Of a stretch of 64,000 bases of DNA, positions 1 through 64,000 are shown piece by piece. Source of the stretch: Candidatus Ozemibacter sibiricus (GTDB lineage Bacteria; Muiribacteriota; Ozemobacteria; Ozemobacterales; Ozemobacteraceae); contig QOQW01000008.1 of assembly GCA_003327425.1 (NCBI GenBank), forward strand, positions 1-64,000, in the 5' to 3' direction. Made by a program: the position numbers and the translations under genes. The notes beneath the pieces were generated by a model, which saw only the letters and a list, made by a program, of their open reading frames with translations, made no database searches and was not told the DNA's origin. Every line of letters starts with the position of its first letter. Positions within the stretch are counted from its first letter, which is position 1.

Positions 1-249
1 ACGGGAGAAGGCCCAATTTCAAAAGATGGGCCGGGGGAAACGGGCAAAGACTCAAAATCCCCCGTCAGCGGTAAAGTGGGTCAGAAAATCGCTGGGGGGT
101 GGGGTCAGCCTGCGGGCGTTGATAACAGTGAGTCTCAAGGACCTTATTCGGGGACTGCTTTGGTGAGGGATTTTTAAGGAATCGTCAGGAGGTCGGGTTA
201 ATGGGGAGCCCGTTTTTATCTTCTGACCAGGAATGCTATTCTGGAATCT
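1..249. other. Leading non-coding region upstream of the FAD oxidoreductase
   Basis: No convincing coding sequence is visible here. A short hairpin (GGCCCA/TGGGCC with an 11-base loop) lies at about 10-32 and may be the end of a transcription unit that enters from outside the window. The last 15 bases hold the probable promoter of the next gene. Confidence 0.5.
234..242 (+). promoter_or_regulatory. Extended -10 promoter of the FAD oxidoreductase gene, predicted leaderless
   Basis: TGcTATTCT forms an extended -10 element that ends 7 bases before the ATG at 250. The -35 region is only T-rich (TTTTAT at 214-219). No Shine-Dalgarno sequence lies immediately before the ATG, so transcription probably starts at or next to the start codon. 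Confidence 0.45.
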
Positions 250-2526
250 ATGTTCAAAGCGAGGCCATCACCAGTTCATGGACGATCCCGGCGAAGAAAG
301 ATCAGGTCAATTCTTCTGGCGGTCTGGTGTTTGTTCGGGTTGGCTGTGTCCGGCAGCGTTGATGCAGCACCCCAGAGTGCCTTCGAGGTGATCGTCATCG
401 GTGGGGATCCCGAAGGAGTGGCGGCGGCGGTGGCGGCGGCACGGGCCGGGGCCCGTACGTTGCTGGTCGATCCGCGCGACCGCCTGGGCGGTCTATGGAC
501 GCGCGGGTGGTTGAACGTGCTCGACATGAACCTCGACGCTGCTGGGAAACCCCTGAATGGCGGCATCTTCGCCGAGATCTACCGGCGCCTCGATGGCACG
601 TCGTTCGACGTGGCCGCCATGGAACGTCATCTGCGCCAACTGGTGGCCGCCACTCCCAATCTGGTCGTGGCGACCGCGGCGGTGTCGGTGCGGCCCGTGC
701 TTGCCGGGCGACCGCGGCCGCTCTTCAAGCCTGGTCAGACTCTCTGGCCCGATGACCCGATCGGGGCTGGATCGATTACCCCAGGCAAGGCGCCATCGAC
801 GACGAGTTCCTCGCTCTCCCGTGGGTTGGAGAGCAGTCAGAATGCCTCCGGCTCATCTGATGAAGCGATTGAAGCCAAGGCGGTACCGAACGGCCTGACG
901 AGCGAGGCGGTGAAATTCGACCCAGGGGAGAAAAAGGAGCCAAGCCTGGCTCGTCGTGGCCAGGCCTGGCCGACCACGGTCTCTCGTTCTGGCGAAGACG
1001 TGCGTTCGCTCCTAGTATGCGGGAGCGAAGGTTGGTTGGCGGACGAGCCTCCTTTTCTCCCTGATGCCGCCACCGAAGCCGCGGTCATCGAAGGCATCGA
1101 ATTGCTCGGCAGCGATGGGCGTTGCTCGACGATCACGGGGCAGCGGTTCATCGATGCCTCCCAGGATGCCGATCTGGCGGTGGCGGCCGGGGCTGGTTGG
1201 ATCCGCTATGGGGAAGATGTCTGGGGGGAACCTCGGAACATGGCGGTCACGCTCGTGTTCCGGCTCGACGGCATCGGGGCGGCTGGCTGGAGCCGCTTGC
1301 GGGCCGAGCTGCGCGCTCGGGGCGGCGGCACCGGCCTGGTAGGCGCCAATGATCGCAGCGCCTGGGGATTCGGCGAGACCCTGCGAGAGTACAAGCCCCG
1401 GTCGCCGCGGGTCGGAGTGCGTGCCCTCAACATCGGCCGGCAGGATGACGACACTGTCTTGATCAATGCTCTGCAGGTGTTCGGCGTCGACGGGCTCGAT
1501 CCCGTCGCCCGTCGCGAAGCTCGCCAGATCGCCGAAGCCGAGCTGCCCTCTTTGGTCGCGTTCTTGCGCCGCCGGCTGCCAGGATTCGAGACCGCTCGTC
1601 TGGCCGGCACTGCCCCCGAACTCTACGTGCGCACCTCGCGGCAGATCAAGGCCTTGCACCGCCTGACCGTCGATGATGTACTCGAAAACCGCGATTTCCC
1701 CGATCGCGTGGCCTTCGGCTCCTACCCGCTCGATGTGCAGGCCACCGATCCTGGCTTTGCGGGGGACATCATCGGCAAGCCGGCGTGCTATGCGGTGCCG
1801 CTGCGCAGCCTCATTCCTCGCGGCTTCGCCAATCTGCTGGTGGTCGGTCGCAGCGCCGGGTTCGACTCCCTGGCCCAGAGCAGCGCCCGCACGGTGCCGG
1901 TCGGCATCGCGGCCGGCCAGGGCGCGGGGGTGGCGGCCGTGGTCAGCCTGCGGCGCCAGCTGCCGCTCGACCGTCTGCCTGATGACCCCGGCGCGGTGGG
2001 CGAAATGCACCGTCAACTGGCTGGCCAAGGAGTGACGATCGGGTCGAACCCCGCTCGTCCCGGTCCCGAAACCACCCACTGGGCGTATGCCGGGCTGCGG
2101 TTCCTGCGCCGGCGAGCCCAGATCTCAGGCGGATACCACAACCGCTACGATCTCGATGCGCCCATGCCTGTCAAGGCGTTGACCAACCGTTTGCTCTTCC
2201 TTGGCCGCGATTTCGACCAGGCCACCCGGCAGCGGTTCGAAACGCTCGGCAATGCTACGCCGACCGCTCCTTTGACCTTGGGCGCGGCGTGCCTTCTTCT
2301 GCACAGCCTGGGAATGACCTCAGGGACATCATCGACGGATTTCGATGCCGCCGTACCTGCCGAAGGAGCCGCCGCGGCCATCGCCGCCTTTCGAGCGGCC
2401 GGGCTGCTGGCTCCGCCATGGCCCTCCGACTTGAAGGACCCAGATCAGGTGTTGTCACGCGGGGCGGGGTATCTCCTGCTCACCCGTTGGTGGCTCCGCC
2501 GTGAAGGTCACCGCCCTTCGCCGTGA
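250..2526 (+). CDS. Secreted FAD-dependent oxidoreductase (FAD_oxidored-like)
   Basis: This 758-residue protein begins with a basic n-region and a hydrophobic signal segment ending near AAPQS (about residue 40), so it is probably exported. It is followed directly by a Rossmann dinucleotide motif, VIVIGGDPEGVAAAVAAARAG, and by a GGLWTRGWLN segment typical of FAD-dependent oxidoreductases of the FAD_oxidored family. A second conserved block, FIDASQDADLAVAAGA, sits near residues 300-315, and LLVVGRSAGFDSLAQSSARTV near 535 is the usual C-terminal FAD-contact region. Residues about 160-255 form a poorly conserved Ser/Pro/Gly-rich insertion that splits the FAD domain. Substrate is unknown. The start is supported by a -10 box 7 bases upstream and by the signal peptide. 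It is monocistronic, with a hairpin at 2707 downstream. Confidence 0.85.
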   Translation: MFKARPSPVHGRSRRRKIRSILLAVWCLFGLAVSGSVDAAPQSAFEVIVIGGDPEGVAAAVAAARAGARTLLVDPRDRLGGLWTRGWLNVLDMNLDAAGKPLNGGIFAEIYRRLDGTSFDVAAMERHLRQLVAATPNLVVATAAVSVRPVLAGRPRPLFKPGQTLWPDDPIGAGSITPGKAPSTTSSSLSRGLESSQNASGSSDEAIEAKAVPNGLTSEAVKFDPGEKKEPSLARRGQAWPTTVSRSGEDVRSLLVCGSEGWLADEPPFLPDAATEAAVIEGIELLGSDGRCSTITGQRFIDASQDADLAVAAGAGWIRYGEDVWGEPRNMAVTLVFRLDGIGAAGWSRLRAELRARGGGTGLVGANDRSAWGFGETLREYKPRSPRVGVRALNIGRQDDDTVLINALQVFGVDGLDPVARREARQIAEAELPSLVAFLRRRLPGFETARLAGTAPELYVRTSRQIKALHRLTVDDVLENRDFPDRVAFGSYPLDVQATDPGFAGDIIGKPACYAVPLRSLIPRGFANLLVVGRSAGFDSLAQSSARTVPVGIAAGQGAGVAAVVSLRRQLPLDRLPDDPGAVGEMHRQLAGQGVTIGSNPARPGPETTHWAYAGLRFLRRRAQISGGYHNRYDLDAPMPVKALTNRLLFLGRDFDQATRQRFETLGNATPTAPLTLGAACLLLHSLGMTSGTSSTDFDAAVPAEGAAAAIAAFRAAGLLAPPWPSDLKDPDQVLSRGAGYLLLTRWWLRREGHRPSP

Positions 2527-2706
2527 GGTGCCCAGCCATGAGGGGCAACCTCCCCCTCTCGATGATGGCCAGGCGATCATCAGGATGAAGCGATGGCCGC
2601 GCTGGCGAGACCCGCCGGCCACACATGGGAGCGGGGCAGGGGGTGAACAGAAAGGGCAAGTGTGGTCCGTGCGGATATTTCTGGCGAACGCACGCAGCGT
2701 GGAAGA

Positions 2707-2732
2707 GGCCCCCAAGGGTGGGGGCCCCCATG
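2707..2732. terminator. Bidirectional terminator between convergent genes
   Basis: GGCCCCCA and TGGGGGCC form an 8-bp stem with a 4-base loop (2707-2726), followed on the plus strand by a short TGTTTT tract. It lies between the FAD oxidoreductase (plus) and the Rpn-type gene (minus) and could end both. Confidence 0.6.
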
Positions 2733-2735
2733 TTT

Positions 2736-3755
2736 TCAGTGTTTGAAGATCTGCTTGAGGGTGCCGGCGTCGAGGATGCGGTCGGCCCAGGTTTCGAGCT
2801 GCGCTTCGCTCGCTTCGAGAATGCGGCGTCGGTCAGACTCGTTCAAAGGCCCGAACTTACGCTCGATCTGACGAAGAATGGTTTTGGCCATGCGTTCTCG
2901 TCCCTCTTCTCGTCCCTCTTCTCGTCCCTCTTCTCGTCCCTTTTCCAGGCCCTTTTCCAGACCCTTGGCGAGGCCTTCTTCGAGGCCTTCCTGTCGCCAC
3001 TGCCTGGTCCATTCGACGACGGTTTTCGATAGCATGGTATGTGCCTCCTCGAGGTTCTCGATCTCTGGCATTTCGGCTTTCGGATAGCGGGTCTTGATGA
3101 AGACGTGGTAGATCCAGCGGGTGAAGGCGCGCTGCAGGGGCTTCTGCTCGGGGCGACGCAACCAGGCGATCAGGTTGGCGATGACCTCGCGAACCGTTTC
3201 GGGGTCGCGGGACTTCTCGAGCCGGAACAGAGCGGCCACGAGGTTCTTCAGCTCGGCCAGGTCGTCGCTCTTGAAGCGGCCCTCATCGATCAGCAAATAG
3301 GAGACATGCGGTCGGTAGCGCTCGAACCCGCCCTTCAGCGGATAGATGAGATCATGGATGTCGGTCGGCGCCCGCCAGCGCGGGATGCCGTTGTAAAGGA
3401 CGATCGGCAGCACCGGCGGTAGCCACCGATTGGCGGCCAGTTGCTTCTGGGCGATGAGATCCTGGTAGAGCAGGCCGAGGTAGGTCATCATGCGCAGGGC
3501 CATGAATGGATCGACCTCGGACTGGAACTCGATCAGGATGTAGATGTACAGCCACTCTTCGCCCCAGCGCACGCGCCAGACGACATCGTCATGGCGTTGC
3601 CGCCAGGATTCGCTCACATAACTCCCGTTGACCCGCTCGAGAGTGGAGAAATCGAGCTTCTTGACCCAGGCGCCGTGCACGAACCCCCGAATGAGGTCGG
3701 CGACCATCTCGGGGAACGAGAAGAACTTCTTGTAGCTCGCATCGTGCCGGCGCAT
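2736..3755 (-). CDS. Rpn-family PD-(D/E)XK nuclease (transposase-like)
   Basis: The protein (339 residues from the ATG at 3755) matches the Rpn/YhgA-like family of recombination-promoting nucleases. It begins RRHDASYKKFFSFP and has the core WRQRHDDVVWRVRW followed by YILIEFQSE, in which the D and the E-x-Q are the expected PD-(D/E)XK catalytic positions. The C-terminal third carries a charged Glu-Glu-Gly-Arg/Lys repeat (about residues 265-290) encoded by 12-bp tandem DNA repeats, then a helical tail. The start at 3755 is chosen because a TAGAAT -10 box ends 7 bases before it, with TTGCGA 17 bases further upstream. The in-frame ATG at 3764 overlaps that -10 box. Family members are often mobile and present in many copies; no inverted repeats or IS ends are visible here. 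Confidence 0.8.
   Translation of the reverse strand: MRRHDASYKKFFSFPEMVADLIRGFVHGAWVKKLDFSTLERVNGSYVSESWRQRHDDVVWRVRWGEEWLYIYILIEFQSEVDPFMALRMMTYLGLLYQDLIAQKQLAANRWLPPVLPIVLYNGIPRWRAPTDIHDLIYPLKGGFERYRPHVSYLLIDEGRFKSDDLAELKNLVAALFRLEKSRDPETVREVIANLIAWLRRPEQKPLQRAFTRWIYHVFIKTRYPKAEMPEIENLEEAHTMLSKTVVEWTRQWRQEGLEEGLAKGLEKGLEKGREEGREEGREEGRERMAKTILRQIERKFGPLNESDRRRILEASEAQLETWADRILDAGTLKQIFKH
2893..2950. repeat. 12-bp tandem repeat inside the Rpn-type gene
   Basis: Four to five near-perfect copies of a 12-base unit (CTCGTCCCTCTT on the plus strand) encode the Glu-Glu-Gly-Arg repeat of the protein on the minus strand. Copy number may vary by slippage without changing frame, since 12 is a multiple of three. 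Confidence 0.8.
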
Positions 3756-3762
3756 AATCTCC

Positions 3763-3791
3763 ATTCTAGCGGACGGGACCGGCTCTCGCAA
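3763..3791 (-). promoter_or_regulatory. Promoter of the Rpn-type gene (leaderless)
   Basis: On the minus strand TTGCGA (3791-3786), a 17-base spacer and TAGAAT (3768-3763) are followed after 7 bases by the ATG at 3755. This spacing puts the expected transcription start at the start codon. Confidence 0.55.
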
Positions 3792-3970
3792 GGCCATGAG
3801 CGGCGGGGAAACAGGCGGCATCAATGATCGCATCCGGTTGCGGCGGGGGATGATGGTTCGGTCAGTGCGAAGCACCTTTCGTGGAATGGCCTGGGCGGTC
3901 CGACCTGGGCCTCACGAATGGGCGGGGTTCTGCCGATACCTCGTCTGAGATTCGGCGCGAAGGACAAGGA

Positions 3971-5260
3971 ATGGGTGAATTGTTGACTCTCCACGATGTG
4001 CAGGTGTTCACCGGATATTGCCATCTCGGGAATTGCCGCGAGTTCGTCTGGGAAGGCGGCGACCCGGCCGCCGGTCCGTCGCGACCTGCCCGGTTCTGGC
4101 TGGTGGGCCTCCGGTGCATCGAAGATCTCGAAGCGCTGATGCTGCGCACCGACCTCTACCTGCATACCAGTGACCAACGCGAGTATCTGCTGGCCAACTT
4201 CCAGATCACCGACATTTCCGACCCTGAGAAGATTCGAGGCGTGGCCAGCGCGTGCCGCCTGCTCATGGAAGAGTTTCCCAAGATCAAGGGCATCCAGCCT
4301 GGTGAAAACGTGGTGATCTCGAAAGCCACCCACCTGCTGGCCTTCCGCACCGTCTCGGCCCTGGTCAGCAGCGCCCACACCAAATCCCATGTCGATCCCC
4401 GCGCCGCCAACGAGGTCATCAACGAACTGGTCGGCGAGATCATCAAAGCGCCGAATGCCGTGCTGAACCTGCTGGCCATCAAGCACACCGACGACTACAC
4501 CTTCAGCCACAACATCAACGTCGCCACCCTGGCCATGGTGCTGGGGCAGGCCCTGGGCCTCTCGCGCGACCAGTTGCACGACCTGGGCGCCGGCGCCTTG
4601 CTGCACGATCTCGGCCTCTTGCGGGTGCCCGGGCGCATCCTGCACAAAGAGGGGAAGCTGACTCCCGAGGAATTCTCGGAAATCACCCGCCATCCTCGGC
4701 TGGGGGTCGATCTGATCGGGCCTTCCCGCGATCTGTCGGCGCCGGCCCGCGAGGTCATCCTGCAGCACCATGAACGGTTCCAGGGCAAGGGGTATCCGCA
4801 CGGCCGGGCGGGCGATCGCATCCCACTGCTGGCCCGCATCTGCGCTGTCGCCGATGCTTTCGACGCCATGACCTCCGATCGTCCCTTCCGGCCGGCTCTC
4901 ACACCTTACCAGGCCATGCGCGCCATGCTGGCCCAGACCGGTACCCACTTCGATCCCGAGATTCTGCGGGTATTTCTGGGAAAACTGTCGCTCTACCCGC
5001 CCGGCACCCAGGTCATCCTGCAGGATGGCTCCCCCGCCGTCGTGGTGCGAGGCAACGCCGGCCTGCTGATCCGGCCGGTCGTTCGGCTGTTGCATCCTCG
5101 TCCGGGGCAGCCGGCCGTCATCGATCTGGCCCGCGACCGCACTCGCTTCATCATCGGGGTCGCGCCCGGCCCGGCTGGCGGGTCATCTTCAGCGACTTCG
5201 CCGACCTCGCCTCCCCCCTCATCCTCGCCGCCTTCTCCGGGTGGTCGGCGCAAACCCTGA
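3971..5260 (+). CDS. HD-GYP domain protein (probable cyclic-di-GMP phosphodiesterase)
   Basis: The protein has 429 residues from the ATG at 3971, which has an AAGGA Shine-Dalgarno sequence just upstream; the earlier in-frame ATG at 3881 has none. The N-terminal 160 residues have no motif I recognise. The HD-GYP domain follows, with FSHNINVATL, the HD pair in LLHDLGLLRVP (about residue 211), a conserved RHPRLG histidine, and HHERFQGKGYP (about 273), which contains the GYP signature, then DAFDAMTSDRPF. Such domains hydrolyse cyclic-di-GMP. A link to the PilB-type ATPase nearby (its MshEN-like domain resembles c-di-GMP-binding domains) is plausible but not shown. The C-terminus is Ser/Pro-rich. 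Confidence 0.88.
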   Translation: MGELLTLHDVQVFTGYCHLGNCREFVWEGGDPAAGPSRPARFWLVGLRCIEDLEALMLRTDLYLHTSDQREYLLANFQITDISDPEKIRGVASACRLLMEEFPKIKGIQPGENVVISKATHLLAFRTVSALVSSAHTKSHVDPRAANEVINELVGEIIKAPNAVLNLLAIKHTDDYTFSHNINVATLAMVLGQALGLSRDQLHDLGAGALLHDLGLLRVPGRILHKEGKLTPEEFSEITRHPRLGVDLIGPSRDLSAPAREVILQHHERFQGKGYPHGRAGDRIPLLARICAVADAFDAMTSDRPFRPALTPYQAMRAMLAQTGTHFDPEILRVFLGKLSLYPPGTQVILQDGSPAVVVRGNAGLLIRPVVRLLHPRPGQPAVIDLARDRTRFIIGVAPGPAGGSSSATSPTSPPPSSSPPSPGGRRKP

Positions 5261-5298
5261 TTTTGACAGGGGTGTCCGGACTCGCGCCCCGAGCCGCT

Positions 5299-6171
5299 TT
5301 AACGTTCCGTTTCTTCTCGTCCAATGGCGGCCAGCAGGGCGCGTCGCTCTTCGGCGGACAAGGGGCGGGCTCGCCCCGGCGGCAGATCACCCAACCGGAT
5401 GGGGCCGAACCGGATCCGGTGGAGAGCCACCACTCGGCGATCGAGGGCGGCGAACATGCGTTTGATCTGGCGCTTGCGGCCTTCACGCAGGATCACCCGG
5501 TAGGTGATGGTCGGCGGACATAGGGCCGCCGCTCTTGGCAGCGAGGCATCAGTCCGTTTTTGCCGCGCCTGGCGATCGCGCGACGGCACCTGGGGAGAGG
5601 CCCTGCGCACCCAGGGCGACGCGGTCGGTGAGTCGGCCGCCCCCTTCCTGAGAATAGGGCGCAGGTGGCAGGGGGCGGTGCGTCCGTCTTCCAGGTCGAG
5701 CCCGTGCTCGAAGCGGGCCCGCTCGGCTGCGGTCAACGGCGGGCCGGCCACCTGCACCAGATACTCCTTCTCGACCTTGTACCGGGGATGCAGCAAACGA
5801 TTGGTCAGCTCCCCGTCGTTGGTCATCAGCAGCAATCCCGTCGAGTCGCTGTCCAGCCGGCCGACCGGATAGAGGCGCTCGGGGCCGGGGAAGAAATCGG
5901 CCAGCGTGGGGCGGCCGAAGCGGTCGCCCAGGCTCGACAGGACTCCGGCCGGTTTGTGGAACACCATCACCACCGAGACGTTGGCGGCCGGAGGCGTCAC
6001 CGGCCGGCCATCGATCTCGATGCGGCAGGCGGCCGGATCGACCCGGCGGCCGAGATCGGTGAACACCTCCCCGTCGACACGGATCCGTCTCGCCAGGATC
6101 ATGGCCTCGACCGCCCGACGCGAGGCCACGCCCCAGCCGGCCAGCAATTTATGCAGGCGGATCAACGCCAC
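5299..6171 (-). CDS. RsuA/RluB-type pseudouridine synthase
   Basis: The protein (290 residues, GTG start at 6171) has an N-terminal S4 RNA-binding domain (RLHKLLAGWGVASRRAVE) and a pseudouridine synthase domain. The catalytic aspartate is in PVGRLDSDSTGLLLMTNDGE, and the late motif REGRKRQIKRMFAAL is intact. It modifies rRNA uridines; whether the target is 16S or 23S cannot be told from the sequence. About 40 residues of low-complexity sequence (roughly 185-225, many Ala, Pro, Arg and Gln) are inserted before the last strands, unusual for this compact enzyme. It is the last gene of an operon, with only one base separating it from the stop of the gene upstream. Confidence 0.88.
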   Translation of the reverse strand: MALIRLHKLLAGWGVASRRAVEAMILARRIRVDGEVFTDLGRRVDPAACRIEIDGRPVTPPAANVSVVMVFHKPAGVLSSLGDRFGRPTLADFFPGPERLYPVGRLDSDSTGLLLMTNDGELTNRLLHPRYKVEKEYLVQVAGPPLTAAERARFEHGLDLEDGRTAPCHLRPILRKGAADSPTASPWVRRASPQVPSRDRQARQKRTDASLPRAAALCPPTITYRVILREGRKRQIKRMFAALDRRVVALHRIRFGPIRLGDLPPGRARPLSAEERRALLAAIGREETER

Positions 6172-6172
6172 G

Positions 6173-8110
6173 TCAGCGGTCCTGCCTGGTCCCTCCGGTG
6201 GTCCAGGGGGCGGTGACCACGAAACGCATCAGGCGGCCGCCGGCATGATCGGAATACTTGCCCTCGCGGAAGAAAGGCGTGTCGAGGCCGGGAATGGCCT
6301 GCAGCTTGGGAAAGAGGTCGGTGAAGATCAGTCGGCTCTTCATGGTGGCTCCTCGCACCACCAGTTCGTCAGAGGTGTCGAGAGTGAACCCGTGCAGGAC
6401 CAGCCCGCGTTCGGCCTCGCTGAGCGGCCGATTCCAGGGCAGGTCGAGCCGGACCAGGAGGTCGGCCTGCCGTAGCAGGCGCGCGGTGACGTCCGGGCTC
6501 CCGTCGCGCAGGATGTACGAGAGCACCGGGCGGTCGGGAGGCTGGCATTCGAGGGCGATCTTCACGATGCCCTTCCCTTCGGCTCGCAGCCGTTCCAGCA
6601 GAGCGGGAATCTCGGAAAACTCCAGGCGGACGCTGATCTGCGGCCCGGCCTGCGTGACGGTGGTATCGATCTCTTCGCCGATGGCTACGCCGGGCGGCGG
6701 CGGACCGGGGGTGGTCCCCGGGGGGGGCGCCTGGCGGCCGAAGGCGACCACCATGGCGTTTCGCTCGAGGCTTTCGCGGCTCTGGGGCCCGAGGTAGGTC
6801 AGGCCCAGACTCTCGCCGACCGCTTTGAGCGACGTCACATCGGGTTCTCCACCGACCACCGCCAGCAGACGCAGGGTGCTGGACAGCCACAGGAGCTGCA
6901 GATGGCCCTTCAGCGCCGGCGGCCAGGCCGCGCCGAGCAGGCTTCCCACCTCGGGCGCGGGGAACCCCTGAGCCGCCCCCCGTCGTAGCAGCAGGGTGCA
7001 AGCCCAGGCCGCGGCCGGTGCGCCCGCCGAGGGTTCGCCTTTGGCCTCGAGCTTGACCAGCCCGCAATTGAAGCCGGTGCCCAGGATCTCTCCGACGGCG
7101 GCCCACTGGGAGCCCGTGATATCGAGGGTGGCCTGGATGAACCCCTCCTCTGCCGTCCCGCGGGGAACCGTGATCTCGCGCAGTCCGGCGGCTCCGGCCA
7201 GCGTTTTGAACAGGGCGATCAGCTCAGCGACGGCCATGCCGCCCGCCTGGTCGGTGCATTCGATGGTGAACAGCGGCTGGCCGGCGAAGTCGGTGCGGGA
7301 CAGGCTGCGCGACCAGCCCGGGAAGCCTTCTCGGGTCTGGGCCTCGAGCAGGTGGTCGAGGGCCGGGGCGATGAGCTGGAACTCGCTGGACCGGCCGGGC
7401 TCGACCCGGCAACCGAAGATCTGAGCCCCGGTGGGAGCCGGACCGGACATGGCGAAGAACGGCAGACGGGCGAGTTTCTGGAACAGGCTCTCCATTTCGG
7501 CCGGCATCGGGGCGGCCCCCGGGGCCAGGGCCAGGTCCATGGCGATCTTGAGGCGGGCCTCGCCCTGCTCGTTCAGATCGGGACGGGCGTTGAACGTCTG
7601 CAACTGTACGGACCAGCGACCGGCCAGGGCAGCGAGGAAGCTGCGCACCTGGGACAAGGCCGGGCTGCGCACCTCGACCTGCAGGACGTCCCGTCCCGCC
7701 GGGGCCACGGTCGAACGCCAGGTGCAGCGCAGGCAGTCGAGGCCGGCCTGGTCGAGCCGTTCCATGACCCCCGACAAGACGTCTTCCGACCGCCGCAGGG
7801 TCGAAACGGTTCCGGCCGCCCCTTCCGATGGCTGGCCGACGGCGAGGTCAGGCAGCAGCCCCAGGCCGATCAGGGCCCAGATCAACACCATGCCAGGGGC
7901 GAGGCGCGCCCGGCGGCGGCATTCGCCCGCGCTGGAAGCGTCGGTGGCTCGCCCCCTCCCCGCCGGACTGGCGGCCAGCCCGGCAGCCATGGCGGGCTGG
8001 CGCGGGTGCCCCCGCCTGACGGCGTCGGGCCGGGCAGCCGGTTCCCGAGCGCGTCCTTCGCTGATGGTCAGGGGGATGACCGACGTTCGGAACCCAGAGG
8101 CGGTTGGCAT
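6173..8110 (-). CDS. Secreted or anchored protein of unknown function in the PilB-type operon
   Basis: The protein (645 residues) starts at the ATG at 8110, which has a GGAGGGAG Shine-Dalgarno sequence 8-9 bases upstream. A long basic cytoplasmic N-terminus (about 75 residues) is followed by one hydrophobic helix, MVLIWALIGLGLLPDLAVG, so it is either membrane-anchored or exported. The rest is a set of alpha/beta segments that look like two or three diverged copies of one unit (for example VRSFLAALAGRWSVQLQTF and AELIALFKTLAGAAGLREIT). These faintly resemble the PilO/GspM ferredoxin-like fold, but this is an impression only. It sits between the PilB-HATPase gene and the pseudouridine synthase, and position suggests a role with the secretion ATPase. 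Confidence 0.6.
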   Translation of the reverse strand: MPTASGFRTSVIPLTISEGRAREPAARPDAVRRGHPRQPAMAAGLAASPAGRGRATDASSAGECRRRARLAPGMVLIWALIGLGLLPDLAVGQPSEGAAGTVSTLRRSEDVLSGVMERLDQAGLDCLRCTWRSTVAPAGRDVLQVEVRSPALSQVRSFLAALAGRWSVQLQTFNARPDLNEQGEARLKIAMDLALAPGAAPMPAEMESLFQKLARLPFFAMSGPAPTGAQIFGCRVEPGRSSEFQLIAPALDHLLEAQTREGFPGWSRSLSRTDFAGQPLFTIECTDQAGGMAVAELIALFKTLAGAAGLREITVPRGTAEEGFIQATLDITGSQWAAVGEILGTGFNCGLVKLEAKGEPSAGAPAAAWACTLLLRRGAAQGFPAPEVGSLLGAAWPPALKGHLQLLWLSSTLRLLAVVGGEPDVTSLKAVGESLGLTYLGPQSRESLERNAMVVAFGRQAPPPGTTPGPPPPGVAIGEEIDTTVTQAGPQISVRLEFSEIPALLERLRAEGKGIVKIALECQPPDRPVLSYILRDGSPDVTARLLRQADLLVRLDLPWNRPLSEAERGLVLHGFTLDTSDELVVRGATMKSRLIFTDLFPKLQAIPGLDTPFFREGKYSDHAGGRLMRFVVTAPWTTGGTRQDR

Positions 8111-8169
8111 GGCGATGTCTCCCTCCCGCCCGGTGGCCAGCACGGTCGCCCGGGCGATGGCGAGCGCCG

Positions 8170-11100
8170 TCAGGCGGCGGTCGCGAACTCCACGGTCACC
8201 AGGGTATTGGCCCCTGGGGTGCTTTTGACCGTCACCTGACCGTGGCAGGCGGTGATCAATCGACGGGTGACGGCCAGGCCCAGGCCAAGAGTCTTGCGGC
8301 CGAAGGACTGGAAGGGGGTGAACAGGCGAGGCTGCAGGTCGGCGGGAATGCCGCAGCCGTTGTCGAAGACGATCAGTTCGACGAGGCCTCGCGCGTTGGG
8401 TTTGAGCCGGGTCATGAGTTTGATCTCGCCTCCCTTGGGCAGAGCGGTCAGGGCGTTGACCAGCAGGTTGGCGGCGATGACCCGGAAGGCCGCCGGGTCG
8501 ATCAGGACGGGAGGCAGCGTTTGCAGGAGGTTCTTGGTGACCTTGAGGCCCTGCCCGATGTCGGGGCGGCCGGACAGCAGACGGGCCACGATGACGAACT
8601 GCTTGAGCTGGCCCAGGATCTCCTTGTCGACCAGCTCGTTCAGGTTGAACGGCCGGGGCTGCAGCCGCAGGTCGGAGAAATGATGGACCAGATTCTGGAG
8701 GTTGAAGTCCATCTTCTGGCTCTGCGCCTGGATGAGGGGCAAGGCCTTGCTGACATCGCCGCCGGCGAGGCCGGAAGCGACCTGCGCCTGGATGTTGGCC
8801 AGCGGATCGGTGAGATTCTGCTTGAGGATCTCGCTTTCGATGGTGGCCATGGGGGTGCCTTCTCCTCCGGCCAGGCGCTGCAAAGCGGTGCGGAAGGCCT
8901 GGATCTCCTGGGTCAGGGTGCCGATCTCGGGGATGGCGACGCCGGTTGGCGGCGGTCCTTTGGCCGCGGCGGTGGTCGCCGTCCCTGCGCTCGCGCGGTT
9001 GCCGCCTTTGGCGCCGCCACCGCTGCCCTCGCCGCTGCCGCTGCCGGCTTCGAGGGTGGTGCGATGGATCTCCTCGACAGTGGTTCGCTTGGTCAGCAGT
9101 TTGTAGATGGCTGACTCGCGCAGCGAGAGCATGCCCTCGGCGAGGGCGACCGCCCGCATCTCCTCCGTGTTGGCCTTGGCTTCGACCAGTTCGCGCATGC
9201 GCTGGGTCATGACCAGGACTTCATAGATGCCCTGGCGCCCTTTATAGCCGGAATTGTCGCAATCGGGACAGCCGGCGCCCTTGGCGAAGGTGAGATTGGA
9301 CAGATCGAGGTCGGTGAGGCGCAGTTTCTGCAGCAGGGCCTGATTGATGCCGAGCGACAGCAGAAGGTCTTCCTGGGGCTTGTACTCGGTGTAGCAGGAT
9401 TTGCAGATCTTGCGGACGAGACGCTGAGCTTCGACCACGCGCACCGAGGTGCTCAGGCTGAACGGTTCGATGCCCATGTTCAGCAGGCGGGCCACGGTGG
9501 ACGGAGCGTCGTTGGTGTGCAGGGTGGAGATGACCAGGTGGCCGGTCATGGCGGCCTTGATGGCGATGCTGGCCGTCTCGAAATCGCGGATCTCGCCGAT
9601 CATGACGATGTTGGGGTCCTGGCGCAGGAAGGAACGGAGGGCCGCCGCGAAATCGAGACCGATATCGGGATGGCACTGCACCTGGTTGATGCCCATCAGG
9701 TTGTACTCGACCGGATCTTCGGCCGTCATGATGTTGACAGCGGGGTTGTTGAGCAGGAACAGCGAGGAGTACAAGGTCGTCGTCTTGCCCGACCCGGTGG
9801 GGCCGGTGACGAGGACGATGCCGTTGGGCTGCTTGATGCCCTCCATGAATTTCTCGAGCACGTGCGGCTCGAAGCCCAGGTCGTTGAGGTTGACCCGCAG
9901 GTTGCCCTGATCGAGCAGGCGGATGCAGACCTTTTCCCCCCAGATGCAGGGAATGATCGAGACGCGCATGTCGACCTTGCGGTTCTGCAGCGTCAATTTG
10001 ATGCGGCCGTCCTGCGGCAGGCGGGTCTCGGCGATGTCGAGGTTGGCCATGACCTTGATGCGGCTGACCAGTCCGGCGTGGGCCGCTTTGGTCGGCGTCA
10101 TGTGCAACCGGAGCATGCCGTCCTTGCGCATCCGCACCCGCAACTCGTTCTCGAAACACTCGATATGGATGTCGGACGCATTCATCTGGACGGCCTGCGT
10201 GAAGATCAGGTTGACCAGCTTGATGATGGGAGCGTCGTTCTCGCTGAGTTCGCCGAGCCCCTCGAGATCGTCTTTGGCCTCGCTGCCGGTCTTGCCGACC
10301 TGGTCGGCCAGGGCATCGACGCTCTCGCCGTAGAGCTTGCCGAGCGCGGCCATGATCGACAGTTCGGAGCTGACGACCGGCGAGATGCGCATGCCGGTCA
10401 TCATCTCGATGTGATCGATGGTGATGATGTCGGTGGGGTCGGTCATGGCCAGGATCAATTTGTTGTCCTCGCGCTTGACCGGGCAGAGGATCTGATCGTA
10501 GCACAGCTTCTTGGGCAGCAGGGTGGCCAGGCCGGGGTCGACCAGGCTCTCGTCGAGGTCGACGAAGGGGAGGTCGAACTGCTTGGACAGGGCGATCGAC
10601 AGCTGCTTGTTGGTCAGAAACCCCTTTTTGACCAGGTAGGCGCCCAGACGCAGCTTGTCTTTTTTGCTGCCTTCGATGGCTTCTTTGAGCTGTTCTTCGG
10701 TGATGTACTTGGCATCGATCAGGATGTCGCCCAGGCGCTTGCGGGGCCCTTTCTTGCTGGATCCGGCCGGTTTCTTGGTCTCGGTGAGACGGGTGATCTT
10801 CTTCTGCCAGGGTTCGAGGAGGATCTTGCCAGGTCGCATGGCCAGCGGGCCGGTCGCCAGCGAGGCCAGCAGGTCGGCGTTGGCGGGGGCGAGCATGCCG
10901 ACCAGCAGCTCGGGGCCGTTGAGCTTGACGGGGATGATCTTGTGCTCGACCATCACCTCGACCTTCATCAATTTGAGGACTTCGCTGGGGATCTGGATTT
11001 CGTCGAGATCGAGGAAGGGGACGTTGAGCAGGGTCGCCTCGATTTCGGCCAAGAGCCTGGGGGTCAGGCCCGGCCGCGTGGCGATGGCTTTGATCAACTC

Positions 11101-11247
11101 GGCCGGATCGGTCTTCTCCTTGCGCAGGGCATCCCACTCCTCTTTGGCCAGGATCTTCTGATTGCGCAGCAGAACGCTGAGCTTCTGCAGATCGTCGGGT
11201 TTCTGCGGGAAGGCGGGGAAGTTCTCGAGGAAGACGGCTTCATCCAT
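8170..11247 (-). CDS. PilB/GspE-type secretion ATPase fused to a histidine-kinase-like ATPase domain
   Basis: This 1025-residue protein is far longer than normal PilB or GspE (about 500-600). Residues about 60-150 and 165-260 resemble GspE N-terminal/MshEN domains; the second has RLGAYLVKKGFLTNKQL...ALSKQ, like the cyclic-di-GMP-binding MshEN motif. The ATPase core is complete: Walker A GPTGSGKTTTL (Lys488), Asp box TAEDPVEYN, Walker B NIVMIGEIRDFETA, His box ISTLHTNDA, and a zinc tetracysteine (CKSC, CPDC). After a Gly/Ser/Ala linker (about 740-780) comes a histidine-kinase-like module. It has a DHp-like helix with Gln810 at the phospho-acceptor position (QNLTDPLANI), an N box AANLLVNALTAL, a G1 box DNGCGIP, an F box LFTPF and a G2 box GLGLAVTRRL. 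It is co-transcribed with the TPR gene 48 bases upstream and starts after AGGAGGG. Confidence 0.9.
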   Translation of the reverse strand: MDEAVFLENFPAFPQKPDDLQKLSVLLRNQKILAKEEWDALRKEKTDPAELIKAIATRPGLTPRLLAEIEATLLNVPFLDLDEIQIPSEVLKLMKVEVMVEHKIIPVKLNGPELLVGMLAPANADLLASLATGPLAMRPGKILLEPWQKKITRLTETKKPAGSSKKGPRKRLGDILIDAKYITEEQLKEAIEGSKKDKLRLGAYLVKKGFLTNKQLSIALSKQFDLPFVDLDESLVDPGLATLLPKKLCYDQILCPVKREDNKLILAMTDPTDIITIDHIEMMTGMRISPVVSSELSIMAALGKLYGESVDALADQVGKTGSEAKDDLEGLGELSENDAPIIKLVNLIFTQAVQMNASDIHIECFENELRVRMRKDGMLRLHMTPTKAAHAGLVSRIKVMANLDIAETRLPQDGRIKLTLQNRKVDMRVSIIPCIWGEKVCIRLLDQGNLRVNLNDLGFEPHVLEKFMEGIKQPNGIVLVTGPTGSGKTTTLYSSLFLLNNPAVNIMTAEDPVEYNLMGINQVQCHPDIGLDFAAALRSFLRQDPNIVMIGEIRDFETASIAIKAAMTGHLVISTLHTNDAPSTVARLLNMGIEPFSLSTSVRVVEAQRLVRKICKSCYTEYKPQEDLLLSLGINQALLQKLRLTDLDLSNLTFAKGAGCPDCDNSGYKGRQGIYEVLVMTQRMRELVEAKANTEEMRAVALAEGMLSLRESAIYKLLTKRTTVEEIHRTTLEAGSGSGEGSGGGAKGGNRASAGTATTAAAKGPPPTGVAIPEIGTLTQEIQAFRTALQRLAGGEGTPMATIESEILKQNLTDPLANIQAQVASGLAGGDVSKALPLIQAQSQKMDFNLQNLVHHFSDLRLQPRPFNLNELVDKEILGQLKQFVIVARLLSGRPDIGQGLKVTKNLLQTLPPVLIDPAAFRVIAANLLVNALTALPKGGEIKLMTRLKPNARGLVELIVFDNGCGIPADLQPRLFTPFQSFGRKTLGLGLAVTRRLITACHGQVTVKSTPGANTLVTVEFATAA

Positions 11248-11295
11248 GGGAGCGGCCCTCCTGGCCGAGCGACGGCGCGGGACGGTGGGCGACCA

Positions 11296-12714
11296 TCAGC
11301 GGGTGGGCTTGCCCGACAGGTGGCGGCGGGCGATGGCGGCGAAGGATGGGCGCAGGCCGAGGTTCAGGGCCTGCTGAAGATGCTGAGCCGCCTTCTTGAC
11401 CGCTTTCTTGCGGTAGAGCATGCCGAGCTGGTAGTGGGCATCGGCATACCGCGGGTTGAGGTCCAGGGCTTGCTGCAGGTGTTTTTCGGCCGCGGCTTTC
11501 TTGCCCAGCTGCAGGTGGCACATGGCCATCCAGTAGAGGGCGTCGGGGTAGTTCGCATTCAGGGCGGCAGCCTCTTCGAAATGGCGCAGGGCCTCTTTCC
11601 AGAGCCCATCTTCGAAATACCGGATGCCCAGATTGATATGGCTGGCCGCCATGTCGAGGTCGAGGACGGCGAGCTTCTTCAGTTCATGGAGGGCTTCTTC
11701 CTGGTAGTCTTCTTTGAGGAGGGATTCGAAGGCTCTATAGGCCGGAGATTGCGTCTGCTTCTTGCGGATCACCATTTCTCGGAAATGCTCGATGGCTTTG
11801 GGCAGCGCTCCTTCCAGCTCGAAGATGGTGCCCAGGTAGAAATGGGCGGCGATCAGGTTCGGATTCTTGGCGAGCACCTCGGACAACAGGCTGCGGGCTT
11901 CGTGGATGAACCCGCGGAACAGCAGGGTCTTGCCCAGGGCGAGCCCGATGTCGAGGTAGGTCGGATGCGCGTAGTATTCCTGGCGCAATCGGGTGATCTC
12001 GGCATCGAGAGCCTGGATGCGCGCCTTGACATTCTCGAGGTTGCGCCGGATCACCCGCGACTGGGGCGCTCGGCTCAGGGCTTCTTCGAAGATCTCGACA
12101 GCATCGTCGAGACGGTAACTCTGCATGTTCAGGGCGCCGAGATTGTTCAGGATGCGGACATCGTCGGGGGCGAGGCGGCGGGCTTCCTGGAACTGCTCTT
12201 CGGCGATCTTGAACAGGTTGCGAGAGAGGTAGACGTTGCCGAGATTGTTCAATACCTCGGGATCGCGAGGGTACAACGCCCGGGCACGCAGCAGGGTGTT
12301 CTCGGCTTCGGTCAGACGCCCCAACCGCCGCTGGATGCTCGCCATCACCAGCAACAGGGGCTTGGAATCGGGGACGATCTGATCGGCCTGCCGGAGCTTC
12401 TCGAGGGCGGCTTCGGGGCGGCCTTGCCGCAACAGGTGCTCGACCTCGGCCGAGAAGGAGCGTGCCCCGTCGACGATCAGCTGTTCGGAGAGCTGGACGA
12501 TCTGCTCATCGAACTCTTCTTCGATGAATGCCTCGAGCCGGCCGGCCACTTCCTCGCTCCGCTTGCGGGCAACCTCCAGGATGTAGCCGATGTTGGGGTA
12601 GGCCGGGTCGAGGCTCTGGACGATCCGGAACTCCTGGAGGGCCGCGGGGTAGAACCCGCCGCGGAAATAATGCAGCCCGCGGTCGAAGTGTTCTTCAGCT
12701 TCCTTGGAACTCAT
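11296..12714 (-). CDS. TPR-repeat protein, first gene of the PilB-type operon
   Basis: The 472-residue protein has no signal peptide and is made largely of tetratricopeptide repeats. Clear units include the ALQEFRIVQSLDPAYPN, LRRARALYPRDPEVLNNLG-like, AEEQFQEARRLAPDDVRI, ALRHFEEAAALNANYPDAL and AEKHLQQALDLNPRYADA segments. A possible coiled-coil stretch (about 225-245, KARIQALDAEITRLRQEYY) separates two repeat blocks. TPR proteins often act as assembly scaffolds (PilF/PilW-like pilotins for type IV pili), but without a lipobox this one is probably cytoplasmic. It is the first gene after a TTGACA promoter at 12761-12790 and precedes the PilB-HATPase gene by 48 bases. An AGGA lies 6-7 bases before the ATG. 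Confidence 0.85.
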   Translation of the reverse strand: MSSKEAEEHFDRGLHYFRGGFYPAALQEFRIVQSLDPAYPNIGYILEVARKRSEEVAGRLEAFIEEEFDEQIVQLSEQLIVDGARSFSAEVEHLLRQGRPEAALEKLRQADQIVPDSKPLLLVMASIQRRLGRLTEAENTLLRARALYPRDPEVLNNLGNVYLSRNLFKIAEEQFQEARRLAPDDVRILNNLGALNMQSYRLDDAVEIFEEALSRAPQSRVIRRNLENVKARIQALDAEITRLRQEYYAHPTYLDIGLALGKTLLFRGFIHEARSLLSEVLAKNPNLIAAHFYLGTIFELEGALPKAIEHFREMVIRKKQTQSPAYRAFESLLKEDYQEEALHELKKLAVLDLDMAASHINLGIRYFEDGLWKEALRHFEEAAALNANYPDALYWMAMCHLQLGKKAAAEKHLQQALDLNPRYADAHYQLGMLYRKKAVKKAAQHLQQALNLGLRPSFAAIARRHLSGKPTR

Positions 12715-12730
12715 GGCCGTCCTGGAGTGG

Positions 12731-12759
12731 TTGCCTCGGGGAAGAGTTGGTGATACAAT
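12731..12759 (+). promoter_or_regulatory. Promoter of the AAA+ gene
   Basis: TTGCCT (12731-12736), 17-base spacer, TACAAT (12754-12759). The ATG follows at 12824 with an AGGAGGG Shine-Dalgarno sequence, giving a leader of about 58 bases. It overlaps the divergent promoter of the TPR operon. Confidence 0.65.
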
Positions 12760-12760
12760 T

Positions 12761-12790
12761 CTTCTACTCCAGCCGGAATTGCCTTGTCAA
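12761..12790 (-). promoter_or_regulatory. Promoter of the TPR-PilB operon
   Basis: On the minus strand TTGACA (12790-12785), an 18-base spacer and TAGAAG (12766-12761) lie upstream of the TPR gene. The two divergent -10 boxes are separated by a single base, so polymerase binding at one promoter should exclude the other. Confidence 0.55.
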
Positions 12791-12823
12791 CGAGAAAAAC
12801 GTACCCCCCCAGGAGGGCCTCTC

Positions 12824-14248
12824 ATGGAATCCACGCCGGGAATCAAGATGAAATTCTGTGAATCCCTGGACCGGTTCGTCGCCATTCGGGCCTTCACGCC
12901 AGAGCAGAAGCAGCAGTTGTTCAAGAACATCAAGATCACCGACAAGAAGTCCTACAAGCGGTTGATCATCAATGCCTCCGTGGTCAACTACCTCGACGAG
13001 ATCGCCCCCCTGGTCTACGGCAACAACGAGTATCCCCTCCTCGGTGAGATCATCGAGCAGGAGTTGTACAACCTCTGCGTCAAGGTCAACCCGACCCTCG
13101 ACATCAAGGAAGTCACCATCCAGGTCGACGAGTCCCAGATGCCGGGAGCCATCCCCATGCTCGGACCCAACGCCACCGACGAGCAGAAGGCTCGGCAGCA
13201 GCGGTTCATGGAGATCGAAAACCACCTCAAGAAGCGGATCATCGGTCAGGATGAGGCCGTCACCGCTGTCTCCCAGGCCATCCGCAAGGCCAAGGTCGGG
13301 CTGAAGAACCCCCGGCGTCCGGTGGGCAGTTTCATCTTCGTCGGTCAGACCGGCGTCGGCAAGACCGAATTGGCCAAAGCCCTGTGCGAGTTCCTGACCG
13401 GCAACGAGAACGACCTCGTGCGCATCGATTGCTCGGAATACGCCATGAGCCATGAATACGCCAAGCTGATCGGTGCCCCACCCGGCTATATCGGGCACAA
13501 CGAAGGGGGGTATCTCACCGAGGCGGTCAAAAGCAAGCCCAACGGCGTGGTGGTGTTCGACGAGGTCGAGAAGGCGCATGAGAAGGTGCACAACCTGCTC
13601 CTGCAACTGCTCGACGAAGGCATTCTCACCGATAGCAAGGGCGAGACCGTCTCCTTCCGCGAAGCTGTCATCATCATGACCACCAACATCGGGGTGTCGG
13701 ATATCACCGCCGAAGAGAGTCGGCCCGGGTTCCGGGTCTCCGACAAGCCCGAGAAAGAAGCGGTTGCCGGCAAGATCGATGAACTGTCCCATGCCGAAAA
13801 GGTCAAGATCACCCGCAAGAGCCTCGAAAAGCGCTTCCCTCCAGAATTCCTCAACCGGATCGATGACATCATCGTCTTCCGGGCCCTGACCAAGGAAGAC
13901 AATCTCAAGATTCTCGACATCCTGCTGAACGAGGTGGCCGAGCGGGTGAAGAACCTGAGCATGCGCATCGAGTTCACCGACGAACTCAAGGCGTTCCTGG
14001 TCGATCAGGGCACCGACCTGAAATATGGGGCCCGTCCCCTGCGCCGCACCATCCATCGGTACATCGAGAATACCCTGGCCGAGATGATCCTCAAGGGCGA
14101 GACCTTCAAACAGGGCGATATCATCACCGCCAGCAAGGGAAAGGTGAACGGCGAGGACGTCGCCGAGTTCAAGGTCACTGGCAAGTTCGAAGTGCCGCCC
14201 CCCTCGCCGGTGCCCGCTCCGCCGCCGGCCGAAGCCAATAAGAAGTAG
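12824..14248 (+). CDS. Single-ring AAA+ ATPase related to ClpB/ClpA D2
   Basis: The 474-residue protein starts at the ATG at 12824 (AGGAGGG 6 bases upstream). Residues 1-115 form an N-terminal domain I do not recognise; no Clp N-repeat and no D1 ring are present. Residues about 125-345 are a Clp-type AAA+ module: RIIGQDEAV, Walker A GQTGVGKTELAKAL (about 177), pore-loop region GAPPGYIGHNEGGYL, Walker B VVVFDEVEKAH, sensor 1 TTNIG and arginine finger region FPPEFLNRIDDIIVF. The ClpB D2-small domain follows (YGARPLRRTIHRYIENTLAEMIL). No ClpP-binding IGF loop was evident, so a remodelling chaperone is more likely than a protease partner. It is divergent from the TPR-PilB operon. The tail is Pro/Ala-rich. 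Confidence 0.85.
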   Translation: MESTPGIKMKFCESLDRFVAIRAFTPEQKQQLFKNIKITDKKSYKRLIINASVVNYLDEIAPLVYGNNEYPLLGEIIEQELYNLCVKVNPTLDIKEVTIQVDESQMPGAIPMLGPNATDEQKARQQRFMEIENHLKKRIIGQDEAVTAVSQAIRKAKVGLKNPRRPVGSFIFVGQTGVGKTELAKALCEFLTGNENDLVRIDCSEYAMSHEYAKLIGAPPGYIGHNEGGYLTEAVKSKPNGVVVFDEVEKAHEKVHNLLLQLLDEGILTDSKGETVSFREAVIIMTTNIGVSDITAEESRPGFRVSDKPEKEAVAGKIDELSHAEKVKITRKSLEKRFPPEFLNRIDDIIVFRALTKEDNLKILDILLNEVAERVKNLSMRIEFTDELKAFLVDQGTDLKYGARPLRRTIHRYIENTLAEMILKGETFKQGDIITASKGKVNGEDVAEFKVTGKFEVPPPSPVPAPPPAEANKK

Positions 14249-14502
14249 CACCCAGGCCTCGAGGCTTCGTCGCAGTACGGTGTCTTCCGACTGCTCCGTC
14301 GAGCGGGGATCGTCTGTCCTGCCGCGGCAGGCAGCCACGAACGGACAAGGGCCGGCCCAACCTGCTGGGAAGTGTGGCTGCCGATCAGCGCTTGCACCCG
14401 CCAGGATCGCCGGTCTGATCGAGGCCTTGTCCCTCGTCGCGGACAAGCCGCCGGCCCGCTCGGTCGGCGAACCGGCCGGCCAGGAGAAGAGTCGGGGCGG
14501 TG
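14249..14502. other. Intergenic region between convergent genes
   Basis: No gene is supported here. A perfect 14-base palindrome, CCTGCCGCGGCAGG, lies near 14318-14331. It may act as a weak hairpin between the AAA+ gene and the transpeptidase gene. No T-tract is visible. Confidence 0.4.
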
Positions 14503-16449
14503 TCAGTGGGCGGCGGCGACGCGGGTGGCCGGGGCGAACCCGTTGCCGTTGAGGAGCTCGTAGGCGAATCGGCCCGCCAGGGTGGCGGCGCGCAGCTTGG
14601 TGAAGCCGGGCTGGCCGACCAGGAAGACGATGCTGAGGTCGCGGCCCGCGGCGCGCGTGAACCCGCCGAACCAGGTGAACAGCAGATGGGGGTTGGTGCC
14701 GGTCAGGGTGCCGGTCTTGCCCCCGCACATCGTGGCCAGCTCGGGGCATTCGTGATAGCCGCTGAACCCTCGTTTGCCGGTGCCGTGGGTGGTGGTGGTC
14801 TTCATCATCTCGTAGATTTCCTGAGCGGCGCGGGCGGACAGGGGCTGGGCCACAGGGAAGGGCTTGCGGCGGAAGATCACGCGGTTGCCCTTCATGACGT
14901 AATCGACCAGATACGGCTTCATCTGGCGACCACGATTCAGAATGGTCGAGACGATCGAGGCGGCATGGATGGGGCTGATCTCGAAGGTCCGGTTGAGCCC
15001 GGCAGCCGCTTCGCCGAGTTTGACCGCCGTGGCTGGCAGCTCGGCCCGTGAGGGTTCGACCGGCAGGTCGAAGAAGAACGGCTGGTTGAAGCCGAACGCG
15101 TTGGCGTAGGCCTGCAGCACGTGCTGCCCGACCGAACGGCCGACGATCCCGAAGACCCCGTTGTGCGATTTGGCGAAGGCCTCCCAGAGGGTCATGCGCC
15201 ATTTCCGCCCCAGCTTGATCGAACTGTTGGGGGAAACCTGGCGTTTTTCGATGCCGGCCGCCGCGGTGATGATCTTGAACAACGAGGCGATCGGGAAGGT
15301 GGGTTGGAGGGCCCAGTTGTCGGTCTTGAAGGCCGGGTCGGTGGGCGAGAGGGCCTGGGTCCCGTCGAACGAGGTCATGGCCAGGATGGCGCCGGTGGTG
15401 GGGTCCTGGACGATGGCGGCGCCGAGCTTGCAGGAATAGGGCGTGTACATCTGCTCGAGGAGTTTCTGCAGAGATGGCCGGATGGTGAGGACGATGAGCG
15501 TATCGGCATCGTACCGGACGACATAGCGGTCGAGCCCGGGGTGGTAGGTCCAGGGGCGTTCGGGCAGGGCTTTCAGCAAAGTGAGAATGGAAGGGTTCTC
15601 TCCCGTTTCGGCGGCTGGCAATTGCGCACTGCCTGGAAGAGGACGGCCGGTGGTCGGGAGGGCCGAAGCGGCTGGCGCGACCGGTGGAGGGGAAGAGAAC
15701 GCGGCGCGGGCGGCCGCGGGCAGAGCGGCCAGGCGGCTGGCCGAATTGGTGGTCGTGCCGCCGGGCGTGGCCTTGGCGGCGGTCCCTGCCTGGGGAGAGA
15801 GCGGTCGGTTGGCCGTGCCCGTCGAGGGATTGGCATTGGGAGTCGCAGTGGGCGCGGAGAGGGGTGCCCCCGTCGCTTGGGCGGCCGGGGCGGCCGCAGC
15901 GGCGGTCAGGGCCGAGCGCGGGCGCAGCGGTGTCGGGGGAGCAGCGGGCGTGGCTGGGGCCATGGGCAGACTGGCCGGCAGCTCCCCTTCCCCTTCCTGG
16001 TCAGAATCATCATCATCTTCGGTGGTCGATGATCTGCTCTGGGGAGAAGGGGCAGGGGCGGTGAACGCATCGGTGACGTCGGCGTGCTCGATGAGGGCGA
16101 TTTCCTCTCCTTTGTCTTCAAGGGAGGCCGAAGCCTGACCTGGTGAGGGCGCCACATCGGCGTTCGCGCGAGTCGTCGGGGCAGGAGCAGGAGGAGCCCC
16201 GGTGGTGCTTCTGGGATCAGCGGCGGCTTGGCGGCGGAACTGGAGAGCGCGCAGCGCCGAGGCGTCGGGGCGGGCCCCGCTGACCGGTGTGGCCTGAATG
16301 TGACCGGTGGTGAAGATTGGCTGGCCATCCTGGTCGTTCACATAGAAGACCAGGGCGTCCACCATCGATGAGTCGATGGCGAGACTCATGAAGGCGAGGT
16401 AGCCGACGATGCAGAACAGATTCAGCGAACGGAGGGAAGTGGAGATCAT
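14503..16449 (-). CDS. Penicillin-binding transpeptidase with a long disordered linker
   Basis: The 648-residue protein has one N-terminal membrane helix (LNLFCIVGYLAFMSLAI), about 250 residues rich in Ala, Pro, Thr and Ser, and a C-terminal transpeptidase domain. The three active-site motifs are present: SxxK as SLFK (about residue 389), SxN as SHN (about 427) and KTG as GGKTGTLTG (about 578). It cross-links peptidoglycan in the periplasm. The class B PBP dimerisation/pedestal domain is replaced by the disordered linker, so it is a stripped-down transpeptidase resembling the C-terminal half of PBP2/FtsI-type enzymes. It follows the LysM gene by 15 bases with no clear Shine-Dalgarno sequence, so translation is probably coupled. 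Confidence 0.85.
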   Translation of the reverse strand: MISTSLRSLNLFCIVGYLAFMSLAIDSSMVDALVFYVNDQDGQPIFTTGHIQATPVSGARPDASALRALQFRRQAAADPRSTTGAPPAPAPTTRANADVAPSPGQASASLEDKGEEIALIEHADVTDAFTAPAPSPQSRSSTTEDDDDSDQEGEGELPASLPMAPATPAAPPTPLRPRSALTAAAAAPAAQATGAPLSAPTATPNANPSTGTANRPLSPQAGTAAKATPGGTTTNSASRLAALPAAARAAFSSPPPVAPAASALPTTGRPLPGSAQLPAAETGENPSILTLLKALPERPWTYHPGLDRYVVRYDADTLIVLTIRPSLQKLLEQMYTPYSCKLGAAIVQDPTTGAILAMTSFDGTQALSPTDPAFKTDNWALQPTFPIASLFKIITAAAGIEKRQVSPNSSIKLGRKWRMTLWEAFAKSHNGVFGIVGRSVGQHVLQAYANAFGFNQPFFFDLPVEPSRAELPATAVKLGEAAAGLNRTFEISPIHAASIVSTILNRGRQMKPYLVDYVMKGNRVIFRRKPFPVAQPLSARAAQEIYEMMKTTTTHGTGKRGFSGYHECPELATMCGGKTGTLTGTNPHLLFTWFGGFTRAAGRDLSIVFLVGQPGFTKLRAATLAGRFAYELLNGNGFAPATRVAAAH

Positions 16450-16464
16450 CGCTCGGGGGTGGGC

Positions 16465-17019
16465 TCAATTGGCGGAGAGGGGCTGGAGAAGACCGGCGCG
16501 GGGGACCAGCAGGCGGTCGCCCTGCTGCAGGGAGCGTTCATCCCGAATGCGATTGAGGCGGACCAGATGGACCACCATCCGCGTGGAGCCGTAGAGCTTC
16601 CGAGCGATGGATTCCAGCGTATCGCCGCGACCGATGGTATAGGTCGCGAACCGGCCGGCCTGTTCCTGGGTCGGATCGGGCCGACGAGGGGCCTGGACCG
16701 GGCCGGCTGGTTCGGCGCCGGGGGCGGCGGTCGGCATCGGGCCATCCAGGATCTTGCGGCTGGCGGCGGCGGGAGCGGTGTCGGGGCGGGGCCGCAGCGC
16801 GCAGCGACCGGTGGGGGTGGGCGCGAGGAGGGCGTCGATGTGGCCGATCAGCGCTTCGGGAGCGGTCCGCTCCAGGCCCGACGGATGCGGGAACTGCGGT
16901 CCGATATCGCCGTGGATGGTGTAGGCGAAGGCGATCTGCAGCAGGAACAGCCCCACGACGAAGAACAGGAACAATCCGCGTTGGGGAGCGGGGCGGGCGG
17001 GAACGTGCGAAGTGCTCAT
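16465..17019 (-). CDS. Membrane-anchored LysM-domain protein
   Basis: The 184-residue protein has an N-terminal hydrophobic anchor (RGLFLFFVVGLFLLQIAFAY), a Pro/Ala-rich spacer and one LysM domain at about 125-175 (YTIGRGDTLESIARKLYG ... GDRLLVP). LysM binds N-acetylglucosamine in peptidoglycan. It lies directly upstream of the transpeptidase in the same operon, so the pair probably works at the same wall site, with LysM tethering or guiding the enzyme. A GAGGAGGT Shine-Dalgarno sequence lies 8 bases before the ATG at 17019. Confidence 0.85.
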   Translation of the reverse strand: MSTSHVPARPAPQRGLFLFFVVGLFLLQIAFAYTIHGDIGPQFPHPSGLERTAPEALIGHIDALLAPTPTGRCALRPRPDTAPAAASRKILDGPMPTAAPGAEPAGPVQAPRRPDPTQEQAGRFATYTIGRGDTLESIARKLYGSTRMVVHLVRLNRIRDERSLQQGDRLLVPRAGLLQPLSAN

Positions 17020-17113
17020 GGGCCGGACCTCCTCATGGTCTCTACCTACGTATCGGCAGCGGGCCGGGCGGAATTGAGGAGAAGAAGGCCCCGGGGGAAC
17101 GATCGGACGTCGC

Positions 17114-18100
17114 TCAGGCGGGGTCGAGCGGCGCGGCGTTCTGGAGGTCGTTGATCGAGAGGTTTTCCAGGGTCAGCAGGCCGAGGCCGATGACCAGGAC
17201 CACGCTATAGCTGATGAAATGCGTGAACAAGCCGTGGGAGGCCGCCACTTCGGGTGGCAGATGCAGCATGTCGGACAGCACGAGCATGCAGCACCATTGG
17301 TAGATGCCGATCATGCCCGGACTGGATGGAATCATCGCGCCCAGGGAAAGAATGGAGATCAGCAGCAGCGCGACGTCCCAACCCTGGGAGAGACCGAAGA
17401 CTTTCAACGACAGATAGTAGGTGAAGGTCGAGATGCCCCAGCTCAGGAAGGTCAGGGCGATCACGCCGAGGAAACGCCCAGGATGCCTGATGGAATCGAG
17501 CCCTCGGATGAAGGCCTCCTGGGCGGTCGTCACCCGCTCGCGGAATCGCTCCGGCAGGAGGCGGATGAAGAAGCCGGTGATCGGCATGACCCAGTGGCGC
17601 CGAAACTGGAAGAGCAGAATGAACCCGAGGACCAGGGCATAGAACACCAACGCCGAAAAGCCGGCCTGGCGGATGCCCGGGCTGACCTCGAACCATTGCA
17701 CAGCCAGGAGAATCAAGGTGAGGACGGCGATGCCATCGACGAACCGCTCGAGCACCACCGAGCCGAACGCTTCGGAAGAGCGGATGATGCCCTGGCGGCC
17801 GAGGTAGGCGGCGCGGATGAACTCGCCCGCCCGTGCCGGCAGGACGTTGTTGAAGAAATAGCCGAGCATGAGGCCGGTGTAGGAATGGCGGAAGGGCAGC
17901 GGTCGGCCGCCCAGAATGACCTGCCAGCGCCAGGCGCGCATCAGGCCTTCGCAGATGATGCTGACCAGCATGGCTGCCACGAACCGGGGATCGATGGTCA
18001 GCAGGATGGGTGGCAACCGTTGCCACTCGACCCGCCGCAAGGCCAGCCACAGGAACACCAGGCTGACCACCAACCCCCAGAAACGCTTGGAACGGAACAT
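17114..18100 (-). CDS. Flippase-like membrane protein (UPF0104/LPG synthase transmembrane family)
   Basis: The 328-residue protein has about eight predicted membrane helices and the family landmarks RAWRWQVILGG, LGYFFNNVLPARAGEFIRAAYLG and ERFVDGIAVL. It belongs to the lysylphosphatidylglycerol-synthase transmembrane/UPF0104 family (AglD-like). Such proteins are often encoded next to glycosyltransferases and are thought to help move lipid-linked sugars or phospholipids. It lacks the soluble aminoacyl-transfer domain of MprF. It starts 12 bases after the stop of the glycosyltransferase gene, so the two form an operon. Confidence 0.85.
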   Translation of the reverse strand: MFRSKRFWGLVVSLVFLWLALRRVEWQRLPPILLTIDPRFVAAMLVSIICEGLMRAWRWQVILGGRPLPFRHSYTGLMLGYFFNNVLPARAGEFIRAAYLGRQGIIRSSEAFGSVVLERFVDGIAVLTLILLAVQWFEVSPGIRQAGFSALVFYALVLGFILLFQFRRHWVMPITGFFIRLLPERFRERVTTAQEAFIRGLDSIRHPGRFLGVIALTFLSWGISTFTYYLSLKVFGLSQGWDVALLLISILSLGAMIPSSPGMIGIYQWCCMLVLSDMLHLPPEVAASHGLFTHFISYSVVLVIGLGLLTLENLSINDLQNAAPLDPA

Positions 18101-18112
18101 CTACGGGCTCTG

Positions 18113-19354
18113 TTAGGGGAAGGTTCGATCGCTTGTGCGATCTTCCCCCACCAGGATCTGGACCATGGCGTCCAAATGGCGGCGGGCAGAAAACTCGCGA
18201 TGGAACAGGGACAAGGCCCCACGACTCAGGCGATGGTATTCCTCAGGCCGATCGATGAGAGAAATGAGACTGGCTGCCATGGCGGCCGGATCGGGTGGGA
18301 CAAGACAACCGGACTCCCCGGGCCGGATCATGTCGCCGAGGGCGCGATAATCAGGCCCGAGCAGAACGCACCCGAACGCAAGGCCTTCGATCAGGACCAG
18401 GGGTTGCCCTTCATTGGGATACCGAGTGGGCAAGAGCAGGAAATGGGCCTCTCGTAGCACCTGTTCTTTGGTTTGGCCTTGGACCATGGGATGCCACGTG
18501 ACCTGGACGCGGTCCCCGAACTGCTGTGACAGGCGTTGGCGGAAGTCCTGGAAGGCTTGACGGGCTTCCTCCAAGGAAGCGAATCGCCGTTCCTCTCCCG
18601 GCGTGCGGAAAAACTTGCCGCACATGGTGAGGTGGAGCGACCAGGGGCGTGAGCGGGCAAGAATTTCTATAGTCTCGAGGACTTCCCACCACCCCTTGGA
18701 TTCTGTGAAATGTGAGAGATACAGAAACTTCACTGGCTGACCTTGGGACAAAGTTTTCGGACCCCGATCGGGTGGAGGGTCGAAGGGCAGGCCATTGGGG
18801 ACGACGACCGCTCGTTCAGTAAGCGTGGGAAACGTTCGGAGCATTGTTCGCAATCGGTTGCTGAGCAGGATGATGGGTTCGCAATGGGACAAAGCACGAA
18901 TGGCCCGGGTCCGGACCCAGCGGGGCAAACTGGCAAGCACTTGGTCATAGCAGCCCCCATGGAGGTGAGCGATCACTCGATACTTGTAGCGTCTGGCCAA
19001 TTCGATGAAGAGGATGTCCCGTATGACTCCGCTGGGTGCTTGGTTGAGGGTAAGATAGAGAGTGCCTCCGGGGGCGTTCCGAATGGCAGCAAGAAAGCTG
19101 GGAAACAGGAAAAAATAGTCGATCACCCGGATCACTGGACGTGCAAGGGAGGAAGAGCAATCGAAAAAAGTTCGGCTGTAATCGATCACCTGGGCAGGAA
19201 GCTGGCGCCTGGTCCATTCTCGTACCAGCAATTGAAAAGCGAGGGTATGCCCGTTCACTGGGGGCGGAAGGGGTCCGACCAGGATAAAATGACCAGGACG
19301 ATCAAAGGTGGGAGCATGATGTTGGTCTAGCTTTACATTTTTTGTTTCTTCCAT
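18113..19354 (-). CDS. Family 4-type glycosyltransferase
   Basis: A GT-B glycosyltransferase of about 413 residues. The N-terminal half opens with HFILVGPLPPPVNGHTLAF, the acceptor-side Gly-rich loop. The C-terminal half has VKFLYLSHFTESKGWWE and the nucleotide-sugar motif YPNEGQPLVLIEGLAFG with the conserved E-x7-E. Sugar and acceptor are unknown. Partnership with the flippase-like protein suggests glycolipid or surface polysaccharide synthesis. The start is uncertain: ATGs at 19354, 19378 and 19393 and a TTG at 19417 are all in frame and none has a good Shine-Dalgarno sequence. The one nearest the domain is given. Codon use and base composition here are slightly more AT-rich than in neighbouring genes. 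Confidence 0.8.
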   Translation of the reverse strand: MEETKNVKLDQHHAPTFDRPGHFILVGPLPPPVNGHTLAFQLLVREWTRRQLPAQVIDYSRTFFDCSSSLARPVIRVIDYFFLFPSFLAAIRNAPGGTLYLTLNQAPSGVIRDILFIELARRYKYRVIAHLHGGCYDQVLASLPRWVRTRAIRALSHCEPIILLSNRLRTMLRTFPTLTERAVVVPNGLPFDPPPDRGPKTLSQGQPVKFLYLSHFTESKGWWEVLETIEILARSRPWSLHLTMCGKFFRTPGEERRFASLEEARQAFQDFRQRLSQQFGDRVQVTWHPMVQGQTKEQVLREAHFLLLPTRYPNEGQPLVLIEGLAFGCVLLGPDYRALGDMIRPGESGCLVPPDPAAMAASLISLIDRPEEYHRLSRGALSLFHREFSARRHLDAMVQILVGEDRTSDRTFP

Positions 19355-19417
19355 ATGGGTCCAATGCAGGTGAACCATGCGATTGGCGGTCATCGACGCT
19401 GCATCGTTCTCCGCCAA

Positions 19418-19857
19418 TCCTTCATGGGATTGGTGGAGGGAGTCGAACGTTGCGTGCAGGGTGATAGGGCAGTTGAGTGTTGGAGCAAAATGAAGAACTG
19501 CAGAATGGATGAGGTCACGGGCCTTCGCTCCTCCTAAGCCAGGGGGGAGAGTCTCGAGAGGAGGAGGTTCTCGCTTTTGGATGATTGAAATCTCCTAGAG
19601 GATAAGGGAGAACAGGCGCCGAGTCAAAAGGTGATCTGTGTTGCCATGGGCAGTTCCAAATTTTCTCCAGAGAGGGCGAACAGGCCTCCTTCGCAGAAGC
19701 ACACAGCTGCCCCATTCACCAGAGAACCCTCGGAGCGGAGGGGTCAAGAAGCCCTTGGTAGAATGGGAGGGGATGGCATGTTGGGACGGAAGGGATGTGG
19801 GGGAAGCGCCTGTCTATGGTTGGACGGATCCATCCTCCTGGGGGTAAGGTCAACGGC
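19418..19857. other. Intergenic region between divergent units
   Basis: About 440 bases with no supported gene. Short open frames exist on both strands but lack ribosome binding sites and recognisable content. The 5' end carries the undetermined promoter of the glycosyltransferase operon (TTGCTC-16-TATCAC near 19460-19490 on the minus strand is a weak candidate). Confidence 0.4.
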
Positions 19858-19886
19858 TTGTCCCTTTGCCAAGAGGTGGATATAAT
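19858..19886 (+). promoter_or_regulatory. Promoter of the AI-2E/ABC/mnmA unit
   Basis: TTGTCC (19858-19863), 17-base spacer and a perfect TATAAT (19881-19886). The first gene starts at 19914, leaving a leader of about 20 bases. Confidence 0.7.
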
Positions 19887-19913
19887 AAGCCGACCTGGCG
19901 GGGGCAGGACACG

Positions 19914-21125
19914 ATGGTGTGGACGGTGGTGCAGGTCGGATTCATCCTGGTGGTGCTTCTGCTGGCCTGTTTTTTCGTCGGCAAGAAGATCGGAGAGCGC
20001 CGGTTCGCCCGTGTCCACGAGGAGATGAAGGCCCTCGAGAAATCCTTCAACCAGCTGCTCGAGCAGATGGAACTGGTATCGGGCCACAACCTCAAGGTGC
20101 TCGAGACCAAGACCGAAGAGCTGCGCGACATGCTCCATGCCGCCGACAAGAAATGCCTGTATGCGAACGACCTGCTGTCAGAGATCGAGACCGCGCGTCG
20201 GGAGTGGCAGTCCCGTTTGACCGCCCAGTCCACCACCTCCGGCCCCGGAGCCTTCCACGAGAAGAAATTGCGGATGGAAATGCAGGAGTGGTTCGAGGAG
20301 GTTCAAGGCAAGATCCTGATGCTGGAGCGGCGTCTCGATGAACTCGAACGGGCCTCGCGCGTCGGTCTCCTGCGCAAGGTCCCAGAACCGCTGCGGTCGA
20401 TGGCGGTGGGCGAGGCTCCCGCCGTTCCCGCGGCGGACCCGCGCCGCGGATCGGGGCCTCCGGCCGATGACGGCCTGGGAGGCGTTTCCACCGCTCTCGC
20501 CTCGCTGGTCGAACGGGTCTCGCATCTGGCCGCCACCGCGGCTCCGGCGGATGGTGCCTCTGCTGCCGGGGTGATCGGCTCCCCTGGTCCGATGGCCGCT
20601 GCCCCCAGGACCACCACTGGGGCGTCGACCGGGCGGTCGGCCCCCGTGGCCCCTGTGGCCCCCGCGGCCGCTCCATCGCCGGTCGGTTCCACCATGGAAT
20701 CGGGCTCTCCGCGAACGCGCGTCGGCCTGTCCGGACCAGCGGCCGGCGACAAGGTGATCAAGTTCAAGGCGCGAGAGGAGCCCCCCGCCTCCGTGGCGGA
20801 GATTCCCCCGCTGGTCGCCGATGATGAGATTCCGGCGACTGCCCGTCTCGACGCGACCGACGAGCCGTCTCCCCCGTCCCCCTCGCCGGCCGCCGTTGCG
20901 CCCGCGGCTTCGCCCGCTGCCCCTGCCTGGGCGGCTGAGCCGCCTCCCCCGCCAGACGGTCTCCCGCTGCCCGAGCCTGGCACTCCCTTCCACGACGTGC
21001 TGCAACTGGCCCGGCAGGGGGTGTCGATCCCCCAGATCGCCCGGATGTTGAACATCGGGAAAGGCGAGGTCGAGCTGATCATGAACATCTACGGGGCGCG
21101 CTCGCCGATGCGCAAGGTGCTGTAA
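19914..21125 (+). CDS. Membrane-anchored coiled-coil protein with C-terminal helix-turn-helix (DUF6115/DUF2802-like)
   Basis: The 403-residue protein starts at the ATG at 19914; an upstream in-frame TTG at 19866 lies in front of the -10 box and cannot be used. One N-terminal membrane helix (VQVGFILVVLLLACFFVG) is followed by a coiled coil (about 30-150) and a long Ala/Pro/Ser-rich region. The C-terminus (about 360-395) has VLQLARQGVSIPQIARMLNI then GKGEVELIMNI, the helix-turn-helix-like signature of DUF6115/DUF2802 proteins. In other bacteria those small proteins sit near flagellar or envelope genes and their role is unknown. Its 3' end is 3 bases before the AI-2E-type gene, so it heads an operon. 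Confidence 0.75.
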   Translation: MVWTVVQVGFILVVLLLACFFVGKKIGERRFARVHEEMKALEKSFNQLLEQMELVSGHNLKVLETKTEELRDMLHAADKKCLYANDLLSEIETARREWQSRLTAQSTTSGPGAFHEKKLRMEMQEWFEEVQGKILMLERRLDELERASRVGLLRKVPEPLRSMAVGEAPAVPAADPRRGSGPPADDGLGGVSTALASLVERVSHLAATAAPADGASAAGVIGSPGPMAAAPRTTTGASTGRSAPVAPVAPAAAPSPVGSTMESGSPRTRVGLSGPAAGDKVIKFKAREEPPASVAEIPPLVADDEIPATARLDATDEPSPPSPSPAAVAPAASPAAPAWAAEPPPPPDGLPLPEPGTPFHDVLQLARQGVSIPQIARMLNIGKGEVELIMNIYGARSPMRKVL

Positions 21126-21128
21126 GCC

Positions 21129-22232
21129 ATGTTCCTGCGCGATCTGCCGCCGGTCGCCAAGCATGGGCTGATCCTCGGCGCCGGGGTCCTGCTGATCTGG
21201 GCCCTCTACCTGATGTCCGGGGTCATCGCGCCTTTCCTGGTGTCGCTGGTGCTCGCCTATATCCTCAATCCCCTCATCCGCGCCCTCGAGCGCCGCGGCC
21301 TGCCGCGCCCGTGGGGCGTGCTGAGCCTGTATGTGGCCGGCGCCGTGCTGGGCATTCTCGTGGTGGTGCCGCTCGGACTGATCATCTTCCATGAAGGCCA
21401 GGTGCTGATCCAGCGCCTGTCGGCGGTCGACGTCACCCAGCTCGCCCAGCAGTACCGTGAACAGGCGCGGTTGCTGATCGACCGGCTCTCCAGCGACCCG
21501 GCCTGGCGGGACGCCATGTCGACCTATCTCACCCAGGAGAAGATCCAGGAGCTGGCGGCCCAGGCCGCGGTGGCGGCCAAGACCTTCCTGGCCAGCGCCG
21601 TGCGGGGTCTGTTCACCTTCCTGCTCACCGCCTTTTCCAGCGTGATGACGCTCGTCTTCATTCCCTTGCTCACCTTCTATGTCCTGATGGATGCCGACCT
21701 CCTCTACGACCGGGCGATGCTCCTGGTGCCGCCGGTCTACCGCCCGTCCGTCCAGCGCATCGCCCGCGAGATCGATACCCAGCTCAGCAGCCTGCTGCGG
21801 GGCCAGCTCCTGGCCGCCCTCCTGTTCGCCACCCTGATGAGCTTCGGGCTGTGGCTGGCCGGCCTGCCGTTCGCCATCCTGCTCGGGCCGGTGGCAGGAG
21901 CCGCCAACCTGGTGCCGTATCTGGGCGGCCTGTCGACCGTCGTGCTGTCGGTGGTGATCGCCGCCACCCAGTTCGGCCTGTCGGAAGTCTTCGTCTGGAC
22001 GATGGCCAAGGTGGCCATCGCCCTGGCGATCGTCCAGGCCATCGATGGGTTCGTGCTGGCTCCCAAGGTCATCGGCGAGACGGCCGGTCTGCATCCCCTG
22101 GCGGTCATGCTGGCCCTCGTCGTCGGCGGCAGCCTGTTCGGCCTGCTGGGGATGATCCTGGCCGTTCCCACCACCTGCATTCTCAAGGTGATTCTGGGCG
22201 AACTCTATCACGAACTCTATGACCAGATCTGA
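21129..22232 (+). CDS. AI-2E family transporter
   Basis: The 367-residue protein has about eight membrane helices and family features: VIAPFLVSLVLAYILNPLI, FIPLLTFYVLMDADLL, GQLLAALLFATLMSFGLWLAGL and a C-terminal SLFGLLGMILAVPTTCILKV. The AI-2E family (PF01594) includes TqsA, proposed to export autoinducer-2, and Na+/H+ antiporters, so the substrate cannot be assigned. It starts 3 bases after the preceding gene, and its last 14 bases overlap the start of the ABC ATPase gene, so translation is coupled. Confidence 0.88.
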   Translation: MFLRDLPPVAKHGLILGAGVLLIWALYLMSGVIAPFLVSLVLAYILNPLIRALERRGLPRPWGVLSLYVAGAVLGILVVVPLGLIIFHEGQVLIQRLSAVDVTQLAQQYREQARLLIDRLSSDPAWRDAMSTYLTQEKIQELAAQAAVAAKTFLASAVRGLFTFLLTAFSSVMTLVFIPLLTFYVLMDADLLYDRAMLLVPPVYRPSVQRIAREIDTQLSSLLRGQLLAALLFATLMSFGLWLAGLPFAILLGPVAGAANLVPYLGGLSTVVLSVVIAATQFGLSEVFVWTMAKVAIALAIVQAIDGFVLAPKVIGETAGLHPLAVMLALVVGGSLFGLLGMILAVPTTCILKVILGELYHELYDQI

Positions 22233-23217
22233 GGGAAGCACGGCCCCCCTCGCCGGCGGCGCTCTGCCCAGCGCCTCGCGGGCGGGCGTTCCATCCCCCG
22301 CCATCGTCGTGCGCGATCTGCGCAAGCGGTTCGGCCGCCGGGAAGCGCTCGCCGGGCTCCAGTTCTCGGTACCCGAGGGGGCGGTGGCCGGCTTCCTGGG
22401 GCCCAACGGCGCCGGCAAGACCACGACCTTGCGCCTTCTGCTCGGCCTCGCCCCGGCCGATGCCGGCGAGATGGAGATCCTGGGCGTCGGCATGCCGGCC
22501 CATCGCACGGCGGTGCTCGAGCAGGTCGGCGCCCTGGTCGAAAAACCGTCGTTTCTCGATCACTTCAGCGGGTTCGACAACCTGTGGTGGTTCGGTTCCC
22601 TCAATCGGCCGGTGACGCGCGAACGGGTCATGGAGGTGCTGGCTCGCACCGGCCTGGCCGAGGCGGCCGGGCAGGCCTTCGGCACCTACTCGACCGGCAT
22701 GAAGCAGCGCCTGGGCGTGGCCTATGCCATCCTGCACCGGCCTCGCCTGCTCATCCTCGATGAACCCACCAACGGCATGGATCCGCAAGGTCGCGTGCAG
22801 ATGCGCGACCTGCTGCGCGAGATCCATGCTGCCGAAGGCGCCACCATTTTCCTGTCCTCCCATCTGCTCGACGAGGTGCAGCGGCTCTGCGATTATGTGG
22901 TGATCGTCGATCACGGTCGCACCGTGCGCGAAGGCTATGTCGCCGACATCCTGCAGCGCGGTCGGGAAACCTGGGAGGTGCGGGTCGCCGATGGTCAGGC
23001 CGAGCGGGCCGCCGCCCTGCTGCCGAGCCTGCCGGGGGTGCTGGCCTGTCGCCCCGGGCCGCGCGGGTTCGAAATCAGTCTCGAGCCCGGCCGTTCGGGC
23101 CTGGTCAACCAGGCCCTGATCGGGGCCGGCCTGACCGTGACGGCGCTCATCCCGAAGGAGGCCTCGCTCGAAGAGACCTTCCTCGCCCTCACCGACAACG
23201 GAGGCGACCCCGCCTGA
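22219..23217 (+). CDS. ABC transporter ATP-binding protein
   Basis: The 332-residue protein has a complete nucleotide-binding domain: Walker A GPNGAGKTTTLRLLL, signature YSTGMKQRLGVAYAI, Walker B LLILDEPTNGMDPQG and H-loop SSHLLDEVQ. Both the arrangement and the C-terminal extension of about 90 residues are typical of ABC-2 exporters of the drug, antibiotic or gliding type. The partner permease gene starts 16 bases downstream. Substrate is unknown. Confidence 0.92.
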   Translation: MTRSEGSTAPLAGGALPSASRAGVPSPAIVVRDLRKRFGRREALAGLQFSVPEGAVAGFLGPNGAGKTTTLRLLLGLAPADAGEMEILGVGMPAHRTAVLEQVGALVEKPSFLDHFSGFDNLWWFGSLNRPVTRERVMEVLARTGLAEAAGQAFGTYSTGMKQRLGVAYAILHRPRLLILDEPTNGMDPQGRVQMRDLLREIHAAEGATIFLSSHLLDEVQRLCDYVVIVDHGRTVREGYVADILQRGRETWEVRVADGQAERAAALLPSLPGVLACRPGPRGFEISLEPGRSGLVNQALIGAGLTVTALIPKEASLEETFLALTDNGGDPA

Positions 23218-23233
23218 GGGGCGCGACCGACCC

Positions 23234-24112
23234 ATGCCACGCTTTCTCACCCTGATCCGCTTCGAGATGGTCAAAGTGCTGGCCCGCAAGAAGGCGTTCC
23301 TGTTCCTGCTTGCGCTCAACGTCGTGCCGTTGCTGGCCAGCATCGTCGCCCTGCTCATCTACCTCAAGCTGAAAGGATGGGGACTGGGCGGGTTCGAGTT
23401 CTCGGTGCTGGTCGAGATGGTACGCGGTCTGTTCATCGCGCACATGGTGGTCTTCGCCTGGATCTCGCCGTTCTTCCTGGCGCTCGTCATCGGCGACAGC
23501 GTCTCGGGCGAAGCCGGGCGGGGCTCGCTCAAGATCCTGCTGCTGACGCCCGTCGAGCGCTGGCAGGTGGTGGTGGCCAAAGCGGTGGCCGTCCTGGTCT
23601 TCCTGATGCTGGCCGTCGCCCTGGGCGGGTTCTTCCTGCAGCTCGACCTGTGGGTGGCGCGGGCCATGACCGAGAGTCCGGCCATGCGTTGGGATGTCAA
23701 GACCGCCTCTACGGCGCTCGTGGAGACGACGGCCGCGCTGCAGCTGTTCGTGTTGAGCTTCCTTTCCCATCTGGCCCTGGTCGGCTTCTTCCTCGTCTTC
23801 GCCCAGTTCTCGGAATCCCCCATCATGATGGCCTTCATCAGCCTGATCGTGCTGATGACCATGCAGGTCTACGTGCTGATGGCCCCGCATCTGGCCCATC
23901 TCGATCCCCGGTTCGGGCAGGTCGCCGACTGGTGTTTCACCCGTCATCTGTCGAAGCTGTCGTCGATCGAGACGGTGCAGGGCATTCTCGACCAGCGGCT
24001 GTCGCTCTGGCATCCCGACGTCTGGCAGCCCCTGCGCGACGGTCTGGGCTGGGCGGCGTTCTTCTTCGCCGTCGCCATTCTGCTGTTCCGGCGGCGGCCG
24101 ATCCTCAACTGA
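23234..24112 (+). CDS. ABC-2 type transporter permease
   Basis: The 292-residue integral membrane protein has six predicted helices. It begins LTLIRFEMVKVLARKKAFLF, the amphipathic entry typical of ABC-2 permeases, and has GEAGRGSLKILLLTPVERWQ, the usual cytoplasmic loop that contacts the ATPase. It forms the membrane half of the exporter with the upstream ATPase. The stop is 2 bases before the GTG start of mnmA. Confidence 0.88.
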   Translation: MPRFLTLIRFEMVKVLARKKAFLFLLALNVVPLLASIVALLIYLKLKGWGLGGFEFSVLVEMVRGLFIAHMVVFAWISPFFLALVIGDSVSGEAGRGSLKILLLTPVERWQVVVAKAVAVLVFLMLAVALGGFFLQLDLWVARAMTESPAMRWDVKTASTALVETTAALQLFVLSFLSHLALVGFFLVFAQFSESPIMMAFISLIVLMTMQVYVLMAPHLAHLDPRFGQVADWCFTRHLSKLSSIETVQGILDQRLSLWHPDVWQPLRDGLGWAAFFFAVAILLFRRRPILN

Positions 24113-24114
24113 CC

Positions 24115-25458
24115 GTGGCTCGCCCTGTCTCGGCGGGCGGCGCCCCGTCGCCTGTCGCTTCCCCCCTCACCCCGGCCGACGGGCCGGTGCTGGTGGCCTT
24201 GTCGGGGGGCGTCGATTCGGCGGTGGCGGCCCTGCTGCTGCGCGAGCAGGGCGTCGAGATCGCCGGGGTCACGCTCAAGACCTTCTGCTATGGCGATCTG
24301 CCCGGAGGGCCGAAAAGCTGTTGCGGTCTGGAGGGAGTCGAGGCCGCTCGCGCCGTCGCCAGCCGCCTGGGCATGCCCCACCTGGTGCTCGATGTGTCGC
24401 CGTCCTTCCAGACCGAGGTCATCGATGATTTCGTGCGGGAATACGCGGCTGGCCGCACCCCCAATCCCTGCGTCGTCTGCAATGCCACCGTCAAGATCCC
24501 GCATCTGCTCGACTACGCTCGCCGTCTCGGCTACCGGGCGGTGGCCACCGGCCACTATGCGCAGGTGCGGCCGGCCCCCGAGGGAGGGTGGGCGCTGCAT
24601 CGGGGAGTCGACGGCGCCAAGGACCAGTCCTATTTCCTGTGGGAGATTCCGCGTCCGGTGCTGGCCGGCCTGTGCCTGCCGCTCGGCGGCCTGACCAAGC
24701 CCGAGGTGCGGGCCCTGGCTGCGCGGGCCGGTCTGGCCAGCGCTCACCGGCCCGAATCGCAGGAGATCTGTTTCATTCCCGACGGCGATTACGTCGGCTT
24801 CCTGCGCCGGAGGCTGCCGCCCGATCATCCGGGCTTCCAGCCGGGGCCGCTGGTCGATGCCCACGGCCGCCAGATCGGCACCCACCCCGGCTATCTCGCC
24901 TATACGATCGGGCAGCGGCGCGGTCTGGGCGGCGGGCACGGGCGTCGCCTGTTCGTCATCGGGATCGATCCCGTCCGTCGCGAAGTCAGGGTCGGGGAAG
25001 AGTCCGACCTGCTGGGCCGTTGCCTGCGTCTCGAGCGGGTCAACCCGCTGATCGGACCCAGGTCGGAAGTCGGCGCGGTCGTCTTGCCGCTCACTTCCTG
25101 CCTGCCTGGAGCCTCTCCGGCCGGTCCGACGGTCGATCTTCCGGGCGGCGGCGCCTCTCTTCCCGTCGAGCCGCCCCCGCCGCGCGCTGTCGACGTGCGT
25201 TCTGGCGATGACTCAGGGGCCGCCCTGACCGCTGACGCCCTGCCCGCCCCGGTCCTTCCGTCAGGCGAGGCCGTCCTCGTCCAGATCCGCCACCGGGCCC
25301 GGCCGGTTCCAGGGCGTCTGGTGGCTGCGCCGGCCGACGGTCCCTGGGACATCGTCCTCGACCAGCCGGCCCGCGCCATCACGCCGGGGCAATCGGCCGT
25401 GCTCTACCAGGGCGACCGAGTGATCGCCGGCGGCCGCATCGCCAGTTGGCGGCGCTGA
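24115..25458 (+). CDS. mnmA: tRNA 2-thiouridylase MnmA
   Basis: The enzyme uses ATP and a persulfide sulfur donor to make 2-thiouridine at position 34 of tRNAs. The 447-residue product from the GTG at 24115 has the PP-loop LVALSGGVDSAVAALLL (about residue 30), the first catalytic cysteine in TPNPCVVCNATVKI (about 118) and the second in ESQEICFIPDGDYVGFL (about 218), then TIGQRRGLGGGHG. The GTG is needed because no ATG precedes the PP-loop in frame. The early KSCCGLEGVEAAR cysteines are a known variant. Between about 325 and 390 there is a low-complexity Pro/Gly/Ala insertion splitting the C-terminal beta-barrel, which makes the protein about 80 residues longer than usual. It is the last gene of the operon. 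Confidence 0.92.
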   Translation: MARPVSAGGAPSPVASPLTPADGPVLVALSGGVDSAVAALLLREQGVEIAGVTLKTFCYGDLPGGPKSCCGLEGVEAARAVASRLGMPHLVLDVSPSFQTEVIDDFVREYAAGRTPNPCVVCNATVKIPHLLDYARRLGYRAVATGHYAQVRPAPEGGWALHRGVDGAKDQSYFLWEIPRPVLAGLCLPLGGLTKPEVRALAARAGLASAHRPESQEICFIPDGDYVGFLRRRLPPDHPGFQPGPLVDAHGRQIGTHPGYLAYTIGQRRGLGGGHGRRLFVIGIDPVRREVRVGEESDLLGRCLRLERVNPLIGPRSEVGAVVLPLTSCLPGASPAGPTVDLPGGGASLPVEPPPPRAVDVRSGDDSGAALTADALPAPVLPSGEAVLVQIRHRARPVPGRLVAAPADGPWDIVLDQPARAITPGQSAVLYQGDRVIAGGRIASWRR

Positions 25459-25549
25459 GACGCCAGCGGGTGGTGCCACATATCACCGGCTGGCCGGCCC
25501 TGGGGCCGCGGTGGTCATGGCGCGCCCAAGCGCCTCGGAAAACGACGAA

Positions 25550-25588
25550 CCCTCCTCGCCCGATGGAGGGAGGAGCGGACGAGGAGGG
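25550..25588. terminator. Possible terminator hairpin between convergent genes
   Basis: A perfect 9-bp inverted repeat, CCCTCCTCG and CGAGGAGGG, with a 21-base loop lies between mnmA (plus) and the HTH gene (minus). No T-tract follows, so the call is weak. Confidence 0.35.
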
Positions 25589-25616
25589 CTGACGGCTCTG
25601 GTAGGGCGCGGTCGGC

Positions 25617-26543
25617 CTAGCGGCCGGCGGCGAGGTAGCGCACCGGGATGCTCTTCAGAGGCGACCAGAGGCTGAGACGCAGCAGGGTCTGACCGGGGGT
25701 CAGGCAGCCGGCCCGGCCTTGGAAGAACCGGGGATCGTCGGCGGGGGCGGTCAGGGCGAGGTAGTCGAGCCCGCCCAGCTTCTGCCAGGTGCCGGTCAGG
25801 TTCAAGGTGAGCTTGCCGAAGATGACCTTGACGTCGAGCGTCTGGCGGTGCTGGCTTTTTCGGATGATGATCCGGTCGGTGGGCTTCCCTTTGAGGAACC
25901 GACGAGGAGCGGCTTCGGCGGCCCGGATGCTGAAGGTGCCGATCAGAGAGTCGGGAATCTCGCCAAGGTGGAGCATCAGGCGGTTGGTGAAGGCGAAGGT
26001 TTTCAGAGCGGTCCAGGGGTTTTTCTTGACGTTGGGCCCGACGGTGGGGAACCCGCGCTTGCGGGCGGCATGCTCGGCCGCTTCGACGTGCTCGGCGGTC
26101 TGCTTGCGAACCAGCCGTCGCCGGCCTCGGCTCCAGGAGGTGACGGAATCGTAGCTGACATCGCAGAAGATGGCGAACTCGGCCTGGGTCATGCCCCAGG
26201 TATGCATGAACGAGCGGATGCGATTGACCGGCCAGGGTTTGCCCAGGCGGGAAGCGCGGCGGCTTTCTTTCTCCTGGCGGGCGGCGATCTTGGCGAGGGC
26301 GACCTTGCGTAGCTCGGGAATCCGCTTTTCGAAATTCCGGAGGTGCTCGATCGTGCGGGCGGAGGGAGCTTGGGTGCGTCCGCCGATCCAGGCCCGGAAG
26401 GTGGAGTAGGAGATCCCGAGCAGGCGAGACAGTTCGGCCTGGGAAACGGCCAGATATTGGGCCAGCTTGAGCAGGGTTCTGGGTTCCCAGGGGGGGACGG
26501 GACAGACCTCGTCGGAGACTTTTTTCGGGCTCTTCGCGTTCAC
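25617..26543 (-). CDS. Double helix-turn-helix protein of unknown function
   Basis: The 308-residue protein starts at the GTG at 26543, preceded by AGAGGA at a 5-base spacing. Two XRE/Cro-like helix-turn-helix units are visible: VSQAELSRLLGISYSTFRAW (about 35-55) and MTQAEFAIFCDVSYDSVTSW (about 108-128), each followed by a basic stretch. Residues 165-308 form a beta-rich domain with no family I know (KVIFGKLTLNLTGTW, TPGQTLLRLSLW). Two HTH units in one chain suggest binding to a direct or inverted repeat as a monomer. It lies downstream of the SpoIIE pair on the same strand with a 103-base gap and may be in the same unit. It could be a regulator with a ligand-sensing C-terminus. Confidence 0.65.
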   Translation of the reverse strand: MNAKSPKKVSDEVCPVPPWEPRTLLKLAQYLAVSQAELSRLLGISYSTFRAWIGGRTQAPSARTIEHLRNFEKRIPELRKVALAKIAARQEKESRRASRLGKPWPVNRIRSFMHTWGMTQAEFAIFCDVSYDSVTSWSRGRRRLVRKQTAEHVEAAEHAARKRGFPTVGPNVKKNPWTALKTFAFTNRLMLHLGEIPDSLIGTFSIRAAEAAPRRFLKGKPTDRIIIRKSQHRQTLDVKVIFGKLTLNLTGTWQKLGGLDYLALTAPADDPRFFQGRAGCLTPGQTLLRLSLWSPLKSIPVRYLAAGR

Positions 26544-26646
26544 ATCAGTCCTCTGTTGTTGCGTCGGAATAAGGCCAGCGCCAGGTTCGTCACGAATCGG
26601 CGGTCGCCGGAATCGTGTCCATGGTAGCTGATTGGGACGAATAGCG

Positions 26647-29535
26647 TCAAGGTGTGGTGATTGGGACAAACGGTGGCGATGTGCCAACGGCTGGCGCCTG
26701 GAGGACGACCAGGGTCGCGTCGTCCTGGAGGGTTGCGCCGCCAGTCTGGTCCTTCCACCAGTGGAAAATCCGGGTGACGGAATCGGTCGCGGTGGCGCCC
26801 AGCAAGCCTGGCAATGCCTCGGCGGGGCGGTCGAAGCCGAGCGGCCTCCCATGCAGGGTCGTGGCTTCGATCACGCCGTCGGTATAGAGGACGAGAGCCG
26901 ACCCGCGTGACATCTCCACCGTCCATTCCCTCCAGGTCGTTCGGGTGCGAATCCCCAGGGGATAGCCGGAAGGTTCGAGATGGCGGGCCGTTCGCTCCGT
27001 GACCAGATAGGGGTAGCAATGCCCGGCATTGGACCAGCAGAGGAGCCCGGAGCGGGTGTCGACCACGCCGAACCAGCAGGTCATCAGCTTCTTCTGACGC
27101 AGGTGGCTTTTGAGGAATCCGTGCAGGAGGTCCAGCACGGCGGCAGGGGTTGGCCGCCCGGCCGGCACGGCCAGCAACGCCTTGGCCATGGCGACCACCA
27201 GGGCCGCTCCGACCCCGTGTCCGGAGACATCACCGACCACCAGCGCTACGGTCCGGTCATCGAGGGGAAAGAAATCGTAGAAATCGCCGCCGACCCGGGC
27301 GGCGGGCAGGCAGCGGCCTGCCACTTCCCAATCATTCTGGCGCAACGTACCGGCGGGGAAGAGATTCTCCTGGATGAGTCGGGCCAGTTCGAGATCGCCC
27401 AGGCCCTCCAGCATGGTGTTGAACGTGGTGGTCAAGGCCCCGAATTCGTCCTGGGCCAGGACCGGCAATTGCACGCGGAACTGGCGATCATGCAGGGCCT
27501 GGATCCCTTGACGCAGGTGGTCGATGGGGGCCAGGAAGCGTCGCGCCAGCAGCAGGCCCATGCTGGCCGACACCAGCAGCAGCAAGGCGGCCAGGCCGAT
27601 GAGCGGCCCGACTCCGCCGGGCTGGCGAGCCATGATCGCGCTCTGCGGCCGGACCAGGAACAGGAAGCTCTCGGCCAGATGCGTGCCTGGTATGCCGGTC
27701 ACCACGTAGGGGACTCGGTCCGGGCCATCGACTTGTACGCAGACCGGTTCTCTGGTGTGTTCCAGATGCCGACGGATCGGCTCAAGTCGTTCGATCCATG
27801 CCTTCGAATTCGGCAGGAACCTGTCGATTTTGGCCCAGATGAAGGGAAGGTCTCGCGGATCTGGGCACGGTTGCCTGGGGAGGATGGAACGAGCGAACTG
27901 GCCTTCCAGGTGGGGAGTAAGCCAGGCAAAAATCGCCAGCCAGGAAATCCGGTTGCCGCGTCGCAAGGGGACGATCAAGCTTTTCAACCCGGAATTGGCC
28001 AGCCGGAGATCGGCCAGATGGTCGACCGATAACCGCACTTGGCCTTGAAAGAGATCGGGATGGACCCCGTACAATTCAGCGGTGGCCGCGAACATCTGGG
28101 CTGCGCCCGACGAACGGGCGGCGACGGCTTCGCCGGTGAGGTCGCCGAGCAGGTGCTGGGCCTGGTAACGCAGCATGGTGGGCACGTAGTGTTCGCGCCA
28201 GTGCCAGGGGTGCCGGTCCGGGTACAGGTTGCGCCCTTCCCGGTCGACCAGCAGGAGCAGTTTCGGTCGATGCCGCCAGTCGAGGCGGGCCAGGGCCTGT
28301 CGCACCTGAGGCAGGTGCTCGGGGTCGGCCTGGGCGAGGGTGCGGCGGATGTCGGCGGTCAGGGCGCCCAGATACGCGAGAAACCGGCGATCGAGATCTC
28401 GCAGCAGGCTTTCTCGCTCGCGTCGGTCCTCTTGCCAGGCCAGCCGTGCGACTTCGCGGCGATACCCGTGCAGAGCCAGCCCCAGCAGGAAGAAGGCCGA
28501 CACCGACAACCAGCCGAGCAGGAGCCAGACCTTCCGACGGATCGAGAAGGGAAGGGTGGTGCCGCCTTCCGACAACAGCCAGGCCACCCCTGACAGGAGG
28601 GCCACCACCAGGAGCAAACCCTTGACAAAGCGGTTCAGCGCCTGTTCGCGTGCTTTCGCGGTCCGATCGGGGGCGGCGACCACCAGTCGAAGGATCGGGG
28701 ACAGGGCAACCTGACTCCACCAGATCCCGTGGAGGTCGAGGAGGGAACCCGTTTCTGCTTCCAGGCGGATCAAGGCTTCGGACAAGGAAGACCGGCCGGG
28801 GCCGGGCGAGAAGCTGCGTTCCGGTCGGGGCGCCCCCCGGTCGATCAGGCCGAACCACAGGTCGGGGAAAGTGTTTCTCCGGAGCGCCAGCCAGAAGCGG
28901 AAACACGCTTCCCGCCAGCCGCGGCGCTGGTGGAAGAAGGCCACCAGCAGGCCTTGGGCCGTGGCGCGACTGACCAGGACTCGGGTTCGTTCCGAGCGGA
29001 AGCAGGCGGGGACGAGCTTTTCCCGGATCTCCAGATCGTTCTGTCGACCGAACAAGGGCCCGAACAGCGAGCGATAGACGGCGGGAGGCCGGTCGATATG
29101 GCGCTCGGGCCGGTCCTGATGGGCGCGGTAGTCGAGGAAGAATGCCTGCCAGGCCGCGGGGTCTCCCGGCACCGGATCGGACAGATCATGAACCAACCGA
29201 CCCTGCCCGTCGAGATAGACGAGCGAGAACAGGCCCGGTTGGTGTCGGCGCAGCAGACGTCGGATCGTGGCGATGGCTGGCCGCGGATCCGGGTGCTGAA
29301 GGGCCGCGCGGGTCAGGTTGTTCAGAAAACTCCCCACTTCCTTGATTTCTCCGAACCGGATCTGCCAATGGGCCAGGAATTTTTCCAGGCGAGGTTTGAC
29401 CTGGCTGGCTTCGTGCTGGCGCATCTCCTCGGCCACCTGATGCGCTGTCCGCCACACGATGAGTCCGGGCAGGCCGAAGAAGACGGTGCAGAACGCCAGC
29501 CAGCGGGCGACCCGGAGCCAGAGCGACCCACTCAT
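26647..29535 (-). CDS. Dual-sensor HAMP-SpoIIE serine phosphatase (second of tandem pair)
   Basis: The 962-residue membrane protein begins at an ATG that overlaps the stop of the upstream paralogue (ATGA). Layout: membrane helix (about 10-30), extracytoplasmic sensor, a pair of helices near 330-385, a second sensor, a further helix, HAMP (from about 665) and a C-terminal PP2C/SpoIIE phosphatase. Catalytic motifs are intact: RVGGDFYDFF (about 748), VVGDVSGHGVGAAL, NAGHCYPYL, LVLYTDGVIEA and LQDDATLVVL. Such enzymes dephosphorylate phosphoserine on STAS-domain anti-sigma antagonists. A STAS protein is encoded at 62359-62709, though far away. The input signal is unknown. Confidence 0.88.
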   Translation of the reverse strand: MSGSLWLRVARWLAFCTVFFGLPGLIVWRTAHQVAEEMRQHEASQVKPRLEKFLAHWQIRFGEIKEVGSFLNNLTRAALQHPDPRPAIATIRRLLRRHQPGLFSLVYLDGQGRLVHDLSDPVPGDPAAWQAFFLDYRAHQDRPERHIDRPPAVYRSLFGPLFGRQNDLEIREKLVPACFRSERTRVLVSRATAQGLLVAFFHQRRGWREACFRFWLALRRNTFPDLWFGLIDRGAPRPERSFSPGPGRSSLSEALIRLEAETGSLLDLHGIWWSQVALSPILRLVVAAPDRTAKAREQALNRFVKGLLLVVALLSGVAWLLSEGGTTLPFSIRRKVWLLLGWLSVSAFFLLGLALHGYRREVARLAWQEDRRERESLLRDLDRRFLAYLGALTADIRRTLAQADPEHLPQVRQALARLDWRHRPKLLLLVDREGRNLYPDRHPWHWREHYVPTMLRYQAQHLLGDLTGEAVAARSSGAAQMFAATAELYGVHPDLFQGQVRLSVDHLADLRLANSGLKSLIVPLRRGNRISWLAIFAWLTPHLEGQFARSILPRQPCPDPRDLPFIWAKIDRFLPNSKAWIERLEPIRRHLEHTREPVCVQVDGPDRVPYVVTGIPGTHLAESFLFLVRPQSAIMARQPGGVGPLIGLAALLLLVSASMGLLLARRFLAPIDHLRQGIQALHDRQFRVQLPVLAQDEFGALTTTFNTMLEGLGDLELARLIQENLFPAGTLRQNDWEVAGRCLPAARVGGDFYDFFPLDDRTVALVVGDVSGHGVGAALVVAMAKALLAVPAGRPTPAAVLDLLHGFLKSHLRQKKLMTCWFGVVDTRSGLLCWSNAGHCYPYLVTERTARHLEPSGYPLGIRTRTTWREWTVEMSRGSALVLYTDGVIEATTLHGRPLGFDRPAEALPGLLGATATDSVTRIFHWWKDQTGGATLQDDATLVVLQAPAVGTSPPFVPITTP

Positions 29536-32438
29536 GCCGCGGCCCCCGTTTCGGGGGTGGGGGCTTGGCCGCGATGCTGCACGACCACCACCGTGACGTC
29601 GTCCCCCGGTGGGTCCCAGGCGGCCAGGCCATCGTGCCAGGCCAGCACCGCCTGCATGGTGGCGGCCGCCCCCGGGCGCACGAGCTGGGGAGCGGCTGCT
29701 TCCAGACGATGGTAGCCGATGCTTTCGCCATTGGCCATCGGGGCTTCGACCAGCCCATCGGAATACAGCAGCAGGCTCTGGTCGACGGCCCAGGGGAAGG
29801 TCGCATCGCCAGACCCGCGCAGTGTGGGGCGAAGGCCGAGCGGACTGCTGGGGCAACGCAGCGTGGTGATCCCCGACCGGCCAATCTGCAGGGGAAAGGG
29901 GTGCCCGCTGTTGGCCAGGGTCAGGGTCAGGGTGCGCAGGTCGAAGATGACGATCTGGCAGGTCATGACCCGCCGCTTCTGCAGCAACCGGTAGAGCACA
30001 ACATTCATGAGGTCCAGCATGGCCGCTGGCGCCTCGGGCCGCGCCGGGTGGCCGAGAATGGCCTTGGCCATCCCTACCACCAGGGCGGCGGCCACGCCGT
30101 GCCCGCTGACGTCGCCGATCACGACCAGCAGGCGGTCGTCGTCGAGCACGGCATAGTCGAAGCAATCGCCACCGACCTGGGTGGCCGTCCGGCAGATTCC
30201 CGCCACTTCCCAGGGCCCATGCGTGAGAGGGCCCGGTGGGAAGAGCTGTTCCTGCACGATGCGGGCCACTTCGAGATCGGCCATCTCTTCCAGCATGCGG
30301 TTGAACGCCTCGGCGAGCGCGCCGAATTCGTCCGGTTGGCTGACCTGGAGCCGGCGGGTGAAGATCCGGCGTTGCACCGCCTGGACGCCGGCGGTCAACT
30401 CCCCGATCGGCACCAGGAACGCCTGGGCGACCACGCTGCCCACCGTCACGCTGATCAGCAGGAAGAGCAGCCCGGCCAGGCCATACCGCCAGGCGATCTG
30501 CTGGATCTCGGCGCGGATCAGCCGGTCTCCCGACACCGCGACCAGATCGTAGGCCGTCAGCTCGGAGCCGCGCATGCCGGTCAAGAGGACCGCTCCTCCT
30601 GGCTCCTCCTCCTTGGCCCGGAGGCTGTGGAACGCCGAGCGGATGCGGCTGGCGAAGACCTGCCGTCGCTGCGCCTGGGGCGACAGGGGCAGGGAAAGCT
30701 CGGGCTGAAGCCGGTGGTAGGCGAACAGTACGGTATCGGTGAGGGTGCGCGCCGCGGGCAGCAGATGCTTCTGCAGGTAGGTCCATTCCAGGAGTTCCTG
30801 CGACCAGAGCATGACGGCTAGCAATTCGGCGCGCTGATCCCGCGTGAACATCGGTACCAGGGTCAGGAAGAGGCGGCTCAGGTTCATCTCGTAGAATCGG
30901 ATCTTTCCCAGATCGGCGGTGGCTCGCGACAGGATGAACCCCATGGCTTCCTCCAGCCCGGGGCGGGTGGTCGGGGCTTCTTCCCCCCTGAGGTTGGCCA
31001 GAATGGAGACGGCGGCCCGGGTGAACAAGCCGAGGTTCTCCCGATCGACGGCCCAGGTCAGGGGCGGGCGATGTTCGAACACCAGTCGGCCTTGGCGATC
31101 GATGAGGCGGAGCAGATTCCAGCCGAAGCGCGGGTGCAATGTGGTGAAAAACCTGTGCCCGCCTTGGGTCCGCCATGCCTCGACGGCCCCGCCTCCCCGA
31201 AAGAGATCATCGATGGTGCTCTCGATCTGCTGGATCATTCTGGGAAATCTGGCATCGAGCGAGCGCAGCAGAGTTTCGGCGCGATCGTGCAGGTCGGTCT
31301 CGAGCACCTGCCGACGGTTGGCCAGCTCCCGCCAGGCCACTGCTCCCATGATCAGAAGCGGAATGGCGGCGGTGTATCCCAACGACAGGATCAGGGTCTG
31401 GCGAATGGACAGGGTGAGCGGCGGCACGCCATGCATGATCAGCCACAGCCCGATGGCCAGCAGGGCCCAGAGGAACAACAGCAGGCGAAGGCCGAACGCG
31501 ACGGCCCGGCTGGTCGAACCCGGACGATCAGGCAGGCGGAAACGGGCTTCCACTCGGAAGCGGGGAGTCAGATCGCGGCGGGCGTGCAGGACTGGTCCTT
31601 GCCAGATCATTCCAGAAGGGGTCACCTGACGGAACGGGGGAACCGGGGGCCTGGCGCGGCCTGAAACGTGAGGGCGCGGCCATCGATTCGACCAGGGGCG
31701 GGAAGGCGCCGCGGCCGGCCGAGCCTGTGCTTCGCCGTCCTTGAGCTGCAGGTGGAACTCGGGGTGCCGCCGGGTCGCCCGCCGGAAGAGGTCGAGCAGC
31801 GGCAGGCGGGGCATTCCCCCTTCATGGCTCAGATGGACGATCATCATGCCCTGGTCGTGCGGGGCCGACAGGTAGAGGAAGGGGCGTTGGCCGCTGGGAT
31901 GGACCGGCAGGACCCGGCCGTGCCAGGGCCGATCGATGGGGGCCAGCGGGCCCAGGAACGCGGCGATGAAGGTGCGTTGGGCGGCCAGGTCATGGGGCTG
32001 GCCGGCGATCAGGCGGCGATAGTGGTCGACGAAGCGCTGGATCAGGAATCGGGGCGGTGGAGCGTCGCACAGATCGGGGATGGGCTGGCCGTGCCGGTCG
32101 ACGAAGGTAAAGGAATATACCCCGGGGAACCGGTTCCGGACCCCTTTGAGGACCGTCCGCACACGGTCGGGCCAGATCCCGGGCGTCGTGAACAGGTGCT
32201 GCTCCAATTGCCGGAGGAACCGGGTATGGAACAGGAGGGGGTGGCCGGCCGGTTCGAGACTGGAGAGGACCTGCTCCAGGGCTTGTTCGGCGCTGGTCCT
32301 CTGGCGGTGTGCCTCTTCTTCCCGCAGGAAGAGCAAGCCCGCCATGGCCAGCACCACCGGCAGACCTCCCAGCAATCCCGCTCCGAGGGCCCACCTGGCC
32401 CAGGAGAATCCGGTCGTGGCGGTTGAAGATCGGCTCAT
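29532..32438 (-). CDS. Dual-sensor HAMP-SpoIIE serine phosphatase (first of tandem pair)
   Basis: The 968-residue paralogue of the downstream protein has the same layout: membrane helix (WALGAGLLGGLPVVLAMAGL), sensor, helix pair near 305-370, second sensor, helix, HAMP (about 676) and SpoIIE phosphatase. Motifs are intact: QVGGDCFDYAVLDDDRL (about 754), VIGDVSGHGVAAAL, NSGHPFPL, LLLYSDGLVEA and GDDVTVVVV. The metal-binding aspartates are all present, so both paralogues should be active. The start is supported by a TATAAT box 7 bases upstream and absence of a Shine-Dalgarno sequence, so initiation is probably leaderless. Confidence 0.88.
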   Translation of the reverse strand: MSRSSTATTGFSWARWALGAGLLGGLPVVLAMAGLLFLREEEAHRQRTSAEQALEQVLSSLEPAGHPLLFHTRFLRQLEQHLFTTPGIWPDRVRTVLKGVRNRFPGVYSFTFVDRHGQPIPDLCDAPPPRFLIQRFVDHYRRLIAGQPHDLAAQRTFIAAFLGPLAPIDRPWHGRVLPVHPSGQRPFLYLSAPHDQGMMIVHLSHEGGMPRLPLLDLFRRATRRHPEFHLQLKDGEAQARPAAAPSRPWSNRWPRPHVSGRARPPVPPFRQVTPSGMIWQGPVLHARRDLTPRFRVEARFRLPDRPGSTSRAVAFGLRLLLFLWALLAIGLWLIMHGVPPLTLSIRQTLILSLGYTAAIPLLIMGAVAWRELANRRQVLETDLHDRAETLLRSLDARFPRMIQQIESTIDDLFRGGGAVEAWRTQGGHRFFTTLHPRFGWNLLRLIDRQGRLVFEHRPPLTWAVDRENLGLFTRAAVSILANLRGEEAPTTRPGLEEAMGFILSRATADLGKIRFYEMNLSRLFLTLVPMFTRDQRAELLAVMLWSQELLEWTYLQKHLLPAARTLTDTVLFAYHRLQPELSLPLSPQAQRRQVFASRIRSAFHSLRAKEEEPGGAVLLTGMRGSELTAYDLVAVSGDRLIRAEIQQIAWRYGLAGLLFLLISVTVGSVVAQAFLVPIGELTAGVQAVQRRIFTRRLQVSQPDEFGALAEAFNRMLEEMADLEVARIVQEQLFPPGPLTHGPWEVAGICRTATQVGGDCFDYAVLDDDRLLVVIGDVSGHGVAAALVVGMAKAILGHPARPEAPAAMLDLMNVVLYRLLQKRRVMTCQIVIFDLRTLTLTLANSGHPFPLQIGRSGITTLRCPSSPLGLRPTLRGSGDATFPWAVDQSLLLYSDGLVEAPMANGESIGYHRLEAAAPQLVRPGAAATMQAVLAWHDGLAAWDPPGDDVTVVVVQHRGQAPTPETGAAA

Positions 32439-32445
32439 GGACGGT

Positions 32446-32474
32446 ATTATAGAAGCGGCTCAGGTGGATGTCCA
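32446..32474 (-). promoter_or_regulatory. Promoter of the SpoIIE pair (leaderless)
   Basis: On the minus strand TGGACA (32474-32469), a 17-base spacer and TATAAT (32451-32446), with the ATG (32438) 7 bases after the -10 box. Confidence 0.7.
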
Positions 32475-32607
32475 TGCGAGCGAAGCCCGTCATCGCCGCC
32501 TCGTCTGGCGTGATCGGTACTGCCTCGGAGCCGAGGATCGCGATGAACCCGCCTGTCGCCCCTTGTCCAGACGCCAGAGCGGAAGGAGCGCGCGCGCCTC
32601 AGCGACA

Positions 32608-32636
32608 TTGACAGACCTGTACCAGTATGGTACGCT
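32608..32636 (+). promoter_or_regulatory. Promoter of the small coiled-coil protein gene
   Basis: A perfect TTGACA (32608-32613), 17-base spacer and TACGCT (32631-32636). This leaves a leader of about 115 bases before the ATG at 32759. Another TTGACA at about 32676 has no good -10 partner. Confidence 0.45.
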
Positions 32637-32758
32637 TGAGAGGTCATCTCGGGTGAAAGAAGGCTCTCGGCTCTTTGACAACTGGTGAGTTCTTCACCTC
32701 CTGCGAGAAGTATTGAGTATCGAGTAGATCGCCAATACTTTCACCGGGAGGAACAACA

Positions 32759-33052
32759 ATGTCCCATCACGGCATTCGCCGGATCGCTGCTGTCACCGTT
32801 TGTTCGTTCATCATGGTTCTCGTCGCCACCGTGGCCGCCCAGGCCATGAGCAAGCACGAGCTGTTCGAAATCGGACAGGAAATCAAGGAACTCCAGAAAG
32901 CTCTGAAGGAAGCCCAGGCCGAGCTGCGCCGTCTCAATGAAGAAGGCACCGCCGCCGACCAGGAAAAGGCCCAGGAACTCATGGCCCAGATCCAGGAAAT
33001 GCGCCAGCGGCTGGCCGAGCTTCAGGAGCAACTTGACAAGGCCCGACCCTGA
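32759..33052 (+). CDS. Small secreted coiled-coil protein
   Basis: The 97-residue protein has a signal peptide (IAAVTVCSFIMVLVATVAAQ, cleavage after AQA) and a mature part of about 68 residues that is almost entirely one amphipathic charged helix (EIKELQKALKEAQAELRRL, AQIQEMRQRLAELQEQL). A GGGAGGAAC Shine-Dalgarno sequence precedes the ATG. Size and build recall Lpp-like periplasmic coiled coils, but there is no lipobox cysteine and no C-terminal lysine, so it is not a braun-type lipoprotein. Its own promoter, long leader and strong terminator suggest an abundant monocistronic mRNA. Function unknown. Confidence 0.75.
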   Translation: MSHHGIRRIAAVTVCSFIMVLVATVAAQAMSKHELFEIGQEIKELQKALKEAQAELRRLNEEGTAADQEKAQELMAQIQEMRQRLAELQEQLDKARP

Positions 33053-33130
33053 CCGCTGACTTCCGTCCTCTTCCCTTCCATCCTACGGATTATTGAAGAA
33101 GAGCCGCCGGCTTTCCCCGCGACTGACCCT

Positions 33131-33167
33131 GCCCCCGCCCGAGTCCCTCGTGGCGGGGGCTTGCTTT
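33131..33167 (+). terminator. Rho-independent terminator of the small coiled-coil gene
   Basis: GCCCCCGCC (33131-33139) pairs with GGCGGGGGC (33152-33160) and is followed by TTGCTTT. It ends the unit that starts at 32608. Confidence 0.75.
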
Positions 33168-33346
33168 AAATCTAACGCTTACGCGGGGGAAGGGAGCCAG
33201 GTTCTTCCCCTCCCTCTTGCCTGGGAGGGCGGAATGGCTCGATTCCCTGGCTGGCCATGGGAATGCCGGGCTGGGCCCGCCAGTGCTGGGCGTGCCTTCT
33301 GTGGTGGCGAGGGGGCGGGTGATGGCCAGCAAGGTCTGGAAAGACG

Positions 33347-33379
33347 CTCACGCCACGGGCGCCGGGCCCGTGGCGTGAG
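33347..33379 (-). terminator. Terminator of the C11 peptidase unit
   Basis: A perfect 14-bp stem, CTCACGCCACGGGC with GCCCGTGGCGTGAG, with a 5-base loop. Read on the minus strand it follows the stop at 33407 and is followed by a short TCTTT tract. Confidence 0.7.
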
Positions 33380-33406
33380 GAACAGGCAGAGACGGAGGGC
33401 GGAGGG

Positions 33407-34750
33407 TTACTTGTTCTTCAGTTCGGCGATCAGGTGGCGGACGCTTTCTTGCGTGGCGCTGTCGAAGCCGCCTTCGGTGAAGACCCGAAAGTTCAGCTTG
33501 TTGATCAGGTGGGCGCTGACTTCACGGTTGTTCTCGTTGGCAGTGGAGACGTAGGCCATGAGGGAGCTGAGGTCGCCGTTCTCGACATCGCTCACCACGG
33601 TAGCGGCGGTGGTCTTCTTGTAGTAGTCCTGGACCATTTCGTCCCACAGGGTGTCTTTGGCGAAGGCCAGATCGTTGTAGGGCGCCGAGAAGCTGTAGCT
33701 GCTGGCCGGGAAGTAGATGGCCAGGCCCTTGGCGTTCTTGGTGCTGTAGCCGCTGAGGCCGTTGGCGATGATCAGCTTGGCGCTGGCGGCGAGCAGTTTG
33801 TCGCACGCGGTCTGGAAGCCGGCATCGTTGACGGTGACCTTCAGCAGTTCGACGAAGTGGGGAAGGTCGATGTTGGTGCGGTAGTAGAACTTCTGTACTT
33901 TGTTCAGAGCATCTTTGAACTGGGGACCATAGTTGCCGGCCATGGCGGCCTTGGCGAAGCCGTCGACGGCGTCTTTGAAGGCTGCATAGTTCTTCATCTC
34001 GAGGGCGGACTGGGTGCCGGAGGAGCTGCCCTGGGACCCGCCGTTGTAGGAAGCGGCATAGGCCTTGACGATGTGGGCGGCGAACTGGGCCGGGGTGGTG
34101 GTCCTGGTCAGGCCGCTCAGCACGCCGTCATAGGGCCAGCCGGCGCCCGGCTCGACTTCTTCGGAGGCCACGATGTAATCGACGCCGGGTATCGCGTGGG
34201 CGACTTCGGCCATCTGCATGAGGCAGGCATCGAAGGCGAAGATGTCGATATTCTTGCCGAGGGCGGCCTTGATCTGCTGACAGGCGATGGTCAGCTGGTT
34301 GGTGGTGATGTGGTTGCCGCTTTCGTCATCGTAGGAGATGCCCTTGATGATCGCGTCGTGGCCGTCCTTCCAGCCGGAGCCGTGGTTCCAGGCGATGACG
34401 GCATAGTGTTCGGCCGGGTAGGCGGCGGCGGTGCTCTTGACGAAATCGACCAGGACGTTGTAATCGCCCATGTCGATCTCGCCCATCTCCTTGAGGAGGG
34501 TGATCTTGCCCTTCTCGATGTAGTTGAGGGTGGCGGGACCTTTTTCGCGGTCGATGAGAACGACGATGTTGGCGAAATCGGAACTGCCGATCTTGGCCAT
34601 CTCGTTCATGTCTTCCACGCCATAGGGGTCGAGATTGTTGTCGGCGTTCAGGAAGACCATGAAGGTCCATTTTTTGGGGGCGGCGTCGACCGGGGCGACC
34701 GCGCAAGCGACGACAAAGAACAGGACGGCAATACTCACTACACGCTTCAT
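33407..34750 (-). CDS. Clostripain-family (C11) cysteine peptidase, secreted (copy 1)
   Basis: The 447-residue protein from the ATG at 34750 (AAGGAG 6 bases upstream) has a signal peptide (VVSIAVLFFVVACAVAPVDA). The C11 fold follows: WTFMVFLNADNNLDPYGVED, the catalytic histidine in AWNHGSGW (about residue 122) and the catalytic cysteine in AFDACLMQMAEVA (about 173), then ASEEVEPGAGWPYD. C11 enzymes cleave after arginine or lysine and usually self-process. It should act outside the cytoplasmic membrane. It is a close paralogue of the gene directly upstream, and both end with the same type of helical tail (NFRVFTEGGFD). It has its own consensus promoter with an operator-like palindrome. Confidence 0.88.
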   Translation of the reverse strand: MKRVVSIAVLFFVVACAVAPVDAAPKKWTFMVFLNADNNLDPYGVEDMNEMAKIGSSDFANIVVLIDREKGPATLNYIEKGKITLLKEMGEIDMGDYNVLVDFVKSTAAAYPAEHYAVIAWNHGSGWKDGHDAIIKGISYDDESGNHITTNQLTIACQQIKAALGKNIDIFAFDACLMQMAEVAHAIPGVDYIVASEEVEPGAGWPYDGVLSGLTRTTTPAQFAAHIVKAYAASYNGGSQGSSSGTQSALEMKNYAAFKDAVDGFAKAAMAGNYGPQFKDALNKVQKFYYRTNIDLPHFVELLKVTVNDAGFQTACDKLLAASAKLIIANGLSGYSTKNAKGLAIYFPASSYSFSAPYNDLAFAKDTLWDEMVQDYYKKTTAATVVSDVENGDLSSLMAYVSTANENNREVSAHLINKLNFRVFTEGGFDSATQESVRHLIAELKNK

Positions 34751-34790
34751 CTTATACTCCTTACTGACTTCTGAGCTTCTCGATACTCGC

Positions 34791-34806
34791 CTGACCAATC
34801 GGTCAG
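34791..34806. promoter_or_regulatory. Operator-like palindrome in the C11 copy 1 leader
   Basis: CTGACCAATCGGTCAG has 6-bp perfect arms around a 4-base centre. It begins about 8 bases downstream of the -10 box, at the expected transcription start, where a bound repressor would block initiation. The shape resembles TetR-family operators. Confidence 0.5.
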
Positions 34807-34814
34807 ATACGGCC

Positions 34815-34843
34815 ATTATAGGCAGCGACCACCCGGCTGTCAA
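34815..34843 (-). promoter_or_regulatory. Consensus promoter of C11 peptidase copy 1
   Basis: On the minus strand a perfect TTGACA (34843-34838), 17-base spacer and perfect TATAAT (34820-34815). This is the strongest promoter in the window by match to consensus. The leader to the ATG at 34750 is about 58 bases. Confidence 0.85.
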
Positions 34844-34911
34844 CCAGCCGGCGGAAGAAACCACCGCCAACCCCGCTCACCTTCTGATGAACAGGGGGCA
34901 GTGGTCGTCGT

Positions 34912-36306
34912 TCAACGGGAGGCGCGAGCGCCGGAGGGGCTGACCGAACCCTGGAGCTGAGCGAGCAGGGCGCGAACCTCTTCGACGAGGGAGGCGGGCA
35001 GGCCGCCTTCGCTGTACAGCCGGAAGTTCAGCTCCTGGATCACGAAGGCCGTGACGTCGGGGTTCTGTTCGGCGGCATTGGCCACGAACTTGCGCAGCTC
35101 GCTCAGATCGCCACTTTCGACGGAGGCCACCAGGGCGGCGGCAATGGACTTCTTGCCGAGGTCGAGGATCATTTCGTCCCACATGGTGGCCTTGGCGAAT
35201 TCAAGATTGGTGTAACCGGATTCGAGGTAGTAATCGTGCGGCAGGTAGATGGCCAGGCCCTTGGCATTGCGCAGGCCCGCCCCGTTGGAGCCGTTGGCGA
35301 TGATCGCCGTCTGGCAGGCCCCGATCAGCTTGCCACAGGCGGTCTGCATGCCGGTTTCGGTGATCGACCCCTTGAGGAGGGTCGCCAGGTGGATCAAGTC
35401 GACATTCTCGGGGTAGGCGAACCGTTGCACCTGCTGGAGGGCCTGGGCGAACTGGGCGTTGAACTTGCCGCCCATGGCCGCTTTGGCGAAGCCGTTGATG
35501 GCGTCGTAGACGCCCTCCATGGCGGCGACGTTGATGCCCGACTGGGTGCAGTCGTCGATGCCCTGGCTGCCGCCCGAGTAGGACGAGACGAAGGCCTTGA
35601 CCCACGCCTTGACGAACGTGTCGGTCTTGATGGTGGCGGTCAGGTGCTTGAAGACGTCGTCATAGGGAGTGCCTTTGCCCGGTTCGACTTCCTCGGAGGC
35701 CACGATATAATCGACGGAGCCGCGGCAGACGTAGACCACTTCGGCCATCTGCATCAGGCAGGCGTCGAAGTTCAGGATGTCGATGTTGTGGCCGAAGATG
35801 CCCTTGATCTCGCGCAGGGCTATTCCCAGCTGGGCGGTGGTGATGTGGTTGCCGCTCTGGTCATCGTAGCTGATGCCCCGGAACACCTTCTTGGCGGCGT
35901 TCTTCCAGCCGCTGCCGTGGTTCCAGATGCCGAGGATATACCGCTTGGCGGGGAAATCGCGCGCCACTAGGCGGGCGAACCCGATCAACTGGCGGTAGTC
36001 GCCCATGTCGAGCTCGCCCATGTCTTTCAGTTTCTTGATATTCCCCTTCTCGATGTAGTAGAGGGCGGCGGGGCCATTCTCGCGGTCCATCAGGACCACC
36101 ATGTTCAGCCAGTCGTTCGACCCGATGGCCGACATTTCCTTCATGTCTTCGATGCCGAAGGGGTCGAGGTTGTTGTCGCCGTTGAGGAAGACGGCGAGGG
36201 TCCATTCTTTGGGGGTGGGGGCCACCGCGGGCTCTTCGGCGAAGGAAGGCAGAACGATGGCGATGATCAGGAGCAGGGGGAGAGTGATACTGGCTACTCG
36301 CTTCAT
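34912..36306 (-). CDS. Clostripain-family (C11) cysteine peptidase, secreted (copy 2)
   Basis: The 464-residue protein from the ATG at 36306 (AAGGAG 8 bases upstream) has a signal peptide (RVASITLPLLLIIAIVLPSF) and the same domain as copy 1: WTLAVFLNGDNNLDPFGIED, catalytic histidine in IWNHGSGW (about 128), catalytic cysteine in NFDACLMQMAEVV (about 180) and ASEEVEPGKGTPYD. The in-frame ATG at 36369 would put 21 polar residues before the signal peptide and is rejected. The two copies lie head-to-tail with 160 bases between them and are highly similar along their whole length, so they arose by tandem duplication. Divergent from the Ig-like surface protein. Confidence 0.87.
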   Translation of the reverse strand: MKRVASITLPLLLIIAIVLPSFAEEPAVAPTPKEWTLAVFLNGDNNLDPFGIEDMKEMSAIGSNDWLNMVVLMDRENGPAALYYIEKGNIKKLKDMGELDMGDYRQLIGFARLVARDFPAKRYILGIWNHGSGWKNAAKKVFRGISYDDQSGNHITTAQLGIALREIKGIFGHNIDILNFDACLMQMAEVVYVCRGSVDYIVASEEVEPGKGTPYDDVFKHLTATIKTDTFVKAWVKAFVSSYSGGSQGIDDCTQSGINVAAMEGVYDAINGFAKAAMGGKFNAQFAQALQQVQRFAYPENVDLIHLATLLKGSITETGMQTACGKLIGACQTAIIANGSNGAGLRNAKGLAIYLPHDYYLESGYTNLEFAKATMWDEMILDLGKKSIAAALVASVESGDLSELRKFVANAAEQNPDVTAFVIQELNFRLYSEGGLPASLVEEVRALLAQLQGSVSPSGARASR

Positions 36307-36433
36307 GAGGGCGACTCCTTGTCTCCTTGTGCGCTTATGGCCCTCCGCAAAAGGAAGGGTTATTTTCATTTTACGGTTTCTTGGGGAAGAACGGAAGGTA
36401 CCTCTGCAAATTTTTTTGAATCTTGCGAGCGCG

Positions 36434-36503
36434 ACCCGGCAAGATAGGGTTGAAAGCGCTCAGGTACCGGGTTTGCAAGGAGCAGGACCCCATACCCGGC
36501 AAG
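36434..36503. promoter_or_regulatory. Spaced repeats in the divergent control region of C11 copy 2 and the Ig-like gene
   Basis: ACCCGGCAAG occurs at 36434-36443 and 36494-36503, exactly 60 bases apart (about six helical turns), with an inverted ACCGGGT at 36466-36472 between them. The second copy abuts a TATAAT at 36504-36509. Possible regulator sites for the divergent pair. Confidence 0.4.
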
Positions 36504-36509
36504 TATAAT
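36504..36509 (+). promoter_or_regulatory. -10 box upstream of the Ig-like protein gene
   Basis: A perfect TATAAT without a good -35 hexamer at 16-18 bases. This is what is expected of an activator-dependent promoter. It lies next to the ACCCGGCAAG repeat. Confidence 0.45.
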
Positions 36510-36700
36510 TATTCCTGGAGGGGATCATGAAGGGTATCGCCAATCGTCAGAACACGCTCCTGGGTCGGAAACTCTTCCATGTCCAACCCCGACCTGGGCA
36601 ACCGACCTTCTCTCGCCAGGTTCCTCCATTTCCCCCGAAAAAAGGGAAAGCGCCCTCGTCGGAGCGTCGCGTGCCCCGCCCCCCCCAAAGGAGGAACCCC

Positions 36701-39049
36701 ATGAGCCGCCGCTGTGCCACCGGCCATCGTTCCGTCCGAATTCTGGGGCTGGCTCTCGGAGTGATCTTGCTGGCCAGCACGTTGCAAGCGGCCATCACCA
36801 ACCCCACGTGCACGATCACCACCCCGACCGATCTCGCCAAACGGTACAACAATGCCCAGACCGTCACCCTCGCCGCCTCCTGGCAAGGCGATACCCCGCC
36901 GTTCGCCGCCACCTTCAAAGCGGGCGGCGTCGCCATCGGCACCGCCAATACCAACGGCACCACCGCCAACTTCGCCATCTCCGCGTCGGGCCTGCCTGGC
37001 GAATCGGTGACCTTCTCCGTGTCCATCATCGAAACCGCCGTGGTCAATGCCCCGCCTTCTCCCGACACCCCCGCGCCCGGCACCTTGCTGCTCGATCGCA
37101 CCGCTCCCCGACTCGAGCTGCGGGTCACCTCAGGAGCGGTGGTCTCCCCGCAGACCGGCTTCAACACCGTCACCCTGGCCTTCACCTCTGATGAACCGCT
37201 CGCCGGCCCGCCCGTCTTCACCATCTCCCCGGGCAGCTGGGGCAATCCGACCCCCGCCAGCCCAGAGGCCCCGCCGTACTCGAGCAATCAATACACGATC
37301 ACGGTGCCGGCGGGAACGCCCGCCGGAGTCTATACCGTCCAGGTTCAGGGGTTCGACAACACCGAGCCGGCCTCGGGTCGGAACTCTTCGACCGCCCAGA
37401 CCGCCTTTCAGGTCGATGCCGGGGCCGATGGCGCCCCCGTCATTCTCTCCTGCTCGCCGCGATCCCCCTTCCGCACCGAGAGTCTGACGCTCTCCGGCTC
37501 GGTGCCGGCCGAATCGGGCGCCCAGCGGGTCGAGATCCTGGAAGGAGGCTCGGTGGTGGCCACGGTCAATGTTCCCGCCAACACCGACACCTGGACCGCC
37601 ACCATTTCAGGAATTGCGGAGGGGAACCACAGCTACACCGCCCGTCGTATCGACCCGCTTGGCAACACCTCCCCCTCCAGCGCAGAATTCCCCGTGGTCG
37701 CTGACCGCACTCCCCCTCATGAACCGGTGCTCGAGCCGTTGAAAAAGCCGGTCAATACCAAGCGGGTGACGGTGCGCGGGACCGCCGTCACCGATCCGCC
37801 CCACCACAGCGGCCCCCTCAAGGTGACCCTGTTCAGCGGCGCCACCCAGTTGGCGACCACCAACGCCAACGCCGATGGCACGTTCGCCTTCACCGATGTC
37901 GAGATGCCTTCGACCGGGCAGAACCAGCTCGTGGCCCGCGCCGCCGACACCACCTGGGACGGCACCGGCAGCAAAGGCAATGAAAGCCCCTATTCGAACC
38001 TGATCACCGTGATCGTTGACCAGGAAGCCCCCTACGTCGTCTCCGGCGGCATCTCGATCAGTCGCCCCGACACCGGTCCTCCCGTCCTGCGCTCGGTGGT
38101 CGGGCCGGGGCCGGCCGAGCCGGTTCGGGCGGTGCCACCGGTGGTGGCCAGGCCGCCGGAGTCGGTCCGGGCCATTCCGCCCGCTGGGAAGGGAACCCCC
38201 GGTGTCGGGGAATCCAGCAGTCCTGTTGGGGTCGGGTCCATCGAAGGCGCTTTCCCTGGCCCTGCCGCCGATGGAGCCGGTCCGGCGCCGGTGGCCCTCC
38301 TCGCCGGCGCCCCCGAAGGATTCGTGCCGCCGCCGGGCGGATGGTCGGCCGGGCTGGTCCCGGTGAGTCTGCCGTGCGCCCTGGTGCGCGACCGGTCGCC
38401 GGCCCGTGTGCGGTTCTGGGTGGCGTTCCGCAAGGCGGGGCAGCGGCGCGGTCTGATGTACCTGGTGCCGATGACCCTGAGCGGCGACCGCTTCACCGGG
38501 TTTCTGCCCAATGATCCCTTGCCGCTGTTCTACCGGTTCCGGCTGCTCGATGCGGCCGGGAACGAATCCTTCTTCCCCGCCGATGGCGAGTTCTGTCGGG
38601 GGGTGCAGCCCGCCGACACGCTGCGGTTGTTGCATCGGCCGCGGTGGTATGAGGCGGTGCCCGCCACCGACGAATGGCCGGTCGATGTGCTGGGCCTGCC
38701 GCCGCTGGCGCGCGTGCTGGCCTACCGCCGCCTTCTCGCCCCGGCCGATCTGGTGGAGCCGGTCAAGACCTGGCTGTCGACCTGGCCGGAAGCCGCTGGC
38801 ATCGAAGTCGTCGAGGCCGGCCCGACCGGCGAGGCGGCGGCTCGCGAGGCGCCCTGGCGGCGCGACCTCGAGCTGCTGGCCGAGGAGCGGCTGCCGGTCG
38901 AGCGCCTGGAGGTCCTGATTCCCGAAGTGGTGAACGGCGACGTGCCGCTCAGCGAGCTGCCCGATCCGGAGCGGTTGCCGTCGGGCCCCGCCTGGGAGAG
39001 GCTGCGCAATGCCATTCGATTCCGACAGCTGCACGCGCCAGCCCCCTGA
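36701..39049 (+). CDS. Secreted protein with Ig-like domains
   Basis: The 782-residue protein from the ATG at 36701 has an AAAGGAGGA Shine-Dalgarno sequence and an immediate signal peptide (RILGLALGVILLASTLQAA). An in-frame ATG at 36527, also with a good GGAGG, would add 58 polar residues in front of the signal peptide. Residues about 30-450 look like four or more bacterial Ig-like/beta-sandwich repeats (ending in segments such as DRTPPHEPVLEPL and VDQEAPYVV, with VTVRGTAV and TVTLAASW strands). Residues 460-560 are Pro/Gly-rich. A C-terminal beta domain (VRFWVAFRKAGQRRGLMYLV) and a helical tail follow. Probably an adhesin or surface structural protein. Its last 101 bases overlap the thiamine diphosphokinase gene on the other strand. 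Confidence 0.75.
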   Translation: MSRRCATGHRSVRILGLALGVILLASTLQAAITNPTCTITTPTDLAKRYNNAQTVTLAASWQGDTPPFAATFKAGGVAIGTANTNGTTANFAISASGLPGESVTFSVSIIETAVVNAPPSPDTPAPGTLLLDRTAPRLELRVTSGAVVSPQTGFNTVTLAFTSDEPLAGPPVFTISPGSWGNPTPASPEAPPYSSNQYTITVPAGTPAGVYTVQVQGFDNTEPASGRNSSTAQTAFQVDAGADGAPVILSCSPRSPFRTESLTLSGSVPAESGAQRVEILEGGSVVATVNVPANTDTWTATISGIAEGNHSYTARRIDPLGNTSPSSAEFPVVADRTPPHEPVLEPLKKPVNTKRVTVRGTAVTDPPHHSGPLKVTLFSGATQLATTNANADGTFAFTDVEMPSTGQNQLVARAADTTWDGTGSKGNESPYSNLITVIVDQEAPYVVSGGISISRPDTGPPVLRSVVGPGPAEPVRAVPPVVARPPESVRAIPPAGKGTPGVGESSSPVGVGSIEGAFPGPAADGAGPAPVALLAGAPEGFVPPPGGWSAGLVPVSLPCALVRDRSPARVRFWVAFRKAGQRRGLMYLVPMTLSGDRFTGFLPNDPLPLFYRFRLLDAAGNESFFPADGEFCRGVQPADTLRLLHRPRWYEAVPATDEWPVDVLGLPPLARVLAYRRLLAPADLVEPVKTWLSTWPEAAGIEVVEAGPTGEAAAREAPWRRDLELLAEERLPVERLEVLIPEVVNGDVPLSELPDPERLPSGPAWERLRNAIRFRQLHAPAP

Positions 39050-39725
39050 CCAGCCAGACCAGGCAACCCTCGGTCACGGCGAGATCCCAGGTGGGGGCGG
39101 TGGTGACGTTGCTGATGCCGCGGGCCTCGCCCCGCGCCAGGGTGGCCCCGGTCAGCGGCCAGCGCACGCCGGTCGAGTCGAGGCCGCGGCAGTCGTCGAG
39201 GGCCAGCAGCGCCACCGGCGTGCCGACCGGCAGGGTCAGGCGCAGGCGGCCCGGCCCGAGCACGCCGCCGCAGCCGAGGCCCGGCTCGTCGGCGTCGGCC
39301 GTCGAGGCGGTGCCGGTGTCGAAGGTGAACAGCCCCCGATCAGTGAAGTGGCGCAGAACCAGCAGGTTCATCAGCGCGTGGTCGAGCCTTCCCCCCCAGA
39401 ACCCGCACAGATGCACCATCGCCGAGGCATCGACCGGCAGGGCGGCGAGGGCCAGCTCGAAGTCGGTCTGATCCTTGTCGGCGGGAAACCGTCGGATGGT
39501 CGCGCCGGCCGCTCGATGGAAGGCGAGGGCGGCGGGCGAGATGGAATCGAGATCGCCGATCACCAGCCGCGCTGGTTGGCCGAGTCGCATCAGCAGATCG
39601 CCCCCCGAGTCGACCGCGATGACATCGTGCCAGGGCAGCGGCGGCAGCGGCGTCGCGGCCGCGACCCCGCCCAGGGCGACCAGCACGTGCGCAGAAGGGG
39701 CGGGAAGGGGCGTCAGGTGGTCCAT
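38949..39725 (-). CDS. Thiamine diphosphokinase
   Basis: The enzyme converts thiamine plus ATP into thiamine diphosphate. The 258-residue product has the family motifs AVDSGGDLL, VIGDLDSISP, FPADKDQTDFELALAAL and GFWGGRLDHALMNLLVL, then RGISNVTT near the C-terminal domain boundary. The start at 39725 has AGGAGG with 5 bases spacing; the adjacent GTG at 39728 is less well placed. The last 30 or so residues (after GCLVWLVRGL) extend past the normal end of the family and correspond to the 101-base overlap with the convergent Ig-like gene. No other thiamine gene is near. Confidence 0.85.
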   Translation of the reverse strand: MDHLTPLPAPSAHVLVALGGVAAATPLPPLPWHDVIAVDSGGDLLMRLGQPARLVIGDLDSISPAALAFHRAAGATIRRFPADKDQTDFELALAALPVDASAMVHLCGFWGGRLDHALMNLLVLRHFTDRGLFTFDTGTASTADADEPGLGCGGVLGPGRLRLTLPVGTPVALLALDDCRGLDSTGVRWPLTGATLARGEARGISNVTTAPTWDLAVTEGCLVWLVRGLARAAVGIEWHCAASPRRGPTATAPDRAAR

Positions 39726-39785
39726 CACATCCTCCTGGGGTGGCAGGGGCAGGGGGAAAGCAGGCTGGCGGGGGCGATGATCGAG

Positions 39786-39814
39786 TTGCCTGGCCGGCGA
39801 GGCTTGGGTATAGT
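39786..39814 (+). promoter_or_regulatory. Promoter of the GNAT gene (leaderless)
   Basis: TTGCCT (39786-39791), 17-base spacer and TATAGT (39809-39814), with a GTG start 6 bases further on at 39821. Confidence 0.6.
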
Positions 39815-39820
39815 GACGGC

Positions 39821-40294
39821 GTGGGTGCGCATCGAATCGTTCCTGCCCGGCCTGGCGACGCGGCGGCTCTGCGTCAGCTCGAACTCGACTGTTTCACGGC
39901 GGTGGATGTCTTTTCCGTGCGACAGTTCCGGCGGCTGCTGGCCTCTCCCACCTGCCGCATCCTGGTGGTGCGGGGGGCAGGCGGAACCCTCGTGGCCGAG
40001 ATCGTCGGGTTGTTGCGCCATTTTAGCATACCGTCGGGCCGCATCTACAAGGTGGCGGTCCATCCGTCGGCGCAAGGCCAGGGGCTCGGTCGTCGGCTCA
40101 TCGCCGCGATGGAAGCCGAGTTCCGTCGAGCCGGGATGGTGGCGGCCGTGGCCGAGGTGCGCGTCAGCAACACCGGTTCGCGGGCCCTGTTCGAGGCCTG
40201 CGGCTATCAGGCCGGCGAACGTCTCCCTCGCTACTACGCCGACGGCGAAGATGGCGTGAAATACCGCAAAGTGCTCGCCTCCCGCCCTTCCTGA
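39821..40294 (+). CDS. GNAT-family N-acetyltransferase (RimI-like)
   Basis: The 157-residue protein has the full GNAT fold. IVPARPGDAAALRQLELDCF is the entry strand and helix, IYKVAVHPSAQGQGLGRRLI is the acetyl-CoA-binding motif A (Q-x-x-G-x-G/A), and VRVSNTGSRALFEACGY is motif B. Spacing and size match RimI, which acetylates the N-terminus of ribosomal protein S18, but the target could be another protein or small molecule. The GTG at 39821 is chosen because a -10 box ends 6 bases before it and the homology begins right after. Longer starts back to 39740 would lie upstream of the promoter. Confidence 0.82.
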   Translation: MGAHRIVPARPGDAAALRQLELDCFTAVDVFSVRQFRRLLASPTCRILVVRGAGGTLVAEIVGLLRHFSIPSGRIYKVAVHPSAQGQGLGRRLIAAMEAEFRRAGMVAAVAEVRVSNTGSRALFEACGYQAGERLPRYYADGEDGVKYRKVLASRPS

Positions 40295-40410
40295 CCAGGC
40301 TGGGAACGTCGCGTCCTGCTTCGTGTCTTGTTCGTTTGGCGCGTGCCACCGGCATGGGAACAAGGTCGCCAGGACCACGGCCGCGCGGCGGGGGGCCGTG
40401 CCGCAGGGCA

Positions 40411-43400
40411 TCAGTCCTCGCGCAGCAGGAAGGCCTGGATCTCACGGGTCTTGCCGCGCACCGCCCGGAAGGGCAGCGGCTCGGCGGGATAGCCGGGCCC
40501 GGCCAGGGCCAGGGTCTCGGCGGCGATCACCACCTGGGTGCCGCCGGTGGTCTGGGCCAGGCAGGCCAGCCGAGAGGCGAGGTTGACCGGGTCGCCGATC
40601 ACGGTCTGATCGAGCCGGATCCGCCCGGCCCCGATGATGCCGGCCACCACCGGGCCGGAGTTGATCCCGGCGGCCAGGGACAGATCGAGGCCCTGCTGTC
40701 GCCAGACCTGGCGGGCCCGGGCGACGACGGCGAGCGCCTGGCGGGCGGCGCCGGCCGCCCCCCCCGGCCCGTCATGGCGGAAGACCAGCATGATCTTGTC
40801 GCCGATGACCTTGTCGATGTCCCCACCGATCTCATGCACGGCGGCGCTGATGATATCGAGGTGGGCGGCCAGCAGGGCGAAGACCTCGCCGGGATCGTGG
40901 GCCGCCTGATAGGCGTCGAACCCCGCCAGACTCGAGAAGGCCACGGTGACGTCGGTCCGCTGCCCGGTGCTGGCCTGCAGGTCGTAGTGGGTGCCGGCGA
41001 CCGCCTCCCGCACCGAGCGCGACACGAAGCGGCGCAGGATCGAGCCTTCCTCGAGGCCGCGGGCCATCTGGTTGAAGGCGCGGGCCAGGCTGCCGAACTC
41101 GTCATCGCGGGGCAACGAGAGGCGGACGGTGAAATCCTGCGCCTGGATGCGGCGGACCGCGTCGAACAGGGCGGCCAGCGGGCGCTGGAAGGACCAGCCG
41201 GCGAAGATGGCCAGCCCGATGGCCAGTCCCAGCGCGGCGGCCAGCCAGATCCTGGCCTGGCGGAGCAGGGCGGCCCGTTCGCCTTCCAGGAAGGCGGTGT
41301 CCTGCCTGCCGCCCAGGACGGCGTTCAACGACCGCCCGGGCAGGGTTTCCAGCACCGGGTGGCCGGGGTCGGCCGGGTCGACCAGGCGGGCATCGATGCG
41401 GGTGAAATACGAGCTGCGGCTCATTTCGGCGAGGGTCGGCTGGGCGGCGGCCAGGCTGTCCCACGTGCCGAGGATGGGGGTCATCTGGGTCCGGTAGCCG
41501 TCGAAGACCATCAGGAAGCGACCTTCCCGGCGTCGCTCCTCCTCGGTGGCGCGCTCGGCCAGGCGTCGTTTCAAGAATTCCCGATCGACGTACTTGCGGT
41601 TCCAGAACCAGCTGGTCAGCAGGTACGGCCGGCCGGCCCGGGTGGTCAGCGTTTCGAGCGCCAGGCTGGAGACGTAGTTGAAACGGAGTTCGAACAGGCG
41701 ATGGGGCTGGTAGATGAGATTGAGGTAGGGTTCGGGGCCGGCCAGATGGAGCAGGACATCGGTCACCAGGTCTTCCTGGACGCCGGTCATCAATTCCTTC
41801 CCGGGCGGTTCGGCCCCGGCCGCGCCGTCGGCGACCATCAGTCCCCAGCGCTTGAACTGGTCGCGGGCCCGTCGCACCAGACGCCGGGTCAGGGGATCGG
41901 TCGAGGCGGCCCGGGTCACCCGGCTGTCGACATTTCTGAACTGCAGCACCGTGCCGTCGGTGCCGACGCCGAGGAAATTGTAGAATTGCAGGCAGTTTCG
42001 ATCGACCAGGCGCTGGAAGGCGACCTGCAGGCAGGTGGCCGGCGACGCGAGCGAGGCGTCCTGGCCGGCGATGGTCGCCAGCCGTTCGAGAGGGGTCAGC
42101 GACTTGAGGAAGTGGGTATAGGAGGCCATATTGAACCGGCCATCCTCGTCGAGACCGACCAGATCGTCATGCAAGGCATGGGCCGCCTGTTGCCGCCGGG
42201 CCGCGATCTCCTCATCGATCGAGGAGGCGAGGAGATGGTCGAGGAGGGAAAGCGGCAGCAGCGCCGCGCACAAGAAGCCTCCCCAGAGCACGGTGGAGAC
42301 GCCGAGAGCGGGCCCGCGGCCGAACACCGCTTGCTCGACGGTCAGGAAGATGCCGGCCAGCATGGCCAGGGCGAGGCCCGCCATCCAGGCCGCCTGGCCG
42401 AGAGGCAACGGGCCGGGGCTCGGCAGCGGCATCACCAGGAACCCGCGGTAGGCCGAGCCGGGGGGCGCGGGGCAGGCACCGATCAACCACTCGCCCCAGC
42501 GTCGGGCTGCGAAGCGGGTGCCGTAGAGGAAGGGGCGGAACCGGCCGGCCGCGGCGCGAGACCTCGGCGGCGGTGCCTGGCTGGCCCGCTCGGCCCGCCA
42601 GATGCGCCATTCCTGGACCTGCTGGCAGAACAGGCGTCGCAGGTCGGGATGGGCCCGGATCACGGGGCTGAGCTGCAGCCGGTCGGAACCAGAGGGGAGC
42701 AGCGCGAGGCCGGATGAGCGATCGGTCCAGGAGGCGGCCAGCAGATCGGCCAGCAGCCTGCCAGGGGGCCGATCGAGGTCGAACACGCAGAGAATGAGCC
42801 AGCGACGTCGGACGGTTTTCCAGAGGAATCCGCGCTGGCGGCCGCCCGGACGCCGGAAGATCTGCAGACACCCTTCGCGCTGGCCTTGAATGCCCAGGGG
42901 CAGAGGCAGATCGTAGGTCGCCGCCACCCGCTCACGGAACCGCTGGGTGTCCTCGACCGGCGAATGCGCTTTGATGTTGCTCAGGAACCGGGCGATCTCG
43001 TACAACAGCCGCGTCGACCGCCGACCGCCGCGGGGGCCGGACATTTCCAGCCTGGCCGGGGGCGCTGGCGGGGAAGCCGATCCTGGCCCCGCGCCTGGTC
43101 TGACGACGCCAGGATGGGCCCCGGCGGCCCGGCGCCGGTCGCCGCATGCCCGGAACACCAGCGATGGCGCGGTAGCGCAGGCGAAGATCTGCACCTCATG
43201 AGGCGGCAGCCCGCGTGCCAGCACCTGCCGATACCACGCCCGGACGGCGGGCAGATCGGGGGTGCCGGTGCCGAGCCGCTGCCCCAGCCGGTCGAAGACG
43301 AGATTGACCTGGGCTTCGAGGTTGAGGGAAGCGCGCACCCGGTCGGTCTGCCAGGCCAGTTGCCGGCGGGTTTCCGCTTCCAGGGCGGCCGCCTGGCGGA

Positions 43401-43488
43401 GTCTGGCTTCCCGACCGCTCCACAGCAGCGTCATGCCCGGCACCAGGATGAATACCAGGGGCAGAGCCAGGCGAGCGGCTTGTCTCAT
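40411..43488 (-). CDS. Dual-sensor HAMP class III cyclase, C2-like (first metal Asp missing)
   Basis: The 1025-residue membrane protein begins at an ATG overlapping the stop of the upstream cyclase (ATGA). Layout: membrane helix (about 5-22), sensor, helix pair near 345-405, second sensor, helix near 720, HAMP and a C-terminal class III cyclase domain (about 840-1015). In the motif F-x-D-I-x-G-F the metal-binding aspartate is replaced: the sequence is AFSSLAGFDAY with Ser853. The other catalytic residues are present: Lys893 and Asp897 in DIDKVIGDKIM, Thr962, Asn969 and Arg973 in TVIGDPVNLASRL. The lysine/threonine pair is that of class IIIb adenylyl cyclases. Alone it should bind ATP but lack normal two-metal catalysis. 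Together with its neighbour it could form one full active site. Confidence 0.88.
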   Translation of the reverse strand: MRQAARLALPLVFILVPGMTLLWSGREARLRQAAALEAETRRQLAWQTDRVRASLNLEAQVNLVFDRLGQRLGTGTPDLPAVRAWYRQVLARGLPPHEVQIFACATAPSLVFRACGDRRRAAGAHPGVVRPGAGPGSASPPAPPARLEMSGPRGGRRSTRLLYEIARFLSNIKAHSPVEDTQRFRERVAATYDLPLPLGIQGQREGCLQIFRRPGGRQRGFLWKTVRRRWLILCVFDLDRPPGRLLADLLAASWTDRSSGLALLPSGSDRLQLSPVIRAHPDLRRLFCQQVQEWRIWRAERASQAPPPRSRAAAGRFRPFLYGTRFAARRWGEWLIGACPAPPGSAYRGFLVMPLPSPGPLPLGQAAWMAGLALAMLAGIFLTVEQAVFGRGPALGVSTVLWGGFLCAALLPLSLLDHLLASSIDEEIAARRQQAAHALHDDLVGLDEDGRFNMASYTHFLKSLTPLERLATIAGQDASLASPATCLQVAFQRLVDRNCLQFYNFLGVGTDGTVLQFRNVDSRVTRAASTDPLTRRLVRRARDQFKRWGLMVADGAAGAEPPGKELMTGVQEDLVTDVLLHLAGPEPYLNLIYQPHRLFELRFNYVSSLALETLTTRAGRPYLLTSWFWNRKYVDREFLKRRLAERATEEERRREGRFLMVFDGYRTQMTPILGTWDSLAAAQPTLAEMSRSSYFTRIDARLVDPADPGHPVLETLPGRSLNAVLGGRQDTAFLEGERAALLRQARIWLAAALGLAIGLAIFAGWSFQRPLAALFDAVRRIQAQDFTVRLSLPRDDEFGSLARAFNQMARGLEEGSILRRFVSRSVREAVAGTHYDLQASTGQRTDVTVAFSSLAGFDAYQAAHDPGEVFALLAAHLDIISAAVHEIGGDIDKVIGDKIMLVFRHDGPGGAAGAARQALAVVARARQVWRQQGLDLSLAAGINSGPVVAGIIGAGRIRLDQTVIGDPVNLASRLACLAQTTGGTQVVIAAETLALAGPGYPAEPLPFRAVRGKTREIQAFLLRED

Positions 43489-46400
43489 GCGGGGCCCTCC
43501 CGGACGGCCACGACTTCCCAGGCCCGCTGGCGCCCGGGGATCTCGGCCCAGACGAAGGCGTCGGCGAGCATCTGATGGACGGCCTCGCCCACCACCACGC
43601 GCGTGTGGGATCCGGTCCGCGACAGGCCCTCCAGCCGCTCGGCCTCGTGGCGGCCCGGCCCCAGAACGGCGAATTCGGCCCGTTCGCGGCCGCGCATGAC
43701 GCCGACCAGGAACTGGCCGGCCGCCACCCCGACCCCGATCTCGTAGAGGAACAGCCCCTGCTGGCGGCGCTGCCGCTGCAACGCCTGGTGGGCCGCGCGC
43801 ATGGTCAACGCGGCCGCCAGGGCGCGGCGAGCCGCTCCCGCCGCCTCGCCCGGGAAGAACGCCACGATGGCATCGCCGATGAATTGGTCGATCCTGCCCC
43901 CCTGGTGTTCGATGGCCAGGCCCATCTCGTCGAAATGGGCGTTCAGCATCCGCACCACATCTTCGGGCTGTTCCCGCTCCGACAGGGTCGTGAAGCCGCG
44001 GATGTCGGAAACCAGAAGGGCGCCCGTCACCAGGCGCGGCTCTTCCAGGTCGCCGGCGCCCGGCTCCTGCAGCACGCGTTCGAGCGAACCGGGGACGAAC
44101 CGGCCGAGGTTCCGCCGCTCCTGCAATCCCTCCACCATGGTGTCGACCGCGCGCGTCAGCTCGCCGAGGGCATCGGCCCGCGGCAAGGCCACCCGCACCG
44201 TCAGATCGCCCGCCGTCACCCGCTGCAGACCACGTTCGACGGCCAGCAACGGATCGATGAGAAATTGCGAGACCTGGCGCCCCAGCAGGGTCACCAGCAC
44301 CAGGACCACCACCGAGAAGCCGACCAGCCCGGCCTTGTTCCGCCAGGCCCGGTTCAGGATGTCGTCCACCCTGATCTGGAGACCGACGACGAACGGCAGG
44401 AAGCGGGCGCACATCCCCGTCACCAGCAGGCGATCCCCCTGGCGGACCAGGCGGCCGGTTCCGGTATAGGCGGTTTCATGCAGCAGGCGCGCCAGGTGGC
44501 GGGCCTGCGGGTCGCTCCAGATCGGCGACCCGGGTGGGGGGAAGACCAGCTCGCAGCCGCCGGCTCGGAACCGCCCGAGGTAGCAGGTGCGCGCCGGATC
44601 GAGGGCGGCCTGGGCGAGATGTCGGAAGAAGAACGCGCGGAAGGCCATTTCGGTCGGCATCTGCAGCATCAGATAGGCCCGCGTCGAGCTGCCGGCCGTG
44701 AACTGGTGCGAGATCTGGAACACGGCCTGCTCGCGGCCCGCCTTGCCGAATTCGCCAGCCTCTTCGATGTCGAGGAACAGGTTGCGGGAGTCGGAAGCGC
44801 CCATCGCCGCATAGACCGTCAACCACCATTCCTGGCTCCGTTCGAGGAGCGGGGGAGGGAGGGGATGGTCGATGGGCTGCAAGGACTGGTGGGCCAGATA
44901 GATCATCGGCGCGAAGATGTCCAATTGCGGCCGATTGGACAGGCCGGCCACGTTGGTCGGCGGCCAGACCAGCCCCGGCTCGCCCGGCCGGAACAGGAAG
45001 GCGGTGGTCGATCCCAACCCCTCGCGCTGCAGAGCGGATAACAGGGCCCGGGCGGCCGGCGGCAGGGCCGTCGGCCGGGGATCGTAGATCCAGCGCAGGA
45101 CATCGGGCCGCTGGACCACCGCTTGCGAGGCGCGCGCCAGGGCCGAGAGCACCTGGCTGCTGCGGGAATCGAGGCTGGCGATCCAGTTCTGGGCCTCGCG
45201 GCCGGTGCGTTGGATGTCCCGCTCGGCGCCCGTATCGAAGTGGATCCAGCCCAGGCCCAGCAGCCCGGCGACCGGCAGCGCGCCGAGCAGGAACAGGATG
45301 ACCGGGAAGGCGACCCGCAAGGGGACCGCATGGTCGGAGCGAAACAGGACGCCGATCGCCGCGATGCCCCACCCCAGACCGAACAAGGCCAGCAGCAGGA
45401 GCTGGCGGGGCCGGGCCGAGGCCACCAGCGCGCCTTCCCGGGAAACGACCCAGGCGGTGTACGGTTCATCGTACGAGAAAAAGCCCTTCATCACCCACCG
45501 GCCTGCCAGATCCCAGGTCTTTTCCGCCGTCAGGTCCGGTCGGGCCCGATCGATCCGCTGCAGGAACCGGACCGTCTGGCGGGCTTCGGCGCGCGGGGCG
45601 GAACGGGCCCAGCGCGGGCCGACCGCCGGCTGGCCTCGCCGGTTGGCCGGTTCTCGTGCGTCTGGCCCTTTTCCCCCCCTCGGCGATGGGGAAGGCCGAA
45701 GAGCGGCGGCTGGGATGGAGGTCGCACCGACCTGAGGAACGGGCAGCAACACCGGCAGGAGCCGGCCGCGCGTGGCGCGGCGCACACCTTCGAGGCAATG
45801 CTCGAGCGGGCGGGCCTGCTGTTCGATGGCGCCGGGGAAGATCAGGAACACTCCGCCCACGGGCTGCCCCTGGACGGTGATGACGTCCCAGAACAGGAAG
45901 GCGCGTCGGCCCTCCGCGTCGATCGGGGTCAATCGGCCCCGTCGATGCACGGCCAGCAGGTGGGCTTCGGCATCGGAACCGAACGCACCCTTGGTCAGGC
46001 GATTGATCCGCCCGGCCTGGGCGGGGGGAAAGGCCCCCTGGCGAGAGGCCTCAGTGAACGCGCGGAACAGGTCGGTCAGCAGCCGGCCCCCCTTGCTGGC
46101 CAGGCCGGGCCCCCGCACCAGGGCGGCGGTTCCGTCCGGGGCGAGGCGGAAGACATACATCTGGCTGCCGGGGGGGCGGTGCGTGGCCGGAAAGCTGCGG
46201 TGCCAGGCGCGTGGCGCGGCGCGAGCCAGCCGGCGGTCGGGGTTGCCGGCCTTGGCCGCGGTCATGGCCCGCTCCAGGCGGGCGATCAGGCCGGCGCCCA
46301 TGACGTCGATCTGCGCTTCGATCGTATGGGTGGTGCGCAACCGGGCCAGGGCGGCCCGCGCTTCCTGTTCCCAGGCGAAGCGGGCCTGCTGCCGCCGGAA

Positions 46401-46502
46401 GGCCTCCTGCCAGGAGAGGCCGGTCCAGGCGATGGCCAGCAGGGCGGTCGACAGGAGGAACGGCAGCAGGTAGGGAGACAGACGGCGGGTGATCGACGGC
46501 AT
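43485..46502 (-). CDS. Dual-sensor HAMP class III cyclase, C1-like (Lys, Thr and Asn missing)
   Basis: The 1005-residue protein (ATG at 46502; a TATACT box lies further upstream) has the same layout as its neighbour: membrane helix, sensor of about 280 residues, helix pair near 305-360, second sensor, helix, HAMP and cyclase domain. Both metal-binding aspartates are present: Asp833 in VSDIRGFTTLSE and Asp877 in DQFIGDAIVAFF. The residues that normally bind adenine and stabilise the transition state are changed: Gln873 for Lys, Ala945 for Thr/Asp and His952 for Asn (AVLGPGRHEAERLE). Arg956 remains. On its own it is expected to be inactive or very weak. The pattern is that of the C1 half of mammalian adenylyl cyclases. 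Confidence 0.88.
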   Translation of the reverse strand: MPSITRRLSPYLLPFLLSTALLAIAWTGLSWQEAFRRQQARFAWEQEARAALARLRTTHTIEAQIDVMGAGLIARLERAMTAAKAGNPDRRLARAAPRAWHRSFPATHRPPGSQMYVFRLAPDGTAALVRGPGLASKGGRLLTDLFRAFTEASRQGAFPPAQAGRINRLTKGAFGSDAEAHLLAVHRRGRLTPIDAEGRRAFLFWDVITVQGQPVGGVFLIFPGAIEQQARPLEHCLEGVRRATRGRLLPVLLPVPQVGATSIPAAALRPSPSPRGGKGPDAREPANRRGQPAVGPRWARSAPRAEARQTVRFLQRIDRARPDLTAEKTWDLAGRWVMKGFFSYDEPYTAWVVSREGALVASARPRQLLLLALFGLGWGIAAIGVLFRSDHAVPLRVAFPVILFLLGALPVAGLLGLGWIHFDTGAERDIQRTGREAQNWIASLDSRSSQVLSALARASQAVVQRPDVLRWIYDPRPTALPPAARALLSALQREGLGSTTAFLFRPGEPGLVWPPTNVAGLSNRPQLDIFAPMIYLAHQSLQPIDHPLPPPLLERSQEWWLTVYAAMGASDSRNLFLDIEEAGEFGKAGREQAVFQISHQFTAGSSTRAYLMLQMPTEMAFRAFFFRHLAQAALDPARTCYLGRFRAGGCELVFPPPGSPIWSDPQARHLARLLHETAYTGTGRLVRQGDRLLVTGMCARFLPFVVGLQIRVDDILNRAWRNKAGLVGFSVVVLVLVTLLGRQVSQFLIDPLLAVERGLQRVTAGDLTVRVALPRADALGELTRAVDTMVEGLQERRNLGRFVPGSLERVLQEPGAGDLEEPRLVTGALLVSDIRGFTTLSEREQPEDVVRMLNAHFDEMGLAIEHQGGRIDQFIGDAIVAFFPGEAAGAARRALAAALTMRAAHQALQRQRRQQGLFLYEIGVGVAAGQFLVGVMRGRERAEFAVLGPGRHEAERLEGLSRTGSHTRVVVGEAVHQMLADAFVWAEIPGRQRAWEVVAVREGPA

Positions 46503-47137
46503 GGTGGGGGCGGCTCGGCGGGAGCGTGCGCTGGGAAGTATACCCGGAAAAGCCCGATTTCTCATCTGGCGAACTCCCTTCCAGCCAGCCGTCCTCTGCG
46601 TTCTGGGGCTGGTTTCCCACGGTGGGTGCGCCGGACTCCCCCTCTCCGAATGCGCACGGCCTCATCCGCTCTTGGCGGCCGATGTCACGGGGGCTCCGCG
46701 AGGGACGGCAGCGGTCGCGTGTCTCGGTTCCTTCCAGCCATGGCGGGGCAGCCGGTGCGAGCGAGCCCGGCTCGCGGGGGGGGAGCGCGGCCCACGCGCC
46801 GGGTCGCCCGACCCCTTCCCGACCCTCTGACGAGCCTGGCCAATCAACCCACTCTCGCCCACAAGATGGGAATCACCGTTTTTCTTTCTCGGGCAGACGG
46901 CGATAGGGAAGGGGCCGGCACGGCAGGAATGCCCCTGTCCTATGGCTGGAGACATCGCCAGAGGTCGCCGGCCTTCCCTTCCTTGCAACGGGCCAGACGC
47001 GACGCGGGCGGCCGGCGGGGCGACCGCTTCGCCGGCTGCCGGATCGAGGCACCTGGCAGACATCGCGGGCATTGGTGCCAGAATCTCCGTCTGATGGTAG
47101 GATGGGAGCGACCACCCTCGGAGAGGAGAGGCAAGGC
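46503..47137. other. Intergenic region between divergent units
   Basis: About 630 bases between the cyclase operon and the DUF2339 gene. Open frames on both strands are typical of GC-rich non-coding sequence (Arg, Pro, Gly, Ser) with no ribosome binding site or recognisable product. A TATACT box on the minus strand near 46535-46540 may be the cyclase promoter. Confidence 0.45.
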
Positions 47138-50100
47138 ATGCCCGAGATTCTGTTCGGTCTTTTCCTGGTGTTCGTGGTGCTGCCGTTGTGGTTCATCATT
47201 CATACATTGACCCGATTGTCGTCGCTGCGACGCTCCCTCGAGGAGGTCGGGCAGAGCCTCGGCGCCCAGCTCTCCGCGGTGCGCCGGGAACTGGCTCTCT
47301 CCCGGCAGCGATATCGGCGGCTGCGCCGCCGCACCCGCCGGTTGGCCCGCCACCTGGGGCTGCTGCCGCGGCCGGAAGGCCGGCCCTCGGAGGCCTCCCC
47401 CCCTCCCCCGTCTGCCTCTGCATCCCGGCGAGAACGCCCTGCCGCCCGGTCCGCCCGCCGCCCGCCGACGGGAGCTCCGCCCCGTCCCGTGCCGGCGGCG
47501 CGGCCGATCCCGCCTCTGCCCCCCGTCGCCCCACCCGCCCCATCTGCCCCACCTGTCCCGGCGACCGCCGCTTCCCCGCTTCCCTCGGCTCCGCTTCCTT
47601 CGCTCGCCCCTGAGGGGGGCGAGCCTGCCGCCGCTCCGGCGACGGTGGGGGCGCCAGAACCCTCGCCGCCCTCAGCCCCGCCCGTCCCGTCCTCGCCCGC
47701 TGTCGACGGCGGCTCGCCCCTTTCGGCGGCCGAGCCGTCGCCTCCTCCCTCGGCGGTCGCGGCCCCGCCGCCCTCGCCTCCGCCCCTGCCGGTCCCTCCC
47801 GTGCCGCGGCCGCCCTCTCGTCCCCGAGCCGCCCACCGGGCTCGACTCGATCCCGAAACCATGGCGGCGACCCTCGAAAACCCGGTCAGCATCGAACCGC
47901 TGCCTGGCGAAGAGGCTTCCGCCGCGGCGATCGGCACGCTCGATGGCCGCCCGCCAGGGTTTGGTCGCCGGCCGCCGCCCGACGAACCGCCCCCGGCTGG
48001 TTCATCCTGGTTCGAGCAGCTCCGGGCCAGCCTGTCGGGTGAGGAATGGGAGGCCGTGGTCGGCGGCAGCTGGCTGAACAAGCTGGGCGCGCTGATCCTG
48101 GTCATCGGCCTGGCCCTCTTCCTCAACTATTCGTATGGCCACCTGGGGCCGGCCGGGCGCGTGGCGACCGGGTATGCGGTCGGGCTGGCCCTGCTGGGAG
48201 CCGGTCTCTGGCTCGAACGCCAGGAACGCTACCAGATCTTCACGCTAGGCCTGAAGGGCGGCGGCTGGGCGGCCCTCTACTACACCAGCTACGCCGTGCA
48301 TGCCATCGACGCCTCTCGTCTGATCGAGAGCCCGGCCCTCGGCATGCTGCTGCTGGTCGGCGTGGCGGCCGCCATGATCGCCCACGCGCTGCAGTACCGT
48401 TCGGAACCGATGGCCTGTCTGGCCTATTTCATCGGCTATGCCACCCTGGTCATCAGTCCGCGCTCCGATTATTCGCTGCTGGCCTCGCTGCCGTTGCTGG
48501 CCTCGCTGCTGATCGCCTCCTACCGCCGGGAATGGGATCAGACGCCGTTGCTCGGCTTGATCCTCAGTTATGCCTGCTATGCGCTCGGCTATGGCGATGT
48601 CTTCTGGCGTCCGCCCCTGCCCGGCGCCCTGGTCAGCGGGAAGGCGATCCTCGTCGTCCACTGGCTGGCGTTCGAGGCGTTCGACCTGCTCGAGGTCGCC
48701 CGCGGGCGCCGCTCCACCGGCGCCGCGCGCGCCATCTTCCCCGTCAACGCGGTCGGCTTCATTGGCGTGGCCCTGCTGCATGCCCCCTCGGGCGACCCCT
48801 ATGCTCTGCCGCACTTCCTGGCGATGACCGGCGCCGGCTACCTCGTCAGCACGCTCATTCGGGCCTGGCTGCGGCCGCCCGCCGGGTTCGCGCCCGCCAC
48901 TCCCATCCTCGAACGAGCCCTGGCCGGCAGCTACGAGGGGGCGGTGAGCCTGACCACCGGGTTGCTGGCGGTGGCCCTGTGGTTGCGGTTCACCGGCTTC
49001 CGATTGATCGCCGGGTTCCTGCTGCTGGCCGAGATGCTGTTCGTCACCGGCCGCCAGACCCGGCAGTCCTTCCTGCGCTGGCTGGGCCTGCTGGTCTACG
49101 AGCTGGGCGCCCTCTACGGTTTCCATCTGATGGTGACGGTCGAAGCTGCCCGCGAGCTGTTCGGCCTGACCATGAAAGCCTGGACCCCGGGCCTGGGGCT
49201 GCTGATCGCCGTCGGCTACCTCGATGCCCTGCTGCTGCCGGGCGAGCCGGCCGAGGAGTTCGACGGCCAATCCCGAGCCGGATTCAGCGTGGCCGCGACG
49301 CTCCTGGCCGTGCTCTGTCTGGCTTCCAACCTCCGCGGGCAGCTCCATGGCGTCGCCTGGCTGGCCCTGGCGTTGATCCTGCTCGAAGTGGCCCGCCGCA
49401 CCACCCGGCCCGAGTTCGCCTGGCAGGCCTATGGGGTCGGGGCCCTGGCCGCCGGCACCATGGTCGTCCAGAACCTGGCCCGCGATGCCGGGCCCGCCGC
49501 CTGGGAACCCTGGGTCGCGCTGGGCGGGCCGGTGCTGCTGACCGGCTTCACCGCCTGGCGCCTGCGGTTCGGTCAGAGCGGGAACCTTCCGCTGGACCAC
49601 GTGCCGCCGGTTTCCGACCTCAGCGCCGATGTCGCCGTGGGCGCCCTGCTCGGCCTGCTGTGGCATCTGCTGCCGCCGGGCCTGGTCGCGCTCGGGTGGG
49701 GGGTGGTCGCCGTCGTGGCGGGCGAGATCGGGTACGGGTGGGGCTGGCCGCGCCTGCGGCGGCACCTGCAGGTTGTCCTGGCGCTGACCTTCGGACGGGC
49801 GGTGATGGCCAACTTCACCCTGCTCGGCGACACCGCCGGGCTCTCGCATCGCGTGCTGACCGTCGTGCCGCTGCTGGCCCTGTTCATCTACGAATGGCTG
49901 CGGGGCGCCGAAGAAGCCTCCGCTTCCGCTTCCGGCTCCGGCGACGGCGACGACGGGGCGCCGCTGGCTGGCGAGCCGTCTTCCGCGAGCGAGGCGACCG
50001 GCCAGCCGCTCCCCGCGACGTTCCGGCCGGGCGGCATGACCCTCGCCGAACGGGACTGGCAGTGGTGGTGGCTGTATCCGCCGACCATCATGGCGGCCAT

Positions 50101-50743
50101 GCTCTTCCGGTTCGAATTCGGCCGGGTGGGCATGGTGACCGGCTGGGCCCTGCTGACGGTCGGGCTGGTGGCGGTGGGCCGCCGGGCCCGTCTGGGCCAC
50201 CTGCGAGCCCAGAGCTACCTGCTGGCCGTGATGACCTTCCTGCGCTGCTGGGGCACCGATTTCCTGCCGCCGTCCGCCCTTCCCGGCGCGTTCGATCCCA
50301 ACCGGGTCGATCGCCTGCTGGCTGGAATCGCCGTCGTGCTGGCCTTCTTCATCGCCCAGTTCCAGTTGCCCCGCCGGGAAGACCCTGCCGACGATGGTCA
50401 GCTCTACCCGTTCGATCGGCAGTTCCGCTCGGCGTTCTGCGTGATGGGGGCGCTGATCCTGACCAAGCTGATCTACCACGAAGTGTCGGGCCACGCCCTG
50501 TCGATCGCCTGGGGCTGCGAAGCCGCCCTCCTGCTGGCGGCCGGGTTCGCTTTGCGCGATCGGCCTCTCCGCCTGAGCGGGTTGTTCCTGCTCTTCTTCT
50601 GCGTGCTCAAATTGCTGGTCTATGACTTCGCCAACCTCGAGGGCGCCTGGCGGTATCTCTCCTTCTGCCTGGTCGGCGCGCTGGTGATGGGCATTTCCTG
50701 GGCCTACTCGCGGTTCCGCGACAAGCTCCGGGAATATTTCTGA
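47138..50743 (+). CDS. DUF2339 multi-pass membrane protein
   Basis: The 1201-residue protein begins with one membrane helix (EILFGLFLVFVVLPLWFII), a short coiled coil (about 25-75) and about 170 residues rich in Pro, Ala and Ser. From about residue 300 there are more than twenty predicted membrane helices of the DUF2339 family, opening with the family hallmark GGSWLNKLGALILVIGLALF and containing ALYYTSYAVHAIDA. The function of DUF2339 proteins is unknown; they are large and found in many envelope-rich bacteria. The start at 47138 is preferred over upstream in-frame ATGs because it directly precedes the first helix. The M48 protease gene starts 20 bases after its stop and is probably co-transcribed. 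Confidence 0.85.
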   Translation: MPEILFGLFLVFVVLPLWFIIHTLTRLSSLRRSLEEVGQSLGAQLSAVRRELALSRQRYRRLRRRTRRLARHLGLLPRPEGRPSEASPPPPSASASRRERPAARSARRPPTGAPPRPVPAARPIPPLPPVAPPAPSAPPVPATAASPLPSAPLPSLAPEGGEPAAAPATVGAPEPSPPSAPPVPSSPAVDGGSPLSAAEPSPPPSAVAAPPPSPPPLPVPPVPRPPSRPRAAHRARLDPETMAATLENPVSIEPLPGEEASAAAIGTLDGRPPGFGRRPPPDEPPPAGSSWFEQLRASLSGEEWEAVVGGSWLNKLGALILVIGLALFLNYSYGHLGPAGRVATGYAVGLALLGAGLWLERQERYQIFTLGLKGGGWAALYYTSYAVHAIDASRLIESPALGMLLLVGVAAAMIAHALQYRSEPMACLAYFIGYATLVISPRSDYSLLASLPLLASLLIASYRREWDQTPLLGLILSYACYALGYGDVFWRPPLPGALVSGKAILVVHWLAFEAFDLLEVARGRRSTGAARAIFPVNAVGFIGVALLHAPSGDPYALPHFLAMTGAGYLVSTLIRAWLRPPAGFAPATPILERALAGSYEGAVSLTTGLLAVALWLRFTGFRLIAGFLLLAEMLFVTGRQTRQSFLRWLGLLVYELGALYGFHLMVTVEAARELFGLTMKAWTPGLGLLIAVGYLDALLLPGEPAEEFDGQSRAGFSVAATLLAVLCLASNLRGQLHGVAWLALALILLEVARRTTRPEFAWQAYGVGALAAGTMVVQNLARDAGPAAWEPWVALGGPVLLTGFTAWRLRFGQSGNLPLDHVPPVSDLSADVAVGALLGLLWHLLPPGLVALGWGVVAVVAGEIGYGWGWPRLRRHLQVVLALTFGRAVMANFTLLGDTAGLSHRVLTVVPLLALFIYEWLRGAEEASASASGSGDGDDGAPLAGEPSSASEATGQPLPATFRPGGMTLAERDWQWWWLYPPTIMAAMLFRFEFGRVGMVTGWALLTVGLVAVGRRARLGHLRAQSYLLAVMTFLRCWGTDFLPPSALPGAFDPNRVDRLLAGIAVVLAFFIAQFQLPRREDPADDGQLYPFDRQFRSAFCVMGALILTKLIYHEVSGHALSIAWGCEAALLLAAGFALRDRPLRLSGLFLLFFCVLKLLVYDFANLEGAWRYLSFCLVGALVMGISWAYSRFRDKLREYF

Positions 50744-50763
50744 CCGAGAGGGGGCGCCAGACG

Positions 50764-51756
50764 ATGAAACGGGTACGGACGATCGGGTTGCTGATGCTGC
50801 TGGTGTTGCTGATCGGCAGCGCGTTGGTCGTCACGCTGGGACGGTCGCGGCCCTCGCCGGTGGGCTTCCAGGCCGTGGTCGAGATGGCCCTCGACGCCCA
50901 GCGCGATCTCGACCAGGTGGGGAAGCAGGCCACCCGCATCAGCGAGGCCGATGAGATGCGCCTGGGCGAGGAGATCGCCCGGCGGGCCAGGCAATGGTGG
51001 CCCATGGCCAGCTCCGATGTCCAGGACTACGTCCGGGAAGTCGGCCGTCGCCTGGCCCGCCATGTGCGACGACCGGGCATCCGCTATACCTTCCACGTCA
51101 TCGACGATGGCCTGGTCAATGCCTTCGCCTTGCCTGGCGGCCAGATCTTCCTCATGCGCGGCATGCTGCAGTTCGTCGAGACCGAGGCCGAACTCGCCGC
51201 CGTGCTCGGCCACGAGATCGCCCACGTCGATCTGCGCCATTGCATCGACCTGTTCCACTACGAACTGCTGGTCAAGAAGGTGGCGGGAGCGGCCGGGCGC
51301 GTGTTCGGCGGCGATTTGACCGAGTTTGTCATCCAGGCGACCGGCCAGATCGGCGTGCTCGTCCATCGCATCCTCACCATGGGCTACCAGAAGCAGCTCG
51401 AGTTCGATGCCGACGAGCAGGGCTGGAGCCTGGCCGTGGCGGCCGGGTACGACCCCGAGGCGGCCATGGCCACCTTCGCTCGCCTCGATGACCAGTTCGG
51501 GGGCAGCGCGTCGCCGCGGCCGCCACCTCGCAACCCCGCCGCCGAGATCGCTGGGGCGATCCGCACCGCGGCCGGGTCCTACTTCCATTCCCATCCGCCG
51601 ACCATCGAACGCCTGCGGCATCTGCGGCAGGTCAAGCAGGCCAATGCGGCCGGGCTGGCGGGCCAGCGGTTCTACATCGGGCGCTGGAATCTGCGCCATC
51701 TGACCCCGCGATCGCGCGAAGAGCGCTCCACGTCTGACGAATTCCGAACCTATTGA
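50764..51756 (+). CDS. M48-family zinc metalloprotease
   Basis: The 330-residue protein has one N-terminal membrane anchor (IGLLMLLVLLIGSALVVTL) and an extracytoplasmic peptidase domain of the M48 family (HtpX/BepA-like). The zinc site is HEIAH in AAVLGHEIAHVDLRHC (about residue 150), and the third ligand is the glutamate in LEFDADEQGWSLAVAAGYDP. VNAFALPGGQIFLMRGML is the conserved strand before the helix. BepA-type enzymes take part in outer-membrane protein quality control, which would fit, but no TPR domain follows. It shares a unit with the DUF2339 gene. Confidence 0.88.
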   Translation: MKRVRTIGLLMLLVLLIGSALVVTLGRSRPSPVGFQAVVEMALDAQRDLDQVGKQATRISEADEMRLGEEIARRARQWWPMASSDVQDYVREVGRRLARHVRRPGIRYTFHVIDDGLVNAFALPGGQIFLMRGMLQFVETEAELAAVLGHEIAHVDLRHCIDLFHYELLVKKVAGAAGRVFGGDLTEFVIQATGQIGVLVHRILTMGYQKQLEFDADEQGWSLAVAAGYDPEAAMATFARLDDQFGGSASPRPPPRNPAAEIAGAIRTAAGSYFHSHPPTIERLRHLRQVKQANAAGLAGQRFYIGRWNLRHLTPRSREERSTSDEFRTY

Positions 51757-51873
51757 CCGGTGATCGAGGGCAGAAGCGCCCTGGGCCTTCATCGACCGCC
51801 AGGGGGGAGCGGTTCTGCCCCCTGATTCTGGCCGCTGGCGTCGTCCGACGCTCGCCCTCGAATGTTCAGGAAG

Positions 51874-51899
51874 AAAAAAAAGCCCCGGGTCGCGGGGCT
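51874..51899 (-). terminator. Strong rho-independent terminator
   Basis: Read on the minus strand: AGCCCC, a 7-base loop and GGGGCT followed by eight T. It lies just past the stop of the gene at 51951-52874. It is the clearest intrinsic terminator in the window. Confidence 0.88.
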
Positions 51900-51950
51900 C
51901 TGGATATGGAAGATCCGGTGCTGGCCAGAAGCCGGCCAGTCATGTCCGGT

Positions 51951-52874
51951 TCAGGACTGGGATGGCGAGGTGACCCCCGTGGGGGGAATGAAGGCTCCGG
52001 GCAGCGGGGTGCCAGTCGGCTTCGGGGTGACCGGGGGCTCGACCGGCGCGCTCCCGCCGGTCGGCCGCGGCGCCTTCAGGAACTCGAGCATCATCTGTTC
52101 GCGGAATCGGCGCGCATAATCGAGGAAGGCGGTCAGGAATTCCTGATAATCCTGGGCTTTGACCAGGCGGCCATCGCCGAAGACGAGCGGAATCAGAGGT
52201 GCATCGGGGGCGGTCGGCGGCTCGGGTGCCGGTTCGGCGGCCGGCGGCGCCTCAGGTGCGCTCACCGATGAGGCGCGGATGTTGGCCACCTGCTGGAAGA
52301 AGGCGGTGGCCTGGTCCTGGATCTGCTTCTTGAGGTCGTCGAAGACCCCGTCCAGATCGCCGTAGGTCTTCTCGAGGTCGTCGAAGAAGCGGTCAGACTC
52401 CTTCAGAAAGGTTTCCAGGGCTGCGGGCGACAGGTCGGCCAGACCCTCGACCGCATCGAAGAAGGCGTTGGTCGTCTCTGTCGAAATGTCGAGCGAGCGG
52501 TCGATGTCTTTCAAGAAGGATCCGACCGGGTCGATCGACAGAGAGAATCGGCCCTGGAACCGTTCCGTCACCGTGCCCGCCAGTTCGACGAATCGTCGTC
52601 CACCGCTGGTGCCCATCCGGGCGGAGACCTTGTGCGACAATTCGTAGAACAGGTCGAAATGCATCTTGATCTGCATCTTGCCGGTGCCGGTGCCGGTGGC
52701 GGCTTCTTCCGCCTCGGTGGCCGCGCCCGCCGGATCGGCGGAGCGTTCGAACAGGTCGACCGGCCGCAAGGCAGGGTTGGCTGCAGGTGAAGACGGATGA
52801 GGAAGGGGGGAAGCCTCTCTTCGAGGGTCTTTCCATCCTTGGAATGGAACCGTTGGCAGAGGTTTCACATCCAT
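51951..52874 (-). CDS. Protein of unknown function, helical core with Pro-rich ends
   Basis: I do not recognise a family in this 307-residue protein. It has no signal peptide or membrane helix. Residues about 65-200 are predicted mostly helical and acidic, with FDLFYELSHKVSARMG, a phenylalanine/aspartate-rich stretch (SFLKDIDRSLDI, RFFDDLEKTYGDLDGVFDDL) and a coiled-coil-like KKQIQDQATAFFQQV. A Pro/Ala-rich hinge follows (about 210-235), then a second helical piece (FLTAFLDYARRFREQMML) and a Pro/Thr-rich tail. The ATG at 52874 has GGGAGG 6 bases upstream. It is alone between a terminator and an AT-rich control region, with a possible TCGATA-17-TAGTAT promoter. Confidence 0.65.
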   Translation of the reverse strand: MDVKPLPTVPFQGWKDPRREASPLPHPSSPAANPALRPVDLFERSADPAGAATEAEEAATGTGTGKMQIKMHFDLFYELSHKVSARMGTSGGRRFVELAGTVTERFQGRFSLSIDPVGSFLKDIDRSLDISTETTNAFFDAVEGLADLSPAALETFLKESDRFFDDLEKTYGDLDGVFDDLKKQIQDQATAFFQQVANIRASSVSAPEAPPAAEPAPEPPTAPDAPLIPLVFGDGRLVKAQDYQEFLTAFLDYARRFREQMMLEFLKAPRPTGGSAPVEPPVTPKPTGTPLPGAFIPPTGVTSPSQS

Positions 52875-53093
52875 GTGGTGCCTCCCGAGCAGCGATACTA
52901 TTCCGCTTCTTTCAATATATCGACATCATGAAGGAAAAAGTTGATGCTGAATTAGAGAAATTATTGAAAGAAAACGATGTTATGATGTGATGGCATGGCA
53001 TTTTGTCATTTTTTTGCCATGATTTTGCTGTTTTATTTGTATTTTCTTGCCTTTTCTATTGGCCCAAAGGAAGGCCGGTGGGCGCGGCGGCGG
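52875..53093. other. AT-rich intergenic island
   Basis: This stretch is strikingly AT-rich compared with everything around it. It carries the likely promoter of the minus-strand gene that begins at 52874. On the plus strand it also holds an inverted repeat, CATGGCA (52994-53000) and TGCCATG (53015-53021), followed by T-rich sequence, and a 20-codon reading frame at 52928-52990 rich in Glu, Lys and Leu without an obvious Shine-Dalgarno sequence. No gene is called. Confidence 0.45.
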
Positions 53094-54599
53094 TCAGCCG
53101 GGAAATTCGGTGATTCCGGAAGGGATGACGGAGGGATGGTTCCAGGGGAAGCCCCGGCGAACGAAGATGGCGCATAGATCATCCCGGTAGACCTGCTCAT
53201 AATCAGACCAGGTGGTGAAAGTGTCATACAGGGGCCCAGAAGCATAGCCCATCAACACATCCGGGTCTACCTGGCGGATCGGCTCTGCCTTTCCATCTAC
53301 CAGAAGGTGCGAATGAGCCACCACAAAATCCACTGGGTAGACCGTGGTGTTGCGCCCGTCGATTGCCACCTTCACTCCTCGCTGGGATAGATGGAAGATG
53401 GCATAGCCACCCCATCCAAGAGGCAACCAGAGTTTGCTGGGGCCGGCGGCGGCCCGCAGGTAGGCGATGCCGCCCACCGGGTACCGACGGGGATCGATGG
53501 GGATTCGCCCTGGTGGCTTCATCAGTCCGAGGTGGAAGGTGCCGAAGATGGCGCCAAGGGCGGCCAGATTGATCAGAGCGCGTCGTGGACAGGTCAGGAA
53601 CGGGTGGGCGGGGGGGCGTCTGCCCAGTCCGGAGGCGATGGCCAGCAGGGCGAACATGATCTCGAGGACGATGAACCGGGCGCTTTGCATGGTCATGGCA
53701 TGACTGATCAAGAGCCCGAGCCATTCTTCGGGCAGGGCCGATGTTCGGCGCCAGATCGCCAGAACGATGGGAAGCAGAAAAAAGACCATGGCCACCACGG
53801 CCAGCGCTGGCTCTGGGGGATTCCATTCGGGAAGATGCGGGTGGGGGGAGCCGACTTCCCGGAAGATGTACTCCCAAAGAGAGATGCCGAAAGGGTTCAA
53901 GACGATGGTGACCAGTGGATAGATGAGCAGACAGAGCACCGCACCGGGAGGTTGGATGCCGCTTCGGACCATGAGCAGGATGGCGATGCCGCTGATCCCC
54001 AGGCCGAACATGAAGCCGGCGTGCAGGTTGCACCAGACGAGGAAGCACCCTCCCAATGCCCAGAGCGGCCAGCGGGCTCCCGTGCGGGCGATGGTCAGCA
54101 GGAGCAGGACCAGGGTGACTCCCATGGTGGTCACCCCCAAGGGGCGAAGGTTGATCAATTCGGAATAGACCCACAAGGGAAGGCAGAACAGGAGGGTCGC
54201 CCAGAAGGGATCGGGGCACCGCTTCCAGAGCGCAAGCCCGAGGAAGAAGGCGGCCCCCAGCAGCACGAGAGCTCGCAGCGCCAATAGTCCCCGGTTGCCG
54301 AACGCCTCCCAGATCCCGGCCATCACGATCTGTGACAGCCATTCGTGGTTGATCCAGGGGTGGCCGCTGGCGGTATAGGACCAATCATCGATCATCGGAA
54401 TCGCTCGCTCGGCCAGGATCCGCTGGCCGGCCAGGATATGCCAGAACAGGTCGGCATCGGCCGACACGCCGGCCAGCAGGGGCAGGGTCAACAACACCCA
54501 GATCAGCAGAAGCCAGCCGGGAGGCAAGAACCCGCCCGCCGACGGGCGGACCGACGGCGTCTCAGCCGAAGGGGAGCAGGGGGAAGGGGAAGCAACCAT
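53094..54599 (-). CDS. Multi-pass membrane protein, possible GT-C-type glycosyltransferase
   Basis: The 501-residue protein has about ten predicted membrane helices. The first extracytoplasmic loop has SADADLFWHILAGQRI and a following DWSYTASGHPWINHEWL; acidic pairs in that loop are typical of GT-C-fold enzymes that use lipid-linked sugars. A soluble C-terminal part of about 130 residues follows (VGGIAYLRAAAG, KVAIDGRNTTVYP, WSDYEQVYRDDLCAIFV). Proteins of this kind are annotated only as hypothetical membrane proteins in the genomes I know, so the GT-C reading is an inference. The ATG at 54599 has a TTGACA-17-GATAAT promoter 13 bases upstream and no Shine-Dalgarno sequence. Confidence 0.7.
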   Translation of the reverse strand: MVASPSPCSPSAETPSVRPSAGGFLPPGWLLLIWVLLTLPLLAGVSADADLFWHILAGQRILAERAIPMIDDWSYTASGHPWINHEWLSQIVMAGIWEAFGNRGLLALRALVLLGAAFFLGLALWKRCPDPFWATLLFCLPLWVYSELINLRPLGVTTMGVTLVLLLLTIARTGARWPLWALGGCFLVWCNLHAGFMFGLGISGIAILLMVRSGIQPPGAVLCLLIYPLVTIVLNPFGISLWEYIFREVGSPHPHLPEWNPPEPALAVVAMVFFLLPIVLAIWRRTSALPEEWLGLLISHAMTMQSARFIVLEIMFALLAIASGLGRRPPAHPFLTCPRRALINLAALGAIFGTFHLGLMKPPGRIPIDPRRYPVGGIAYLRAAAGPSKLWLPLGWGGYAIFHLSQRGVKVAIDGRNTTVYPVDFVVAHSHLLVDGKAEPIRQVDPDVLMGYASGPLYDTFTTWSDYEQVYRDDLCAIFVRRGFPWNHPSVIPSGITEFPG

Positions 54600-54612
54600 G
54601 CGAATGGGGGGA

Positions 54613-54641
54613 ATTATCAGGTCCGGCCCGCGGTTTGTCAA
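54613..54641 (-). promoter_or_regulatory. Promoter of the membrane protein gene (very short leader)
   Basis: On the minus strand a perfect TTGACA (54641-54636), 17-base spacer and GATAAT (54618-54613). The ATG at 54599 follows 13 bases later, giving a leader of about six bases without a ribosome binding site. Confidence 0.7.
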
Positions 54642-54731
54642 TCGGCGGCGACGCACCGGACCCGGCTCGTTCTGACAGTCGGTCGAGGGACGGCACGTGG
54701 CCCGGGCAGGAGATTTTCTTCGCAAGAACGG

Positions 54732-54763
54732 GCAGCGTCAGCCGGGGTGCCGGCTGACGCTGC
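54732..54763 (-). terminator. Terminator of the repeat/coiled-coil protein gene
   Basis: A perfect 14-bp stem, GCAGCGTCAGCCGG with CCGGCTGACGCTGC and a 4-base loop, lies just past the stop at 54787. On the minus strand it is followed by CCGTTCTTGCG, with only a weak T-tract. Confidence 0.6.
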
Positions 54764-54786
54764 GAAGAACGCGATGGGAGCGGGAA

Positions 54787-56310
54787 TCAGGGCTCGAAGG
54801 TCTTCTGATATTCGCTCTGGGCGGCCTCGAAGGCGAGGCGGGCGGCGGCGATGGCCTTCTGGTTCGTCGGGTCGGTGGTCATGATCGACATGTAGGTCTT
54901 GTAGGCGGTCACCATCTTCTGGTACCGCTCGTCGTCGGCCTTCTTCGGCGCGGGGGCAGGCGCGGCCCGGGCCTGGGAGCGGGCAGCCTCGGCCTTCTGC
55001 AGTTTTTCCAGTTCGCGGCGCGACCGGTCGGTCAGGCGCGACAGGTTCTCGACCATGAACCCGATCTCGCTGGTGAGGCGGCTGGCCTCGGTGGCCTGGG
55101 TCTTGCCGGCCTGCGCGGCGGCCGGCCGAGGCGCCGCCGCCGTCAGCGCCTTGATCTGGCGGTCGAGCTGCTCCGGCGAGATGCCGTTGTTCCTGGCATA
55201 GGTCTCGAGTTCGGTCTTCATCTCGCCGAGCAGGGCGAGGATCTCGGTGTGCAACCCGGCCGCCGATTTGTCCGCGGCCACCAGAGCCTTCTCAGAGAAG
55301 ACCATCCCCTTGCGGGCCTCGATCAACTGCTTGCCGAGCTGGGCTCCCGACAGGCCGATCTCCTGCAGGGTGGCGTCCTGGGCCGAACGGCCGGACGCCT
55401 GGAGGGCCTTGGCGATTTCGGCCTGCAGGTGTTCGAGGGCCGCGATGGTGCCGTTGGTATGCTGCAAGGATTGGTTGAAGGCGCCGAGCGAGAGATCGGC
55501 CTGCCGGCCGAGGCGGTCGGCGACCTGGCGCGACCCGTCGCGCAGGAGCTGGATTTCCCCGCCCTGGACCACCTTCCCCAGATCGGTCGAGGTCTGCGCC
55601 GCCAGGGCTTTCATCTCCTGCGACAGGGCCTGGCCGCGCGTCAGCAACGCCTGCAGGTCGCGAGACATGGCCAGCGACTGGTCGACCTGGTTCTGCACCC
55701 CGTCGACCGGGGTGTTCAGGCTGCGGGTCACGCTCTGGGTCACCTGCAGCAGGTGGGCGCTGAGGTTTTCGACGCCTTCTTTGGCCATGCCGTTGCTGAG
55801 CGACAGAGGCCCCAGCAGCAATTGCAGCATGCGCTGCAGCTTGGACCCGATCGATTCAGTCAGAGCGAGCGTCTGCTTCCCGGTGCCTTTGATGGTGTTG
55901 ATGGCCGCGGCGATGGTGGCCACCGCCGTCGCCATGGCGATGATCTGCGGGGCATAGGTGATCAGCAGGCTGATGCCCACGGCGATCTCCCCCACGAAGG
56001 GATTGATCGCGGGACCCTGGCCGGGCACTTTGACGCGGGGCTGGCCATCGTTGACGACGACCTCGCTCGAGACGGCAGGGGGTTTGACGCGGGGCTGGCC
56101 GTCATTGACGACGACCTCGCCCGAGACGGCAGGCGGTTTGACCCGAGGCTGGCCGTCGTTGACGACCACCTCGCCCGAGACGGCAGGCGGTTTGACGCGG
56201 GGCTGGCCATCGCTGACGACCACTTCCGCGGTGACGAGGTTGGCCAGGAAAGAGAACAACAGGACCCAGATGCAGAGACGGGTGCGCTGAAGGATGACGG
56301 GTCGTGGCAT
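54787..56310 (-). CDS. Secreted protein with four 18-residue repeats and a long helical domain
   Basis: The 507-residue product from the ATG at 56310 (GGGAGG 8 bases upstream) has a signal peptide (LCIWVLLFSFLANLVTA). Directly after it come four near-identical 18-residue repeats with the consensus EVVVNDGQPRVKPPAVSG (about residues 29-98). A hydrophobic segment follows (VGISLLITYAPQIIAMATAV), then about 330 residues of long heptad-like helices (ALAQ-, Gln- and Leu-rich), and a C-terminal helical tail. The build resembles methyl-accepting or pore-forming helical proteins, but no family is recognised. An alternative leaderless start at 56355 adds 15 residues (a TATAAT box ends 6 bases before it). 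Confidence 0.7.
   Translation of the reverse strand: MPRPVILQRTRLCIWVLLFSFLANLVTAEVVVSDGQPRVKPPAVSGEVVVNDGQPRVKPPAVSGEVVVNDGQPRVKPPAVSSEVVVNDGQPRVKVPGQGPAINPFVGEIAVGISLLITYAPQIIAMATAVATIAAAINTIKGTGKQTLALTESIGSKLQRMLQLLLGPLSLSNGMAKEGVENLSAHLLQVTQSVTRSLNTPVDGVQNQVDQSLAMSRDLQALLTRGQALSQEMKALAAQTSTDLGKVVQGGEIQLLRDGSRQVADRLGRQADLSLGAFNQSLQHTNGTIAALEHLQAEIAKALQASGRSAQDATLQEIGLSGAQLGKQLIEARKGMVFSEKALVAADKSAAGLHTEILALLGEMKTELETYARNNGISPEQLDRQIKALTAAAPRPAAAQAGKTQATEASRLTSEIGFMVENLSRLTDRSRRELEKLQKAEAARSQARAAPAPAPKKADDERYQKMVTAYKTYMSIMTTDPTNQKAIAAARLAFEAAQSEYQKTFEP
56022..56226. repeat. 54-bp tandem repeat encoding 18-residue units
   Basis: About 3.8 copies of a 54-bp unit, nearly identical at the DNA level, follow the signal-peptide codons. 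High identity implies recent expansion or ongoing homogenisation. Confidence 0.85.
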
Positions 56311-56361
56311 GGTGGGTACCTCCCCGGAGAACTCTGATCGGATGGAGATCTGCATTCTTCC

Positions 56362-56391
56362 ATTATACGAACGAGGCGGGGGGAGGGTCAA
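56362..56391 (-). promoter_or_regulatory. Promoter of the repeat protein gene
   Basis: On the minus strand TTGACC (56391-56386), 18-base spacer and a perfect TATAAT (56367-56362). An ATG at 56355 lies 6 bases further on; the Shine-Dalgarno-preceded ATG at 56310 lies 45 bases beyond that. Confidence 0.7.
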
Positions 56392-56527
56392 GGAAGGTGC
56401 TTGGGAACTGGGTTCTGAAGGTCGACGCTTCGTAGTACAAAACTGCCTGAATGGGTAACGAAGCCGGAAGGGGTGGTCGCCAGCCTCATGGGCGATGTTC
56501 AGAAGATATTGCCAGACCATGTCAGAA

Positions 56528-56558
56528 CCCGTGCCTGCCGGGGGTGGGCGGGCACGGG
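56528..56558 (-). terminator. Possible terminator of the calcium-repeat protein gene
   Basis: CCCGTGCCtGCC and GGcGGGCACGGG form an 11-of-12 bp stem 20 bases past the stop at 56579. Only a weak T-rich stretch follows on the minus strand. Confidence 0.5.
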
Positions 56559-56578
56559 CTGTGAGGCTGCAGGGTCCG

Positions 56579-57124
56579 TTAGAAAGAATCGGCGATGCGA
56601 CCGGGGACCAGCCGGTTCGACGAGGACCGGATGGCCGGGAACGCGACTTTGCCCGCCGCCTGGGCGCCCCGCATGTTGCCGTACCAGGTGTAGGTCTTGT
56701 TCATCGGGTTCAGGTCGGCGTACATCTCGGGTTTCCCGTCGCCGTCGGCGTCGACGTAGATCTTGTCCGAGACGCCGTCGTAATCGAGGTCATACTCCCA
56801 CTGGTCGATCCGGCCATCGAAGTTGCGGTCATACTGGTAATCGTCGAAGAACCCATCGAAGTTGCGATCGGTCGCCCAGTAATCGCCGCGGCCGTCCGCA
56901 TTCCGATCGGCAACCACCAGATCGACCCGGCCGTCGGCATTGCGGTCGAACCGGCCGGGCACCTCGTTGAATTTCGTCGCCGCGTAGGCGGCGTCCGGAT
57001 TGCTCGTCGCCGTCGGATAGGAGGCCCACGGGGCGTTCTGGGCGAAATAGGTCGCGTTCTGGGTGGCGATGGTGGCGCTGCAGAGAACGAGGAAAACCAT
57101 GAGCAGGGCTCTGAGTAGATGCAT
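56579..57124 (-). CDS. Secreted protein with DxDxDGxxD calcium-binding-type repeats
   Basis: The 181-residue product from the ATG at 57124 (GGAGG 7 bases upstream) has a signal peptide (RALLMVFLVLCSATIA). The centre (about 60-135) is a ladder of about six short repeats with aspartates at EF-hand-like spacing: DRNADGRVDLVVA, DRNADGRGDYWAT, DRNFDGFFDDYQY, DRNFDGRIDQWEY, DLDYDGVSDKIYV and DADGDGKPEMYA. Dockerin, thrombospondin type 3 and VCBS-like repeats share this loop. It probably binds calcium outside the cell and may be structural. The C-terminus is short and has no anchor. Confidence 0.75.
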   Translation of the reverse strand: MHLLRALLMVFLVLCSATIATQNATYFAQNAPWASYPTATSNPDAAYAATKFNEVPGRFDRNADGRVDLVVADRNADGRGDYWATDRNFDGFFDDYQYDRNFDGRIDQWEYDLDYDGVSDKIYVDADGDGKPEMYADLNPMNKTYTWYGNMRGAQAAGKVAFPAIRSSSNRLVPGRIADSF

Positions 57125-57435
57125 GGTCCAACCTCCGTGTGATGACTGAGGCAAGGAAAGTATCCAAAATGATGGCTTTGGCAAGGAAAATTTTCAGGGA
57201 ACGGCTCGACCTGCCCCGCGGCCCATCTGCCCACGCCTGCCAACCGGCAGGGGCGAGGCGTTCCGCCAACCTCCCGGTGACCGCGCCTGGGCCCTCCGAC
57301 TCTGGTGGGCGAGGGCATGTTCCTCTCCCCTGGACTGGATCGACCAGGCGATCGCCGCCCGATGCCCCATGACGGGGTTGCGGTCTTCTTCGGTTCGGGT
57401 TTGCCCAGAGGGCGCTCGGAAAACCCAGGCCGGGG
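57125..57435. other. Intergenic region without supported genes
   Basis: About 310 bases. The calcium-repeat gene promoter may be TTGCCA-16-TACTTT on the minus strand near 57155-57185. Nothing else is recognised. Confidence 0.4.
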
Positions 57436-59751
57436 TCAGAAGTGAGCGGCGTGGATGGCCAGAATCCCGGCGTTGTAGGTGGCGTGCAGCACGATGCCAG
57501 GCCAGAGACTGCCGGTGCGCCGGAACAGGAGGGCGGTCGTGACGCCGACCAGGAAGGTCAGCGGCATCGAGAGCGGCGGATGATGCAGGGCGAAGAAGCA
57601 TCCGCTGGCCACGAGACCGGGCCAGCCCGTCCAGCCGAGGTCGTTTCGGATGGCCTGATCGGTGAATCCGCGGAAGAATGCCTCTTCTACCAGGGGGGCG
57701 AGCAGGCAGAGCGTGACGGCGGCGCCGATCCAGGCCCAGGTGGGGCCGGCCAGGGTGGCGGTCAGCGACCAGGCTTCGGCGCTATCGGCGAACAGCCGGG
57801 GCATGGGGTCGCCGAGGGCGGCGGGCGACCCGAGACCGAACCATTCGAAGGCCAGGCGGCCCACCTGATGCAGGAAGATCTCGATGTTCTCGAGGTACCA
57901 GGCCGCGAGCCCGGCCAACAGGCCGCCTCCCACCATGCCGACCGCGAGGTTGCCAGGGGGGCAGGCGCGCAGTCCGATCGCCGCCGCCGGATCGGCGAAG
58001 CGCGCCTTGGTGTAGGTCCAGGTGGTGCGGGCCAGCACGACCATGCTGAGGCCGTAGGCCATGTACCAGGGCCACAGCGAGGCGGCCAGATCGGCCGAGA
58101 TCGTCCGGGCCACCTGCCAGGCGAAACTCTGCAGGCCCATGACCGCCAGAATGGCCAGAAAGGCGTCGGCCGCCCGGAACCGAGGTGCCAGGCTCCGCTC
58201 GGGGTCGAGCCGGGCGGCCAGCAGCGCCGTCGCCTTGGCGTGCAGCGAGATCGCCAGCAGCACATAGATGGCGCCGCCGAGGAGCGACCCGAGCGAGAGA
58301 TCCTTCACCGGCAGGGCCAGCCCCATGGCCAGCGGGGCCAGAATCTTCCCTTCGAAGGTCGACCGCTGCTGCAGAACCTTCCCTTCGAAGCGGGGGAAGA
58401 TGGCCGACAGGCTGACGGCCACCCAGACCAGGGCGGGAATCAGCCCCGCCAGCCAGAGCACCAGCTGGGCCCGGTCGGCCGGGGCGAGCCCCAGATACCA
58501 GCCGATGCCCAGGGCGGTGGGCAGGAAGAAGCTTTCCGCGACCAGGCACCAGAACAGGATCTTGTACCCCAGGAAGGTGGCAGGGGAGATGGGCAGGGTC
58601 TCCAATAATGAGATGGCCTGCCCTTCGCTGCCGACCGCGTTGAGCGGGCCGAACAGGCAGAAGTAGAGCGCGGCCGCGGCCAGCATGTTCATGGCATGGG
58701 TCAGGGTGACGGTCGTCAGGTGGTCGCGGAAGATCAGCGCCTGCATGACGATGATGGTCACCGGCATGAACAGCGAATTCGACAGCAGATTGAAGTCGCT
58801 GCGCAGCAGCAGGAAATCCTTGCGCAGCAGCCCCGACAGCCAGCTCGAAGAACGGGTGGGCCGCACCGCCAACCCTGGATGGACCCAGGTGAACCAGTGG
58901 GCCCGGTCCATGGCCAGATACAGTCCTCCGCCCAGGGCCAGGCCGGCCAGCCAGCACCCCTGCCAGGCCAGGAAGGAGAACGTCCGCGGGCCGTCCAGCA
59001 GAACGTCGATCACCCAGCGGGCCGGTTGCAGCACGATGCTGGCGATGCCTTGCCAGCGGGTGAAGTTGAAGAACAGCCAGGTCAGCGCCTCCCGCGGGTG
59101 CGCGCTGATGGCCACATGGGGGAGCAGAGCGACGAAGGCGCTGAGGTAGCCGAACAGGGAGAAGAAATTGTTGACCGTGGCTGGCCGCGCGACCCGATGA
59201 AGGAGGGCCGACAGCAGAATGACGGTCAGCACGAGAAGGCTTTGGACCTGCACGAACAGGAAGGTGGCCACCAGGAACGGTTCGGCGCGCAAGCCGTCCC
59301 GGCAGGCGACGCCGACGAAGCCGCTCCACAAAAAGAGCAGGCCCGGCCAGTCGGTGACCACTCGCTCGAAGATCCGCACTCCCAGCAGCGCCAGGGGGGG
59401 AATCGGCAGCGTGGCGAGGAACGCATGGTCGGTGCTCAACTGCCCGGCATTCAGGGTGTGCCCCATGATCAGATCGCTGGTGAACACGAGCGCCACGAGG
59501 TAGAGCAGCCCGAACGCCAGCAGCCATCGGATCGCCTCCCCCAGGAACAGCCGTTCGACCATGGTCAGGAAATCGACGGCGCCCAGGCCCAGGACCACGG
59601 CCAGCCCGATCGCCGACAACGCCAAGACGAGCAGGCTCCACCCGCTCCGCCATGCCTGCAGCGACTGCCACAGCAGCCGCGTTTTCATGCGGCAGAGGGT
59701 CGTCAGGCCGGCCAGAGGGGCGATCGGTTCGCAGACGGGGGGGCGATCCAT
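57436..59751 (-). CDS. Fusion of ABC-type membrane permease and CPBP intramembrane protease
   Basis: The 771-residue integral membrane protein has about sixteen predicted helices. The first 550 residues resemble ABC-exporter permeases: LSTDHAFLATLPIPPLALLG and GQAISLLETLPISPATFLGY are typical loop motifs. The C-terminal 130 residues are a CPBP (CAAX/Abi) glutamic protease domain with all three motifs, EEAFFRG (about 687), FFALHHP (about 720) and HATYNAG (about 756). CPBP enzymes cleave prenylated proteins or peptides in the membrane. No ABC ATPase gene is adjacent. The start at 59751 has a TAGAAT box 6 bases upstream; the in-frame ATG at 59688 has no ribosome binding site. Confidence 0.82.
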   Translation of the reverse strand: MDRPPVCEPIAPLAGLTTLCRMKTRLLWQSLQAWRSGWSLLVLALSAIGLAVVLGLGAVDFLTMVERLFLGEAIRWLLAFGLLYLVALVFTSDLIMGHTLNAGQLSTDHAFLATLPIPPLALLGVRIFERVVTDWPGLLFLWSGFVGVACRDGLRAEPFLVATFLFVQVQSLLVLTVILLSALLHRVARPATVNNFFSLFGYLSAFVALLPHVAISAHPREALTWLFFNFTRWQGIASIVLQPARWVIDVLLDGPRTFSFLAWQGCWLAGLALGGGLYLAMDRAHWFTWVHPGLAVRPTRSSSWLSGLLRKDFLLLRSDFNLLSNSLFMPVTIIVMQALIFRDHLTTVTLTHAMNMLAAAALYFCLFGPLNAVGSEGQAISLLETLPISPATFLGYKILFWCLVAESFFLPTALGIGWYLGLAPADRAQLVLWLAGLIPALVWVAVSLSAIFPRFEGKVLQQRSTFEGKILAPLAMGLALPVKDLSLGSLLGGAIYVLLAISLHAKATALLAARLDPERSLAPRFRAADAFLAILAVMGLQSFAWQVARTISADLAASLWPWYMAYGLSMVVLARTTWTYTKARFADPAAAIGLRACPPGNLAVGMVGGGLLAGLAAWYLENIEIFLHQVGRLAFEWFGLGSPAALGDPMPRLFADSAEAWSLTATLAGPTWAWIGAAVTLCLLAPLVEEAFFRGFTDQAIRNDLGWTGWPGLVASGCFFALHHPPLSMPLTFLVGVTTALLFRRTGSLWPGIVLHATYNAGILAIHAAHF

Positions 59752-59757
59752 GGCCGG

Positions 59758-59787
59758 ATTCTACTCCTGTCTCCCGCCTGATGGCCA
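59758..59787 (-). promoter_or_regulatory. Promoter of the permease-CPBP gene (leaderless)
   Basis: On the minus strand TGGCCA (59787-59782), an 18-base spacer and TAGAAT (59763-59758), with the ATG (59751) 6 bases after the -10 box. Confidence 0.5.
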
Positions 59788-59909
59788 GTCCGAGCGGACG
59801 GCTGCCCGAACGACTCCCAGCGTGGCCGGCGAGGGGTGTTGCCGACGTCGTTCGGTGGCCGGTGGGAGGGCAACCCGTTGACTCGCCCGCGAAGCGGGAT
59901 CAGATCGTC

Positions 59910-60776
59910 TCAGAACTGGATGTGGTCGGCCAGGTAGTAGGCTTCCTTCTCCATCAGGATGTCGAAGTCGCGATCGGCGCCGGTGGAGCGGGCCCACAGG
60001 CACTGCGCGCTCCAGTTGATGGCCCACCCCGTGTCATCGAGCCATACGTCGTCGAGCCGGTCGGCAAGACCCGGCCACAGCCGGGTCAAGCGCGGGCTGA
60101 GGAAGGCGTCGCGCCGGTACTGGAAGGTATGGATCAGTTCATGCCCGGCGTGGTGGCCGCGATCGTTGGTGATGAAGTTGTTGGCATTGCTGTAGGCGAG
60201 GGCGCCGCGGCTGCCGATCGTGCCGTCGGCGTTGCGCTCGCGATGGAAGGCGAGCGTGCCGTACCGGAACGACTGGGGCCAGTTGACCCGGGCCCCATCG
60301 GCGCGATTCAGCAGCGGGGCCAGCGACCCGTGCAACCCCAGCTTCCAATGGATCTTGCCGTCCTGCGTCACCATCCAGACTGGCCCCAGGTCCATCCGGA
60401 ACTCCAGGTCGCCGCCGGCCGATTCGGCCAGCGAAGCGCCCATGTTCATCATCAGTTTGGCGCGCCATGCCTCCCAGGCGGTCCGCCCTTCCGCCAGCTC
60501 GGCTTTTTCCATGGCCTTGCGCATCATGTACCCGCCCAGCCCGGCCTGCAGCACGGCCGGGGCCATCCGGCGCCGGTGCCGGCGGGCCCGGATGGCCGCC
60601 CTGATCATGGGCAGACCCAGGTTGATCAGGGTCACCTCTTTGTCTCCGAAGGCCCGAGCCGACCCGAGGCCGAGCCAGCCCAGGGCGGCCGCGCCAAGCC
60701 CGACGAGCAGGAGCGCCATCGCCCACCGCGGCCGGCCGGGCGAGGGCGGCAGCGGATCGGAAAGGGCAGGAGGCAT
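59910..60776 (-). CDS. Membrane-anchored protein with HExxH motif
   Basis: I do not recognise a named family. The 288-residue protein has an N-terminal membrane anchor (AMALLLVGLGAAALGWLGLG), a basic helical stretch (AAIRARRHRRRM) and an extracytoplasmic part containing HHAGHELIHTFQY (about 210), in which HELIH matches a zinc protease active site. Tryptophan- and aspartate-rich sequence follows (DRLDDVWLDDTGWAINWS), with candidate third ligands. It could be a zincin-like peptidase or a noncatalytic relative. The start is uncertain: an ATG at 60842 is also in frame. The 60776 ATG has a weak GAAGGGA upstream. Confidence 0.55.
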   Translation of the reverse strand: MPPALSDPLPPSPGRPRWAMALLLVGLGAAALGWLGLGSARAFGDKEVTLINLGLPMIRAAIRARRHRRRMAPAVLQAGLGGYMMRKAMEKAELAEGRTAWEAWRAKLMMNMGASLAESAGGDLEFRMDLGPVWMVTQDGKIHWKLGLHGSLAPLLNRADGARVNWPQSFRYGTLAFHRERNADGTIGSRGALAYSNANNFITNDRGHHAGHELIHTFQYRRDAFLSPRLTRLWPGLADRLDDVWLDDTGWAINWSAQCLWARSTGADRDFDILMEKEAYYLADHIQF

Positions 60777-60949
60777 CCGGAGGATCCCTTCTCGTGCGAA
60801 AGTCGCCGCGCCGTTCCGCAGCGGAGACGGCCAGCGGGACATCTATCGGAGGGAGGGGAAAATTTGCGAAGAGGGGCGACGACCGGCCCGCGGTGCTCGC
60901 GTCAGCCGGCCTTTCAGGTTCCGAAGGGAGGGCGCAGGAATGGGAACAC

Positions 60950-62260
60950 TCAGGGCAATTGGAAGACGATCTTCAGTTCGCCCTTCCAGATCGATTTGCC
61001 GCCGAAGGTGGTCGCGTAGAAGCGGGGGATCGAAAACTCGATGGCATGCGGCCCTACCTTGTCGAGGAAATCGACGAGGTTCTTGATGCCGGCGGCGGCG
61101 ACGGTATAGGTGCCGGCCTGCTGTTTGTTGGCATCGGGATCGCTTTCCGACGAATCCTGGATGGCCACGTCGGTCTCTTCGGAAACCCCTTTCAGGAAAT
61201 CGCTCAGGGTCTCCGGAACCGGCTTGGGACTGGGGTTCTGACGCGGGAGGCCGGTGATATCGATCGGGAATTCCAACGTCTTGCCTTCGCTAGCGGTCTT
61301 CGGTTCGCCGACGGTGGCCGCCATGACGGCGCCGACTGCCGCTTTGGTCGCCACGGGATCGAGCCCACCGCTCGTCTCGAGGATGAGCACGGCCTTGACC
61401 GTGCCGGCCTCCTCGACGAAGTCGGTGGCAGCCACGCTGGACAGCCGGCCGCTTACGGCCTTCTCGGCGAACAGTTTTTCGAGCCCATGGGCGACCATCG
61501 CGGCTGCGAAGGTCGGCGCCGGGCGCGCGGCCGGCGCGGCGTCGGGCAGGGTGTCGGGTTTGGGGAAGGCCTTCTGCAGCCGATCGACGAACTCCTTGAT
61601 CTTGGGGTTGTCGGGGGCCGCCTTCTGGGCGATCTCGATGTGACGCCAGGCCTCGACGAATTCCTTCTCTTTGGCCGCGATGACGGCCCGCATGAAGCGA
61701 GCCTCGGCGAAGTCGGACACGCGCTCGAAGATCAAGGCCAGCTCGGCTTTGGCTTTCTCGAGATTCTTGGCTGTAAAGGCCCGCTTGGCCAGTTTCATGT
61801 GAGCCTGGGCATACATCAGGTCGGCCGGATCGATCTTCTTTTTCGCGGGGGTCGAGGCGTCGCCGCCCGCGGGACCATCCAGGCTGTCGCCCGGTTCGGC
61901 CGGCGAGCTGGATCCGCTGGTCGGGGTGGTATCGGCCGGCTTGTCAGGCGGGGTACCGCTATCTCCACCCTCTCCGGCATTGCCCCCGCTGGAGTCAGAG
62001 CTGCCATCGGTTCCTTCCCCATCTCCGCCACCGGCCGCCGCATCGCCGGTGCCGCCAGGGTCGGGCGTCTGGTTCCCTTGTTTTTTGAGGTACCGGTCGG
62101 CCAGCTGTTTGGCTTTCTGGATGTCCGCATCGTTGAGGGCGATCTGGAACCGGTCGCTCAGGGGGGCGGCTGCGACGGGGCGGAGGGTGACGACCAGGAC
62201 GAGGGCGACGAAGGCGGCCCCGAGCCACAGGATGAACGGGCAGGAGATGGCGTTCTTCAT
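60950..62260 (-). CDS. Secreted or anchored TPR-like protein with disordered linker
   Basis: The 436-residue product from the ATG at 62260 (GAGG 6 bases upstream) has a signal or anchor helix (LGAAFVALVLVVTLRPVAA), a short helical hairpin, and about 90 residues of Gly/Ser/Asp/Pro linker (about 50-140). A TPR-like helical region follows (AQAHMKLAKRAFTAKNLEKA, AEARFMRAVIAAKEKEFVEA, AWRHIEIAQKAAPDNPKIKE). The C-terminal half (about 240-436) is alpha/beta with no family I know and ends in an FGGKSIWKGELKIVFQL strand pair. Its next gene on the same strand is a STAS protein upstream (98 bases), so they may be one unit. Confidence 0.65.
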   Translation of the reverse strand: MKNAISCPFILWLGAAFVALVLVVTLRPVAAAPLSDRFQIALNDADIQKAKQLADRYLKKQGNQTPDPGGTGDAAAGGGDGEGTDGSSDSSGGNAGEGGDSGTPPDKPADTTPTSGSSSPAEPGDSLDGPAGGDASTPAKKKIDPADLMYAQAHMKLAKRAFTAKNLEKAKAELALIFERVSDFAEARFMRAVIAAKEKEFVEAWRHIEIAQKAAPDNPKIKEFVDRLQKAFPKPDTLPDAAPAARPAPTFAAAMVAHGLEKLFAEKAVSGRLSSVAATDFVEEAGTVKAVLILETSGGLDPVATKAAVGAVMAATVGEPKTASEGKTLEFPIDITGLPRQNPSPKPVPETLSDFLKGVSEETDVAIQDSSESDPDANKQQAGTYTVAAAGIKNLVDFLDKVGPHAIEFSIPRFYATTFGGKSIWKGELKIVFQLP

Positions 62261-62358
62261 GGCGGACCTCGGTTGATCCTCATAGTGCCAGCCGTCAGAT
62301 GATGCACCTGGCTGGGTGGTGGCAGGGGATGGACGACAGGCCAAGGGCGAACGGTGAA

Positions 62359-62709
62359 TCAGGCGGACAGGGCGGAGACGGCTTCGGCTTCGGTCGGGTA
62401 ATGCTGGCAGAGGTTGAGGACCCCGGTCATCTGCAGCGCCGTCTTGGTGAGTTTGGAGAGACCGGTCAGCGCGACCTTGCCGTCGTTGTAGTCGATGATC
62501 TTGACCATCAGGTCGAGGAGCATCGACAGCCCGGTGGAGTTGATGACCGGGGTCCCGGTCAGGTTCAGGACATACCGGAGATGGCCGGCGGTCAGGGCCT
62601 TCTCGCAGGTGTCGCGGAGCGCGACGCCGCCCGGCTCGTCGAGGTAGCCGGTGGTGCGCAGGATCAGGACAGGCCCTTGCTGGGCCGACTCGATTTTGAA
62701 TTCAGCCAT
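62359..62709 (-). CDS. STAS-domain anti-sigma factor antagonist-like protein
   Basis: The 116-residue protein is a single STAS domain of SpoIIAA/RsbV size: KIESAQQGPVLILRTTGYLD, RYVLNLTGTPVINSTGLSML and the final helix pair. The residue phosphorylated in SpoIIAA is Ser58, preceded here by Asn57 instead of Asp; serine and spacing are conserved. Such proteins bind a serine kinase/anti-sigma factor when unphosphorylated, and SpoIIE-type phosphatases reactivate them. Two such phosphatases are encoded at 26.6-32.4 kb, but no RsbW-type kinase or sigma factor is in this window. A TTGACA-17-TATCAT promoter ends 6 bases before the ATG, so initiation appears leaderless. Confidence 0.85.
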   Translation of the reverse strand: MAEFKIESAQQGPVLILRTTGYLDEPGGVALRDTCEKALTAGHLRYVLNLTGTPVINSTGLSMLLDLMVKIIDYNDGKVALTGLSKLTKTALQMTGVLNLCQHYPTEAEAVSALSA

Positions 62710-62715
62710 GAGGCT

Positions 62716-62744
62716 ATGATAGAAGGCACCCTGGTCGGTGTCAA
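62716..62744 (-). promoter_or_regulatory. Promoter of the STAS gene (leaderless)
   Basis: On the minus strand a perfect TTGACA (62744-62739), 17-base spacer and TATCAT (62721-62716). The ATG at 62709 lies 6 bases further. Confidence 0.75.
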
Positions 62745-62781
62745 GCCTGCCGTGTCGTCGGCGCTGGCTTCTGGTCGGCGC

Positions 62782-62811
62782 TTGACCGCGACCAGCCGAA
62801 TCTTCTATGAT
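62782..62811 (+). promoter_or_regulatory. Promoter of the thiol peroxidase gene
   Basis: TTGACC (62782-62787), 18-base spacer and TATGAT (62806-62811). The leader to the ATG at 62858 is about 40 bases and carries an AAAGGAG Shine-Dalgarno sequence. Confidence 0.65.
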
Positions 62812-62857
62812 GACCTCCGTCCGCGACTCAACTTCCTATCGCCAAAGGAGATTCCCC

Positions 62858-63415
62858 ATGACCCACCTGATGTGGATCGTCATTCCGCTCGTTCTCGCTG
62901 CTCTCACCGCCCCGGCCGTCGCTCAGGTCACCTTCAAGGGCAACCCCCTGACCCTCGTCGGTCGCGAGGTGAAGGTCGGCGAGGCGGCACCTGATTTCAC
63001 CCTCCTGGCCAACGACCTCAGCGAGGTCAAGCTGGCCGATACCAAGGGCGTGCGCGTGTTCACCACGGTGCCTTCGCTCGATACGCCGGTCTGCGATCAG
63101 CAGGTGCGCCGGTTCAATCAAGAGGCGGCCCGCCTGAGCAACGTGTCCATCTACACCATCTCGGCCGATCTGCCTTTCGCCCAGGCGCGCTGGTGCGGCG
63201 GGGCCGGCATCGACAAGGTGAAGACCCTCTCCGATCACCGCACGATGGGGTTCGCCGAGGCCTACGGGCTGCACATCAAAGAACTGCGGTTGCTGGCTCG
63301 CGCCGTGTTCGTCGTCGATTCGGCCGGCAAGATCGTGTACAAGGAGATCGTCCCCGAGGTCACGGCGCTGCCGAATTTCGACGCGGCCCTCAAGGCGATC
63401 GCCGCCGCCAGATAA
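62858..63415 (+). CDS. tpx: Secreted thiol peroxidase (Tpx-type peroxiredoxin)
   Basis: Tpx enzymes reduce hydrogen and alkyl peroxides with a two-cysteine mechanism. The 185-residue product has VTFKGNPLTLVGREVKVGE, the peroxidatic cysteine Cys79 in VPSLDTPVCDQQV and the resolving Cys113 in FAQARWCGG; the spacing is that of the Tpx family. Unlike the cytoplasmic enzymes, it starts with a signal peptide (MWIVIPLVLAALTAPAVAQ), which replaces the usual short N-terminus. It is thus predicted to be periplasmic, where a thioredoxin-like reductant would be needed. The AAAGGAG before 62858 decides the start; the ATG at 62807 lies inside the -10 box. Confidence 0.9.
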   Translation: MTHLMWIVIPLVLAALTAPAVAQVTFKGNPLTLVGREVKVGEAAPDFTLLANDLSEVKLADTKGVRVFTTVPSLDTPVCDQQVRRFNQEAARLSNVSIYTISADLPFAQARWCGGAGIDKVKTLSDHRTMGFAEAYGLHIKELRLLARAVFVVDSAGKIVYKEIVPEVTALPNFDAALKAIAAAR

Positions 63416-63456
63416 CCTCTTTCCAGGGTTCCCTTTCCTCGCTTCGCGCTCGCCTC

Positions 63457-63493
63457 CATCTCCCAGGCTCCGGCCGTCGGCGCCTGGGAGATG
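63457..63493 (+). terminator. Terminator of the thiol peroxidase gene
   Basis: CATCTCCCAGGC (63457-63468) pairs perfectly with GCCTGGGAGATG (63482-63493), a 12-bp stem, followed by a T-rich GCTTGCCTCTTT. Confidence 0.75.
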
Positions 63494-63495
63494 GC

Positions 63496-63524
63496 TTGCC
63501 TCTTTCCGATCCCCATGCTAGGGT
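63496..63524 (+). promoter_or_regulatory. Possible promoter of the MNT/HEPN pair
   Basis: TTGCCT (63496-63501), 17-base spacer and TAGGGT (63519-63524). It overlaps the tail of the preceding terminator. Confidence 0.35.
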
Positions 63525-63547
63525 TGGATAGAGGAGCTTGAGCACGT

Positions 63548-63901
63548 ATGGCGGCAACCAAGGGGACGCATCGGACCGCCCCCCGCCTCCCGCGGCGACC
63601 GCCCGATCGGCGGGATGTCTTGATCGAACGCTTGCGGCGGGCGCTTCCCGACCTCCAGCGCCGCTATCCGATCAAAACCCTCGGCCTATTCGGATCCTGG
63701 GCCCGAAACGACGCCGCGCCCGAGAGCGACGTCGATCTCCTGGTCGAATTGGCTCGACCGATCGGCCTGCAGTTCGTCACCCTGGCCGACGAACTCGAGA
63801 AAATCCTCCAGACGAGAGTCGATCTGGTGTCTCGGGGAGGGGTCAAGCCGCCTTACCTGAAAGAGATCCTGAAGGACCTCATCTATGTCGCGGCGGTCTG
63901 A
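63548..63901 (+). CDS. MNT-type nucleotidyltransferase (MntA-like antitoxin)
   Basis: The 117-residue protein has the minimal nucleotidyltransferase signature GSWARNDAAPESDVDLLVEL, that is GSx10DxD with both aspartates in SDVD (about residues 60-62), followed by a typical VDLVSRGGVKPPYLKEILKD tail that contacts the partner. In MNT/HEPN toxin-antitoxin systems this enzyme AMPylates the HEPN toxin and so silences its RNase activity. Its last 17 bases overlap the HEPN gene start, so the two are translationally coupled. Confidence 0.85.
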   Translation: MAATKGTHRTAPRLPRRPPDRRDVLIERLRRALPDLQRRYPIKTLGLFGSWARNDAAPESDVDLLVELARPIGLQFVTLADELEKILQTRVDLVSRGGVKPPYLKEILKDLIYVAAV

Positions 63902-64000
63902 TGCGCTTCTGCTCAAGGATATGCTGGCGGCCCTGCAGAAGATTCGCCGCCACACCAAAGGAATGGATTATAAGGCCTTTCGGAAAGATGACAAGACGGT
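63885..64000 (+). CDS. HEPN-domain protein (HepT-like toxin), cut by window end
   Basis: Only the first 38 codons are in the window. The product starts MSRRSDALLLKDMLAALQKI and continues with an Arg-Arg-His-Thr-Lys-Gly-Met-Asp segment, the N-terminal helices of HepT (DUF86) proteins. The catalytic R-x4-6-H motif would lie beyond the end. The ATG lies inside the 3' end of the MNT gene. Identification rests on the gene pair and this short match. Confidence 0.7.
   Translation, partial: MSRRSDALLLKDMLAALQKIRRHTKGMDYKAFRKDDKT

Follow-up and report, generated by a model that had tools for sequence, protein, structure and literature searches.

The gene considered here is made of two halves, each of a known kind; their join is not known to us, and no description of a PilB/GspE-HATPase fusion was found in the open-access literature searched (titles and abstract openings). 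The pilus-motor regulators that we know of (PilZ, FimX, c-di-GMP) are separate partners or act via N-terminal domains. In the c-di-GMP-regulated ATPases MshE, PilB and PilF, the MshEN domain carries tandem 24-residue motifs, RLGxx[LVI][LVI]xxG...LxxxLxxQ, separated by a 5-residue spacer (PMC5013675). For PilB of M. xanthus, a signalling role separate from its part in pilus assembly is reported (PMC5544727). On the kinase side, about 1% of kinases are substituted at the phospho-His, with Gln among the substitutes; the pseudo-histidine-kinase DivL of Caulobacter, which bears a tyrosine there, is a sensor that carries PAS and modulates CckA, and it is reported to bind phosphorylated DivK without modifying it (PMC5361649).

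The fusion lies on contig QOQW01000008.1 of Candidatus Ozemibacter sibiricus (Riflebacteria, Ozemobacteraceae), within its first 64,000 nucleotides; this whole stretch is called the window below. The original prediction, made from the letters of the window, placed a PilB motor and a HATPase module in a single frame at 8170-11247 and gave no strand. The join is real and is encoded on the minus strand, as follows.

8170..11247, minus strand: PilB-pseudo-histidine-kinase fusion, whole gene, 1025 aa from an ATG start
10744..11247, minus strand: extra N-terminal region before MshEN, aa 1-168, aligning in all complete homologues
10243..10743, minus strand: MshEN, aa 169-335 (PF05157; NF053729, 58 bits against a cut-off of 38)
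9052..10242, minus strand: T2SSE/PilB motor, aa 336-732, with Walker A and B and the zinc tetracysteine (Pfam, TIGR02538, invariant residues)
8932..9051, minus strand: flexible linker, aa 733-772 (length, dN/dS, pLDDT below 50)
8659..8931, minus strand: lead helix and DHp-like hairpin, aa 773-863 (structure model, alignment)
8173..8658, minus strand: HATPase_c (CA) domain, aa 864-1025, with N, G1, F and G2 boxes (Pfam, alignment)

By Pfam, MshEN scores 100 bits, with two stretches counted and the best alone located (224-309); residues 1-168 may represent a second MshEN-like unit. T2SSE is matched over 336-729 (449 bits) and HATPase_c over 917-1021 (66.7 bits, cut-off 26.4). The two helices of the DHp-like hairpin span 805-829 and 832-857, and the lead helix before them carries the invariant residues E781 and F785. 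The linker, counted over aa 733-775, varies from 36 to 67 residues in 21 homologues.

The motor half resembles PilB (TIGR02538; PDB 5tsg, 6olj, 5zfr, 3jc8) throughout MshEN and T2SSE: PilB structures are matched over 166-732 at about 530 bits. NCBIfam names the protein PilB, yet its scores against the equivalog model TIGR02538 fall on both sides of the cut-off of 675.65: 686.1 bits when the whole protein is scored in two stretches, 657.7 as one stretch. The motor was predicted to be complete, and the residues bear this out, with Walker A (482-489), the Walker B residue E552 and the zinc ligands C615, C618, C660 and C663 invariant in 19 of 19 aligned homologues. It differs from PilB by the additional 168 residues at the N-terminus and the DHp-CA core at the C-terminus. 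The genome holds 29 T2SSE matches; of 10 T2SSE proteins scanned by Pfam in addition to the fused one, none carries HATPase_c. One of the 10 is something that the original prediction missed, a separate, ordinary PilB of 580 aa; it scores 714 bits against TIGR02538 and shares 56.5% identity with the motor of the fused protein, so the fused protein is an additional PilB paralogue. It is read as a further PilB-type ATPase, predicted to serve in pilus extension. The ordinary pilB gene has a PilT-like T2SSE gene directly after it, unlike the fused gene, which is not beside pilT.

Other motors of this poorly studied phylum have been altered as well: its PilB/PilT ATPases have been expanded and rebuilt. 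A PilB paralogue of 1207 aa (L084:6141-9764, minus strand; G000:C45, about 159-163 kb) is lengthened at its C-terminus by about 600 aa in which Pfam finds no domain; versions of 1165-1178 aa occur in four further genomes (G006, G008, G019 and G020; loci L139, L141, L142 and L143), making this a second, different long PilB extension within the home family. A PilT-family ATPase of 963 aa (L093:6558-9449, plus strand; TIGR01420, 469.5 bits, cut-off 319.1) is fused behind HEAT repeats. TPR matches coincide with or immediately precede several PilB paralogues (L082, L083, L085), much as a TPR gene precedes the fused one.

The C-terminal part was claimed to hold a DHp-like helix and a full HATPase_c domain; it proves to be a complete DHp-CA core that has lost its phospho-His and conserved its ATP site. 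Modelled alone from a 19-row alignment (pLDDT 77.6), it shows a lead helix, a pair of DHp helices and the CA fold, and Foldseek matched it to whole kinase cores. In VIA-align 2 the top match was DivL (4q20_A; Z 21.8, rmsd 3.9, 216 aligned), and HK853 (6rgy_B; Z 21.3, rmsd 3.0, 209 aligned) ties with it. The model of the whole protein is of too low quality to serve as evidence (pLDDT 57.4, pTM 0.33), and for this reason contact between kinase core and motor is not seen. The closest sequence matches of the CA domain are sensor kinases of the NtrB/AtoS/ZraS type (PDB 1r62, 9jfj), at 86.6 bits for AtoS and 46.8 for NR(II), far under the cut-offs of these families; the core is probably of NtrB/AtoS type. 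It differs from such kinases in having neither a phospho-His nor a sensor domain.

A histidine kinase has a DHp-CA fold, the N, G1, F and G2 boxes and a phospho-His within H-E/D-x-x-x-P. The fold is present in the model and the boxes are present throughout the home family (f1), while the phospho-His is missing. Residue 810, in the place of the His of H-E-x-x-x-P-L, is Gln as predicted, and the usual acceptor is lost. The Gln itself, for which it was suggested that homologues be inspected, is not conserved: among 21 family members the column reads Q in four, S in four, H in four, A in three, K in three, N in two and M in one. All four His rows come from a single genus (g11), and the residue that follows is N or H, never an acid. 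Another conserved His in the helix, proposed as the point on which the lost acceptor might founder, was looked for across residues 773-1025. The His columns occupied in at least six of the 21 rows are 783 (11 rows), 848 (6), 856 (15) and 884 (16); none is invariant, and a conserved His elsewhere was dropped as candidate acceptor. From these residues, the core should be unable to autophosphorylate in the usual way.

The ATP site, by contrast with the acceptor, looks as intact as had been thought: N927, N931, D962, G964, G966 and G988-L989-G990-L991 are invariant in 21 of 21 f1 rows. ATP binding is not universal in the wider set, because in a related family, f7 (four genomes), the G1 glycines are lost and the HATPase_c scores of 16-23 bits fall under the Pfam cut-off. 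In DHp helix 2, Q842, Q844, K845, N849 and N852 are invariant and look like a retained surface.

A pseudo-histidine-kinase of the DivL kind has a histidine-kinase fold without phospho-His, as the fused core does, and binds a response regulator. The likeness to DivL lies in the whole DHp-CA fold and the substituted phospho-His. DivL differs in being a sensor with PAS domains, whereas the fused core sits on a motor, and its substitute is a tyrosine, whereas the residue varies in the fused family. The reading that we prefer, and to which we would give an even chance, is that the C-terminal part is a pseudo-histidine-kinase serving docking and regulation while tethered to a motor for pilus extension; DivL is the nearest precedent worked out in detail, and M. 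xanthus PilB sets one for a PilB that signals. A complete kinase core (DHp hairpin plus CA), fused onto the C-terminus of an extra PilB paralogue, would be held on the hexameric motor by the flexible linker; the DHp hairpin would bind a partner, in all likelihood another kinase or a response regulator in its phosphorylated form; and the CA domain, moving with its nucleotide state, would report partner binding to the motor, or recruit the motor to a site in the cell. ATP binding, partner docking and coupling to the motor are inferred, and that the partner is a response regulator is a guess by analogy with DivL. Counting against the docking reading, no response regulator or kinase gene occurs among the conserved neighbours scanned; the G1 glycines are lost in f7; and the poor full-length model shows no contact of the core with the motor. 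The pilus motor may in this way have a signalling module built directly into it. A covalently joined motor and disabled kinase core, found lineage-wide, offers a ready system for testing how a pseudo-histidine-kinase fold is used without phosphotransfer, and whether two-component signals can act directly on a motor.

A second perspective, possible and clearly less probable, dispenses with an outside partner and supposes a self-contained allosteric clamp or ATP/ADP sensor. That is, the CA domain would bind nucleotide, DHp hairpins would pair between neighbouring subunits, as the DHp hairpins of kinases dimerise, and ring symmetry or hexamer stability would follow the energy charge of the cell. 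The invariance of the ATP-site residues in all 21 f1 rows agrees with this, as does the N-box Asn, aligned with that of NR(II), which suits binding over hydrolysis. However, the f7 versions keep the domain despite their lost G1 glycines, and the linker is long, disordered and weakly constrained, which suits a tether better than a rigid clamp.

Somewhat less likely again is an active kinase working in trans, with the CA domain passing phosphate to a His, or to some other residue, of a separate DHp or HPt protein or of a pilus-machine subunit. In f1 none of the N, G1, F and G2 boxes is lacking, which speaks for the original suggestion that the module phosphorylates another protein; but GHKL Ser/Thr kinases of the SpoIIAB/RsbW and BCKDK type use as general base a Glu four positions ahead of the N-box Asn, and the fused family has Asn927 at this catalytic-base place in 21 of 21 rows, which weakens it. 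Moreover, no acceptor partner occurs among the conserved neighbours scanned, and the domain is degenerate in f7.

Might the core be a relic, a once-active kinase on PilB that is now decaying or retained only as structure? The loss of His as a conserved feature everywhere, and of part of the G1 box in f7, could be so read; the pattern of selection makes it improbable. Pairwise dN/dS (Nei-Gojobori, seven pairs; linker computable in five) is 0.03-0.13 in the motor, 0.026-0.211 in the DHp-like part and 0.054-0.263 in the ATPase domain; it is 0.34-0.79 in the linker. The kinase-like part is thus maintained by purifying selection while the linker drifts. Values of 0.03-0.26 across DHp and CA, together with ATP-site residues invariant across f1, do not fit decay.

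The distribution of the fusion was followed by searching its C-terminal 250 aa against 39 genomes of the phylum. Of the 24 home-family genomes, 21 carry it; the three misses are genomes 64-70% complete. Besides the source gene, 18 complete f1 homologues have open frames of 1023-1059 aa, and two more are cut by contig ends; identity to the fused protein is 53-91%. In family f5 an intact fusion occurs in two of three genomes (1044-1046 aa, HATPase_c 41-42 bits), and in the third the frame ends near a contig end, ahead of the ATPase domain. All four f7 genomes have it, at 975-990 aa, with the degenerate domain described above. The homologues thus keep the C-terminal domain, whose absence from them had been named as a ground for doubt, and assemblies independent of the source span the join with the frame open, as the proposed check asked. 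That assembly or gene calling joined two genes has practically no chance of being true: the draft status of the source genome (58 contigs) speaks for it and nothing else, and an assembly error is excluded by the same single frame in these separate f1 genomes, complete or contig-cut, with conserved neighbours, and by the fusion in two other families.

Beyond these three families, no fusion was found among the matches listed for eight genomes of families f2, f3, f4, f6 and f8; the check took in 10 loci, that is, nine listed frames of at least 900 aa with a motor match above 110 bits plus G031:C177 (725 aa); five other listed frames of at least 900 aa have weaker, PilT-like matches. A scan of contigs found the fusion region at 18 of 21 loci; as its patterns are exact peptides, it reaches close relatives only. 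Among plasmids (tblastn), none of the 5000 records listed covers 80% of the query at one place. A Deltaproteobacteria contig led to 99 genomes of another phylum, where PilB open frames reach 902 aa among the matches listed; in the three of these frames that were inspected (902, 820 and 780 aa) all the extra sequence is N-terminal.

A single origin of the f1, f5 and f7 fusions is favoured, not shown. With an IQ-TREE mixture model on the motor half alone (29 rows, picked from the 70 of FastTree), the 12 fused rows form one clade, sister to ordinary PilB, with support of 92/89 (not starred). FastTree, with 70 rows, instead groups the f1 fusions with ordinary PilB (0.988). Compared by profile, the C-terminal parts of f7 match f1 with 98.3% homology probability over 235 columns and those of f5 with 99.1%, a level that generic kinases might also reach. 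Synteny was considered as proof of one fusion event and dropped. By tblastn, the neighbours of the home locus were not found beside the f5 genes; at the f7 loci tblastn gives weak TPR and ClpB matches only, and the ClpB match is not used because ClpB there is the full-length protein.

Control by c-di-GMP through the MshEN-like domain had also been suggested. Motif II (200-223) is strict and intact, which keeps the idea alive; motif I (171-194) is degenerate, with Lys for the turn Gly and Ser for the ligand-contacting Gln, and in this the fused protein departs from MshE, PilB and PilF, whose tandem 24-residue arrangement and 5-residue spacer it otherwise shares. With one motif intact and the other degenerate, c-di-GMP binding is unsafe to infer, and is best called possible on the motif pattern. 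The ordinary f1 PilBs scanned (L102-L131) show the opposite arrangement to that of the fused protein (10579-10737, aa 171-223), with motif I strict and motif II not.

Two co-directional genes flank the fusion.

11296..12714, minus strand: TPR protein, 472 aa, directly upstream across a 48-base gap; in 18 of 20 loci
6173..8143, minus strand: downstream gene, listed at 656 aa and evolving fast; similar sequence in 14 of 20 loci

No scanned neighbour reaches a pilus-family cut-off; the TPR protein scores 109.6 to PilW (cut-off 154). The 656-aa protein may start later than listed, to judge by hydrophobic sequence around residue 84, and has no Pfam or NCBIfam family above cut-off; a PilO-like identity judged by eye was dropped, as Pfam at E 5 gives a sub-threshold DUF4381 only. 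Beyond it lies a pseudouridine synthase gene in 17 of 20 loci. Divergent and upstream, at 12704-14248 on the plus strand, is a ClpB-D2-like AAA+ gene (514 aa) whose only domains are a ClpB D2-type one and D2-small; across 17 of 20 loci its product keeps 75-91% identity, a stronger conservation than that of the adjoining genes. An HD_5 (HD-GYP-like) protein is encoded about 3 kb from the fused gene (3881-5260, plus strand), and is beside the fused gene in one of 20 loci (L039). Farther along the window, on the minus strand, are a large HAMP-SpoIIE protein of 1509 aa (26647-31176), two adjoining clostripain-like (Peptidase_C11) genes (33407-36369), and a pair of listed frames that overlap and carry HAMP and guanylate-cyclase domains (40411-46565).

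Follow-up and report, generated by a model that had tools for sequence, protein, structure and literature searches.

Complementary active-site halves suggest C1/C2-like heterodimeric class III adenylyl cyclases in Candidatus Riflebacteria

Two adjacent genes in the window, the 64-kb stretch of DNA analysed here, very probably encode two halves, one C1-like (A) and one C2-like (B), of a class III membrane adenylyl cyclase that works as a heterodimer. The initial annotation had proposed a C1/C2-like heterodimer for this pair, and the relatives support this reading: the catalytic domains of A and B are complementary in 67 of 67 sets, 22 of which are encoded as one polypeptide. The product is probably cAMP, since the Lys-Thr pair in B suggests ATP as the substrate.

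The gene pair and its catalytic residues

Both genes lie on the minus strand where they had been placed before, with the start of B inside the stop codon of A (Table 1). The end of A at 43485 was confirmed, while its start may be at 46565 rather than at the annotated 46502, as a Shine-Dalgarno-like GAAGGGAG is found 8 nt upstream of the ATG at 46565. The residue numbers of A used here would then increase by 21. A small ORF at 39725-40411 was considered as a third gene of the operon and rejected; it has no Pfam match and its composition points to a spurious frame. Beyond B, the gene that probably follows encodes a thiamin pyrophosphokinase.

Table 1. Features of the A/B gene pair in the 64-kb window
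Feature	Position	Strand	Remarks
Gene A, C1-like half	43485..46565	minus	start 46502 gives 1,005 aa; alternative start 46565 gives 1,026 aa
Gene B, C2-like half	40411..43488	minus	1,025 aa
ATGA overlap	43485..43488	minus	B start inside A stop
A extracytoplasmic segment 1, TM1-TM2	45402..46412	minus	no known family by Pfam; bounds from hydropathy
A extracytoplasmic segment 2, TM3-TM4	44337..45257	minus	possibly dCACHE-like; hydropathy; fold search with a low-confidence model from a relative
A HAMP domain	44118..44264	minus	profile match
A cyclase domain	43563..44018	minus	Asp833, Asp877 and Arg956 kept; Gln873, Ala945 and His952 in Lys, Thr and Asn columns
B extracytoplasmic segment 1, TM1-TM2	42394..43422	minus	hydropathy
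B extracytoplasmic segment 2, TM3-TM4	41251..42249	minus	possibly dCACHE-like; hydropathy; low-confidence model and fold search
B HAMP domain	41047..41199	minus	profile match
B cyclase domain	40438..40959	minus	Ser853 for first metal Asp, rest kept; class III fold

The combination of HAMP and cyclase domains that the initial annotation had described is found in the C-terminal parts of both A (HAMP E-value 4e-7, Guanylate_cyc 44.4 bits) and B (8e-12 and 62.7 bits). As both exceed the curated Guanylate_cyc (PF00211) cut-off of 21.9 bits, they belong to the class III nucleotide cyclases. A full-length structure prediction of B is confident only over the HAMP and cyclase domains, and its best matches among solved structures are CyaB (3r5g, target TM-score 0.77) and CyaC (1wc1).

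The active site of class III cyclases is formed between two domains, one of which contributes the metal ligands and the other Lys, Thr, Asn and Arg. Residue columns were set by aligning A and B with solved cyclases and with 53 domains from the host genome, which confirmed the losses reported earlier for both proteins. A keeps both metal residues and Arg956; its Lys, Thr and Asn positions are taken by Gln873, Ala945 and His952. In B, Ser853 replaces the first metal residue, and the second (Asp897) is kept, as are Lys893, Thr962, Asn969 and Arg973. Neither chain thus contains all catalytic residues of a homodimeric cyclase; the residues are distributed as in the C1/C2 type, with the metal Asp pair in A and Lys, the base residue, Asn and Arg in B. 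The Thr at the base-selecting position, together with Lys893, corresponds to class IIIb. Rv0386 is active with Gln in the Lys position, so this replacement alone is not decisive.

In the proposed mechanism, the catalytic domains of A and B would pair head to tail. The live site would bind two metals on Asp833 and Asp877 of A, and B would provide Lys893 and Thr962 for the base and Asn969 and Arg973 for the transition state. The second site, formed by the metal side of B and the acceptor side of A, would be dead. An A-A dimer would lack the acceptor residues and a B-B dimer the metal site, leaving A-B as the combination with one complete site.

Conservation of the split in the host genome and in relatives

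Named matches and coinciding match lists place the host in Candidatus Riflebacteria, with the MAG AS27yjCOA_28 (locus L068) as a congener. A PF00211 search of its 5.68-Mb genome returned 53 cyclase matches, and a local profile scan of genome regions identified 55 class III cyclase domains. Of these, 34 form 17 adjacent A/B sets on the same strand, including the pair in the window, which rules out an oddity local to this operon. In all 17 sets, A has both metal Asp residues and has lost acceptor residues, and B is without the first metal Asp but retains Lys, Thr, Asn and Arg. Seven of the host sets are single open frames, with A preceding B. Outside the sets, 19 of the 21 domains have complete sites, the two degenerate ones being located at C29:88420 and C23:55852. 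Incomplete sites are therefore found in 34 of 34 paired and 2 of 21 unpaired domains (Fisher p = 7e-13). Other than further cyclases, no neighbouring genes are common to the sets.

Relatives were searched for with a 5-row alignment of B, and the regions from further genomes were selected by gene adjacency and not by residues. Loci (L) are taken to belong to particular genomes (G) where their match coordinates are identical. The main analysis covered 63 sets (26 A-B separate, 22 A-B fused, 15 B-A separate), to which three sets from G023 and one from G026 were added; these four are complementary as well. Altogether, the pair and both residue patterns, whose conservation in related genomes the initial annotation had left to be checked, were recovered without exception in 67 sets from 14 genomes, three families and both gene orders. 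Assignment to the B class required Lys, Asn and Arg, and every adjacent partner in the sampled sets passed. Among the 80 best matches retained out of 434 confirmed, homologues from other phyla occur singly, and almost every one has a complete site.

Within the 63 sets, both metal Asp residues are present in every A (63/63 each). A has lost Asn, Arg or both, frequently along with Lys and Thr; Asn remains in 4, Arg in 8 and Lys in 29 sets. B has Lys, Asn and Arg in all 63 sets and Thr in 62, with Ser in the remaining one. The first metal Asp occurs in only a single B (L147), where the second is Glu. A scan of all 153 well-filled alignment columns for positions conserved in B and not in A returned, in order of strength, Arg, Asn, the Val preceding Asn, Thr and Lys. 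The positions conserved in A and not in B are mainly residues of the metal loop, namely the first Asp together with Glu, Thr and Arg of DIRxFTxxxE, and also the second Asp. The Glu, Thr and Arg of this loop played no part in the classification of the domains.

These counts bear on the question of whether the working enzyme could instead be an A homodimer that functions despite its non-canonical residues, with B as a pseudocyclase that merely regulates it. Single losses in A are no proof of inactivity, since Ma1120 lacks the transition-state Asn and is nonetheless active (PMC4215837), and the retention of both metal Asp residues in every A fits such a homodimer. A homodimers, above all those that have lost Arg alone (e.g. 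L012 and L168), might keep some activity. However, the argument rests on the systematic pattern: in the A of the window, Arg is the one acceptor residue left of four, most other A domains lack Asn and Arg, and a pure regulator would need neither the unfailing conservation of exactly Lys, Thr, Asn and Arg nor fusion to A. We consider this explanation very unlikely.

Since each domain by itself looks defective, both proteins could also be dead receptors, paired via HAMP and the cyclase-like domains, whose output is nucleotide binding or contact with other proteins. Yet the residues kept are exactly the complement of one catalytic site, and metal ligands and transition-state residues would not be expected to last over 63 sets in such receptors, which makes this scenario highly improbable. 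A C1/C2-like heterodimer is more consistent with these patterns.

The large number of cyclases in the genome and its two degenerate unpaired domains could suggest random, independent decay of duplicated cyclases under relaxed selection. The same side is, however, never lost twice within a set; no A lacks the metal Asp residues, and B always has Lys, Asn and Arg. The initial annotation had reasoned that relatives carrying the missing residues would point to decay; the relatives do not carry them, and the complementary split persists in each of the remaining 66 sets. The contrast between paired and unpaired host domains and the complementarity of 67 of 67 sets indicate that the split is not due to chance, and the latter refutes random decay, to which we assign almost no probability.

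Evolutionary history, fusions and membrane topology

A maximum-likelihood tree was computed for 181 domains after removing six key active-site columns. The 63 A and 63 B domains fall on separate branches, and 54 complete domains group together. The SH-aLRT supports are 93 for the B branch, 95 for the complete set and 10 for the A branch, whose base is thus weak. This separation contradicts pair-by-pair decay and implies that one ancestral duplication explains the 63 sets. A and B are also co-inherited: their distances correlate with r = 0.76, against 0.14 at most in 2,000 permutations, and with r = 0.68 inside the host genome (0 of 5,000 permutations).

A number of complete singletons branch just outside A and B. 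These are L176-L179, which share the four-TM layout, and L049, L050, L053 and L055, in which it is alike as far as the stretch analysed extends. Such complete singletons of the same architecture are expected of a homodimeric ancestor. In family f6, an adjacent B-A pair (L196) with the residue patterns KDKTNR and DDKSSR consists of sister domains (support 97) placed among complete cyclases. This pair is, by residues and tree position, a second, independent origin of the split, which again disagrees with random decay. A homodimeric 4TM-HAMP cyclase would have been duplicated, its active site split between the copies, and the resulting pair multiplied as a unit, with several lineages later joining the A and B halves into one chain. 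The tree requires three changes for fusion and two for gene order.

The pair in the window is encoded by two overlapping genes and not as one polypeptide. In 22 related sets, a single open frame of about 2,000-2,400 aa encodes both halves in the order 4TM-HAMP-A-4TM-HAMP-B. Here, the unit is repeated via a variable linker, which is rich in Pro, Ala and Ser in high-GC genomes. In the fused relative L063, more than 1,200 aa separate the two sites. The coupling of translation by overlap that had been proposed for the window appears to be general, as the upstream stop is overlapped by a start codon in 34 of 41 two-gene sets, based on predicted starts and taking the nearest downstream one.

Both arrangements are relevant to a variant in which the heterodimers are real and the A and B proteins of the 17 sets mix freely, forming a combinatorial network. 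The conserved catalytic faces and the many sets within one genome would allow this. Gene overlaps and fusions, on the other hand, favour pairing in cis, as do the correlated distances within the genome, though shared ancestry alone could produce the latter. Overall, free mixing seems unlikely.

By hydropathy, the TM helices of almost all halves, A and B alike and whether fused or separate, lie near positions -780, -450, -420 and -95 with respect to the cyclase domain. This gives each half four such helices and a pair of extracytoplasmic segments, each about 300 residues long, and the pair in the window likewise has four TM helices and a HAMP domain per half and not two 6-TM membrane domains. 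Searches of Pfam and NCBIfam assigned no family to the sensor segments, and Pfam gave no match in 32 members. For segment 2 of a relative, the top Foldseek matches of a low-confidence model (pLDDT 64) were dCACHE domains of chemoreceptors and kinases, with E-values of 3e-5 to 1e-3 and TM-scores of only 0.2-0.4. A dCACHE-like segment 2 in A and B is thus suggestive only. The two segments of each half would feed its HAMP domain, and the ligand states of two receptors would set the geometry of one site. The previously suggested integration of up to four inputs agrees with this topology. From the sequences, we infer that A and B assemble, catalyse cAMP formation and integrate two inputs.

Comparison with known cyclases and significance

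The closest parallel is provided by the mammalian cyclases ADCY1-9, in which one half likewise carries both metal Asp residues and the other Lys, Asn and Arg. They have one live and one dead site, as is predicted here from sequence, and their TM1-C1-TM2-C2 plan is the order seen in the fused bacterial relatives. In contrast to the six TM helices and helical domain of ADCY1-9, each bacterial half has four TM helices, large extracytoplasmic domains and HAMP. The base residue is Thr (class IIIb-like) instead of Asp, and the halves are mostly encoded by two genes, with many sets per genome. Judging from their lineage, the bacterial sets would be of separate origin from the mammalian enzymes.

CyaB of Pseudomonas, CyaC of Spirulina and Rv1625c/Cya share the catalytic fold of A and B. 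Unlike A and B, each of their chains has the full residue set, and the homodimers form two equal sites. HAMP domains also occur in some bacterial adenylyl cyclases such as Rv3645 (PMC4821796). Soluble guanylyl cyclase alpha/beta and the chytrid NeoR/RGC likewise combine two different sensor-cyclase chains in a heterodimer; they are eukaryotic, have other sensors and no fused form. The Rv1625c mutants D300A and R376A, each inactive alone, complement each other when co-expressed (Guo 2001, as described in PMC4821796), so that two individually inactive halves yield an active heterodimer, an activity that is predicted for A/B. The mutant pair is artificial, in contrast to the natural and conserved split of A and B.

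Bacterial class III cyclases are described as homodimers (PMC4821796, PMC9552081), and the contrast between bacterial homodimers and eukaryotic pseudoheterodimers has been called 'a fundamental difference' (PMC4821796). According to a 2022 review, which asks what its advantage might be, the fused dimeric class III form is unknown in bacteria (PMC9552081). No prior report of a bacterial class III heterodimer or of Riflebacteria cyclases was found in the literature searched, subscription papers and preprints aside.

Independently of eukaryotes and on two or more occasions, Riflebacteria have likely evolved C1/C2-type heterodimeric membrane cyclases, including single-chain TM-C1-TM-C2 forms. A genome would thereby have up to 17 or more parallel two-receptor channels, in each of which the cyclic-nucleotide signal would be set by the joint state of two different receptors. 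The 14 cNMP-binding domains encoded in the host genome are possible targets. The A/B sets go a long way to explain why these Riflebacteria genomes hold so many cyclases. One phylum, in which the split arose two or more times, holds every stage, from complete singletons of the homodimer type through two-gene sets that would act as heterodimers to single-chain fusions. The transition from a homodimeric to a C1/C2 enzyme and its regulatory benefit become testable in bacterial proteins.

Arrays and surroundings of A/B sets

The A/B sets, which are adjacent or fused cyclases with complementary active sites, lie next to each other in arrays of two or three at loci L017, L143, L154, L159, L172 and L152, and genome G030 carries three in a row. 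These arrays suggest recent tandem multiplication of the whole A/B unit. Neither gene flanking the window pair recurs as a neighbour common to other A/B sets. Two clostripain-family peptidase genes also lie side by side in the window.

Features by position
Feature	Position	Strand	Remark
Thiamin pyrophosphokinase gene	window 38949-39728	-	flank downstream of A/B pair
DUF2339 membrane protein gene	window 47072-50743	+	divergent flank upstream of A/B pair
Clostripain-family (C11) peptidase genes	window 33407-36369	-	
HAMP-cyclase	L028:5524-7884 (G000:C29)		no partner
Soluble cyclase-like ORF	L026:6787-7377 (G000:C23)		196 aa, degenerate, shortly downstream of complete cyclase
sAC-like bacterial protein	L174:1301-2494 (G027:C52)		

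An independent complementary pair and other cyclases

The complementary pair at L196 (G026:C238) belongs to another Riflebacteria family; its members are sisters (43% identical), and it is a second, independent origin of such a pair. The sAC-like protein, which resembles mammalian soluble AC, has two cyclase domains in direct tandem, followed by an AAA-type ATPase region. With key active-site columns of DDKLRA in the first domain and ?QKTNR in the second, these domains are apparently also complementary. In the single cyclases L067, L080 and L081 of other phyla, His replaces the transition-state Arg.

Unpaired domains and cyclase inventory of the host genome

The unpaired HAMP-cyclase of the host genome has the key columns GEKTRH, and its cyclase domain is probably non-catalytic. 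A long C-terminal region following this domain reads like HEAT-type repeats. The whole genome encodes 55 class III cyclase domains compared to 14 cNMP-binding domains, meaning that inputs are many whereas obvious effectors are few.
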